From assembly GCA_900088475.1 (NCBI GenBank), contig FLMG01002136.1, forward strand, positions 1 to 64,000: 64,000 bases of DNA. Reading direction: 5' to 3'. Positions 1 through 64,000 of the stretch are shown one piece after another. Position 1 is the first letter of the stretch. Every line of letters starts with the position of its first letter. The notes beneath the pieces are model-generated. The model searched no databases. It worked only from the letters and a program-made list of their open reading frames with translations, and was not told the origin of the DNA. Position numbers and translations under genes: made by a program. This DNA comes from Hyphochytrium catenoides (Eukaryota; Sar; Hyphochytriomycetes; Hyphochytriales; Hyphochytriaceae).

Positions 1-316
1 CAATCAGAGGCCGAGAATTTTGCTGATAGCATATCCGTTTAGCGTACCCCGGTGGAAGTGCTCTTAGACGGGAAAGAAAGTCCAAGAGACAAATTTTTGT
101 CCTCGCCCTCCCGCCACCGACAGCGTCTTGTTATTTGACAATCAGTACTAAGTCTTGATTCCTAATCTTGGCCTAGATTGGCCGGTCTCTTCTATAGACG
201 CCAAAGTTAATGTTACGAACAATGCTGAGAATGCAGGAACCCACGAAGAAGGAGAAGGTTTGTCTAATAGGGGAGGTGGGTTCATTGCATATTATCTTTC
301 TTCTTCTGCGGCTCTC

Positions 317-360
317 AATAGCCTGCTGCTCGTCGTTGAATAGCCTGCTGCTCGTCGTTA
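317..360. repeat. 22-bp tandem duplication
   Basis: Two adjacent copies of a 22-bp unit beginning AATAGCCTGCTGCTCGTCGT (317-338 and 339-360) differ only in the last base. The near identity suggests a recent slippage or unequal-exchange event in non-coding DNA. Confidence 0.9.
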
Positions 361-917
361 GGAGGTGAGGTACTTGTTATTGGTGACGAAGAAGCAAAGA
401 AGGAGGAGAGTGATGTCATTGGGGAACGCGTGCGAGCGGTGAGAGAAGAAGCTGGTAGTAGGAAAGCAGCGCTCTGAAGTTGACTTGCTTGCTAGTAGCA
501 TGTAGAACGACGAGAGAGGGCGGTACATTTGGCGGCAGACCAAGGAGGGGAAGATTTCCGCTCATACGTTCATCTTTAAAAAAGTCTCTCTCTTCCCATC
601 AACACCATCAGTAAGAGGTTCAACAAGTAGGTACCAAGTAGTAGAACCATGATGTCTTCTAATGAAGAGTCGTGCTGCCCATCATTAGAGGCCAGGTTAG
701 GGCACCTCATGTGTAAGAGCCAGCAAATAGTCAGTAAGGCGTTCATGGGCAGCCAGGCGACGAAGGGAACCGCAGTTAGCGACGCAGTTACACGACCTAT
801 TAAAAAATGTACAGCCTCAAGCAAGCAGCATTGGCCGCGATCTCTTTAGGACCTAGTCCATCTTGAACAGCTGCTTATGGACAAGACAATCGAACACAGT
901 CGGACGATCCACTGACA

Positions 918-953
918 GTGTTCTGCTGCTGCTGGGTGTTCTGCTGCTGCTGC
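918..953. repeat. 18-bp tandem duplication with CTG core
   Basis: Two adjacent copies of GTGTTCTGCTGCTGCTGG at 918-935 and 936-953, with a final-base difference. It is a short CTG-rich slippage repeat in non-coding sequence. Confidence 0.85.
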
Positions 954-3900
954 GTTTGGGTCTGGATGTCCAACAGTAGCTACAGTGTCAGCCAAATGTG
1001 ATGGTCAATGTCAGCTGCGAGGTATATCGGAGCCAGCCCACCCAGCCACTGAGACCCAGCGGAGGGCGAACCGTCAGCCCTTCCGAATGGCAATGGCGAA
1101 GTACATTTTTCTTGTGGTCCTTTCTTCCCTTCCGCCTTGTTCCGTCGGGTGGGAGTCGCTGGGTCTGCTCTAACTCACTTATCCTTATCCGTTGGTTTGG
1201 TCAGAAGAGAATAGGCCACATGTGTCATAGGATCCTGGCTAGTTGCCTTTGTGGGTTCCAACTTTGCCTTATACTGTACTGCTGGCGATTTTGTACTTCC
1301 AGAGGCATTACATTATCAAAGGCATGCACCCCTCCATTATGGTTTGTCATTAATTCAACATGTTTGTCTATCGATGGCAGCACAAATCCTTCCTCTGTGT
1401 GTAAGAGAGTGATTTCTCATCCCCTCCAAGATCCTAGTGACCAATAGAAAATGCAGGAGAGTCACAAGCAAGGAGCACACTAGAGAAGTTTGAGGTGGCC
1501 AGTCACCGACTACTTCCCTCCTGAGTCAAGATCAGAAGCCAATGGTCTTTGCGACCGTGTGTGGTCTTATGTCTGCCCAAGCTACGTTTCCCTTGGTAAG
1601 ATAGATGTGCCGCAACCCTCTCTTCTTTGACCGCAATGTGGCTGCTCAAAGACTGCAAGGAGTCCGACAGTACAACCGAAAACGACCTAACAAGGACATA
1701 GCTCTTCCTTTGAATTGAATGGTACCCAGTACCGATCTAGTATAGCCGGCGCGCAAGGGTCCTCAGGTACCTGAAGACTCAACAGCAAGGAACACAGTGC
1801 TGAGAGTTGGAAGAGCAAGTAGAGGGTTCTTTATAAACAGTTTTCCAACTCGTGGCCTTTTTCATCTTGGCTAACACGTACGCGAATGCTCGCCAAGTGC
1901 TCGACGGAGTTTTTCTAGTCCCTGGCAACGGGGCCCACTCAATCCTGACATTGCATTGGACGACGGCATCTACATTTTTCGTATCCTGCGCAAGTCAGAT
2001 GTTTCCAAACTTCAAGAAGAAGAAGAGGAGGCATGAGAGTGAGTGGAAAACTTCGTCGTCATCAACAGGCTCTCTTGTCTCCAGCTAAGGAGTAAGTGCG
2101 TCTCAGCGGATTGATGTCTGCTCTTGTTGACGGTCACGGTAAGAAAGTCGTGCCATCGTCGGCTCCAAGTCCTGTCCAGCACGCCAAAAGCTACACGAGG
2201 CTAGTTGAAGACGGCAGTTTCCTCCTCTTGCCATGGCTCCACAGCGCCGATGCTGATGACTGACTGACAAGCAACGTGCAGGCACGCGCTGCTTGACTTT
2301 TCGATGAGATTTGGGTGTGTCGCTTCAGATGGCGCTGATGAGACACACCAACAACGAAAGCACTTCTTGTGCCCCAAAGGCGACAATATAAGGTTACAAA
2401 CGTTAGTGTAGTAGCCTCTGTCTTTTATATAGCCGTTTCTGTGAGAGGTATAACTAACCCCTAAATGCACTATAGCAGGAAATAGCGACGACGGTAGGAG
2501 ATCGTTACTAACAACCTGTAGCTTGTTACAAGGTTCTATTAAAGAGACAGCACACAGCCAATAGCTCATCCTCTTATCGGCTCCAAATAGACGCATTACC
2601 ATGTGACGATGCAGTATATAGGGTTAAAAGAAACACTACCATGTGGCCTGGTAGTATGATGTAATTTACGTGACGTTAGAAGTACTCGTACCAACATGAG
2701 AACTTATTCCTTCTTGATATTGTCTCCTACTACTGAGCATCTGAGGTGAGATATTGCAGGAGTTCCTAACAGATACTTGAAATTTTCCTCTGTAGAGAAG
2801 AGACAGAGCGAAGCAGGAGGCCCCAGCTTTTCTTTTCAAAGAATCATTTGTATGGTGACCGTGACATCTTGACCTTCACTCGCCTCGTGGCCCATACCAA
2901 CAGAGGATTACGCAGTTAGTTCCTAGGTTCCTAGTCTATCCTAGCTTCTCTAGTGTTATTAGAATATGTACCAATAATAAAGGATCGCGAGGTGTGGAAC
3001 AATAATGACCTTCAGCTGCCCCAGAGCCCAGGCTTGGCCCTACTCTTGTACACACAGTTACGGGGCTTTCTTCTAGCACTCTGTGTTAGTAACGCCAATA
3101 GGCAACATGAATTGTTTAGGGTTAGAATAGTGATCAGCCGTGTGGCCAAAACAAGCGCAAAAACCTTGATTTTACACTGTCAACTATGTCAACATCCTTT
3201 CAGTGGCATATGTTTAGACGAGCTGAGATCCAACATATATATCGTCTTTAAAGGCTACAAGAAATATGGCTGATTTATAGACGATAGCAAAGGTACTTTG
3301 CATAGTAAGGAGATGATGGGCAACGGCGATGCTTTGGGTATTGCGAGTGGCGACAGCCAAATGTTGACAGCGACAAACAGAAAGACCAGACAGATTCCCA
3401 AAGCCTCGAGACAGAGTCAAGTATACATGGATATGAACAGTCTTAACGCGCCGCATACTCAGGAGAAAGAAAGTCGTAGGAGATACGATATGGGAACGAT
3501 ATATTTCCGTGAAAGAGCGCGACTGGTTATGGCGACAGAAGAGCAACGCAGGCGGAGAAAATATTAGTAAAATCCGGCAATAAGCAGCCAAAAGAGGAGT
3601 AATAATACGTTTGACGGTGTTTGTACTGGAGAAGTATGGGGGAGCGAAAAAGGAAGATCAAAGAACCCGCAGCTCTCTATCAAGAGAAAGAGCGGTTGGT
3701 GGCAAGGCAAAACCAAGGCAGGAGACTTTATGTATGGGGACATTCCTAGTGTTGACCAGATGGGAATGGGAAGAGGGAAGGGAAAGGTCATCATCCTCTG
3801 ACTTCATGAGCTAAATATCAAACAGGGATGGGAGCACCAGCTGTGATGTCAGGTCGTCCATGTGTATGTATGTCCTTGCTCGGCTGGTGAAGAAGCTGGG

Positions 3901-4139
3901 AACTTTTAGACTAGGAGACCTGGCTGATGGACTGGTGAATGTCGCTTCTCTCTCGTGTTCTATCATTTTCCGTGAGCTCAAGGATGCTGATGATGACTCA
4001 CAGAACGTAGCACTCTTCACTGTCTGCTTTGCTTTGGCCTTTTGCCAGCCGTCTGTCGATCAGGCTATATTTGCTTGTGTCTAGTCCTAGCCAGTGGAGG
4101 AGGAGGAGCCTGCAGTTACTTTGATGAGACCCTTCGGCT

Positions 4140-4235
4140 CTTTTCTTTCCCGTTCGATTGATTGCTTCTCCCTCTCTCTCTCTTGTCTCTTTCTCGCGTC
4201 TGTCTCTTCCTTCCCCTTCTCTCTGTCTCTGTCTC
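4140..4235 (+). promoter_or_regulatory. Pyrimidine-rich tract upstream of the RING gene
   Basis: About 95 bp made almost wholly of C and T on the plus strand, with CTCTCT runs, ending about 235 bp before the start codon at 4472. CT-rich patches are common in core promoters and 5' leaders of many protists and plants, so a promoter role is a reasonable guess. No TATA box or other defined element was found. Confidence 0.25.
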
Positions 4236-4471
4236 AAAAAGAGATAGTTCCGCCTCGTTCGTACGAGTACCTATAGAGGATTCTTAGAGCACTTTGGCTG
4301 ATTCCGGACCCGCGCCATAGTCCGGCCAGAGGGCGCCACCAACACTCCCGCCATTTTCCTCTCAGTCCTCTGCACTTTGCATGCCATCTAGACAGCTTCG
4401 ACCGTACCATCTTTAGTTTGCTAGAGAAAGATCTCAGTCTTTAATCGACAAGCTCGACGAAATCTCAAAGT

Positions 4472-5596
4472 ATGTGCTCAACAATGTGCTCGACGCCTTT
4501 GGCGGACATTCCCTCCCATCATCCGCATGATTATCAACCTCAAAGCCATTCATCATTCGAGATGAGCGAGCGTTATAGCTATGGCCGTCAAGGTAATGGG
4601 GTTCGCGCAGAGGCAGCTATGTCCTCGAGCATGCCTCTGGACTCTCAGTGCTCTCCCTGTTCGATCGGTGCCAGTGGCAGGCGGAGGAACATGAAGCTTC
4701 TTCGATATAGCAGCTCCTTCAAGAGCTTCGCGCTGCCTTCCACCAAAGCTGGACCTTTACGGCTATCCGGCTTCAACATCCTTGTCAAGCGCGACGGCGG
4801 GTTGAGCGCTTCAGGTGGATACAGCAGGAAAAGACAACGTGATGTAGGCAGTCTTCACCCTCGGCAGCCTGACATCGTTATTGGTATCAAGTCTACTCGG
4901 GGTGACCGGTGCTGGGAGGTGCGACGAACGCCGCAGCAAACCTTGAGTCTTATGATCAACCTTAGACGCTTGGTTAGCATCCCTCATGAGAACTGCAGGA
5001 CTTGTCCGTTCATGTTCTTCGTAGTACAGGACTTCCAGTACAGGCTTGGCAAGTCTTGGTTCTCCTTCAATCTTCTCTGGTGGCTAGGCTTCGCCCTTGT
5101 CTCCAAATCGATGGAGAGAGCCATAGAAACCTTTGTTCAGAATGTGGTGGATATCAGTGGGTGGAAGGCGGAAGGGTTGCGCACGGACCCGCATCATCGG
5201 CAAATTTTGGATCTCATCTCTTACTATCTAAGTGACGGCGAGGAACTCAGACACTATTTTCTGGAGAGCCTTTCTCCAACCTCCTCCTCAAACAACAGCA
5301 TAAGTCGGAACAACCTCTCAGCTGGATCATCTCCTACGGTGCGAAGTTCGCGGAGCTCGTCTCAGTCTCTGTTATCTATGAGGGACAGTGGCGTCAGCAG
5401 TTCTGGAGCCATTAGCGAGGGCTCTATGAAGCTTTGCACTCTCTGTTCTCTCCCGATGGGCAAGGATGTATCACGGCTAGACTGTGGACACCAGTTTCAC
5501 GATGAATGCATAATGGACCATCTTGAGGAGCAAACAGTGATAGAATGCCCGATCTGTGTGGAACAGGAGCTTGAGAGAAGAAGTTCCTACAGCTAG
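4472..5596 (+). CDS. RING-H2 finger protein with putative PX-like region
   Basis: Intronless frame of 374 residues starting at the first ATG after the pyrimidine-rich tract. The C-terminus carries a complete RING-H2 zinc finger: Cys322, Cys325, Cys338, His340, His343, Cys346, Cys359 and Cys362, ending in C-P-I-C. This predicts an E3 ubiquitin ligase that recruits an E2 enzyme. Residues about 90-260 hold a region with a basic Arg-Arg-Thr motif, a C-R-T-C-P segment and a helical end; it resembles divergent PX (phosphoinositide-binding) domains joined to RING fingers in some protists, but this is inference. A serine-rich linker (about 265-315) separates the two. It is one of the few genes here without introns. 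The RING call is firm; the PX call is tentative. Confidence 0.8.
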   Translation: MCSTMCSTPLADIPSHHPHDYQPQSHSSFEMSERYSYGRQGNGVRAEAAMSSSMPLDSQCSPCSIGASGRRRNMKLLRYSSSFKSFALPSTKAGPLRLSGFNILVKRDGGLSASGGYSRKRQRDVGSLHPRQPDIVIGIKSTRGDRCWEVRRTPQQTLSLMINLRRLVSIPHENCRTCPFMFFVVQDFQYRLGKSWFSFNLLWWLGFALVSKSMERAIETFVQNVVDISGWKAEGLRTDPHHRQILDLISYYLSDGEELRHYFLESLSPTSSSNNSISRNNLSAGSSPTVRSSRSSSQSLLSMRDSGVSSSGAISEGSMKLCTLCSLPMGKDVSRLDCGHQFHDECIMDHLEEQTVIECPICVEQELERRSSYS

Positions 5597-7267
5597 GAGG
5601 CGACCGCAGTCTTATAGAGAAGCATTTTTGTCCGAGTTAGCAACTCTGCAGCCTCAGAGGACTAATGAGTTGCCCTCTACTAACTAATGGTAGTTGTCAT
5701 GTCACTACGTCCCGTACCGAACGTCGCTACTACGTCTCTTTCTTCTGTCATGTGTAACTATACATCAGGCAGCACAGAAAATGTGCCACTCTTTGGCCCT
5801 TGCCTCCTGTTCAGATCCCTCCTGCAGCTCGTGGGTACGAGAAGAAACGAGGCGGGGACTATCAAGAGTCTTGGGGGCCTTGAGAACCATATACTCTTGG
5901 GCGTTTTGAGGACCATAAACTTTTCTATCTTATATATATCTTTATACGAACGCCAATGAAGTCTTGAAAATAGAATGCCACTCCCGTCATCCCTTAGTCA
6001 TCTATTCTCATTCCGCTGGTCTCCGCACTCAAGCAAACCTACGACCTATATATACCTCGTTTATGGTGCCACTCATCTATGATCAAGGAATGTGCATTGT
6101 CTTCAGCCCTGGTGCTCATTGAGCTAAATAACACTGCTGGGGCAACGTCGCGCCGCGTTTGTACGGCCAGTAGGTCCAGGTCAAAGGCTGACAGGTTAGG
6201 CACTTAGTTGCTAAAAAGAAGTTTAGCAGGCAAACTGTTCCTGTGTGCTGTCTTCTCCTTACTTCGCTTCTAGCTCGCTCAGACCCTGAACTCGTGTCTC
6301 ATGGGCAAAGGACCCACACAACAGCATTCGAGAGGCGATCACGTCCATTCCTCCGTCACAAATGCCTTGCCCTTGTTGTCATCTTCCTGACGTCGATTCG
6401 TCCAAACTCATCAGTAGTAGTAGCGACCAGAGATCCAAGTTGAGAGAGAGCAGCTCCTGTGTGAGAGCTTGGACAGGAAGAAGTGCGAGGTGAGAGCTTC
6501 CAGACGAAGCTGCTGCTGGCCCGCTTTCCCTAAGGTTTTTACCAGAAGTTCTGCGACTGATGAAGATTCTCAAGCAGCAGAATATGGAGAGCATCAAACC
6601 CACCTTCATACAGATGACCAATAATCCGTTGAATTCGCCATTCATTACGAAGATACATCCCTTCTATTCCGGATATCGCTCGTCCAGACAATTTGCCCTT
6701 GTTCTATTTTTTCCTTGTTGTTCGCACCTTCTCCAGCAAGACCAATGATCACGCATCACCAGGCCCCAGCACCCCAGCAACAGCAGCAGCAGCAGCAGTG
6801 ATATCCCCTGCCACTGCGCCAGCGCCGGTCCATCATCAGCATCTGTGGACAAGCAGCTGCGGGAAGACGTAAGAGAAACAGCAAGAGTCTTCATAAGCTA
6901 CTGGGTGTGGAATCAGCTCTGGGTAGAAGGGAGAAATAGACGCTGTTTAGACTAGATTCGGGCCATTAAGCCGGTGTTCTGAAGGTTCCAGTTGACGGAC
7001 TGGAGATCCCCAGGAAGTGCTTAGACGTTGCCAATACTAATCTTCAGTTCGAGCGGCAGCTCACGTCACTGCTCTGCTCTTTGGCTGCACGTGCCGAGCT
7101 ATCGTCTGCGTCAACCTCATCTGTTGAGGCCTTTTGATCTCAAAGCACTGTGGCGTTCTACTACTCGATGTCACCAATGGCAACAGCAGCGCTTAAGAGA
7201 CTCTGAATTTTCACCGGCCGACTATAGCTGGACGGCCAAAGCTTCAGGGTTCTGGTAGTCAAGAGTT
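5597..7267. other. Intergenic region with CAG repeat; possible small gene
   Basis: No gene can be established. Around 6560-6950 (+) short open stretches look partly protein-like: one frame from 6560 encodes about 60 residues, and another ends with D-K-Q-L-R-E-D-V-R-E-T-A before a stop near 6950. They flank a (CAG)n tract at about 6781-6798. I could not join them with convincing splice sites, so a small spliced gene is possible but unproven. The rest of the interval shows nothing. Confidence 0.3.
6774..6798. repeat. CAG/CAA trinucleotide microsatellite
   Basis: A run of CAG units with one CAA. Read in different frames it would give poly-Gln, poly-Ser or poly-Ala. Whether it is translated is unknown. 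Confidence 0.8.
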
Positions 7268-11258
<3,991 letters not shown>

Positions 11259-11392
11259 GAACTATAACGTCCGTTTACTTTTAATAATATCCCACCCTAG
11301 ACAGAAGAATCTCTTCAGGGAAGCCCCACACGCTTCTCTATGCACAGGGTCATATTGCTGCGTATCCTTCCTTCCTTTATTAGCAATATGCC

Positions 11393-11491
11393 CGATGAGC
11401 TCCGCCTGGGAGACCTCTTATCTGCGTTTCTCGCCCCTCATGTTGACGTTAGTTTCGCAATTCGGGCGATGAGCTCCGCCTGGGAGACCTC
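11393..11491. repeat. 25-bp direct repeat at the end of the capping enzyme-like gene
   Basis: The 25-bp sequence beginning CGATGAGCTCCGCCTGGGAG occurs identically at 11393-11417 and 11467-11491. The second copy lies inside the last coding exon of the minus-strand gene, and the first lies just beyond its stop codon. Weaker similarity continues past the identical core, so the duplicated unit may be the full 74-bp spacing. Confidence 0.9.
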
Positions 11492-14400
11492 GGAAGTTTT
11501 AGAAGAGGACGACGTTGGATAGAGGAACTGGGGCTCATCTTGGTCGTTCCCTGCTACTGGATAAGGCGCAGAGATAGGAGTAAAGACCACTCCTTCCACC
11601 TGTATCAGTGCGAGTACTTAGCACAGGGGAGAAGAGGATGGATAGGATTCCACGCTTACCGCGTGCGGCACCTTGGGAAGGAAGGAAGACAGGATCCACT
11701 CCGTTCTGGCGAGTTTGTATTGATCTCGCATTCGCACACGGAAAGGCTCTTTGCTGTAGTCATACTGTCCCTTCTCCAACAATCAACAGAGCACGCGATG
11801 GAAAACGGGAACAATGAGAGGGCGAAGAGTCAGGGCCAGCTCCGGCTGTACCAAAGCATCTGCTTGGTACCTGTTTTCTTGGACCTAGGATCTCGTTTTG
11901 CAAGATTTGAAGTCGTCGGTCAAGCCCGCTCTGCGCGATCAAGTCGCCCTATAGAGGTATGAGTCAAAGAAGCCAGAATTGGATAAAGTTTTGTTGACAA
12001 TGTGTGAGCGAGGAGGCTGTGTATAGATGTTTACCTCTAGCGCTAAAATATCCGTAACCAAAAATCTCTGCACATCTCCTCCAGGGTCGCGATCCGTGAC
12101 TAGGACGCCGTCTATCAGTGTTTTATCCACCACTTCGTCCTGTCCAAGAAGATGTTAGAAACGGAATATTTGAAGAACGATTAGCTGGGTGGGTGACGGG
12201 GGACCCAAATCGGCAACATGGGCTTGTGCTAATCACTTCCAACGTAGAGCACGAGAAGAACTTACTAGGTTCTTTCTCCGAGGAAAGTGCATTGGGGGCA
12301 GCTGAGTAATATCTAGGCTTTCATCAATCGCGTACACGTTGCCTCGGAGCAGCAACAACAACATCCTTCTTCTGTCGTACATAATGAAACCAGAATAGTT
12401 AGTTTGATAAGGTAAGAGTAACAACGGACGTCAGGTCAGTGTAGTGGATGAACCGGGACTGTCTCTTACCCTTTTGGTTTCCATGAGACAAAGTAGTTCT
12501 TTGACAGGGTGCCTAAAGTGTGTGAAGCTGCCACATGTTCCTTCGCTAGAACTGTCTCCTATTGCCGATGTGACAAGATATGAGAGCAGAAATCCCAGCT
12601 TAGGACCCGCCTTGTGAGGAATCCCCGGGCAATGAACTCACATAGGAGCCGGGGAAGCGGTCAGTAGCCGGGGCGATTTGGTGTAAGGTAGACTTTACTG
12701 TCTCATACTCAGGAGTACCGCGCTGCAGCCGTCTGCCCCAACTAAGGGGATCTATAGTGATAGAAGGAGGCAGGGAATCACGGTATATAAGTCTCCTCTT
12801 CTTGACGACTGGAATGCTGGATTGAAGAAGGCGGACGCTAGTCAGGACTTCGCTATCTCAGGAGAATATGACAAATGCTCATGGTAAACAATCAAGGCAC
12901 GCCGAACGGAGATCGAGAGAACAAGGAAGAGGAATAGATGCTAAGAGGTCGTAAATACTATTCCCTACGCTTTCTCACCTCATTGTCCTAGGAGGTGGCG
13001 GAGGCATAAGAAAGTTATCAGTTTGTGGCCTCTTCAGATTTTTTGATACATCCGGCGCCTTTATATCCCCTCCAGAAGAGAGATGAAGGAAAACACTCAG
13101 AGTTATTATGGCCACATACACGCATTGGCTGTGAGCCTCTACCTTCATTGGGGTCAGCAGCCAAAGCCGCCTTGTCCCATAATGGAGGAGTGGGGCGAGG
13201 AAGGACCCTGGAGTCTGAGGCAAAGTTTGCCTGGTACTTCTTACACAGAGCCTGGCAAACGGAAGCATCAGATAAACTACTCTTTGGAACAAATAAGAAC
13301 TTGATGGCGAACGCCTAGAAGTGGTCACGATGTCGAGGAAACAAGAAGCGTTAAGCTCACGCCATTTGAATAGAAGCAGGTTCAAGGGCTACTTTTAGAA
13401 GAGAGGAAATCTGACAGACAAGCAGACTTTAAAAGCGGGGAGGAAGGAGCCAAGCAACAGTAGGTAGTGGTAAACTAGTAACTGACCTCCAGGAATTGTC
13501 TCTCGTAGATGCCAGGTGACCTGGCCCCCTTAAACATAGAGACAGCTTTCTCCACAGGGCACCGAAAGTATTCAACAAGATAGCTGCCGGAGGAGAGACA
13601 GGAGATGAGATACAAGTGGACGAGATGTCTGACAGAAGGCTTTCCCCAGACGATTGATGACCAAGAATAGATTAGAGGTGCAACTTCCTTAAAAGTTTAA
13701 GGCATCGAAGAACCAGGACCCTTATCGTTGCAGGACTGAGAGAAACAAAAAAGAGTGGCCAAGTACTTAAAGTGCCATGAGACAAGAGGTGCCACACCTG
13801 ACGATCAGGAAGCCAGTAAGGTTAAACCCAAAGTCATCGAACACGGCTATGGCCCTATTCTTATCAGGCCCACTCCAGTGCTCCTGCACCAGCCGCAAGA
13901 AGCGCCGTACGACCTCCTCCGAGGGCACAGCTCCAGAAGAGCTCTCCGGAGAACCCTCTTCTCCGGATGGCACAAGTTTCTTGTAGACGACGTCCCACTG
14001 GTCCCAGTCACTAGTAAATAGACAAGCAGGAGGTGCATGGGTAGTAAGACATAAATTTAACCAACTGGCATTGAAAGGCAGAAACAGGGAAGTCGGATCT
14101 CGAAGACCAGATAAGTGAAGGCAAGCTGTCAGCTATAGGTTAGCCCACCTAACGTCATGATAATATCGAGAAGACATGGTCGCGTCAATAACGAGTCCGA
14201 CGTCAACAGGTGGCTGATTCTTCAACGCATACATCTTATCCAAGAACGTATCAGGGGTGAAAGATTGGCTTTCATCATAGTGTGCTTCGTATCTGAGAAT
14301 TTTGGGGACCGGCAGATTATTAGGAAAGCTTGGGCTATAATCAGCGGTAGAGGAAAGCGGAACGCAGTGCCCATAGTACCCGCCGCAATGTAACGATAAA

Positions 14401-14600
14401 ACGTGCTGGGTTACAAAGGTTGGTCTGAAGACTTACACAGTAGATAAAGGAGCCTTCATGGCGATGAACGCGTAGTTCTTGCTAACCCTGAGGACCGAGC
14501 AATCAGGACACTGCTTCCACTGCTCAAACGTATCTGGGCTCCAACTCAGCAGCTTCCTTCGCTGCTCATCAATCGGGGTGAAGGTTGCAATCTGAGACAT
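11438..14600 (-). CDS. mRNA capping enzyme homologue with degenerate active sites
   Basis: Homologue of the bifunctional metazoan/plant-type capping enzyme (RNA 5'-triphosphatase plus guanylyltransferase). Thirteen exons: 14437-14600, 14149-14292, 13798-14010, 13487-13583, 13143-13314, 12979-13069, 12642-12816, 12470-12558, 12266-12371, 12035-12139, 11871-11948, 11660-11764, 11438-11599. They total 1701 nt (566 residues), close to the family length (mouse about 597). Triphosphatase marks include W-K-Q-C-P, L-V-I-D-A-T-M-S-S-R-Y-Y and R-S-P-G-I-Y, but the P-loop reads F-D-D-F-G-F-N-L-T-G (160-169) instead of H-C-T-H-G-F-N-R-T-G. In the guanylyltransferase, motif I is K379-P-K-G-R-R (Asp lost), motif III is D427-G-V (Glu lost), motif IV V-E-G-V-V-F is kept, and motif V K-W-K-P is not seen. 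The nucleophile Lys379 remains. Start is the first true ATG. The homology is firm; loss of activity is inferred. Confidence 0.88.
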
Positions 14601-15597
14601 TTTTGTGTAGGTGTCCAATAGCGAATCAAGGTGAAGGTCAACCCAGGTCGAATCAATCGATCGAACCCGCCCTTAGAGCTAGTGAAGCCGTGGACGCTAA
14701 AGGGCAGACGCCGAACCCTAATACCATGCCCCTCCTGTCCGTGGACGGCCGCACTTCGTCATACAGCCTAGATTCTAAGAGAGGCTCCTCAGCCAAATCT
14801 CTAGCGAAGCCGTGGCAAATCTCATCGAGGGCCCAGGTGTGGAGTCTGGAGTCTGCCGCCGCTGGTAAACCGCCCTTGCAATCTGTGCTGATGACGATCG
14901 GAAGAACCTGATCTCAGGTCGAGCTGCCAATTATCCGAAGCTGAAGATCCGAGAGCAGACTGATGAAGCTTTGATGGAGATCAGGATGGCCGTTAGCAGA
15001 ATTATAGTCCAAGAACAATAAGTACCGGGGGATCTCTGGAGCTGATCAGCATCATCCTTTCACTTCCGATCCTGCTTCACTCTCACTTCAAGATCATCTG
15101 ATCGGCTAATTTCTTCCTCATCTCTCATACACTCTGTCTCTCTCTGTAAACTCTTGACCCCTGCTTTTACTACATCTCTTTCACCTTCGGTCTGTCCAAC
15201 TCCACCCTTCACCCCTTGCCTTTTCCCACCTCACCGCCCGATTCTTCCCTCTTCTGACCTCTCGAGGTCGCTTTGGACGTGGAAAGAGACCGCTGCGGTT
15301 GCCGTGAAGTCTTCAGATTTGACTCACCTGCAGTACGAAGTGTCCGGATCTATCTGGGACTCGCTGCTGAGGAGGCAGAGAGTATAAGTGAAGGCCTCGC
15401 TTGTGCACTATCGATCTCAGCGACCAGCTCCAGTCACGTAGTTTCTAGCGGAAGTGATCAAACACACGCTGGCGGGTAGAGGAACGGCTAGATAGCTGAA
15501 GCCTTTCACTCGAGCAAAGATCTTAGGCCTGGCAGCTAAAAGCTGCTTATCCAACGGTACGGAACTCCGGAAGAGATAATTAGAGGACGAAAGAACC
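14601..15597. promoter_or_regulatory. Divergent intergenic region
   Basis: Almost 1 kb between the start codons of the minus-strand capping enzyme homologue and the plus-strand acyltransferase, so it must hold both promoters. The plus side has a pyrimidine-rich patch near 15060-15265. No specific element or further gene was recognised. Confidence 0.45.
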
Positions 15598-18030
15598 ATG
15601 GCGCTTCGAGGACGAATCCGGTCTGTCCTGACGATGGTCTGGATATGCGCCAATTCTGCCGTCATTCAAACATACCAGTTCCTTCTCTATCTACTCGTGA
15701 AGCCCATCAGTCGCACAACTTACAGAAAGTTAATGAGGTCAGAGGTTGCCTGGTGATAATCATGAAACGTCCAACGCCTAACCTTGGAACTTCAACACAG
15801 CGATTTCTTGCAGAGCGCGTGGGTGCACATGGTCAATATTGCCCTGCCCAAGACTCCTTTGCACTTCAGGTATGTGGAGCGAAGAGCGGGGAGAGAGAGA
15901 TCCTCAGCGATGTGAATGAGGAATACCCGCGCCATAATAGACGCAAATATTGGTGGCAACAATGCTTACCTGAGGCAACATTACGCAGTGGTCGACTTCC
16001 AAGTGAGACTTCTTCCGTCAAGATCTTCATATCGAACCATCAGGCAGATGCTGACTGGTGGCTCCTCTGGCAAGGTAAGCCCTGGACAGGTGAAAGGAGC
16101 CTCATATGAAGAGAAGAGGTCTTGAAGCCATCTACAATGTACGCTAATCGCTGGGCAGTTGCTATGGCCCAGGGCAAGGAAGGTTACCTTAAAATCATCC
16201 TGAAAAATAGTCTTAAGAAGGTCCCTCTCTTCGGCTGGGGAATGTACCTCTTCGAATTCCTCTTTCTGAAACGCAACTGGGTGGCAGACAAAGGCAGAAT
16301 CTATGGTAAGAGCGGCAAAACTGTCCCTAGTAGATCCCTCCCTCGGTCCGTGATCTTTTGTTCACATTCCGCTCACGAAAGCCTTACCGGTGACGTTTGT
16401 GTACCAAATTCCTCACGTGGCTTCTCGTTCTCCGTGGCTGCAGGCAAAATGCATTCTTTCGCGGAGGACAAGTACCCAGGATGGGTCGTTCTCTTCCCTG
16501 AGGGCACAACAGTCCACCAGGAGGCCCTAGATAAGGGGAATAATTTTGCTGAAAAGTAGGTGCCGTCAACGTTGCCTAGTCTACTGGGTAGCGGACACCT
16601 CTTTTGTTCTAGCCTTGCACGGCGACTTTTCACCTGGGACTTATAATCTCTCAACTATCCTTTATGTCTTTGCTTGTCATCCAGCCAAGCTGATCCTTTT
16701 ACCTTTGCAGGAACTCCCGCCCTACGTTCGAGCATCTTCTATTGCCGCGCACAACAGGCTTTACCGCTATTCTTGACGCACTAAAGGACTGTAAACCGGA
16801 GATCTACGACACCACTATGGCCTTTACGGGCTACACAGGAGAGGTGCGCTCTCTCGCATTGTTGGCAGAGCTGTTATTTGGGTCCTAGAGAACCCGTAGT
16901 GTAGAACCGCAGCGTTCAGAAAGGGCGATAGGGATCTTTAGTTGAGCGCATTTATACTGGGAGGCCATCAGGACGGGATGACAATGCTCACCTTGGTATA
17001 TCATCCCCGACGTTACAGATCCCAACATGGAACATGGGCTATGGGAGAAAGGTTGACAAGAACATTCCTTCATTAGCCAAGCTGTTTAGTGGAAAGGTAA
17101 GCAGCCTCGGAAGGAAGGAGGAACTGCACAGAAGCTGGTAGCTCAGATCACTAACACCTTCTTCACAACTGTAGAGTGAGGGCGAGTGGTATCTACATTT
17201 GGAGAAATTCACTCTAGACGAGATCGAAGATCCCGCGAAGTGGCTAGATGCAAGGTGGCAGGAAAAGGAGCGAATGCTTCGCCATTTTGCAGAGCACCAG
17301 GTGAGGAAACGCCAAATCTAGAATTGCGATAGTGTGACTCCTAAAGGCCATGATAATCACTGGGTTGAGCACTGAAGACTAGTTTTATCACGCACAATAA
17401 GGAAGTTTTCTACTAGACTTGAGGGATAGTCAGTCCATGAGCGCAAGAGTTTGTGGGTCCCTCAAAGCCTTTGCCACTAAATCAAGCATTTTTGTTTGAC
17501 TAGTCATGGCCAGAAGATAAATTCGTAGGGAAGGCAATGCCTCCAAGAATACTGGAGGTGCCGGTAAGGGCATGTCCGAGAACATCCATGCTCGCTTGCT
17601 GGGCAAGTGACTAACCTCTTTATTCTACAGTCGGGCTGGCCTAAGCTACTTAGGCTCTGGGGATTTCACATCATCAACACATTGCTCTTTCCCGTTCTTT
17701 TCCTACTCTTCTGGCCAAGTAAGTTACAAACTTCTCTCTTTCCTATGGTACTAAGTTCTGCTCCGACATATTGTAGTTCATGTCCTTCCTTGTCTGTTAA
17801 TGGGAATATGCGGCGTTTCGTCCTCGTGGGTCCTTCTTTCCTGAAAACCGGTCTCTACCCCGATCCTGGCTAACACTGCACTTGAAGCTTTCATTTGCGT
17901 CCTTATCTTCGCCTTCGTGGACCGAGTGCTAACGAAGGTAGACATCACCAACGGTGCCTGGCCTTACCTGAAGGGGCTAGTCAGTGGGAGAATGCAGTGG
18001 TGGCCGCGGGAAGAAGACGAGGAAGAATAG
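15598..18030 (+). CDS. 1-acyl-glycerophospholipid acyltransferase (AGPAT3/4/5-LCLAT1 type)
   Basis: Membrane enzyme that moves an acyl chain from acyl-CoA to a lysophospholipid in phospholipid synthesis or remodelling, expected at the ER. Exons: 15598-15737, 15801-15869, 15989-16074, 16159-16305, 16444-16555, 16711-16843, 17019-17096, 17175-17300, 17504-17563, 17631-17718, 17888-18030; phases agree throughout. The PlsC family motifs are complete: N-H-Q-A-D-A-D-W (NHX4D), P-L-F-G-W-G-M-Y, L-F-P-E-G-T, and L-P-R-T-T-G-F. The long W-rich C-terminal part with L-D-A-R-W-Q-E-K-E and two late hydrophobic segments fits the AGPAT3/4/5-LCLAT1 subgroup rather than short bacterial-type PlsC enzymes. The last acceptor (17887) is the least certain boundary. 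The acyl acceptor cannot be told from sequence. Confidence 0.88.
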
Positions 18031-18475
18031 AACTAAGTTGGACAGCAGGAAGAAATATGGAGATGAACAGGACCAGAAAAGAACAATAAGGAATAATAGA
18101 TGGAGTCGATAGAGTTTTACGCACGTAGTTGGATTGGACGCCCACCATACAAAGATTTATACCCTCCGTGCTCTATTGCTCCCCGTCTGCTTACTCTTTG
18201 CACGCGTTCTCTTTTGTGAATGTTCTGTCGGGGACCCATTCCGCAGCTAGATTGGACTAGACGCTAAGCTGCACCCGCTCCAGCACTTCTTCCACTGCGC
18301 GGGATAATCAATTGAGGTTAGGAGTAGAGGGCAATTAGCGTGAAGGCTGTTGAGAAGGTCCGACAGTGCAGCAAAATAGAACATGTCAGGAAGAAGGGAA
18401 GAGGACGACAGCAAGGCAGTAGCTGCTACGACAAGGTCTCTCGCACACAGGTAGCATCGCCGTCAATTCAACTTA
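18031..18475. other. Intergenic, nothing seen
   Basis: Between the acyltransferase stop and the unrecognised minus-strand gene. I see no coding or RNA feature here; it probably holds the 3' ends of two converging transcripts. Confidence 0.4.
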
Positions 18476-20361
18476 CTACCAGTAGCAAGTAGAAAAGCGG
18501 GAACCCCAGGCAACACTCAAGGGTAGACCTAGAGCCAAACTCTTACGGTCTAGACTCACCGCGAGAAATAGATACCGCACCATACTCGCCCCTCGATGGC
18601 CATGCAGTCGCCACAATTCCTGCTTTATCACCGAGCGAGAACCGTATTCGCGAGACGAGTTCGTGCTTGCGGACCAACCTGTGCAGAGATTATCTGCCTT
18701 AGACTTCCTAACGTTAGCGTATACACCCAGATAGGAAGAAGAGAAAAGCCCAGAGTCACATGAAGGTGCCCTATGAAGTTGGACGCACGTCGGGTATTTG
18801 AAAGAAAGAAGGGGAGTGAATGCGTGATAATTTTCTGAAGTGACGCGGGGGAGTAGGGGGGTGATGCAAACGACGCAATGAGGCCGGTAAGGTAATGACG
18901 GAGAGGTCAAGCCGTACTCTCTAGCAAACATGCGGCAGATCTCTTGAATAAATTCTGCATAGTCAGAGGGGGATAGCGACTTGCCAGCCCTTCCTCCTAA
19001 CGCCAATGCGTCCATAGTTTCTGCCTATGAGAGGTAATTAGCGGAGCACCACAAGGAGTCTAAGAGAAAGGTGAAAGGGAGACTGAAACCGAACTGCCAG
19101 ATATGGTAAGTTCCACTATAAGAATAGGAAGGAGCTGCTTTGGCGAGAAAGTCTTGAAAACATGTACCAAGGACATGTACAAAAGGCAAGAGTTAGGCAA
19201 GATGTAACAGTCAGTTCACGAGGACCTCAGTCCGTAGCAACGAGAATGTCTCATCCAGCACCGCAAACATAGCTTTCACGCACTCTTCCAACTGCTGTCT
19301 GCCAGGGAAGAGCATGAGAGACTGGACAAGAAGGGTTGTAGCGAACAAGCATATGGACTTTGGTCACACTTATGACGGAAGCAGAAGGAAATGTTAGGCT
19401 GTTTGAAGAGGTGCAAAGCGCAATAGTTCAAGCACAACGGATTGGCATAAAGGCAGCAACCCGGGCGGACGCACGGCCACTTCGGGAATCTTGTACGGCG
19501 AGACGCTGCATAAGAAAATAGGTTTTCCAGAGCCATCTAAGGAGTCATCAGTATCGATAGTAGAAGTAAGAGATTGAACGCTACGAAACTGAAGGACAGA
19601 ACGGCAAGAGAGCCGACCCGGAGGCCTACATGATGGCATTCAGATATCCCATAAGCTTCTCTGCTTCCGCCAGATGCTTCTTTAGCAACAAGGAGGAGAT
19701 TTCCTTGCAATTCTTTAGTAGTCCGATATCCACGCCCACTGTCCCACCTTTTGACTCTGCGACCAAGGAGACTCGCGGGAGAAGGTTAGAGAGCGATGAC
19801 AAGACGGTGCTTCCTTGCTGCTCATACGCTTCGAAGCTCTTGATCTGCGAAAGGAGGGGGAAAATTGAGGCCTTGGCACGACCAAAGAGAAGGATAGTAG
19901 TACCTCAGCTTCCACGGAAGAGAACAGTTTCAGATACTTTTTATGAGAGACAAGGGAACGCTTCTTATCGCTTCCAGGAGTGGGAGGTAGACCCTTCTCT
20001 CCCCGTCCACGAATTGTTGGGGTCCGATTCCTCTGCTCTGTTTGGAGTGTAGACCGTCGGTCGGGCGTCTTGTGGCTCATAGCTTTCAGTACTTTGCGTA
20101 TAAGTCTTCGCCTTGAGCTCCCTTAGCCCTTGCTTTCTAGTTCAAAATCCGTCAATAAGAATTTGCCAGGCCCTATCTTGAGAGGTGCGGGCCTTCATGA
20201 CACCGCAGATGACACTCACTCTCATGCTCACTCCAGCTTGGCGGAGATGAGCTCAGAGTTGCATTGAGGAGGGAACTGGGGCGCCGATGAGCTTGGCTGA
20301 GCGCCTGGAAAGCTTGACTATCGAGCGATGAGAACAGCCCCCGATTGCCTGTTAGTGACAT
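18476..20361 (-). CDS. Unrecognised multi-exon gene, helical protein
   Basis: A likely start codon at 20361 begins a serine-rich exon (M-S-L-T-G-N-R-G). Further exons follow at roughly 19920-20090 and 19640-19880. The latter reads as an amphipathic helical segment (K-S-F-E-A-Y-E-Q-Q-G, L-L-K-K-H-L-A-E-A-E-K) that is clearly protein-like. Later pieces near 19230-19310 (Q-Q-L-E-E-C-V-K-A-M-F) and 18900-19015 (D-Y-A-E-F-I-Q-E-I-C-R-M-F) also look coding. I could not join the 3' exons in consistent phase, so the lower limit is approximate. The pattern recalls subunits of tethering or cytoskeletal complexes, but no family was recognised and no function is assigned. Confidence 0.5.
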
Positions 20362-20751
20362 TTCGGGTAATCCGGGTTAAGGGGTTATGGATTCTGGGTT
20401 CTGATTGCCGCCCGTAACCCAGTGATTCATGAAGGATGACAGATTATGGGTGGCTAGGGTTTCCCAAGCTGACAAAATATGGGTTGATGGTGGTTGGATC
20501 CATGAGCATTGGAGGCGCTGATGATTCTGAGAGAGAGGCAGGAGCTTTGTGTTCCCGATAGCGCTGTCCTCCTCAGCGCCATCACCACCCTGTGCAGCTA
20601 GAGCATTCTCATTCCTCTTCTAGAAGCAGCATTGACCAAGCAAAGGTTGGGGTGACGTGACAAGAGTTTGCGTTTGAAGTGCCAGGAAGAACTCTCCTTT
20701 GTCGCAGTTCTGCTACGTCGCCAAGTCTCGACAAGAGAGAGCCTTGAGAAG
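20362..20751. promoter_or_regulatory. Short divergent intergenic region
   Basis: About 390 bp between the minus-strand start at 20361 and the NatB-subunit start at 20752. Its compactness suggests a bidirectional promoter. No defined motif was seen. Confidence 0.4.
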
Positions 20752-23700
20752 ATGGATGAGCAGCTCTCAAGGCAGGTTCGACCCATCTATGATGCCATTG
20801 ACAGCCATAACTACAAGTCTGCCATCAAGCTCTGCAGTACGAAGAAGCTGCAGCACCATGACCTAGTGAAGGTGAGATGATTGGCCCTGGTACTGTCCCT
20901 AAGAGTAACTTACCTTCGGCTGATGCTCTCGGACACCATATCTCTGGCGGCTTCCTCTCAATCCCCAAGGTCCTGAAAGCCCATTGCTTAGAGCGAACTG
21001 GCCGTCCGGAGGAGGCGCTAGACCTTTGTCGGGAAGTTGAGGTATCCGCCCTAGCTTATAGTAGATTTGCCTCTTGATAGCCTGCTTTATTACATGCTTA
21101 TTGTTTGTTTGCCTGAAGAACAACAAGCCTACAGATGAGGCTGTTATCAGCACTCTCTGCCTCGTGTACAAGTGGATTGGCAACCGACAAAAGATAGTCA
21201 AGGTTTATGAAAATGCTACCGCAGCTCAGCCATGTGAGTCAGAGATCGCACACCCACTTACTCCCATCCGACCATTATCACTCTTACTGACGCTTGCTCT
21301 ACGTCATTGCCCTATGGGTTTGGTCTTCGCATCATAGCTGATGAGGAGCTTTGGAAGGGGTAAGCACGAAGCTACTCGATGTCTTTTCCTCTTTTGCTCG
21401 TTCATGCAAGGCTACCTTATACCCCCAACGTATCCGTCTCCCGATGCTTCATCAAGCTTACTATCCATAACACTGTCATCTAAAGATGCCATTCGCTGTC
21501 TACTTCTTCATTTTATCTGAAGGTCTGTGTAGACGCGCTTCTCACTTAGTCTTCTCTTTCCCCTGCCGTATTCACAGCCTCTTTTATGCATATGTTCGAG
21601 AGTATAATTTTCTGAAGGCCCAACAGACAGCCATGAAGCTCTTCAAAACATTCGCGCGGCCACGGTACATGTACTGGTCCGGCCTCATGGCATACCTGCA
21701 GGTCTCTTCAGGAGCTGCGCCTCCCCTTTCCCTCAGCGTCATCGCATTTCGTCCATCCTTATACGCACCATCACATATCTTCCAAGGAACTATTGCCATC
21801 CAACTCGTCGTAGCGGCCTCGATCCGTCTTGGCCTTTCTCTTAGCTCCCTTATAACTCTTAACATCTGGCGTGATCTTTTTAATTGCCTTCTCAGTGGCC
21901 TCGGTCCTCATTCTTCTTTGACTCCAGGTCAGAAATGGAGCCCCCGTCATGATGCTCCAGCTAGCAGAAAGGATGATGACGAAGGTCCTTAAAGAGGATG
22001 AGAAGCGCAGGTAAGTTCGTGGCTAGCGATACTTCTTGATCTCTATCCCTTATCCTGGCTTTGGCGGTAAGTATGCGTATTGCCTCGACCTGAATGACTC
22101 CGCCCAAGCTACAGCTTTCTACAGCTAATCTCTGGACTATCAGTTCACTGGTCTCTGGTGCTAAATCGTAATCTTCTTTATGGCATTCAGCGCCGAGGCT
22201 GTCATCCTTTTGATAGAGATTCTTTGTGAAAGTGTAAGTGAGTTGTGAAGATTACCTAGCTATGTCTCAGAGTTTCCTGATCTAACTTGTACACCATAGG
22301 GGAAGTTCACAGAGTCATACGACACCTTCAAGACCTTTATTGATGACGTCTCTGGTGACAATGAAGCGGAAAGTGAGCAATTTTGGGTTTTGAATTTTGT
22401 TCCGGGCAACCATTGGCGTGTATTGTCTAACCGAGATTGTTCAAATAAAAGGGAGAAAGCCAAGAGCAGAAGAAGGACTGAGAGTTCCGGAAGAGCTCGT
22501 GGAGCAAGGGCCAATGCAGGTATAAGATCATACGACACCATTTTCATGTCTCTTTTTTTCGCCCTTCTAACCATTGCTCACGGTTTCTAACCAGCCTGAA
22601 CTAGAGCAATCCTTCTTCCTTCATTTCACTCTTGTCTGTACGATTGTGTGGTCTCCTCCCTTATTTGATGTGTCATACGTTGATAGTCTCGGGACAGAGA
22701 GCTTTTGGAGGCTCGTCTGCTTGCTGCAATCGAGCGTTGGCCTACGTGCCATCAACATTACAGAAAGTTGCTAGAAAAGCACGATGCCGACGACTGGTCA
22801 TTTTACTGCGGGTAAGTGCTTCACCATAAAGGAGAGTCACAAGAGGAATCTATCCGGTCCGAAGCTAAGAAAAGGCGTCCTGAGAGGAATAAAGATCCAT
22901 TTTGGTATAGCACAGTTCTATCGTTAGGTGTAGGTGGGGACATCCGAGAAGGGCATACAGAGACGGTTGAGAATGCGTGTGCGGTAACTGCGAGCAACTA
23001 ATTGATTATGTCCGCACAGACTTTGTGACTCGATGTCTGCAGCGGAGGGTGAGGTCTCCGTTGAGGAAGTAGAACGGTTTATTTTCAAGCTCCAAGAACG
23101 GGAAGATGACAACAACGGAGGCAAAAAGCGGGGCCCATTTTTGGCGCACATCGAGCTCCAACATAGATTAATGAGAGGAGACATGGGCCAGGTTAAATTT
23201 AAAGGACCTCCTTTGACTGTTCCCTTTCAGGCCGGTAACAATCGTGCTTGCTTTTGCGTTCAGAGGCTTGATGGACAGCAGGCAGAGGAAGAGTTGCTGA
23301 GCAGGATCGTGCGCTATATCCAGCTATTCGGTGATAAGCAATGCTGCTTCACTGATATTGAGGTATCTTTCTCTAAGAACTTGTTAATGTTTTGCAATGC
23401 TTCCTGCGGTATGTCCTCTCTCCTATCGGGCTGTGGTAACAAAATCTGCCCCTATGGAGCTCACACTGCTTACCTATATTCTGTGTCCTTCAGAGTTACC
23501 TCTATTGGTTCCTGCATAGCGCGGAGTCTTCGGCTGCAATTCCCTCCAATGAAGCAGACTTCTGCCCTGCTAAGGCAGCTGAGCGCTGCAAATCTGCTCT
23601 TAAGGATAGGACGTCTTGGATTCAGACTATGGGTGGTACGGATGAGATCTATTCGCCTTTTTGGCTTCCTTGGGTGGCGTTAGCTGGAACCTAAAAGCCT

Positions 23701-26700
23701 TCTTCTACGATGTTGCCAGTTCCGTACAGGGTAGGGTCTTCCGTTAGGCAAGCGTTTGCTAGCATTGTGAGAGCTATGTCCGCGGATAACTCTACGTTGG
23801 ACCCGACCGCGGATATTCCTGCGGGAAAGAAGCAACTTCGCCGCTACATCCTCTCTCACCAGGTAATAAAAACGTACAAACTAAGTGAGTCCTCGGGAAC
23901 CGCAAGAGCTGTTCAGAATTATGACAAGGAGTACCCGAGGGAAGGTTATATCCGATCACGACAGCCAACTGGACATGGGGTGCCTTAGACAAGATGATAG
24001 AGAGGTGTTGGAGAGGAAGGCAATACAGGTTTCACTGCTGGTTAGGGAGAAGAGTACGAGGAAAAGCCAGAACTTTTTATCCTTGACGTGCAAAGGCTAA
24101 TCAGTCAACCAGTACTTTGGCGATAAGTCACTTTTACAGAGATAATGATGGCTAACCGTCCTGCCAGATTCTCCGCTTCATAGGTGAACAGAGAGTTGAC
24201 GCTTTAGGAGAAGAAGGGACTCGGGCTTTGGTTAACCAGCTCTTGAACGAATATGAAAGGTTACCACCAAGGTGCTTGTCCTTTTATTAAAGCAATGAAC
24301 TAAAACCTCTGCTGTCTTTACTTGCCCGCTTTCTGAAGAACCCTACCTCTCAATGCAGAGGTCATTGGCGGACAACGGGAGGTAGGGATAAGGGCTCTTC
24401 GCGTTCGCATCATGTCTTTTGTTCCACCAAATTGACTCCTTTATTCACCCTCTGTTAGGTCCAGGCGGGAGACGATCTTATCCTACTAATAGCCCATAGC
24501 CTCCGGGACCTATACAACCACCGGGCAGAAAGTAAGAAGTTTAGCTCTCATGCCTGAATGACGAATCCCAGCCTTTATGGCACTTTCTCCGGTCTTCCAT
24601 CTCTGGTGTTCTTGTTTCGTTCTCTCTTTAACATTTGTCTACCTGCACGCCATAATCTCGCCATGCATCTTAAAGGGGCTCTGTGTCACTCTTTTGTCTA
24701 CCTACCACAAATCTTCATCTTACACTGCTTAATCATGGCAACTTGCCGGCGCCCCAACTCTACCTCATAGACAATACTGGAAGCTTATTTGGTCGACGGC
24801 AACTTCTTCTAGAAGCAGTATTTGCCCTCGAGTTTGCTCTGGAGCGGAGCCCATTTAACTTCCAGATGAAGCTGCTCCTTATTGACGTAATACTGATGAA
24901 GCGTCCTGAGAATTTTTACTAGTCATGTGCTTAACTACGATATCGAGTGGCACCTGTTCAATCTTCATAGAGGCTCACCCGCGGTGGCCCACATTCTACT
25001 CGTTGAAAGCTGGCTCGGCATAGAGCTTCTCAAGTCACCCTTTACGTCTATTTTCTTCTGTGCTACTTTCGAATGGCAAGGATTGGAGGTTAGCCCTTAT
25101 GTGGAAGGACTCACTCTTTCTCTTTGGTTTGCCTATACCTCCAGCTGTACTGCCTTCTGGGGTCATTTCCCCGCGCGTCTGCGAAGTACGCTGAGTTGGA
25201 GATCAAACAGATCCAATTGGACTCCCTATCTTACATAGTATTCGACCAAGCTATCAGACTTGGACATTTTGTGGAGGCTAACCAGGTGCGTGAGACCTAG
25301 GTCGTATCTTAGCTAACTTGCTTGCTCTTGCGCCATTAGTTGTCTTTATCAAGTGAGCCGGCAGCTCTCTGTTCATCGTTCTTTGACAGTACTCTGCTGT
25401 TCTCTTCCATGTCTACTATGCTGGCGTCTTTTATGCTTCAGCTCTGTTTAGACATCCGGCACATGCACAATGGCAACAGCAGAGACGTCGGAGACTTTAT
25501 AAGCCTAGCTTTCCGGTGTGGAACTTTATCCAAGGCCAAAGAGGTACCGAGAAGGGATTATTTTAGACCTGATGTTCTATGAGAGGGGCGTGTGGATGTG
25601 GCGGAAGATGTGTCGACACCTGCCGGACGTGGTATTCAGGGTATTGAATATTCTGTCAGGAGAACCATTACCTCTTGGCGTTACATCATAGGGTTTTGGG
25701 TGATCTTTCCTCACTCTTCGACAATTGGTGCTTTAGCAGTGTTTGGGTGGCCCCTGAGCTGCCTTAAGGCGCATCCTTCGCTAATTTCCGCGCTCAAGTT
25801 ATTAATTGGTTGCCTCTCCAAAGTTTTTCCCAACTCATCGGTGGTCCCTGGTAGGTGGTGGAATTCACTCAAAAGCGCATGGAGCTATCATTGCAGCTCG
25901 CAATAGCTCGTGGGGAGTTGGTCCAATTGGCACTGCTGGATAGAGGGAGTAGGGGAATTGATGAGGTGCATCGCTACCTCACAGGGATCTTTTTGACAGG
26001 TACCCTTCTGTCATTTTCATTAATATCGCTCTTTATAATTCTTTCGGGCTACTGACAAGGAGGAGTTGGGTCGCTCGGAATGTTCTCTTTGCTAGTTCGT
26101 ACTTATGTAAATGTCCGGGTCACTGATAGTTGTGCCTCGGTTACCCACGTTACTCATCCTTATGTTTAACTGAACAGATCTAATAGTCCCATGCTAATGC
26201 ACAACCTTGTCCCTTGTTGATAGGAGAATCGTCGGATCTTCTCTTGTATACTGAGGACACCCTAGCTCGCCTGTCTGCCAACTATGACCGCAACGTGAGA
26301 GTGTCCTGGTCCTATCCCTTTTCTTCCTCAGACCCTACCGGCTTCCTTTGTATGAAGGATGGGGGACCAATAGTAAGTTCAACCCTATGGAATTGCCAAG
26401 GCCTTCCCCCGGCTTTCATCTGACGCTTCACTGACTCCAACCCACACCACTGAATCTTACCCTTTTTCCTCTTCTTGCGCCGAACTAAACAGGTCAATCA
26501 TGACCGCACAGTGGACCGAGAGATGGCCCTCAACTGGATCAGGCTGCGGGTAAATGTTCCCCAACTGTTGCTTTGGGTACTGGAGAAGAATACCGTAAGA
26601 TCACCCTGTTTCGACCTCCTGATTTCTTGCTCACACATCATTCTTCTAACTTCCAATTCATGATTGTCCTATCCTTCTGTAGCGCCAAGTATCGTCTCGC

Positions 26701-28375
26701 CTGGCACAATTGGAAGACGAACTGACACGACTGGGTCTATTGGATAGAGGTAGCGCTGAGCATGAAGAAGGGCTGATTCGAAGCCAATGCTGGGAGATTG
26801 GGCTGCACGCTTTCAAGGCAGCTGAACAGGCGTTGCATGTGAGGGGCCTTCTCGTCAAATAACTGTTGCCTCGGTACTTATAGCCGTCATGATATCCTTT
26901 ACTGTCCCTTGAGTGGGAAATCTCCATCCTTGTTTTCATTCCGCTCCAAAACTGTCGGCTGTCCTTACCTGCGAAGTTCAGGGTGCTTCGGCCTCCTTCT
27001 AAAACTACGTCATTGCTACTGCAGGCCGCAGAAGGCTCCAAGGAACAATGGCCCAACTTTTCAGCATCTCTGGTATGGAGAATTTGTCACGCGGTCTCGA
27101 TTACGCCTCTCATACGGGGTCAAGACTAATCCTATACCTAACCGCAACCTACCTTCCTGGCCTCTTCTTGATAACGTTGTCCCAGGCTTCTATTGGAAGG
27201 GGAATGGATAGTTTAAGAACATATATCACTTCTAGTCTTCACTTTGAGGCTACAATGTCAGAAGAAGTAAGTGCGCACCTCGAGATGAACATCTTTGTAG
27301 CTTAGAGAACACCATTCAATACCGAGATTATTTCGTTCTTTCCGCAACGAGGACCTCTTCCTCGCACGAAGACACCTGTTTCTCTCTTATTCTGGGCCTC
27401 GGTTCTACAACTCTGAGCGCTNNNNNNNNNNNNNNNNNNNNNNNNNNNNNNNNNNNNNNNNNNNNNNNTCACCTTTTACGTTGGAGCTCCTTAGCTGTTT
27501 CCTTTATCAGCCGGGACAGTGGCTGGTTCTGTGCCTGTCGGCTATCGCCAAACTTTTCCCAAAACAGAAGAGAAAAGAGAAAAAGAAAGGTGCCCTGCCG
27601 AACGAAGATCCTATTCTGGTACGTCGCAGCTAGACCTCAGCACACAGTTCTGTTCTACGTTTGTGGCAGATTAGAAACCTCTGTACTTGCACTCTTAGTA
27701 GTCTCCCGAGCTGCTCGCATAAGTTCACTCATGCAATCTCTTTGTACCCTGTTGTTCCGTCTTGGGTGCCTCAACATGGGTCCGCTGGGCCCTTGTCGAA
27801 CTCAACGTACAGACGGCTATGGGTGAATTTCGCGACTCAGTAGGGAGGCTCATTCAGTCCCTGTCGGAGGTGCAAAAAACCTTGGAGAAGGAGACAGAAC
27901 ATGCCAGCAAAATTACGGACACTTTAGGAGGCTATGCTTCGGAAGAAGCCCTATTGGAGAAGTTCGCCAGTGAAGTAAGAAGACATCTTTTACTCTTTGA
28001 TGGTTGTTACTGGCTTTCTTAGAGTTACGTTCGAGGACCATCTGCCTTGTGGCTGAAGCAGCCTGCTTACAGATTGTGTTGGTACTGTACTCCTAGGAAG
28101 TGGTATTTATCTTCCATTGCTACCATTCGTTGGAAACGAGCTCTACTTCTCCCGCCGTTCATCTCTTAAGCTTATCTCCAAGAGCTATCACTCTTTCAAC
28201 CTCCCACTATCGCATACCCTTGCCTGTCCTTAACTCGGTTTTGATGGCACCACAGGAAAGTCGTGGATTCCGGCACACTGTCTTCGGTCACGTGAGAGAA
28301 GGACAGCATACATCCTTGCAGCGGTGTCACAGCCTTTTAACTGACAAGCTGAACCTTCTCAAAGCTTTACGGTAG
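20752..28375 (+). CDS. NatB N-terminal acetyltransferase auxiliary subunit (NAA25/Mdm20-like)
   Basis: Non-catalytic TPR-like subunit that anchors NAA20 to ribosomes for acetylation of nascent Met-Asp/Glu/Asn starts. The N-terminus V-R-P-I-Y-D-A-I-D-S, then V-L-K-A-H-C-L-E-R-T-G and P-T-D-E-A-V-I-S-T-L, matches the family opening. Phase-consistent early exons: 20752-20871, 20970-21041, 21119-21233, 21338-21359, 21578-21701, 21928-22010, 22191-22233, 22300-22372, 22452-22519. Later ones include 22700-22811 (D-A-D-D-W-S-F-Y), 23020-23191 (R-G-P-F-L-A-H-I-E-L) and 23231-23362 (F-G-D-K-Q-C-C-F). Many more run to a final exon ending in L-N-L-L-K-A-L-R and TAG at 28375. The segments around 22520-22700 and 23500-27750 were not fully resolved, and a 47-N gap lies inside. 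No catalytic domain is expected or seen. Confidence 0.82.
27422..27468. other. Assembly gap (47 N)
   Basis: A run of undetermined bases within the 3' half of the NatB-subunit gene. Part of an exon may be missing here. Confidence 0.99.
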
Positions 28376-28706
28376 GAGTAGCTGCCTCAAGAGTGAGGCA
28401 GACATCGTCCAGCACTGACTATGGATATAAGAGCTTAGAGATATAGCATTATACAGTGGACCGATCAGGTCCCGAGGGTCGAGCATGGTAGGAAGTCGAA
28501 TCGAAACCGTTATGACTCTATATTTGGCATAATTTATCAGTCTAACCCTATAAAGCCTTTGGGTCTCTACCATCCCCTCGCTTTGCTTTTCCTACGTTTA
28601 CTTTCCTGTGCGTATGCCCCTTCTCCTTCCCGACTCACTCAGGTACCCCTAATTTAAAGAACCCTATATTGCAGCTTTAGATGTGAATAGCTAGAGATAT
28701 CAAGGT
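28376..28706. other. Convergent intergenic region
   Basis: 331 bp between the stop codons of the NatB subunit (+) and the beta-galactosidase (-). Nothing was recognised beyond AT-richer stretches that may hold polyadenylation sites. Confidence 0.4.
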
Positions 28707-31700
28707 TTACAGGTTAACGTTCACCTTGGCCGTCCAGAAAGGAATGCCGTGGCTCTTTGCCTCCTCCGACAACAAATTGCCCGACCAGTCGCCTCCATCG
28801 GCTTCAACAAGCCAAGGCCTGATGCTAACGTCTAAGTACCCATCATCCCAGGTGTATGCCAAGATTTTCACATCGTTGGCGCCTGCCTTCAGTGGGGCAC
28901 AGACGACAAAATCGCGTTGGGGACCGTCCCCATTTCCATAGTATCGCGCCATCAAGATGCCGTTGATCCAGACAAAGGCTGTTGGAGAGCCACGGAGCCT
29001 AAGCCGTAGGGGTAATTCAATCTCGGAAGTTTCTGGAAGAGAAAAAGAGGAGCGGAACCACTGAAGTCCATGGCAGCGGCTAACTGGTAGTTCATCAGCA
29101 ACTGGGTCCAAGAGAGTCCATCCCTGGTTTGAGTCTTCATCAGGGAGCCCGGAGGAGCAGTACGCATTCGGCAGTTGTCTGACGTCTACACCGGCCACCC
29201 ACCACGAAGCGTTGCCTATCTTGGCAATAGAATTTGACCTACAAACATTATAATATAAGTCAGACCCAGGTCAACCAGCTTGATGAGCTTTGGCCATTAC
29301 TACCAGTCCCAGCTATCTCAACACTATACATGTTTCTCGGACTTTAAAGTTGGCCAGGGGCTTGTTTAAAACAGAAGCAGCGAAAGTAGTCTTTTTGCTT
29401 GCCCCCCTTCGTTTTACTCTTTTCTCCCGCTTGAGTATCTCGCACTTGCTTACCTCAGTGAGGCCTTCAGTAGCCCACGAGGACTTCGGGCATCATCAAG
29501 GATGAAGACTTGGCGATTCAATCCGAAGTTCTCCGCCAATATGAGTATCTGCTGAGCGGCCACTGTAGAAGTAATAGATGTTCCATACTTAATGTAGGGA
29601 GAGATATCATACCTATGAGGGTAGAAGAGGCCAACGATGGATCTGTCAGTAACGTAGAAGGTATGACGGGGGATTGATGCAGTCAAATCCTCAAAAGTCC
29701 ATGGAGCCCAAGAGCGAGCACTTACTCTTGTGAGCCCAAGAAGCTTACGTCAGGGCCCATCTTTCCTCCCGGCCTTAATAGTTGGTGCGAATAGGTCAAG
29801 TGACCCCCAACTATCTGACCATTGACGATAACGGTGGCCCGATGTCTCGCATTGATCCTCAGGATAAGTGACTTGGGTTCGAGTTTCTCCCAAAACTGTG
29901 CCTGAGAAGACTGCAGGACCAGATCGCACTTATATATAATATGTCCGGAGGTAAAGCAGAGATCAAGCGCTGTCTCTTTGGGAGAGAAGTTCATAACTTT
30001 TGGAGAAATAGAGAGGGAGGAGGCCAATGGGACAAAGCGATATTCTGACCAATTTGGCTGCCGGACTTCCCACTTACTGAACTCCGCTCTCATGCTTTCA
30101 TCTTTCAAATGCAGTACCGGAGGAGATCTTTTCGGCAGATGCTGGTGATGGACAAGAGCGGCAGGAAAGGTGTCCGATGACGCCATCCAGGTTTCAGGAT
30201 CGTAATGGACAAGATGAGCTGCTGAAAGAAGAAAGACGTCCCTCTCATCTTCCCTATAATCCACTTGTACACTTTCAGGGCTCAGCCAGAGAGCGGCGTA
30301 AGGACCCCAAGAAAGTGAAAAGTGCTCATCGTCCACGTGTGCCTCAGGACTGGCAACAGCCGACAGTGTATAGAGTTGAGATTTGTCCAGAGCCAAGATA
30401 TACAGGTTTCCTGCTGAAGGCGAAGAAATGACAGCCCAACCAGTAGAGCGGGCAAAGGAGACGATAGTGGCTCCAGCTTCTTCCTTCTTCTCCACTTTAG
30501 CCAAGAGGTTCCCTGCCACAGCGATTGCAGGGTCTAGGAAGACCATGCTGCCCAATATCTCATCATCACTCTGAACCACCCAAAGTTCTCTTTCTCTTTC
30601 CATTCCATTGACCTCCTTCACTCGAAGCATGGTCCTTACGTGAATGGGAGTTGATGAGAAGAGAAGCTTCGGTCCTGATACAGGCTTGTAGTTACCTAAA
30701 GCTATAAAAGCTTGTTTATAAGGTAGGTGGGCGGGAATCTCCAGCTCTACACGTTCTGCCTTTCTGTCGTCGCTGGGAAGCTTTACTCGTAGGGTGAAGT
30801 TTGTCTTCCTCTGAACGTTAAAGTTTCTGAGAAAAACGAAGCGGGCTCCTGTCACCGATTGTCTCTGGCGATTGACCACACCTTCATCATTGCACAGCAC
30901 ATCTTGAGACTGACTGAGATCTGTCCTCGATAAATGCTCTGAGAAGGAGCGGGCGAACAAAGCACCCAGCCGAAGTTTCCGCAATCTACCGGAAACAAAG
31001 CCGTATTCCCTGAGGCAGGCACTGTAGTCGTAGGAAGTATACACATCCGGATCACCTGAAGAAGGCAAGGATGGGGAAGGGTCAGCTAGGAGGTAAGAAA
31101 TCTAAGGCAGGCAAGTTCTTCCATATATCACCGCCTCAACTGGCGCTTGATGGGCCATGGCCTTGGCCTTGGCCTTCATCAAAACCGTTTTCTATGTGCT
31201 TTCGGCGTTTCTATCTGCATTTGGTCATCCTCTCTTATCACCCAGCCTTGGTGACATCCGTTTGCCGCCCGTTTTACCTAGGGTGCCCCAGTTAGTCCCT
31301 CCAAAGAACATATAATAGTTCATGACAGTGCAGCCTTGCGCGACGACGGTATCAAAGATAGTGCGTGTATAGTTCTCCCCATAAAATCTGTAGATGTGAT
31401 CGTATGTGTGCTGCAATTTATAGTGGTTGAACCAACCACCCTGCAATTCCGCGATGAAGATAGGAGTCTGAAGGCGCAAAATGAAGAAGCGTTATGAGAA
31501 GGAAAGGGATCAAGAGAGATGGTATCGTCAGAAGCCAGATTTTAAGGCCCATCAGAACGAAAGCCCTAAGGGCTCTGCTTTACCTCTGCGGCGGAGAATC
31601 CAAACCCTCGGACAGTCTGCTCCATTCCATCTAAGGACTGCACGACATCCTTCGTGTCCCAATCGCCCCAGTCTTCATATTTCAGTTTTTTGGGCTTCTT

Positions 31701-33534
31701 GAACTGACTGGAGGGGGCAGAGGCAGGCACAAACACAACGTACTTGTCGAATCCAAAGAGATCCAGCCCAAAGACTTTCTTTCCCCAGACGGTGGCGTCA
31801 TCTTTCTTAACCAACCACGAACCGCCTTCAAAAGCGTCGTTGGTAAAGAAGGGAACCTAGAAGGAAGATAAGCCCAAGACAACCGGTCCGTTATCATCCC
31901 AATGCAGAAGGACTATCGAGATATGAGGCAGAGAACATAGCTCTACAGCAATTAGACAAGTTACTGCGGCATCTACCAAGAGAGATAAGTTGACTGTATT
32001 GTGTAGAGGCTGGGATACAGGAGATTGGGTTCGGAAGCAGAATGCACAGGACTGTACAATATTGTAGCGTATAGAATGATGGGCGGGGTCTAGGGGTCGT
32101 ACCGTCATCATGAGGTCTCTTGCAGACTTGGCCAATACTCTCATATCATCGTGAATCCCCACTGTCAATGGTCCCAAGCGCTCAAACATCTCGTTTTCAA
32201 TCTGCATCCCGATCACGCAACCTGCAGCGGTCAATACAGAGTCCTTAGTGGTTCCAGCACGGAACGGAATACACCCTTGATTATCTTTGTCTTCCTCAAC
32301 ATAGGGTCGACCCTTCTGCTGTGTGTTTCCTCCTTCCCTCCAAGCGTACTCATAAATCGTTACTTCATGCTATGAACCTTCATGGTGCTCACCATCATTG
32401 TTCTCCGTGATCTGGTGTCTTCGCAGGATGGGCAAGAGGTGGCTAAACCACTCTTCACAGTAAAGAGCATACTTGGAGTCAAATCGTCTCAAAAAGTGTG
32501 TCACTGCATGGCGGATCCGCACGTCTCTCTGGGCAACTACCCAGACTGGGATACCGCCGGCTTGCGTTTCAGCACAGATGTAGGGGCCTTTTATAGGGAG
32601 CAAAGCAAAAGTGAATAAGAAGAGACTAATGAGCGCGCACAAGCAAGGATCATTTCGAGGACGACCGGGCTGACGAAGAGATGTAACAAGATAACTGCTA
32701 GAGGAATGCAAGTCTCCGATAAAATGAACACATTCGCCTGCAGCACCTCACCTGGAGCAGCAAGGACGTAGAGTCCGATCTCCTCGCATAAAGAGAGGAG
32801 GTACTCTACATCGCGGTTGCCATCAAAGTGGTAAACTCCTTGAGCTGTTTCAAGAGGATGTTAGACCAGAGAGATTGGTACTAATCATTAAAAGATTTGG
32901 CTAGGGAAGATGTGGGAAGAACCGGCGCAGAAAGAAGCTGTGAAAGTAGATTTATGGAACACAAGTAGTTCCTATGTTCGCGTAAGGAATGAAAAAGAGA
33001 ACAGCACAAGGCTAGAAGAATAGGAAAGATAACGGCACAGAGTTGTCTCAAAAGCAAAGCCGGTGGAGACTTGGACCAAAGCAGGCCAAATGTCACGCAG
33101 CAACCGCATTTTTCTCCTCCAAGCAAAGTGCTGCAAAGTATATCGCATTCTGTAGGCGAGAACCCGATGGTCTTACCTGGTGAATGAAAGCCCCAGTGGA
33201 AATAGATGCGTATGCAGTTAAGTCCGGCCGACGCGTACTTGCGAAGGATAGGCTCCCACTGATCCCTGTCAGGCACCCGCCAATAGTGGAACTCTCCGCT
33301 AACGATTATCTTGGGCTTGCCATGGATGTAGAGGCAATGCTTGTCCCACTTGATAATATGCCCATACTTCTCCATGTCATAGCGGCAGGAGGACGTTGTA
33401 ATGTCGGTTCGGGTACCGAAATGTGGAAGATAGCAGTAGTAATAGTAGAGCCCTGCGAGTGCAGCAGCGCTTAGCAGAAGACCCAACAAGGCATAGCCGA
33501 GCAGCGATAGAAGCTGGAAGACGAGGTCCATCAT
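28707..33534 (-). CDS. GH35 beta-galactosidase, N-terminal membrane anchor
   Basis: Glycoside hydrolase family 35 enzyme that removes terminal beta-galactose. Nine exons: 33177-33534, 32752-32844, 32393-32587, 32103-32221, 31584-31856, 31278-31467, 29726-31055, 29454-29642, 28707-29238. They sum to 3279 nt (1092 residues). The N-terminus has a hydrophobic segment (about residues 5-32), which predicts a type II membrane protein with its catalytic part in the lumen or outside. Family signs are G-E-F-H-Y-W-R, Y-F-H-W-G-F-H-S-P, E-T-Q-A-G-G-I-P-V-W, the acid/base Glu226 in Q-I-E-N-E, nucleophile Glu353 in A-E-L-Q-G-G-W-F-N, and F-F-G-G-T-N-W-G. The long C-terminal part (G-L-F-Y-P-H-R-Y-D-I, W-F-R-S-S-F-S-L) fits the jelly-roll domains of large GH35 enzymes. 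Substrate cannot be told. Confidence 0.92.
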
Positions 33535-33740
33535 TCTGGTTTCGACTGTGGCCCGATGATGGCGCTCCAGAGGGCCAACGATAACCTGAAGTCAGAGTTA
33601 TCTTCGACAACGTCTTCGCGCGGGCCAGTTACGCGCAGGTAGTCCTGGATGGAGTCTGTAGCCTCTCCCAGGCACCAGGTATTGGGAAGTGGGCGATCAG
33701 AGTTGCGACCATTGTGACGCAGAAGTGGTTGCATGACCAT
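33531..33740 (-). other. Upstream ORF overlapping the beta-galactosidase start
   Basis: A 69-residue frame starting at ATG 33740 ends in a TGA (33531-33533) that overlaps the start codon of the beta-galactosidase (33532-33534) in another frame. Its composition (D-S-I-Q-D-Y-L-R-V-T-G, S-L-A-L-W-S-A-I-I-G) is protein-like. It may be a regulatory uORF that affects initiation, or part of an upstream exon spliced differently. No known family was recognised. Confidence 0.4.
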
Positions 33741-34790
33741 CAACCCCACCGCAGTTGCAGGAAATGCAGGGGGTGGTGGTGCCTATGACCAGCTCCATGA
33801 CCAGCAGGTTGGACAGGAGGTTGGACATCAGAAGCAACAGAATATCCTGACCAAAGCGTACCGCTAACGGCCACGCAACAAGAAGTATACGGACAGGTTC
33901 TGCCCTGCCAAAAAAAGAGTAGTGAAGAGCATCACATCACACATCACCCGCTGCTGCCCGGGGCTCTTTCTTGGTTCGTCTCCTAGTCACAGGCATGGAA
34001 GCGGTTGTTCTCTTCTGTGGTTCTTGTGATGTCTTCCCGTCTGACAGAACTTGATTTCTTTGTTGTCTCGTGGGCTCGGAGACAGGAAAAGAACCAGACT
34101 CGTGTTTGAAGCCCTCTCGCTTTTTTGAACAATGTGCCAATGGGTTCGCTATGTGACTGGTGGCGCCCTACCTCCCGTCTATTAGTAGTCTCCATCCCTC
34201 TTGTTCGTACAACGATCGTTGATAATTGATAACATAGTTCTAGAACTAAATAACAGCCCTTAACTGGTTAGCTCTTCTTTTTGTCCACCGCGCAGCGTGT
34301 TGGCGTGCAGTAGGCCCTGACCTCATGCTTTGTAAAGTCCTCAACTCCGAGCCAAAAGCCTAATACCTTAAACTTCCCGTGTTCCGATCAAAGTCACAAT
34401 CATCGTCCTTACTATTGCTGCATCTGGCGACAGATCGGGAAGTTCTTATTTGCATGGCAGAAGTAGGAAACCAAATGTAATTATAGAACTTCTTCTTCTA
34501 TATGTGATTTGTTGGCGAACAGTATTCACCTGCATTTCTAGCGCCGATGGTCTGAGTGAGTAGTCTCTTGCCTTTTGGCAGCTCCCATGAGAAAGCTGAT
34601 GGTGCAGGCCGACGATATTTATTCTGAAGAAAAAGACTTGTAGATGTATCTCTAACTGCCCGGTCCTTGACTCGTACTACTTCTAGCCAAAGAAGTATAA
34701 ATCATTATCATCTGCTAGGTGTACCTACGCTAAGCTGCCTTGCACGCAAGGCGTGTAATAGATAATGGTGCTGAGATAACTCGCATGCTC
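33741..34790. other. Intergenic, no gene supported
   Basis: About 1 kb. Two overlapping minus-strand frames (about 33940-34195) are rich in Arg, Lys, Thr and Ser and do not resemble a conserved protein. No RNA gene or repeat was seen. Confidence 0.4.
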
Positions 34791-37199
34791 TCAGGACACA
34801 TGATGAAGCTTTGCAAACCTTGCTCGAGCTTCTACATACTCAGAGTGCTTATCACGCTTCCGATGATGAATTGGGTCTATTTCTGACACCAGTGCCTGCA
34901 TGTCCTCAGTATATGCGTATTGCTCAGCCGTGGACGTTTTTCTTGGCTTCTGGGTTCCCGGAAGATCCACGAGAATTCCTAGTCGAGATGTTAATTCAGA
35001 GCAAGGGGCATTTCCATCGCTTGTGCCGACATACCAGTGAGGTGACACTTCTGATGGGGCTTTGGCTTAGGCTTCTTTAGCTGCTTCTGGTCTTGTGCCT
35101 CCTTGTTCGCCTCGTGAAGCAGCCTACATTGTGCATGGCATTATTAGAGTCCTAGAGATCAGTCAACTGCTAGTCCACTCACTCTTTTATTGTGGTATCG
35201 TTGACAAGTATCGAACCTTCGTGCTCTGAACTCATCCTGCTGACTTTTATGTGTGCTAATTAGAATAACTCCACAATTCTTATATCCTGAAGTCACGGCC
35301 GGATTTGGTGGCCACAGCAGCAATGGCAATAAAGCTCACAAGAAAGGATGATGTTGGGCTCTGTGAAATGTAGATTAGCCGCATAGCCAATGAGGATTCG
35401 TCTGCCAGCATAGACGGTGAAGGCAAGAAGGCTGGTGTTTAGTCTGCAGACGGCTCTTTTAGAGCTTGTGGATAGAGCTTTATTGCAACTTCTGAAACGC
35501 CCATATCAAACAAAAATCAGACTAGTAAAGATCTAATCCTTCAAGGATTCTGTAGTTACTGATTTATAAAGATTCTGTGTATGTAACGCCCGACTGACTC
35601 TCTTTGTAAGGCCTTATTACGAGATCTTTGTACGAGAACTATGGTAGGAATCCTTTCAATGTCTGCGTCTTCAGTCTTCACATTATTCCTTTCTGAGTCC
35701 ACCACCGCCATAGCTGAGGGAAAGTCATTGAGGGACCAAGCTGCCAGAGCTGATAGTCAGTATCTCCCTTGTAGGACATGACTTGTCACGCCCAATAATT
35801 CACATACCTGCAACGAGAGCTCGTCAAGATCAGATTCGATGAGAGGCTTCGTGGTCGTGGACATAGCCTTTGCCAGTGCTGAATATGATGAGGCGAGGAG
35901 AGACTGCCCTCCATGAGGATCTGTCTGACTCACTTCCTCAAATGCGCGCAATAGGCGTCGATAATCTTCGTTTTCATGCTCCGTCATACTCTACATGAAA
36001 GAGTATGAGTCCAGGTTATAGTGGTTCTTCAATCACGTGGCGTAAACCGGAAAAACGGACGCACCCTTGAGGTTGCAATGTCTCCCGCTACTACTGCCCT
36101 GGCTTGGTTTGCCTCTCGAAATGATGGTAAAATTAGTTCCTACGAAGCAGTGGTACCTTGAATACGAGCAAGTAAAGGATGCAATTGCTTGGATAGCCAC
36201 GCTACCATCTTCTGTTCACCGGCACTGTGTCGAGCCCTTCGATAGAAGTCTAGAGCTTTCTCCGCCCATTCCAATATAGGTCCAGTAGCTTCATTAGAGT
36301 CTGACGTAGGATCTCTGCTGTTGGCTAGTTTGCATCTTGCAAGCCAGATGTCGCCAAGGCCCTTGCAGCATTCTTTCTTGCTGTGGCTCCTGAGAGCATT
36401 GTTCTGGCAAGCAACAACAGCGATCAACACAACTTAGACATCCATGTCATCCATACATGCTATTGCTGAACCTAAAGACCTCATAAATCCCTTCCGCAAG
36501 TGCCAGAAACTGTCTAGCTTGATCCCGGCTGTTGGCTCTTCGTGACTTGTTGCCTTCTGCATGGATAGAGTCCTCTGTCGTTTTGGTAAAAGTGGTTGGG
36601 GACCCTAAGCAACCACTTGACGGTCTATGGGAAGATTGCTATACCTACCGGAGGCATATATCTGTCCTTGGATTGCTCTGATGTTCCCTAGATGCAGTAT
36701 GCTTTCTAGGGTAGGGACGTGTGCGGACAAGCAGTCAAAGGTCGCTAGACCACAGGATATTTTGCATCATCTGGTATACTCACCCGCTTCTCTAAGCATC
36801 AATTCATAGTTGTTTGAGTTGCGATACCTTGCGTCACCTTTCTTGAGTGCTCTTAATATCTGTATTAAGTTAGGTTGTAAGGTGCGCCTTTCGAATCGTC
36901 ATTCAGCTCTAGATGTATATTCAAGAGACGGACTCACTCTGTAGCGATTTATTGTTGCCTCAAGCTCCTGCGCCACATGCTCAAGCCTCTTGAGCCTGAC
37001 CTCCATCAAGTACTCTTTGTTCTTCTCACATGTCACCTTCTCTCCCGGGACATCTGAAAGAGTCGCGTCCTTTGTTAGCGCCCCACCCCTCGTATCTATT
37101 TAGCTTAACTATGAGGTCCTTATCAGCCTACTCACCAGCGATGATCTCCAGACCATGAATAGGCTCATAGCTGACATCTTCGTTACGTTGTGCCATCAT
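34791..37199 (-). CDS. Unrecognised helical protein
   Basis: Multi-exon gene. The first exon is 37136-37199 (M-M-A-Q-R-N-E-D-V-S-Y-E-P-I), then 36938-37053 (a coiled-coil-like run including L-K-R-L-E-H-V-A-Q-E-L-E-A), then an exon with R-A-L-K-K-G-D-A-R-Y-R-N-S-N-N-Y near 36790-36860. Later exons include W-A-E-K-A-L-D-F-Y-R-R-A-R near 36215-36260 and the D-Y-R-R-L-L-R-A-F-E-E exon near 35800-35975. The C-terminus is Lys-rich, with Q-K-P-R-K-T-S-T-A-E-Q-Y, and stops at 34791. Repeated short amphipathic helices with Tyr/Leu/Ala spacing suggest TPR-like repeats, but no family was recognised. Internal exon borders between 35050 and 36790 were not all resolved. Confidence 0.5.
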
Positions 37200-37950
37200 T
37201 CTCAGTGTTTCTTAAACAAGACGACACACGAGATGGTGGGTCGCTCTGACCCATCGACACTTAGTTCTCCTTCTCAGACGAGATGCGATGCGGAGACGAT
37301 ATCGAGGTCTGCGTTGAGGACAGATTACTCTTACCCCTCCAAAGGTAAAACGCAGTGTGAAGTGTGCCTTTTCGAGAACTGGTGATGGCTCAATCTACCA
37401 ATGTACCGAGAACTAACCTTGTTGTCAATGATTGATAATCATTGATGGTGTGATTATTTTCTGTTCTCGGTTACGAAGACAGCGTTGTGTAGCAAGAGAG
37501 GTGTACTGTTTCCCAGAAAATCAATGTGCTAGTTATCGTGTCAGGTGGAGTGTTGATAAGGACGACCGACGCCAGAATGAAACGACATGCCAAGGAAAAG
37601 AACTCTGTCGCCACCACGAGACCTGAGTGATGCATCAGAGCTCAAATGCTCCGGTCCCCTTAAAGGCTCGTAGACCTCTTCTCCTGGGCTGGGCGATGGT
37701 CTCATGGCCTTCAAGCCCAACCGCATCTCTACCAGCGCCCAGTTGGTTGACCCTTAACCCCATCAGTCTATTTGACTCAAAAAAGATAGGCGTGTCTCCG
37801 ATGGTATCGGAGACTTAAGAGGCCTGGTGGTACCCGGCATGCCATCTACTTTGCTGCATCCTACATGGCTCAAGGGCGAGCTTTACTGTCGCTGATAGCT
37901 ATAAAAGTACCTTGGCGTGCAACATTCAGGAAGAGTTGCATGCTGGGAAG
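37200..37950. promoter_or_regulatory. Divergent intergenic region
   Basis: About 750 bp between the starts of the minus-strand helical protein (37199) and the WDR47-like gene (37951). Both promoters should lie here. Short open frames on both strands show no conserved pattern. Confidence 0.35.
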
Positions 37951-40900
37951 ATGGCTCGCAGAATCGCGGTTCAAGTCCATGACACCGAGGTGGTTCTCCT
38001 TATCCTGGTGGGCTATCGATGTCACTCTTGTATTCTCTCTTCGTCCTGACCAAAGCATCCTGCCATCAGAAGTACCTAAAGAGCCGTGGCCATCATGAGG
38101 CAATGCGGAGTCTTGAAAAAGAGACACGGATGACTGTAGAAGACTATGAGAATGAGACGATAGAGTTCTATCGGGATCTCGTATTGGATGGCAAGTGGGA
38201 TACTCTCATTTCCGAGCTGGAGCCCCTTCGTGGTGCCGGTAATGCCTATGATGAGGTGAGGACGTGGCTCTCCAGCTGCAAGGCTCCTTGTTCTGAAAGC
38301 ACCTTCGGCAGGTCCTCTATCAAATCAGAAGACAGATGTACCTGGAGCAGCTCAACCTTCACTGCAAAGTAAGCGCACGAAGCGATGTACTTCTCGTCCA
38401 GGGCAGAACTCATCTCCTTATGTAGGGAGAATCGCTGGATGAGGTAGAGCTTATGCAAGCTCTGGAGATCTTAAGACTATGTGTAAAGGATGAAAGGGAA
38501 TTCCATCGCCTTTGCTATCTTATGAGCCTCTCGCAGCTGCAAAAGGACCCGGATTATGCGCATTGGAGCCCACTTTCGGGCCGGGTGCAGTGCTTTGAAG
38601 CTCTGAAGCCGCATCTGCAGCAGGTACAAGGCTACTCGATACCAAGAGTCAAACCAAAAGCTGCGAACACCTGCGGCTCATTCATTTGTTCAGGCTCTGG
38701 GCTTTGTAGGAAATGCACCGAGGCCAACCATCCCAGCAGAGCAGTTATGCAGTCTGCTGTCGATCGCCATCCAAGAGAAGGTACTTGACGTTCTCATGTC
38801 CTGCCCACCTAAATAGACTCTCGCCTACTACGATCCAGAGCTTCAGTGCCTTCTATCTCTTGCATCCCAGTCCTCAGCTTCTAGTAACCTCAAATTTCTA
38901 ATAACGCCATCCTCCTTCATGGTCTGTCCTTCAGCTGCAGCGTTTTGAGATCACAAAGAGCTTGTCACAAGAGTCATCTCTCGAGATATCCATTCTCTCC
39001 GATAACCTGGTTGGATATATTATCCAGGAAGATGAGCGGACTCCACTCATGCTTAGAGCTGAATCTGTAAGTAGAGCCTTTTCGTAGATTGGTGCTGCCT
39101 TTCAATGTCCCTAATCTTTTCGTCCATCAACCCTTTCCCTGATTGTCACACCCTGATACGTTCTCTTGAGGCTATTAGCCTTAATGTCTCACGTTCTCTT
39201 GAGGATATTAGCCTTAATGTCTCACAAATTTCTTCATCCTTGCCTTACCTCACCCTGGGTGACTAGGTTCGACCGAAGAACGAAAATTTATGGGTCGACC
39301 TCTCCATCATACCACTGCCTTCAGACTTTAAAGTGAGGCCATAATCTTGCCCAAAGGACCTTCTCCTCTTCCTTCGCCAAAAGAATCATTCTTTCCCTAT
39401 CACATAAATTTCTGCTAACGTTTCCCTGCGATGTCTTGTTCCTTATGGTCAGGGCCATAGAGTTTCTTCCTCAACAGTACTTACACCTAGTCAAGAGAGT
39501 TTGAAGGATCCAGGCGTAGGAGGAAGGGGTCCCCAGGACGACAATGGCTTCAGACCTCTATGTTCGGCAGATGGACAATATAATGAGGGTGGAGAAGGAA
39601 GTGCGAAGCAAGAATCAGCCACATATGGTGCTATACTTCCACGAAGTACCACAAGTGAAATGGGGCAAGAGATACAGACTACCCATGAGCAGGAGACAAC
39701 GAAAGAGTTCAGCAGTGCTTCAGCTTCAGCTGCGCCAATCTTCCCAGTTTCTTCCTTCGGAGATCTTTCTGTTTCCCAACGAAATGAGGAAGACCAGAAC
39801 AACCAAAAGGAAGGAGGCAATGGGTTCGAGGAAAGGGAAAGAGTACCGATACGGAAGAGAATCCAACCAAAGCCTCCACCAGAGACAGCGCTTCACTCGA
39901 ATCAGAGAGCTACGCAGCTAATTAATCAGGGTTCCGGCACTACTAGAAAGAAGGATCACCCAGTGGCTGCTGTCCAACCTCCTTCTAACGAAGACGAGAT
40001 GAAGATTTCTACAACAGATCACGCCATACCAAAAGCCGGGGGTAGAAAGGGCCTTGCAGATGGGAGCTTAAACTTCAAGGATTCTGGTTCTGAAAGGATC
40101 CCATCCGTGCAACCGTTGGCCTCGGGTGAGCACTCGTTCAGAAATATGTTAGCCTCAATTGCCAGCGTCTCGTGGGTCCACTGTATTTCATCCTTTCTAA
40201 CCACAATCTTTCCCATGTCACAGCGGACCAAACTTCTGGAGTTTACCCGTTACTCCAGAAGAGTAGCTCCCCAAAAGTGGCATGGCAGTCGCAGTACACT
40301 CCTGACGGCGGGGACACTTCTTTAAGCAGCATGCCCGCCAGGTCACTAAACCAGGCAGTGAGCAAAGAGACGCGGAGCCCTTTCCTTCAACCTGACTCAG
40401 TGAGGGTGAAGGGGACAGGCACCCATATTAAGGCGTTCTCCGGCAATAGGGAACCCCAACGCATAGCGGAGGATCTCCAGCTTACGTCCGCACGTACAGA
40501 GGGAATAGACCTGATTGAACCTAAAGAAACAGAGGAAGACCCAGCAATGCATTCGGAAACATCTTCCCCAACAGGTAGAAATCCGGCTTCTTTTCTGCAA
40601 TACGAGCACCTACATGCCAAGCATTTTCAAGAGTATCTTCCTGTGGCCCAGGATACCGAAGATCAGGTACAAGATATGAATAAGATGCCCCCAATAAGGG
40701 AAATATGTAGAATACCCTCTTTAAGGGGACTGCTTTTCGTTCGCTGTTTGACCTAACCCTTACCTCTCAATTTACCTCTAACATGCTCTTCTCCTAGCCT
40801 ATTCGAGCTGTAGCGTTTGATCCCGCTGGTAAATGGCTGGCTGTTGGAACGAACGCAAAGTCTCTTCGAATCTGCTCTGTTAGTGAGACTTTCCCTCAGA

Positions 40901-42715
40901 GTGAAAAAGGCGCCAGCAAGTCCTCAGCTTTTCTAAGCAGGGAAACATTGGGTCCTGGATTTCTCTCTCCTCTTCCTATCGGCTATGAACGCCCAAACCA
41001 TCACCTTGGGTCGGTCTATTGCGTGGCGTGGAACTCCGATTCCAGCTTACTTGCGACGGGTAAGGAGTTAGTGAAGACTCACATACGCGAGTGCGGATAT
41101 CCCATGTGCACCCCTCAGCCGCCCATCCTATCTGCGAGTCCGCCGTCTTTTTTTGTACCTGATGGGTCCTGGATAGCCTTGAAGAAATGTGTCGGGTTCT
41201 CAGTTGAACTCTCTTTGTCTCTATCCCTTGTCTCGCTTCGTACAGGCTCAAATGATAAATCTATAAAGGTTATCCGGTTAGTGCATGGGATGTCTTCCTT
41301 CTTAAAGGTGCCAACAGTGTCGTCAGAAGAAGGTCTAGATGTCAAACTGCAAGGACATAATGGAACCGTCCGCTGTCTATCATTCTCACCTAGGGGAAGT
41401 GATCCTGTACTTTTCTCAGGAGGANNNNNNNNNNNNNNNNNNNNNNNNNNNNNNNNNNNNNNNNNNNNNNNNNNNNNNNNNNNNNTTACCATCAGCAAGT
41501 TAGGAGATGCCACTTATACGTCAGATGGTCTACAGTGCCTGCAGCTCTCGAAGCAACAGCCCCAAATATACTAAGGTTCTGTTGTTGTCCTTGTGTTTCC
41601 AGGAGACAATGCGTGCCGTGTCTGGGATCTCTCGCGGACAGCTCAAGTCCCGACTCTTACTCTCCGCGGCCACTCTGACGTGGTCTACGATTTGTGTGCA
41701 CTGGAAAGTGGCCAGCAGGTGAGAGGTCTTTGCATTGTACACTTGAGCATGTCGGAGGGTTGACCCTTCATTTCGCAGTCAGTTGGTCTTCAGTCGCATC
41801 CTGTACTTCTTTTCTTACAGCCGAAATATCTGCCTGTACCTTACTCCTTTGTATCACCGAAGCAGAGATTTTTATAGACTATTCGAAGTCGTTTCCGGCG
41901 TCTGTCTTACCATAATGTGACTCCCTTCCCTTGTTAAATGGGTAGGTGATCTCTGGAGGCGGGGACAAGACTTTGCGCCTTTGGGATGTACGAAGTGGCT
42001 GCTGCGAGCGCATTCTCTACGGAAGCAGCAGCACAATCCAAGCTGTGGCCGTCTCTAGGACGAATCGTAGGTGTATCTAAGCATATTCTGAGCAACATAC
42101 TTCTCAGGCACTGGTGTTCCTTCTGATTTATGATCTGCCCACATCACTCCCCACAACCTTCTGTCTCATTTGATAGTCTTTCACCATTGGTCTAATGCAA
42201 TCTCCGCATCCATCTCAGAGTCTATTGTCGCCACTGGTCATGCCGATAACTCCTTCAAACTATGGGACATCACACAAGGCCGAATGCTGTTTGAGCTGGG
42301 CCCGCATTCCGATGAGTGCAGGTCTGTCGACTTTTCGCCTGACGGAAAGTGGCTACTTTCAGGTAAAAAGGGTTGTCAGTCCGTCTTCTTTTGTCCTCGT
42401 ACGTTGTAGCTCCTTAATATTTCAGCCTTCCATAGCTTATCTGGCAGTTCGGCCTGCAACTCTTCCGCCCAACGATAAGTGAGCGTCTGCCGATTGAGTC
42501 AATCTAACTTCGTCTACCTAGGGTCTTTTGATGGCTGTGCGATCGTGTCTTCTGTGTACTCCTCTTTGCCGCCTCAGGAGCGAATCGTCGCCACCTACAA
42601 AGGACATAGTGATAAGTTGCTGCAAGCAAAATGGCATCCCTTGCTCCCTGTTTTTGTTACAACCAGTGCCGACAAAACAGTCAAGCTTTGGATGCGAAAG
42701 ACTCTGGCGCCGTAA
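37951..42715 (+). CDS. WDR47/nemitin-like LisH-CTLH-WD40 protein
   Basis: In animals WDR47 is a microtubule-associated adaptor. Early exons: 37951-38007, 38070-38255, 38312-38368, 38426-38623, then about 38694-38779 and one beginning near 38937. A LisH motif (T-E-V-V-L-L-I-L then K-Y-L-K-S-R-G) and a CTLH region (Y-R-D-L-V-L-D-G-K-W-D; F-H-R-L-C-Y-L-M-S-L-S) open the protein. A long disordered Gln/Ser/Pro-rich linker (about 39490-40700) ends in a helical patch (A-K-H-F-Q-E-Y-L). Seven WD40-type blades follow from about 40800, with A-F-D-P-A-G-K-W-L-A-V-G, V-Y-C-V-A-W-N-S-D, V-I-S-G-G-G-D-K-T-L-R-L-W-D, I-V-A-T-G-H-A-D-N-S-F-K-L-W-D and T-T-S-A-D-K-T-V-K-L-W. Stop TAA is at 42713-42715. Order and spacing match WDR47 rather than LIS1 or katanin p80. 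A 61-N gap interrupts one blade. Confidence 0.82.
39158..39223. repeat. 33-bp tandem duplication in an intron
   Basis: Two adjacent 33-bp copies (39158-39190 and 39191-39223) beginning ACGTTCTCTTGAGG differ at one position. They lie in an intron of the WDR47-like gene, so they are probably neutral slippage. Confidence 0.9.
41425..41485. other. Assembly gap (61 N)
   Basis: Undetermined bases inside a WD40 blade exon of the WDR47-like gene, just after F-S-G-G. Reading resumes with D-N-A-C-R-V-W-D about 120 bases further on, after a probable intron. Part of a coding exon is missing from the sequence. Confidence 0.99.
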
Positions 42716-43296
42716 GGAGAATGGGAAACAAGTGTTATTGCGGGCGAGGATCACGACTTGTGTTAAGTTGTTCCCCTTCATTGGACGATGCAAGTCGGAG
42801 TACTATGCAGATTGGCAGGAACAGAATTCACTGATGCAGAGACAAGAGCTAACATCCAGTCGTCTACTGGAGGCAAAGACGACAAGTCCGGCTTATGCCG
42901 TGGGAGGACCCGGGACGTTCAAGTGAAGCGCTAGTAGCCATTCTGCACACTAAAGGGAAAGAATGCAGGCGGGAACAAGCCATGTTCAAGGGCAGGTGGA
43001 GAATAAGAAGCTTAGTAGGCGTTTTCCCATTACGACCAAAGGGAGAGGCACGGGTTTGGTGGCGCACCTACATCATCGGACATTGACGTTATACATAGAG
43101 TGTCGGGACCGCACCGTTTCTTTTATTGTTTGCCTCAAGGCCGCAGAAGCCCCGGCATAGGTTTGTTAACCTTCTAGTACTCAGTATGACGAAGCCAGGT
43201 CGACCTTCAACGACCTGCGAGTTAACAAGGACTGAGGTCGGTGGTTATAACCTGACACCTCTCTCAAATAAATTAGGTAAAAGCATTGACAAATCA
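42716..43296. other. Convergent intergenic region
   Basis: 580 bp between the stops of the WDR47-like gene (+) and the ELYS-like gene (-). Plus-strand open frames here run on from the WDR47 3' end without a conserved pattern. Nothing was recognised. Confidence 0.35.
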
Positions 43297-46200
43297 CTAT
43301 CCCCCAGGAGTTCTGAGCCTGATTTCGGGCCCTTTGGTCTTCAAAGTCTTTGGGTTTCTTGCTGCCTGTGGAGGAGACATGAAATTGAAGAGGCCTCCAC
43401 TTCTTGAAAGTTCCTTCTTTCCCACAGCGCCTTCCTTGTTCTCATCGTGGAGTCCTGCAGACATTTTCCCTGATGGACCATTGCCACCAAAGGCAGAATC
43501 CTTTACAAAAAGTGGTCAGCTTAGGAGGCGCTTCACACTCTCTTGAAGTCCCTATCTGTTCTGTGCGGACCACTTCTTCCGATCAGGTGAAAGGTGCTTG
43601 CTTACCATAGGTACGGACGAAATGTCCTGAGAAGCCGAAGTGCCAGCCTTGCCAAATGCGTCCTTTACCTTGCTTGAGGCACTGAGTTGTTCCTCTGTAG
43701 ACCAGAAGCACATGATTAGGGGCCTTTATGCTGGAGAGTAGAACTAGAAAAGATGGTGGACGAGAATGTTTAGAAGTAAGGAGGGGCTTTTCATCGGCCA
43801 ACCGGACGTATGTTAACCAGAGGTATGGCACCATTGTGATAGCCAGTACCTTTCAAATACGAGTACTTGGAGAATGCTTCACTGGGTGACGCTAGAGCGT
43901 AGGGCGGCCGGTTCGCAGGCGGCGTCCGAAGGCCAATTCTTCGATCAAGTCGGGAAGGTTGCCGCCGCCCGGTAAGGTCTGGTTCATCTGAGGTAGAGGG
44001 GGTTAAGCGTTGCATGCAGACTAGGACTGTCAAGTGGGAGTCGTCTCATTTCGTTATCGACCAACGGGACCGCTGACCTTGATTTGTAAGATTGCTTGGG
44101 ACCGGGCTAACTGAGGATCCCTTTGGGAACAATGATACGGGATGGGAGGGTGAAGCACCAGGGGACACAGCTGTTCGGAATGCAGCAAGATAGAGGGTAT
44201 CATGTACTTAGACGCTACGTACGGGGGACAATGGGGGACATGACCCAGTGCCAAGATGAACCCTTACTTGCTTGCTGTGGAGGATCCTGAGTCATCTCCA
44301 CGGGTGATCCTCTCGGCCTCCTATTGGACAATGGTGGACGGCCAAGAATGATGTGTTCGTTCCTTAATGGTTGATCTTGGGCAAAGTCTTGGCCTTTGAA
44401 GGCATCGAGGCCATCCTCGTTTGGCCCAGGTGCATGTGTCCGCAGCGACAGACCTGGAGTCTGCTGAGTTGAGTGCATTGGCACTCTAGCCAGAGGAGAA
44501 GGCGATTGGAAGGTACGTCCTTGAGTTCGGGTTACCCTGACTGGGTAGGGGGATCGCCCTGAGAACTCTACCGGGGACACCATCTGTTCGGGTAAGCGAT
44601 TGCAAGGCGAGTTTATGTTGAGTGTTGCTAAGCTTTAAAAAGCTTCTACCAGCAACAACAGAGTTCTCACCTCAGCAGCAAGCGCTCTCCTCAGCGGGGT
44701 CATGCCTGGGACTGCCGGTATATCTCCCACTTCCTCTTCTTCCATCGCCTTAGGCAAAGGATCTTAGTTACTCTCTTCTGGGTGTAGTATTCTTTTCAAC
44801 ATCTCGTCTGCCTTTAGGTTATGATTATCCTGACCCCTCCATGCTCTTATTATTGGTAGGTGCAACGTCTTGTGAGTTTTCTCTTCTAACCCTGATTTAA
44901 CTCACCTCAGAGCGCAAGCTATCATTCAGGAATGAAGCGGTAGGTGCTTGCCTTTCAGTTGCATCTGCTATATGTTGGAATGGAAGTACAGGGACCAAAG
45001 GCGCATGGACAATCTCTTCGATAAAGCTTTGTGCTCTCCCTTCTCCCCATCGCTCCAGCATTTTCTTCTGCATCAGCTGTATTAGAGCTCTTGCAGGAGT
45101 TACAACGCTTAAAGAGGCTATTTCGGCTCATGACGACACGGAACTAGACTTGCAGCAAAGCTTTGACTGAGACTGACCTGGCAAATCCCAGGTAATGATT
45201 CTACAAATGCACGAGTTAAGGCGGTTCGCACTTGAAGGGTTGCCAGATTAGCCGAAGGTGCCTGAGCACGAAGAATATCCCTGCAACGTGGTAACATTAG
45301 CATCATATTCTTCCATTTGAACCATTCCGTTGCCCTCCGCCATCCATCTCGTGAGCACGACTGGCTGTAACAAAACGAACCCTATTTGACAAAGTACATA
45401 AGATTGTTCCCTACCTGTGGGCCTGATCTAGCCTCAGCGCTTTCTCCAGTTGCTGGTGTTGAAGATAGTATGACAGGAGGAAGTCCACGGCTCGAAGACA
45501 AGACGGGGATGCCCAGCCTCCAAAAAATTGATGAGAGAGTAAAAATCGCTCAAGACAGCTCTGCTCAACATGGTTTAGTGCTGATGTCAGCAGACTCCAC
45601 ACCTCTTCACCTAAGAGCGACATACGCACAACATGAGCGACTTTGGCTAACGTTGGAAGAAGCGACAAGAATAGGGTTAGGATACAAAGGTAGGCGGCAT
45701 CTTAGAAGCCCCCGGATCAGAATTAGTACAGTGTAGGCAGTTAGATCACTAAGTCAAGATGCAATGATTTACCTTCCCTACGGATAAAAACCCATGTGAA
45801 GCATAGGAGGAGTAGGGACTCTGCAATGCTCCGGCTATAGCCCAGGGCCACTCCTGCCCTTTTTAAGGTACCTTCAAGCTCATTTAAGTCCACAGAGAGT
45901 AGGTGGGGCACCTGACGATGTAGGAAGAGTGCTGCTTGCCATTCATGCTACCGTTCGAAAAGAGGAGAAGAGCTGGTGAGACGTAGAAATGACGGCATCT
46001 GACAGGAAATAATGAGAAAGAATAGCAAGGAGGGAAGACAACGTCAACCAGAGCTCATTGGAGAGGCTACTGGCTATGAGTGCCGGAACGTTGGCTTGGC
46101 AGAGGGTTCTTCCACTAACATTGAGAAGGAGAATCTGGGTTGCAATTAGAGCAAAATCTGGGGACCAGTCTTCATATGGCGGCTGCAACGCTGCAAGCAG

Positions 46201-48957
46201 TTCTAAAGCAGTGCTAAATTCACCGCCGTACGTGAATGACTGTAGAGCAGCCACTTTGATGGGCAGCTCCATTGTCGATACCTTAAGATCACGCAGGAGG
46301 GTGCTACATACAAGCCGATAAACAGAATAGCGTTATGTTGATGGTGAGTTCTTAGGAAACGCCACACGAATAGGCAGTGACTCAAGGGCGACAGTGAGAC
46401 ACAGAGAAGGTGATGAGGTGAAGGATCAGATACTAATAGTGGACGTTCGCCCTTGCATGAGAAGCAAGGCCACTCAGATGTCCAAAGCGATGAAATCGCC
46501 AGGAAATTATGAAACGGAAATCAGTACAACTGGTGTTTAGTAAGATTGTACCTTGCCATGGTCTGTCCCTCTGTTATACCAGAATCTAAGAGCCACAGGG
46601 CTACCGTGGCACTCTTAATATGATCAGGGAACTCCAAGGCGGCAGAGAAGGAGTTCGCGACCTGATAGATCTTCTTCGGGAAGTTTTCATCTCTCTCTGG
46701 AAAGACGTCAAAGGAAAAAAAGATATGTGAGCAATCTCCCCATGGATTGAACAATCACTAGGCTGAACTGGTATTAGGTAACAAAGCGCTATTGTCTCAA
46801 GCGGCAAGCCAATATGCCTAAGTTCTCTCGGGAAATGTAAGCGAGACGATTAGGGTGGTACTAACTTTCCGCATGGCCGAGGGCGAAACTATCAAGCACT
46901 GTGTACAGCAGTAGCGAGAGTCTTGATAACTCCGAGAGGTCAAGCACAGAGCGAAGCCGCTGGGTCGTTGTAGGGTCGGGGTTAAGAATCGTGGAGATGT
47001 CACTGAGTTGATGGAGAGGGAGTAACGATAGATCCTCTCTTGCCAGCCCTCCCTCCAAGAGAAGGTGCTCTATGATAAGTAGAGATTCCTCTCCTGCAAT
47101 AGAGAGGGGAACAAGGAGAGGTGGCAGGCCAGGTTTGGAGAGGTGTGAACTCTGGGTCAGAACTTCCCACGATATTCGCAGAGATGGGGTCCATGCTACA
47201 AAGCATTGAAGTGCATAACATGTTTTGAATTCTGGGAGAACTGAGCCAACGAGTGAAAAAGATACATACGAAGTAAGAAGGGCACCTTTGAAGCTTCCCG
47301 TCAAATCCCAGTAGGATCGAAAGCTTTGGGCAGCTCTTTGCATATTCTGACGTTTGGTAGCGTAGAGTCCCTTTAGCTTACTGTCGGGAAATGCAAGACC
47401 CTGAGAAAGAGTCCAAGCAAGAAACTGAACTTGGAGTATCGATCGCTCAATTGCCTAAGAATAAGAAACAGATAGGGCGTAAGCGTAAGGGCTCCTACTC
47501 TTAACACGGCACTTGGGCCAACGGGCAATATCGTGTGCCGTGTAATTCACAAATCAAAGGGTTCGGACTGTCTATCATGACTTGATAGTCCCCAGAGAAG
47601 AAGTGAATTAGTTCTCTCCCGTCGTACTTCAATTTTGCTCATCAACGCTAGTTCTCCTTCTTGAGTGATAGCTTGAACCTCATCATAAGTAGCTAAGTCA
47701 TCAGAGTAGTGCTGCAGCGTCTCTCTCAAGCGAGAGATTAACGCCTTCATAACAGAGTTCAGGGCTCGCAGCTTCGAAGAGGCAGTCTGGAGATCAGAAC
47801 GAGAGACGATAGTGGGGCCAAACGCGTTAGGCGTGCTGAATAAGAACGGTGCATAGTGAGAGGATACTGTTGGGAAGAAGCGATAGAAAGTTTCGATGTG
47901 GAAGGAGCGCAGTTGACGTGCTGTCCACACCATATTGGAGACCTCAGTAGATAAAGAAGTTCCTAAGATTCTACTAATATCCAACAGGTGATAAGGCTCA
48001 GGATGGGGCCGGTGGTGGGGGGCGAAGAGATACCTCTAAGACCATTGAAAACTCTGTCCTGGTCTTCTCTGTGTAAGGTTGAGATCCGACAAGATATTTT
48101 AAAGCTTTGGTACGGGTAAACTCCAAAGCATCCTTCTGCAAACATTGCACTCGGTCCCATGCCCAAGATTGTATAGTTCTTGGATCGTCAAGGAGGTAGT
48201 GTAGTGCTTGAGGTCAAATAGACGAGAAGAGGTGCTGCTATTAGCTCAACGGCATGAACAAAACAGGCAGGGTGCTGGTCAATCAAAAAAGTCATAAAAC
48301 CTTTTGCGAAGTTGGGAACCACCACGAGAGCGTGATGATGGGCGGAGGTGGGTCAAAGCTTTGGAAGACGCGGATGAAGGGCCCCCAGTGAAAGACTCAG
48401 AAGAAGGTGAGTTAAAGAGATGATAATGCTGTCAGTCTAAACGGAGCCATTGGGGGAAGCGCGCCAGCAGAATATCGCCAGAGTATTCCAAGGAAAGGGA
48501 GAAGCAGAAAGTGCATAGCCATTAGTACCGTTATGGCCATCCTCCGAGCCAGGAGGAGTGTTCCTTTTCTCCAGTATATACTGACATATAAAGGGAGCCC
48601 AACCAAGGTCCAGCACCACGTCGCAAAGAGCTCGTCTCTGCTGCAGCACATCTGAGGAGATTTCGTGAACAAGGCCGTAGCCTTTGCATTCTGTAAGGAA
48701 CGGTCCTGGGCAGTTGAAAACTTCAGTGCCACGACTGAAGTTGTCGAGAACCTATCAATCAGCCAATTAGTTTGAGGTGCGCTCAGTTGAAATGGCCATT
48801 GACGCCCCAGAGACTAAGGAAAGGTTGTACCGAAAAGAAAAAGACGATGAACACGCATAGTAGCACGTTAATAGTGGAGCTTGCAGATGAACCTATCTGA
48901 AGAGTAAGAGTTCGTCGTCAGTTGTCTTACGATTTGCGTGATTCTGGGTGTCGCCAT
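43297..48957 (-). CDS. ELYS-like nucleoporin candidate
   Basis: Large multi-exon gene. The probable first exon is 48931-48957 (M-A-T-P-R-I-T-Q-I), followed by an exon from about 48753 downwards (V-L-D-N-F-S-R-G-T-E-V). The key evidence is near 46560-46690: Y-Q-V-A-N-S-F-S-A-A-L-E-F-P then A-T-V-A-L-W-L-L-D-S-G. This matches the ELYS-like helical domain, in which a helix carrying A-L-W-L-L-D follows an S-F-S-x-A-F-type segment. It continues with G-E-F-S-T-A-L-E-L-L-A-A-L-Q-P near 46180-46230. ELYS/MEL-28 (HOS1 in plants) recruits the Nup107-160 complex to chromatin. The tail is long and disordered, with S/P/R-rich stretches (S-P-V-E-F-S-G-R-S-P-Y), A-F-G-G-N-G and a final L-R-T-P-G-G before TAG at 43297. 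No RING or beta-propeller was seen. Not all exon borders were resolved. Confidence 0.6.
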
Positions 48958-50039
48958 CCTGACCGCCTTCGCCTTCGCCTCGCCCTTGTCTTCTGGGCGT
49001 TTGCTTCCTCTCCCGCAAGCCTTACTAGCTAGCCACCATCTGTATCCAACCCACTGCTGAGTTTACCCTCACGACTTCTTAGGAATAGAAGGCGTGGCTG
49101 GTCTCCTTGCTTCTCAGCTGTCAGTCGCGATAAACTCTTCCATCAAAAAGCTTCATGTGCTCGATAATAAGAGCTCTCAAATCTTCAAAACAATGGTGCT
49201 GTGAGAATCCTTGAAAGCCGAATATTTCAATCTCATGACTTTCTACTCCCTCTACAAGCGACAACAATAACCGTAATATACTTTTTCGAAATCGTTATGA
49301 ACAAATATGATGCTGGCACCAAACATCAAGGTTTGAGTGATCGGATCACCTGCCTCCCAGCATCATGAAGCTGCATCGGCGCGACGACCGCTAGAGCTCC
49401 AGAAAGCTCTTGGCCAGCAGCCATTCGCACCTCACAGCCAACGAGACAGAAGCAATGAGGTTGGGCCTCCTCAGACCTGTTGTTTAACTGTTTTGCTGGC
49501 ATCTAAAGCCGAAGGCGTGACGGCGGTTCTCACTGGAATACGTAGCACTACCGGACAGACGTCAAGCTGCACAATGCCTTGACGATTGTGGCTGCAGTTC
49601 TGGTGGTCCTAACCTCTACTGAAATCTATTCTTGGGCCATGAGCCACGAGGGAGGAATGGATCATCCCTCTTAAAGCTCCATAAGACTCTTGGCTGTCTT
49701 TACGACACTCTCAAAGCAATGCGCAGAGCACTACAAGGTCCTATTTTCAAACCCTCGGGGGAACTTTGCAGTGGCACCAGTAGGAATCAAGCACCGCCTG
49801 AAGACGGTGCTAGCCGAGAACCCGCCGTACTTGAGGTGGGCCGTTCAAAGGAATTGACCCAAGAGTTGTACACTCTACGGTTCTGCTACGGCGGCACGCC
49901 TCTCACGCCTCTTTGTCTCATCTCCCTTTTCTCTCAAGAGGATGGCTTGAGTTTCTTCTTCCTCGAACCGGTTACTTGCTATTCCTTCCCCCAAGGTCTA
50001 CAAGTGCTATTCTACTAACTATCCACTTGTCGTTCCTAG
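48958..50039. other. Intergenic region or unresolved 5' exons
   Basis: About 1.1 kb between the ELYS-like start (-) and the first supported exon of the next plus-strand gene. A plus-strand frame at about 49650-49900 contains L-Y-D-T-L-K-A-M-R-R and may be an upstream exon of that gene, but I found no start codon and splice pair that fit. Confidence 0.35.
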
Positions 50040-52190
50040 ACTCCTCTTCCATCCCGTGCAAGAGCTCATGCCTTTCAGAGTCCCGCCCAGGGCCTGACTT
50101 CGACCTCCAGAGTTTGTATGGGCGCTGCCCTTCAGATACCTTACGCCTTTATTACGAAGTAAGTCTCTAGTTATCCTGTAGCTTCCGTTGCTGTTTCTAC
50201 CAGCTCTTTCCAAGTGGCGCTGAGGCTTGTATCGCGGTTCTTATGTGTTTAGATATGTCAAAAGCAGAGGGGAAGCGACCACCCTACTTCAGATTGGCTA
50301 TCAGGGAAAGGTACTAGATCTCCTTTTGAAGTACTATGCATATTATGCCGAGGATGATGAGGTAAGCAGCGATCGCGGTATAGGCTGTCACCTAGCAAGA
50401 CGTGTAGGGATATATTACGACTGTAGGCCCATGAAAGTTGTACTCGATATAGGGAACCTGATTACAAGGGTTAGTGCTAGCCTGGGCAAGAAAGTGCATA
50501 TACCAGCCGCGGATAACCTACAACCAGAAAGTTGACTAAACGTTTCGTATATTTACTGCTTGCAGGCGTTCTGTGGCGCCAAGGATTTCATAGAATATTC
50601 CGGCGATAAGACGTACTATTCCCTGCTGCCTCTCATGGGTCAGGCACATCCATCTCTCGGTTGTGCGCTGTGAACGTCATCTTAAACTCTGCCCCTTTGT
50701 CCTCTGTCCAGTTCAGGCGTACAAAGCTCATCAGAAGAGCCGTAAGAGCATCCACAAGCGCCTAGAAGCAACCCTTCAAGAATTATCTAAGCTTTTGGTT
50801 CGTATCTAGTGTTGCCTTGTATGGTACCTTTATCATCCACTTCCTCCCTGAAATCCTCCATAAGCTTTTTACAATAGACACTTTACTGGTCCAACTGGTA
50901 AATCTGACACTCTTCTATATATATTCTCAGGAGAACCTATCTAATCTCATAGATATGAATACGAGTATGGCGCAGGAGCTGAAACTGGCCGGCTGCACAC
51001 CCCTTGCAGAAGAGAAGCTTTCGCTGTAAGTGCAGTTGGAGGAAACCGAGAAACTCAATTCGGGGAGTCTGTAGGACGCGTTGTAGCCGTGGAAATATCA
51101 CACGTAGTGATGTTCATTGCAGCTGGTCGTCTAATATCTCAGCAAGCTATCCAACTGATCATCTGTCGTGCAAACAGAGCACAGACTGAAGAAGTGTTAA
51201 GGAAGCGGCTCTCCCTTCTGCTGTCGGGACAACCGTCACTTGTGTCAACCGTCGCCTGGCCTCACGGAGCCTCTTATGAGGGACTCTCATTCGGCTCTTC
51301 TCCTCTCTCCTCGGTGCTTTCCTCGGTGGGCAAGGCAACTCATAGTGGGATAATCCTCACTCAGCGGACACCTGATCTTCAGCAGAAGAGAAGGAAGCCC
51401 CCCATTGCGTGCCCTATGCCTGATATTGGCAATAATACGCCCACGCCACCTACTCCTCCAGATAACGGTCCTGATGAGAATACCCCTCAGAGTCAGGATA
51501 GCACCCCAACTTCAAATGCGGGTACGTAAGGTTCGCCACCATCAAGCTGTGGTTGAGATGACTTAGATAGGTAGTGAGTATTAGGCATCAGCAACAGCGA
51601 CGGGTAGACTGCAGTTCTGTAGGCCTCTAGAGGGTTTCCACGCGTTTCCAAACTGGAAGCTCATAGCATTCTGTTGACGTTGCCTGCGGCTTAAAATGTT
51701 TGTCTTGAGATAGGCACAAAGGTGCAGGAAGGGGAGAGGGACAGGTTATCCGCGAAATGCTCCCAGAGCTCCTCGTCCCCAAGCACTACGTCGCTTTCCC
51801 CATCTTTGGCGCGGATATCTCAGCCTGTCCCTTTGTTTCAAGAGAAGAAGTTCAGCGAGGCCATGGGATTTTGCAGTAGTGCGGACAGTGAGGAGGGTAA
51901 AGAGCCGGCAGAAGGTAGACCGCTGCAAGTCTTTGTTGATAGACCCATTATCATGTTCCACGGCTGAACTCAGCTGCTGCTATTACTATTTTACGATTTT
52001 TGTCTAACGTTGCTTCTTGACCGGCAATATTGTCATAGGTAAGCCACGGGAGGCTCTCAGTACCATCAATGCTGCTTCCTCCGCGAACGTTTGCCATAGC
52101 GATAGTTCCCTGACAAGTGAGCTTTATTCTCAAGAGTCAGCCCATAATCCACCTGTCGGTCAGCAGCCCAAACCAGATGGCGATGTGTAG
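50040..52190 (+). CDS. Unrecognised coiled-coil protein, 5' end unresolved
   Basis: Supported exons include one ending near 50160 (D-F-D-L-Q-S-L-Y-G-R-C-P), one near 50270-50360 (D-L-L-L-K-Y-Y-A-Y-Y-A-E-D-D-E), one near 50565-50640 (F-C-G-A-K-D-F-I-E-Y-S-G-D-K), and a helical segment across 50715-51030 (K-S-I-H-K-R-L-E-A-T-L-Q-E-L; N-L-I-D-M-N-T-S-M-A-Q-E-L). A long Pro/Ser/Thr-rich tail then runs to TAG at 52188-52190. The middle reads as a helical bundle or coiled coil of about 100 residues and the tail as disordered. No family was recognised with confidence; a membrane-trafficking adaptor is a guess only. It converges on the BCKDH E2 gene. Confidence 0.5.
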
Positions 52191-52448
52191 TGATTAACCT
52201 CACACGAGACAACGGATGCTACTACTGAGTTAGTGTGTGAGGCCACTGATAGTCCTGGGAGGGAGGTCGCCCATTAGCAGTAGGAAAACTGGTATATTTA
52301 TTAAGGTGCCTCAAGCTGAGCCAAAAGTGTACACTGCAAGTGACCAACGCTTGCTTGCTCCTACTTATCACTATGAGGTTTGCTGCCATGCTTTGGACAG
52401 CCTCAGCTATTAAATAACGAACATCAACAATTTTCTCTATTCTTTCGC

Positions 52449-55400
52449 CTATCGTAGTTCTGCCAGCATTGTGATCGGATCCTCCAAGTAACTCTTCCAT
52501 AAGTTGGAAAAGCGAGCCATTGTGGCGCCATCAAGCACCCGATGGTCCCCGCCCCAGCTCACGTTCATAATGTGCGAAGCCTTCACCTGCAAGTCCCGCA
52601 GGATTTACGTGGATCAAGAGGCAGCACAATATCATTAGACATCGAGGTCGGTCAGCGAGTCTCAAGAGATCGATTTGAACTATGGCACTGCTGGAGAAGA
52701 AAGGGTATAGAATTGTGAAGTTTTTGTTTGTACGACGCAGCTCTTAGTTGAGAACAGCAAGAGTGGGGCGGACTAGGATAAAAAAAACAAACATACGAGG
52801 AGAGCCAGTAGGGTAGGCAAGGTGACCCCTGGTAGGCTTACCTGTCCATTAGTGTCGAACCGAGGAAGAACTTGTACTTTTCCAACCGCACCAATGGCTA
52901 CCTGAGGAACCATGATGACGGGACCCATTACGGTACCTCCTATAGCTCCAATGTTGGAGAGAGAGAACGTCCCCCCATTGAGGTCATACTCCGAGAGCTT
53001 TCCTGCTTGACCCAGGGCCTAACAGGCAATAGGTGTGGGCAATGGTGTTAGCAATTTCCTGCAATACACTAAAGTTTTGCTGCTTCTGGGAAGTAGGTCT
53101 CTAAAGGACCGACCAGAACAGGTGCGAAGAACTAATTGCCACAAGAAGGGCACGAGAACAGCCTTGAAGGATACAATCTGGCGGTGTGTAGCTAGAGGCA
53201 GAAAGTGCCGCTTAGGAAGGGGTCAAACACTGTGGCTCCGAAAAGACGAGACGTAAACTGATGCCCACGGACTCGGGAAAGGATTTGGAGTGGATCACCA
53301 GAACAGCACATGAATTTACCTGCAGTCTAGCAATCTCCTTCGCAATATCAATGATGCTGCGGTGTTGAACCTGTTTGACATTCGGGACTAGCAGTCCGCG
53401 TGGGGTATCAACTGCGAGAGATATGTTATGGTCTTTGTGCAGTTTCAGCTCTGTGCACTCGCTATTGACTGTCGCATTCAATGTAGGAAACTGGATAAGT
53501 GCAAGTGATGCAGCCTATGACCATACGACCCGCAGTTAGTCTCACAATCAAGCAAAGGGTATGGTAAAGGAGGGCAAGACAATCTGTAGCTAGATAAGCA
53601 GGCCGTAACAAAAAAAAAGCCAGTAAGCGGAAGATAAGACTTGCAGGAATAAAGCACGAGGAATTCAAGGAACAAGCAGGGAAAGCGTCATTGCAAACCT
53701 TGACAAGGAAGGGCAAGTACGTGAGCTTAACCCCATGATCCGCTGCTGCCTTCTTCAATCGCTTTCGCAGCTCTACGAGATTATCCAAAGTGATCTGATT
53801 GGAGAGGCCCGTTACGCTACTTTTGCAATATTGACAGCATAAAGAGCAATAAAGAGTAACAGATAGATAGCTACGTCACGAGACAAGAGACGAAATGACT
53901 GGAGCTCGAAAGGAGAGTTGAGCGCATGCCAGAACACGCTAAGGTCCTTTAGGCAAGAGAATATGACGACAGAGGAGGATAGCCCAAAGTATTTACCTCA
54001 TCCCCGTAGTGAAAATGCGGCACTTTTAGGGCCTCTGTCATGCTCTTTACCATCATTCGCTGAATGCCACGGAGCGGTACTGTCTCATCTTCCTGCAGTA
54101 GGCTCCGACGAGTCGGTAATGAAGCAACCGGTGGCGCAGGGGCTGAGCCGATCGAAGCCGCAGGCGCTGCTATTGGAGGGGCGATGGGTGCTGCTATGAC
54201 CAATCAATAGCGGGGAAACATAGAAGTTAATACCAGTACCAGCGCATTGTCCTAGCGCAACCGGCGTGGTAAGGAAGCAGCAAAGCGAGGATGCAAGTCA
54301 GCCTGAAGACGCACTCCTTTCAAGAAACCTACCGACGCCTGCCGTGGGCCAAGAAATTGCCGCCTCAGAAGCTCTTGGCAGTGGGGCTGGAGAAGAGGTG
54401 TGTTGTTGAGCTGCCTCGTTTGATGGAGCCTTCAAGCTGGCGAGGTAATTTAGTACATCTCCTTTCAGGATTCGGCCTGCACAGGAGGCACGAGGGAGAC
54501 GCGATCAACATATATACTTGGAGAGAGGACCCAAGGGGCGAACATAAGTCCATGAGTTGGAGTTCTTAGCTAAGGCAGAGTCTGATGTTGTTCAAACTGT
54601 ACCTTTAGGTCCTGTGCCAGGAACCTTTCGCAAATCAACGTTATTTTCTTTGGCGATCCGTCTGACCGAAGGCGTGGTCAGCACCTTCTCTAGATGCCTT
54701 ACCGCTGTATGTAAAATGGCGTGGAAGAAAAGGTCTAAGTCAGCGGATACCCGAGAAAACTTTCTTTTGGTCTTTGTGTGGAAGCGCCAAGAGGGGAGTG
54801 TTATAGGCGAGGAAAGACTTGACGTACCATCAGGGTCAAAGCCACTGGATGAGGTTGTAGAACTCGGAGAAGCAGCATTGGCTGAAGGCGCTGATGCCCC
54901 CGTCCCAGTTGATCCAGCAGACGACACATCACCTTCTACGCTAATATTAATCAAGGTAGACCCAACAGGAACCTGTCAACGGATGGCGTCGATGGTCAGG
55001 CCCAGAGCAGCTAGGAGCCAACAAATTTGGGGTTTCGCTGCGAGGAAGACAAGCCTCAAGCAGCTATTGCTCATACTCGAGTCATGATCATTGTTCAAGG
55101 AAAGACACAGGCCATCTGCTACCAAAAAAGGGAAAGGGGGCGAGGAGGGGGAGTGTTGTGGAGACAACGAAACAAGATACAGTAGGAAGACCTATACCTG
55201 ACTGCCTTCGACCCAATGGAGCTTCTGCACAACCCCATCGTATCTGCTGGTGATCTCAACAGTAGCCTTGTCGCTTTGGACCTCACAGACGCGATCAAAC
55301 TGCTTGATAGGCTGGCCCTCTCTAACAAACCACTGCAGAAGTTCAACCTCCGCTATTCCTTCACCAATGTCTGCAAGCTTGAACTCAACAATGCTATCCC

Positions 55401-56384
55401 CTTGTCCGTTGCCTGCCGTTGAGGCTGCGGCGGTCCCCGTCGATGTAGCAGCTTTGGCCTTAAAACAGGGAGGAAGAGTAAGCCCAATATGGAACAGCTA
55501 TAAAGAGGCAAGTGCTATGCACGTGAGTCTGTGCGTGGTGACAGGAGAACAAGAGAGGTCACCACGAGGTGGGCAAAGCCGGTCTGGACGGAGGTAAGAA
55601 AAGGTCAAGTTATAGGATGAGGGACCATTGACGGAGGGAAACGGGCCGGTTGAAAGCAAACAGGGCAGAGTCGAATAGACTTACTTCCGGGGAAGGCGCG
55701 GCAGTGTTTTCCCCGTCTCCGTCCGTCACAATATCGATCAGGGGGCTGCCTACATGCGCGATGTCCCCCACATTGTAATAGAGTCTACCCACCCGGCCAG
55801 CGTATCTACTGGTGATTTCTACATTCGCCTTGTCGCTTTGGACCTCGCAGACCTTATCAAACTGCTCAATGCGGTCGCCCTATGGACAGGATCAAGCATA
55901 TGCAACAGAGAATTAGACCCTTGTCACAGGGACATCGGCGATAATCAATCGGCCAACCGCTTGCGCGCTCTTTCTTGCCGGTGTCTTCCCTTTCTTGCTC
56001 TGGCCTTCTCCCTCTTCTATCCCATTATCTCGCTTTCTCACGTCTACTGCGTCTATTGTCATACTGCTTTCCTGCTCTTACCTCTTTGACGAACCACTGC
56101 AATACCTCGACTTCTGCGATGCCTTCACCAATGTCAGCCAGGTTAAAGGGGACTACGTCACTCAGAGGGCTGCTAACAACAAAGTTACGTGACCAGACAT
56201 GAGGTGGTAGTCTGATAGTGTTGATGGAGATATTCTGAAGAGAAGAGAGAGAAGAAGGCCGCCGAAGTCTCTTCAGGCCATTTTTGCCCGCGAGGACGTG
56301 AAACGCTGCCAATCGAGTGCCCGTTGCCTGTGTGAAAGATGTCCTGCTGGCACAGGCACGCGAGAAAAAGCCTCTTCCCTTCAT
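52449..56384 (-). CDS. DBT: BCKDH E2, dihydrolipoyl transacylase, with two lipoyl domains
   Basis: Core subunit of the mitochondrial branched-chain 2-oxoacid dehydrogenase complex; it transfers branched acyl groups to CoA. An Arg/Ser-rich presequence (to about residue 75) opens exon 56082-56384. The first lipoyl domain continues in 55685-55879, with S-D-K118-A as lipoylation site. A second, very similar lipoyl domain is in 55198-55458 (S-D-K230-A) and ends in 54828-54972. The E1/E3-binding domain follows ([22 protein letters not shown]). The catalytic domain has [12 protein letters not shown], typical of BCKDH rather than pyruvate E2s, and the active-site [12 protein letters not shown]. It ends [10 protein letters not shown], with the stop at 52449-52451. 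Animal and plant BCKDH E2s normally have one lipoyl domain. Confidence 0.92.
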
Positions 56385-57897
56385 TGCTTCACGGAGAGAG
56401 GTAGACGAGGTTCGATTGATAGGTATGCACTGCTTGCGCTGTCGCTGCCCAAGGTGTGCCGACTGAATGGTTACTCCCTGCCTCGTTCCAACGCTGATTG
56501 GAAAGACGTGGAGTGAGCGCCCAAGGTATGCTCTTCACGAGATCAGCAAGACTCTGCCTTGCACTTCCGAGACACCAAGAACGCCAGTCACCTTGTCATG
56601 CTAGGACATGACCAGCTCTGACCTCTCGAACGCGGGATGGATGATGATGGGAAGGAGGTGACCGAGGAGAGACAGCAGAGGTGCTTCGCATTGCTTCCAT
56701 CAAAAGTCCAATGATGACTATCCGTCCTTGACCTCTGAATCTCTCTCCAAGACTCTGACTGTCCTTCATCCACCCTCTACCTCAGGCCCTTTCACCACAG
56801 TACGATACACTATTTCTATCTCGTCACCTGCCATTATACATCTCTTCTCTTCTCTTACTCGTCGTGGCTCCGTACCTTTAGGGGCTTCCCCTCCTTGCCT
56901 AGACGGCGGTCGCACTAAAGCTAATTTCTTTGGGTAAAGCTAGGGAGATAGCCCCACAAGTGGCGGTAGGTCCTCAATATGCCCACACTTTGGGCGGATC
57001 AGTTCCGCTATTTACCCCCATGAAAATGCTTGGGCCATGTCCACCTAATCAACAGAGCGGCTCCGAGGGGAGGAGTGGCCAGCTCTGATGGACTTCAACT
57101 TGCGTTTTGGCGATTTGGTTCGAGATCGTGGGATTCTGAATACAATACTTAACCGCACATCTTTATCAAGAAGGAAAAGGTGAGGAATCAAGAATACAGC
57201 ATATGATGGTCATACATACAACAACAACGTTCTGCTACATGTAGACACCATGTCAAATGAATTTCCACTCTCAAGCCAAGGTTTGATCATCTATTGAAAG
57301 AAGACAACAACGCTATATCTCTAATATATTGCTTGGAAGGTCTTACTAACAGTAATTGAAGCTTCGAAAGACCAGGTCATTTCGAATACCGCTTCAATGT
57401 GAGTTTGAAGAATAAGATTAACTCCAGGATTAGCGGATGGGATGTTAATAGAGAGCGAAGTGATGGTGCTCTTGGTCTCTCAATGCTGTGAGCTGGAGAG
57501 CACAACCATCTCATTCAGTTCTAGGAGGTCATCATGCTTTAGCACTCACTGCTGCTCACTGCTTTCCTCTTGAGCCTTTCCTCACTTCCTCACGAGTCTG
57601 GCGACCAGCTCAGCTCATCAGCAGCGCGGTCACTTGGACATCTCCCTTCTTCCCTGCTCACTCCTAGAGTCCGCCGACGCCTACCGCCTCCAAGTCACGA
57701 GCCTCAGAGGTTCATTGTATACTAAACGGAAGGGTTCGTCGCTACTGGCTCTGGACGCACGGGAGCAAAGACGACTATACTTCTATTCCTTCCAGGGGCG
57801 ACCTAAAGGTTTCTCTTGAGATCTCAACTGGCACTGGCCTTTATACCCTGCAATCACTCCGTTATTAAGGGCCCTGAGCTCCATAACTGCAGCAGCA
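56385..57897. promoter_or_regulatory. Divergent upstream region shared by BCKDH E2 and E1-beta
   Basis: 1.5 kb between the start codons of two genes whose products work in one complex, transcribed away from each other. It must hold both promoters and could coordinate them. No defined element or further gene was recognised; short open frames here look random. Confidence 0.5.
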
Positions 57898-60068
57898 ATG
57901 GCTACCTGTCAGAGTAGGCATATAAGGCGGCGGCTCTTCTCGGGCTTAACCTCAAGGACATCAGAACTCAATTGTCAGCTCAGAAGAGGAGCTAAACTCC
58001 AAGTTATCAAGAGCAAAGTCGCTGGGTTTCACTCTACATGTTCTGCTTTAGCTTTAGAGAGACCTCGGCATCCATCTGCAGCTGATGTGCCTACAAATGT
58101 CCCAACTACGAGAATGAACATGTTCACAGCTATCAATGACGCAATGCGATGGGCCCTAAAGACGGACGAGACAGCAGTAAGTCCACCAGCTAGTATGGTT
58201 CCTCGTAGCGTTCATGATAATGGACTGAATTCTGATCTGACAGGTCATTTTTGGCGAGGATGTTGCCTTCGGTGGCGTATTTCGAACAACTGTGAACCTA
58301 AGAGAGGAGTTTGGAAAGGAGCGTGTCTTCAACAGCCCCCTCTGTGAACAGGTGATTAGCTCTCCTTACTTTTTGTGCCATATGCCCGCCTTTCTATGTT
58401 GGAGCTGACAGTCCAGCTATTTACAGGGCATTGCAGGGTTTGGGATAGGTTACGCTTCGATGGGTTACACTGCAATCGCGGAGATTCAGTTTGCAGACTA
58501 TATATTTCCAGCCTTCGACCAGGTATTGCACTATTTTCTTCCTCCTTTTCCCCGGGTTTAGCGTGCGCCTGAAGTTTTCCTCCTCTCCCCGTCGTGCCGT
58601 GGGCATATGTCACGTTCAACTCTAGATTGTGAATGAGGCTGCCAAGTTCAGATACCGATCAGGCGATGAGTTCAATTGTGGGAGTCTTACAATTCGAGCG
58701 CCCTATGGAGCTGTTGGTCATGGTGGCCATTATCATTCACAATCTCCTGAAGCATACTTTGCACATACACCTGGTTTGAAGGTGAGCAGATTGTGGAACC
58801 TAAAGTTATGCGCACTCTTAGTGGCAGCTGCTAGCCATGCGTGCGTTGTCTATTGTTCCTTCGCCGTTCAAACACCGCGTCAGCCTGGCCTCGTCTCAGC
58901 GGGGTCTACCGGTTGATAGTCCTATACGCACTGTGTCTTGGTTTCCTTTGCCTTCTTTGGCTTTCTGATATCAACTCATTAGGTTGTGATGCCTCGAAGT
59001 CCAACCCAAGCTAAAGGGCTTCTCCTGGCCGCGATCAGAGACCCAAATCCAGTGAGTCCAACCACATGATATAGATCTCAATAGCGCTTATGGGCAACCT
59101 TTTAACACTTGTGGATGAACCATAGGTCATTTTCTTTGAGCCTAAGGCACTCTATAGAGCGGCGGTAGAAGAAGTTCCAGAAGGCGACTTTACGTTACCT
59201 CTTTCTAAGGCGGAGGTCCTTCGCATCGGCTCGGATGTTACGGTAGTGGGCTATGGTGCTCAAATGAGGGTACTCGAGAAGGTATGACAAGCGGAAAAAG
59301 AGTCCATGGTCGTTAGGCCTGGAGGGATCAAAAGCGCGCGAAATAGCAGCGGGTAGATGGCTGGGGAGCTACTTGCGGATATACAGAGGAGAATGGTCTT
59401 CGAAACATCGGTTAGCAACCTCCAGGATTAACACCTTCTATTTTCATAGGCGTGTGATATGGCTGAGGATGTCGGCATTCGCTGCGAGCTTATTGATCTG
59501 AGAACAGTCATGCCCTGGGATGTGGAAACTGTGGAGGAATCAGTTAATAAGACAGGAAGACTTGTGGTTAGCCATGAGGCGCCGGTGAGTTGACAATCAA
59601 CGTGTGTCTCTTATGTGCCATACTCCTCGTCAATTTTGGATCCTTGCATTCTTTATTAAGTTCCTATTGCCATTATTCCTCTGCGGGAAGTGTCCAGCTT
59701 TACTTCCATTCAGCTAGCTTCGCCAAGGATCCGACACTAATTTTCTTGATCTGCCCCATCTCCTCTTGCGCCGGTGTGCTACTTGTCCTACGTTTATTCA
59801 ATCAGATCACTGGTGGCTTTGGAGCCGAGGTAGCTGCCACCATCCAGGAGCGGTGTTTCCTCCGACTCGAAGCTCCTATTCAGCGAGTTTGCGGCTGGGA
59901 CACGCCTTTCCCTCTGGTCTTTGAAAAGGTACCGTACATTCTGAGCATCAATCTTTCCTTGTCCCTAATGCTACTGCAAATGCTTGTAACTCTACCTCCT
60001 CGTGTCAGGTTTACGTGCCCGACGCTTTGAGAAATTTCGAAGCCATCAAGACTGCAGTAAACTTCTAA
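57898..60068 (+). CDS. BCKDHB: BCKDH E1 subunit beta
   Basis: Thiamine-diphosphate-dependent decarboxylase beta chain of the mitochondrial branched-chain 2-oxoacid dehydrogenase. Nine exons, all in phase 0: 57898-58176, 58244-58351, 58427-58522, 58626-58781, 58983-59051, 59126-59281, 59450-59584, 59806-59928, 60009-60068; total 393 residues. The N-terminal 70 residues are Arg/Ser-rich without acidic runs, as in a mitochondrial presequence. Conserved segments are [23 protein letters not shown], and A-E148[10 protein letters not shown], whose Glu matches the cofactor-activating residue of the family. Next come [11 protein letters not shown] and [10 protein letters not shown]. The C-terminus [12 protein letters not shown] is typical. 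Every intron lies exactly between codons, which is unusual. Confidence 0.96.
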
Positions 60069-61413
60069 GATAGCTACCGGGGCCATGCTAGTAGTATCCT
60101 GATGTTACTTATCTATTTAATGGGCAAAACCTAAGCCATACAGCTACCTTTGCTGCGTTGATTATCGCTATAAGAATACTCTTGACCCAAACAAAGTTAG
60201 AATTATCAAGAGTCAGTTTTCAGATATCATCCACTCTACAAGTTACCCGATGGACAAGTGTTGGCTTCGACAACGTTCTTGAGAGCACCATCAAGGGGCC
60301 AGAACAAGCAATCCGTCCCCTAGAATACGATGACATCCACTGCAAACAGTCCGCTCTCCCCTGAGCCGCGCCGCCATACAGCGAAGCATCTGACTGAGGA
60401 GCTACGCATCTCTGCTTGACTGGCAGGGAGTGGCATGGCCAAACAGTATTGTAGAGGCTGAAGAGCTGCACTATGTTTCTCGATGATGTGGAGCCAATAA
60501 CGAACTTTCGATTGGGTTTCTCTAGCACATCCCCCAGGAGTAATGGTAGAACTATTCTGAATCCCTCTCCACGGATCCTACAAGAAGGCTACAGGAAGGA
60601 TCGTTATTCATGATGCCAACATCCCTCCTCCAGCCATCAACCTCACTATTGTTGAGCTGCATCGCTGAGGGTTCGCAAACCCAGCAGCAGGAGGGAAGGC
60701 AGGCATGAGGACGAAGCAGAGAATGATGAAGAGAGACAGATGATGCCCGCAACGCTGATGATGACAGTGAGAGGGCGGAGGATGTAAGAAAGACAGAAGA
60801 AGGATTAGAGGCGGCAACAGAACTACTGGGGTTCAAGAGCAAGGGCACGAAGGATAGAGCAGCATTACACATAGAAGTGTCATAGCTGGAAGGTAGAGCA
60901 TCTTCCCAATCAAAGGTCAACGTAGCTCAGACAGGTGGCTGCGTTCTGCCGTTTACTTGTCGAGCTATTCCCTAGAGGGAAGGGTTCAAAGAGATCGCGT
61001 CCTCCCAAGGCCAGTCATAAGTGCGCTGTCTGCATTAGCTGGTGGCATTAATAGTAAACGGAGGCACTTACTCCCCAAGGATAGGTGGAACACAATTTAG
61101 CGGAAAATCTAGCTGCAGGACTTAGAATGAACGCTAGACCGTCTGCGTCGCTCACCTTCCTGCTTAGGCTTGCCAGCCTGAGCCAAAAAAATGGTAGCGC
61201 AGCGCAGAAGCTGCCCGTCAGGAGCCTGATCTCTTCGTGGTGGGTGCCCAATTGGCACTGATTGGTGTTTTGGCACTGTGGCTTTCAAACCCTTTCTAAG
61301 CTCTCAAAGCTTCTCCCGACTATTATAGCATCCTTCCTCAGGTGGCTGCTCGCCTCTGCTTCATTCTACCTCCATCTGGGAGCTAATTTTAACTATCACC
61401 TCGCGCGCCCCTT
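60069..61413. other. Unresolved region; possible small minus-strand gene
   Basis: 1.3 kb between E1-beta and the DnaJ gene. Minus-strand frames at 60552-60920 and 60220-60528, and a short plus-strand frame from 61128 with a presequence-like start (M-N-A-R-P-S-A-S-L-T-F), could belong to a small gene or to untranslated exons. None shows a conserved pattern or convincing splice sites, so no gene is called. Confidence 0.35.
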
Positions 61414-64000
61414 ATGAACATCAGTCATACCCTTGCTAGCCAAGTGCCAAGGGACGAGTCGACTCAGAAGACAGGGAAGACAGGAAGCCGTAGCTCTAGG
61501 CGATTGTTTCATTCCTCTTCCCGTCTAGAAAAACGCGACTACTATAGCGTACTAGGTGTGGGGCGCAATGCAGACGCATCAGAGATCAAGAAGAAGTACT
61601 TCGAACTGGCAAAAAAGCTCCACCCAGATACGAATAAGGACGACCCGGATGCAGCCAAAAAGTTTGGAGAGTTATCCGAGGCTTATGAGGTAACACAAGT
61701 ATAGGTCGGGCAGAGAGAGAGGGAAGATGCGTTATTAGGTGAGGGAAGTGGGATCGATGGTGCCGTTTTGGCTCTCTGTTTCACAGGGCAGAATTCTTAT
61801 CAGTCATGGCAGACGACAGAGAAGAGTCAACAACGCAGTCCCCTCGTCAGCGATTTCCTACTTTGTGGCTAACCAGTGAGCAATCTTAGGTTCTGGGGAA
61901 TAAAGAGAAGAGAGAGATGTATGATACCTATGGCCATGCTGGAGTCGATCCCAACTTTGCAGGAGGGGAAGGAGGTTCGACTATTGTTCTTATTCTGCCT
62001 TTGAAACTTCTTTTGTATATCGATCCGTTCGTCTATTGTCCTTGGCTTGCTTCGCGTCTCCTTGGACTCCCTCAGCACCTCTACTAACGAGGCCAAACTC
62101 TGTGACTCTACGCCCAAGCAGCCTTACTTCTTCCTGCTGGTCTATTTTGGGAAGCAGTACTCCTCTCTCGCTTAATCATNNNNNNNNNNNNNNGGGTGTC
62201 GCCCGAAGATATTTTTGAAGAATTTGCTGGCATGTTTGGCGGGGGCGGAGGTACTAGAAGACGCCGTCAGGGCCCACAGAGAGGCTCCGACGTACAGACC
62301 AGGTCCGTCCCATAACAGTTGGATGTGCCTGGAATGTGGGCCGGCGAGCGGAGGAGGAAAAAGGGAGAAAGTGGGGATCCGGAGAGACTTCGATTAGGCC
62401 AGACATCAGCGAAGGAATAGGCTGCAGAAGTTGATATTGGGACATGGAGTTAACCCTTGTACCGAGATAAGAGGAGGGACAAAACGGCTTAACGGGTTGT
62501 ACGTATGAGGTGAAGCAGAAAGCTTTGGAATGCGAAGTTTCAATGGTAGTGCTAAAAGAACTTTTCTTGGGCGGGGCGTAAGTTCAGTAGCCCAGCAAAG
62601 AGTGGACACTGTTGCAGAAACCATTTTGATCAGGGAATTTTTTATGAGGTTAAGTGCTGACGGTCCAGGACTTATTCTCTCACAATCTTGCCTGCAGTGT
62701 GCGCCTAACATTCATGGAGGCTGTGAAAGGGACTGTAAAGACTCTCAACTTGATGGGGAACGTGCCTTGTGACACATGTGATGGTAGCGGGGCCAAGCCA
62801 GGAACTAAGCCAACAACGTGCTCAAGATGTAAAGGGAGCGGCCAGGTATGTGATGATGATTCCATTGAATGTGTCCATTTCGTCATTCGGGGCCGCTCAT
62901 CAGATACGTTCGGCTTACCTCTTTTCTAGGAAATCCTGCAACAAGGTTTCTTCCAGATCGCACAAACTTGTCGAAAGTGTGGCGGGCTCGGATCCATCAT
63001 TGAGAACCCATGCGGCACCTGCAGAGGACAAGGAACAGTTAAAAAGTCAAGAAACGTGGAGGTTACTATTCCAGCAGGCAAGGCCGTCAGTCCTTAGACT
63101 CACTTCACGCTCTACTTACCTTCTGTCTTCGTACAGCTGCGTAGCTTACTTTTCAATCTGAGTTACCCTTTTTCTACTCATTTAAGCCGTCTTACGGGCC
63201 TGATTTACCTAGTTTTTCATAGGTCTCTTTCTTTGACAAGACCGGGTTTGAAATGTGCTAATATTTCTAGTTCCCTTCCAGGCGTTGATACCGGAGTCAA
63301 TCTCCGACTTGCAGGCCAGGGTGAACCGGGAACCAAGGGAGGTCCCGCGGGCCATCTCTATGTGGAGATAAAGGTAGAGACGGCAGTAAAGGATGGCGAC
63401 GGGCAGTGGGTTCATCACGCTAGTACCACCACTAAAATTGTTTTGACAAGCCGATGGTCAAAGGGGTGATAATGATACCTTTTTTCTAACGCAGGTCAGG
63501 GAGGATCCTTTCTTCCATCGCATTGGAGATGACGTGCACGTGGAGGTGCCCATCTCAATAGCCGCAGCTATTTTAGGAGACGTCGTGAACATTCCGACGT
63601 TGACTGGAGAAGCAGAGCTAAAGGTAGGGACGCTCTCACGCAAGAAGTCTAGTTTCTATTATCATGTTCCTACCATTCAACATATAGTCGTCCCGTCGTT
63701 CATCGACATAAGGTATCTTACCTATGGCTCACACCTTGCAATCTTCAATCCCTGCTCTATAGGTCCCGGCAGGTACTCAGCCTGACCAGCAGCTCATTAT
63801 GCGAGGGAAGGGTATCAAGCGGCTAAGTGGACCCGGCATGGGAAATCAATACGTGCACTTCAAGGTCCAGATCCCTAAGAAGCTTACTACGCGCCAGAAA
63901 GAGCTCATGGAAGAATTCCGGGAAGAGGAAAACAAACGAAGCGACAAGGATGATGTCTTCCATGCCTTCGGTAAGCCCACCATGTTTTGTCTCTTTCCAG
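61414..64000 (+). CDS. Mitochondrial type-I DnaJ co-chaperone (partial)
   Basis: Hsp70 co-chaperone of the Mdj1/DNAJA3 kind, cut by the window end. The start at 61414 is the first ATG after an in-frame stop. The N-terminus is basic and Ser-rich and ends [11 protein letters not shown], as in mitochondrial presequences. The J domain follows ([11 protein letters not shown] motif in K-K-L-H-P-D-T-N) in 61414-61689 and the next exon from about 61890. A Gly-rich linker (M-F-G-G-G-G-G) is near 62230. All four zinc repeats are present: [32 protein letters not shown]. The substrate-binding C-terminal domains ([22 protein letters not shown]) run to the window edge. A 14-N gap lies in or beside the linker exon. 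Confidence 0.9.
62180..62193. other. Assembly gap (14 N)
   Basis: Undetermined bases directly before the exon encoding [10 protein letters not shown] of the DnaJ gene. The acceptor site of that exon may be hidden here. Confidence 0.99.

Follow-up and report, generated by a model that had tools for sequence, protein, structure and literature searches.

A candidate non-catalytic homologue of the two-domain mRNA capping enzyme in Hyphochytrium catenoides

Introduction

Capping enzymes are regarded as catalysts that a cell cannot do without, and which kind of triphosphatase they carry has served as a marker for deep eukaryote evolution. What is to be made, then, of a gene that resembles a capping enzyme in both of its domains and seems to have lost the catalytic residues of both? 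Such a gene lies in the window analyzed here, a stretch of 64,000 nucleotides from H. catenoides (contig FLMG01002136.1, positions 1 to 64,000). An earlier note on this DNA proposed a retained non-catalytic paralogue, which may be a scaffold binding RNA polymerase II or RNA, or else an enzyme with a new chemistry. Articles are cited below by PMC number.

Results

The gene occupies positions 11438..14600 of the minus strand, with its ATG at 14600 and its stop at 11438. The re-derived model agreed with the earlier note in coordinates, strand, 13 exons and a properly spliced, stop-free frame. The encoded protein, however, has 594 rather than 566 residues, and by alignment to the human enzyme the residues formerly numbered Asp161, Leu167 and Lys379 are Asp175, Leu181 and Lys405. 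All 12 introns are of the GT..AG type and 60-214 bases long, the frame is stop-free across 594 codons, and the breakage of frame or splicing that marks a pseudogene was absent. The predicted codon frame was the top-scoring one in 13 of 13 exons, three of them barely above 0, and the Spearman correlation of codon usage with Rpb1 was 0.59 (introns, 0.30). The features are as follows.

14437..14600, minus strand: exon 1
14149..14334, minus strand: exon 2, containing GLVIDATMSSRYYHD (gene model and human alignment)
13798..14010, minus strand: exon 3, bearing the degenerate phosphatase loop
13815..13841, minus strand (coordinates counted by hand): degenerate PTP loop F174-D-D-F-G-F-N-L181-T, human H125-C-T-H-G-F-N-R132-T
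13487..13583, minus strand: exon 4, ending in FKGARSPGIYERQFLE (gene model and human alignment)
13143..13314, minus strand: exon 5, end of the PTP domain and linker
12979..13069, minus strand: exon 6, linker
12642..12852, minus strand: exon 7, linker and start of the nucleotidyltransferase domain (gene model and human alignment)
12470..12558, minus strand: exon 8, motif I as K405-P-K-G (K kept, D replaced by K)
12266..12371, minus strand: exon 9, FPRRKNL, with the CTD-phosphate contacts equivalent to human R330 and K331 kept
12035..12139, minus strand: exon 10, motif III as D453-G-V455 (E lost), motif IIIa, R468 (human R358)
11871..11948, minus strand: exon 11
11660..11770, minus strand: exon 12, R517 (human R411) kept
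11438..11599, minus strand: exon 13, motif IV VEGVVF, motif V remnant FLYP at about 11516-11527 (by eye), stop
8048..11258, plus strand: convergent protein kinase gene, which we take to be SRPK-like (start approximate; Pkinase matches at 8048-8494 and 10334-10798; last exon and stop read)

The stops of the kinase gene and of the 594-residue gene are 179 bases apart, which leaves no room for an OB fold. A 38-base direct repeat flanks the stop codon of the latter on either side.

The 594-residue protein matched PF01331 (E 2.9e-31) and the human mRNA capping enzyme (E 3.9e-36), the latter in two separate stretches that cover both domains, with 55/147 and 58/190 aligned residues identical. A PTP-type domain is followed by a guanylyltransferase (GTase) domain within one chain, although the DSPc Pfam match fell below the cut-off. 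At E<=1 neither PF03919 nor the tunnel triphosphatase domain PF02940 was found, and the snurportin family, which is marked by an importin-beta-binding N-terminus and cap-binding tryptophans, was not among the three Pfam matches. Judged from these alignments, the lineage of the gene is that of the animal/plant-type (PTP-GTase) capping enzymes. Human RNGTT and Trichomonas TvCE have the same domain order, but in the present protein both active sites are destroyed, neither motif VI nor an OB fold is present, and the C-terminus lies at motif V. TTM-type capping enzymes, such as yeast Cet1/Ceg1 and the one on contig C197 described below, have a homologous nucleotidyltransferase fold, whereas their tunnel triphosphatase is absent here and a PTP-type domain is present.

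Residues were mapped one by one on the human numbering. The triphosphatase loop HCX5R(S/T) is not conserved and reads F-D-D-F-G-F-N-L-T, with His125, Cys126 and Arg132 changed to Phe174, Asp175 and Leu181. The catalytic Cys and Arg of PTP-type RNA 5'-phosphatases (PIR1/DUSP11 and the baculovirus phosphatase) are thus both missing. In the GTase domain, motif I KxDGxR reads KPKGRR, in which the equivalents of K294, G297 and R299 are kept and D296 is replaced by K; motif III DGE reads DGV (E345 to V455), and R315 and E436 have become Glu425 and Ala541. The equivalents of D343, G344 and D363 are also kept. The losses of Cys, Arg, motif I and motif III listed in the earlier note were borne out by this alignment. 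Motif V, which it called absent, persists as a decayed FLYP in the place of LKWK, as seen by eye past the end of the alignment. The changes at His125, Arg315 and Glu436 had escaped it, as had the lack of motif VI and the entire OB fold, the stop following on the FLYP remnant. In the Trichomonas enzyme, the respective activities are abolished by the mutations H125S and C126S and by mutation of an arginine in motif VI (PMC2904801). None of these three positions is conserved here, which supports a loss of catalysis. On these residues, neither capping step appears plausible for the 594-residue protein.

Loss of catalysis could also mean a gene in decay that became inactive recently and still has an unbroken frame. 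In a simulation of neutral decay, 0 of 400 runs were stop-free after 6 of 12 catalytic-class codons had changed (median 13 stops), whereas the real gene carries at least 6 separate catalytic changes, yet has neither a stop nor a frameshift, and its splice sites are intact. That the frame stayed open through all these changes speaks against neutral decay. The codon structure kept in 13/13 exons and the well-preserved sequence around the dead loops (GFN-TGFLI, AR-PGIY and VSWK) point the same way. In favor of decay are the direct repeat around the stop codon and the empty orthologue searches. The latter used the 594-residue protein and a two-row alignment with the human capping-enzyme stretches, and gave no orthologue at E<=0.001 among the 8000 candidates scored per query. 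As the human words matched nothing either, the protein database apparently includes few eukaryotic capping enzymes, and this outcome carries little weight. No relatives were found in IMG/VR or in bacterial and archaeal genomes, collections that may lack the records closest to the genome of the window. On balance, we consider a decaying gene rather improbable.

The assembly was also searched for other capping genes. The second capping enzyme that the earlier note had suggested looking for does exist: contig C197 encodes a complete enzyme of the other class, in which a tunnel-type triphosphatase (PF02940) is fused to a guanylyltransferase (TTM-GTase-OB). The 594-residue protein is 25% identical to it in the nucleotidyltransferase part (60/240) and is not a recent paralogue of it. 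The earlier note is supported in reading the gene as intact, properly spliced and non-catalytic in both domains. Contig C37 encodes an apparently stand-alone PTP-type phosphatase with an intact HCX5R loop (HCHYGYNR), which shares 26/86 residues with the PTP domain of the 594-residue protein and is the only one among the genes found in the genome to resemble the animal/plant type. The PTP query gave, besides C37, weak matches on C63 and C577 (E 0.03 and 0.10). In the PF01331 search, run at E<=10, the two known GTase genes (C197 and C188) came up together with C87, where the frames were read and no GTase motif was seen. A human GTase query gave no match in the genome; as it missed even the C197 and C188 genes, this does not argue that further ones are absent.

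The composition of C197 is that of an outlier. Four of its pieces (one of 2.4 kb, three of 4.9 kb) had tetranucleotide distances of 0.214-0.275 to the window, compared with <=0.18 between 4.9-kb pieces of the window and <=0.185 for the other eukaryotic contigs in the comparison. After masking of purine/pyrimidine runs, the 3 kb at 11000-14000 of C197, which hold the GTase half, came to 0.212, where pieces of the window reached at most 0.217 and those of C778 up to 0.23. The remaining C197 pieces, one of which contains the triphosphatase half, came to 0.247, 0.303 and 0.311. No 18-base words were common to C188 and the other compared contigs. Despite its composition, C197 is likely to belong to the same organism, but the outlying values count against the main reading given below. 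Rpb1-type genes were matched 9 times, on 4 contigs; by eye these are Pol II on C439, two further eukaryotic large subunits (C799 and C778) and a giant-virus-like gene (C64), a set consistent with one eukaryote. C439 stops where the Rpb1 CTD would start, and a heptad-family search for the CTD gave no match. PsaA/PsaB had no match in the searched part of the assembly, and cox1 was present in two copies encoding the same protein (C402 and C1105).

Discussion

The intact exons, the homology in two domains, the loss of residues needed for both chemistries, the missing OB fold and the presence of an other-class enzyme in the assembly together suggest that the gene may be a retained non-catalytic homologue, or pseudoenzyme, of the animal/plant-type two-domain capping enzyme, for which we see an even chance. 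The catalytic residues are lost and the fold residues and the frame are kept, which is the pattern of a pseudoenzyme as far as sequence alone can tell. STYX-type dual-specificity pseudophosphatases likewise have the catalytic Cys replaced and the fold kept, and have scaffolding roles; in the present protein, by contrast, His and Arg are replaced along with Cys, and the phosphatase fold is joined to a dead GTase. No description of an inactive two-domain capping enzyme was found in the excerpts consulted of the openly licensed PMC literature.

Such a protein may have been kept because its surfaces still have a binding partner in transcription-coupled capping. The most likely partner would be RNA polymerase II, through the phosphorylated CTD or the stalk/RNA-exit region, or one of the partners of the polymerase, and the role would be that of a scaffold, for the polymerase or for RNA, or of a competitor and not of an enzyme. 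The GTase-like domain of CMTR1 is inactive as well. It anchors CMTR1 on the Pol II stalk (PMC11139899) and is thus a GTase-type domain that serves docking, although its partner is a methyltransferase domain and here it is a dead PTP domain. Inactive triphosphatase folds retained for RNA binding have a precedent too, in the RESC1-RESC2 pair described below. RNGTT, however, is anchored on the stalk via its OB fold (PMC11139899), which is missing here and counts against a Pol II scaffold. In the human enzyme, the CTD-phosphate sites CDS1 and CDS2 are defined by six residues (PMC8034621), of which R330, K331, R358 and R411 are kept and R386 and K403 lost; with the side contact R392, also kept, the count is 5/7. 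This retention is not above background, as 12/26 human Lys/Arg are kept in the domain (binomial P 0.17 for 5/7). Simulations of the human enzyme suggest that salt bridges of E436 with R358 and R411 compete with the CTD phosphoserine. With Ala541 in place of E436 and both arginines kept, CTD binding would be uncoupled from an active site.

A different function has also to be considered. The protein might read 5'-end RNA or the cap, its nucleotidyltransferase fold binding without catalysis, which we regard as unlikely but worth attention. In its favor, motif I has turned strongly basic (K405-P-K407-G-R409-R410), and there is no OB fold. Snurportin has a cap-binding domain (PMC5396385). Snurportin 1 would be a precedent in that it binds the cap non-catalytically by a GTase-like fold without an OB fold; snurportin is not known to have a PTP domain, whereas the 594-residue protein has the capping-enzyme layout. 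In trypanosomes, RESC1-RESC2 keep inactive triphosphatase folds, by which RESC2 binds pppRNA (PMC10201420), and they have been termed RNA triphosphatase pseudoenzymes (PMC12936278). They resemble the present case in retaining an inactive capping-type triphosphatase, but theirs is a TTM fold used in mitochondrial editing and not a PTP domain. Acidic (F-D-D-F) and devoid of its arginine, the PTP loop here is not expected to bind a triphosphate. There is a slim chance that the protein is a regulatory subunit bound to the C197 enzyme or the C37 phosphatase, the three genes forming one apparatus. The assembly does contain both the intact C37 gene and the complete C197 gene besides it, but C197 already unites both activities in a single chain and the sequence gives no sign of contact. 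An enzyme with changed chemistry and Lys405 as nucleophile would build on the retained equivalents of K294, G297, R299, D343, G344 and D363. It would, however, have to do without the motif III Glu, E436, motif VI and the lysines of motif V, no known route for binding metal or pyrophosphate is left, and K460, D468, R528, R530, D532 and K533 are listed as important to substrate binding and catalysis (PMC8034621). The new chemistry considered in the earlier note is very improbable, because the metal- and phosphate-binding residues are gone.

If the gene is indeed a retained non-catalytic homologue, both eukaryotic capping systems may stand side by side in this genome, with a working tunnel-type enzyme, a working stand-alone PTP-type phosphatase and an animal/plant-type two-domain enzyme demoted to reading the CTD or RNA without catalysis, so as to recruit or gate the working enzyme. 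We offer this wider picture tentatively. A model of capping evolution predicts a "transitional state organism" with both triphosphatase types (PMC2904801), of which a two-system lineage, if real, would be a living trace. With both types and a dead animal/plant-type enzyme in one genome, the non-catalytic roles of capping enzymes (CTD, Spt5 and RNA binding) would become testable, and so would a eukaryote ancestor that had both capping systems and whose descendants lost one or the other later.

Structure of the capping-enzyme homologue

The gene described in the earlier note was recovered with the same position, strand and exon number:

Window 14600-11438, minus strand: capping-enzyme homologue, 13 exons, whose joined exons give 594 stop-free codons

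All 12 introns are GT..AG and 60-214 bases long. The motif calls of the earlier note were confirmed by residue-wise alignment to the human enzyme, and its residue count and numbering were wrong by 14 to 28. In Pfam, the mRNA capping enzyme catalytic domain (PF01331) matches residues 397-560 (E 2.9e-31), and DSPc gives a weak, sub-cut-off match to residues 166-218 (E 0.0075). Capping enzymes were the best 9 of the 15 sequences listed in a solved-structure search, with human capping enzyme chains at the top (E 3.9e-36). The human match consists of two separate stretches, residues 62-222 (triphosphatase domain) and 360-554 (guanylyltransferase, GTase, domain).

Loss of both catalytic sites

Residues were mapped to the human capping enzyme as read from the printed structure-search alignment. 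The human triphosphatase loop H125-C126-T-H-G-F-N-R132-T is replaced by F174-D175-D-F-G-F-N-L181-T. In the GTase domain, K294, G297, R299, D343, G344 and D363 are kept (as K405, G408, R410, D453, G454 and D473), whereas D296, R315, E345, Y362 and E436 are changed (to K407, E425, V455, T472 and A541). PMC2904801 reports that in the Trichomonas capping enzyme a single change at H125, C126 or a motif VI arginine kills the respective activity.

The alignment to the human enzyme stops at human residue 449. Past this point the protein reads VAGNDQDEPQFLYP, where the complete capping enzyme of contig C197 has VGTDRNYLKWKWADL (placed by eye, as the alignment of these two proteins ends within the stretch), and only 25 residues follow VAGNDQDEPQFLYP. 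The stop codon lies 179 bases from that of the convergent kinase gene (8048-11258, plus strand, start approximate), so an overlooked downstream OB fold is impossible. On inspection, the lost residues sit within exons, and alternative splice choice could therefore not bring them back; the motif-I glycine codon is divided by intron 8. Taken together, the sequence shows that neither capping step would have a plausible route in the predicted protein. The two copies of a 38-base direct repeat (87%; window 11380-11417 and 11454-11491) closely flank the stop codon, one of them lying inside the last exon, and local duplication may have remodelled the C-terminus.

Evidence for a probably retained gene

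In codon scoring trained on the Rpb1 exon, the predicted frame scored highest in all 13 exons, with a mean of 0.165 bits per codon, lower than the 0.279 of the C197 gene. Synonymous usage correlated with that of Rpb1 at 0.59 for the homologue, 0.46 for C197 and 0.30 for intron sequence. Neutral evolution was simulated 400 times, each run lasting until changes had reached 6 of 12 catalytic-class codons, and the frames then contained a median of 13 stops (minimum 2). Since this codon set was our own choice, the simulation is an argument and not selection measured. No orthologues were found in the protein database, IMG/VR, or bacterial and archaeal genomes.

Other capping genes in the assembly

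The earlier note proposed a search for a second capping enzyme, and a complete one, of another class, was found in the assembly (42.5 Mb, 1105 contigs), together with a PTP-type phosphatase:

C197, 15795-10931, minus strand: capping gene, 16 exons, 698 residues, hand-spliced
C37, about 13650-12830, minus strand: PTP-domain gene, active-site loop HCHYGYNR intact

The C197 protein joins a tunnel-type (TTM) RNA triphosphatase (PF02940, E 1.7e-16) and a complete GTase (PF01331, E 2.6e-16; PF03919, E 8.7e-8) in a single chain, with KTDG, DGE, TDGIIF, LKWKWADLITIDFK and RFKMVRPDKTDGN present. To our knowledge, such a fusion is unusual outside viruses. The three top-ranking solved structures, 1p16 from Candida and 4pz6 and 3kyh from yeast, are stand-alone GTase subunits and outrank the human enzyme. 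The C37 domain matches the capping-enzyme triphosphatase domain best (E 6e-22), ahead of the PIR1 phosphatase (E 2e-8). Inspection revealed no GTase exon beside it; an SmD3-like gene lies downstream by eye.

A PF01331 scan of the assembly (E<=10) matched three places, C197, the homologue on C188, and C87, of which the last was rejected as a GTase gene on inspection. Exon-wise genome searches are insensitive, one having missed both known GTase genes (C197 and C188). Among the genes detected in the parts of the assembly searched, the homologue appears to be the sole animal/plant-type two-domain capping enzyme, and the sole complete GTase detected, on C197, is assigned by its sequence to the other class; a further gene may exist.

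C197 probably belongs to the same organism. Identical cox1 proteins on C1105 and C402, and large RNA polymerase subunits that were identified by eye as a Pol II subunit (C439), two further eukaryotic subunits (C799, C778) and a giant-virus-like one (C64), agree with a single eukaryote. The base composition of C188 and C37 matches that of the polymerase contigs, and C197 is an outlier, in part owing to purine/pyrimidine repeats. After masking of these repeats, the 3-kb piece of C197 with the GTase half lies at a tetranucleotide distance of 0.212, within the window's own range (maximum 0.217), and the remaining three pieces (0.247-0.311) lie beyond that range.

Several observations were made on these contigs. 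A long, intron-free Rpb1-like frame on C64 (167376-169097) resembles nucleocytoplasmic giant viruses by eye and looks like a viral contig or insertion. The Pol II Rpb1 gene (C439, 144000-149808) contains a 1440-codon open stretch, whereas its neighbours are intron-rich, and the contig breaks where the C-terminal domain (CTD) repeats should begin. C1105 appears mitochondrial by eye, with cox2, cox1 and atp1 adjacent and several ribosomal-protein genes; a large part of its first 21 kb reads N.

Possible function and relation to known systems

We rate the homologue, from its predicted protein, as a capping-enzyme-family pseudoenzyme, dead in both domains, in an assembly that also carries a complete capping system of the other class. 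It would have retained binding surfaces. In the human enzyme, PMC8034621 gives the CTD-phosphate contacts as R330/K331/R386 and R358/K403/R411, with R392 involved in one replicate, and its simulations suggest competition between E436 and the CTD for R358/R411. R330, K331, R358 and R411 (4/6) are kept here, as is R392; R386 and K403 are lost, and the competitor E436 is Ala541. Because 12 of 26 human Lys/Arg residues of the GTase domain are kept anyway (P 0.17 for 5/7 contacts), this retention is a lead and not proof. The FPxRK segment is absent from the aligned C197 enzyme. Motif I (KPKGRR) is basic and could hold RNA; reading of triphosphate RNA by the PTP domain is unlikely, as its loop is acidic and has lost the arginine.

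The GTase-like domain of CMTR1 is an inactive relative of a single capping domain. RESC1 and RESC2, likewise relatives of a single capping domain, are described in PMC10201420 as triphosphatase folds without activity, and RESC2 is reported there to bind RNA with a 5'-triphosphate. No inactive two-domain counterpart was found in the openly licensed literature searched on inactive capping homologues and protist capping evolution. According to a model reported in PMC2904801, a transitional organism would carry both triphosphatase types.

Other features of the window

Window 4445-5593, plus strand: RING-finger protein (domain scan)
Window 16110-16556, plus strand: acyltransferase, PF01553 (domain scan)
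Window 28710-33591, minus strand: beta-galactosidase, a family 35 glycosyl hydrolase (two of the scanned frames carry PF01301 and BetaGal domains)
Window 40798-41571, plus strand: WD40 protein (domain scan)

Short N stretches occur at 27422-27468, 41425-41485 and 62180-62193.
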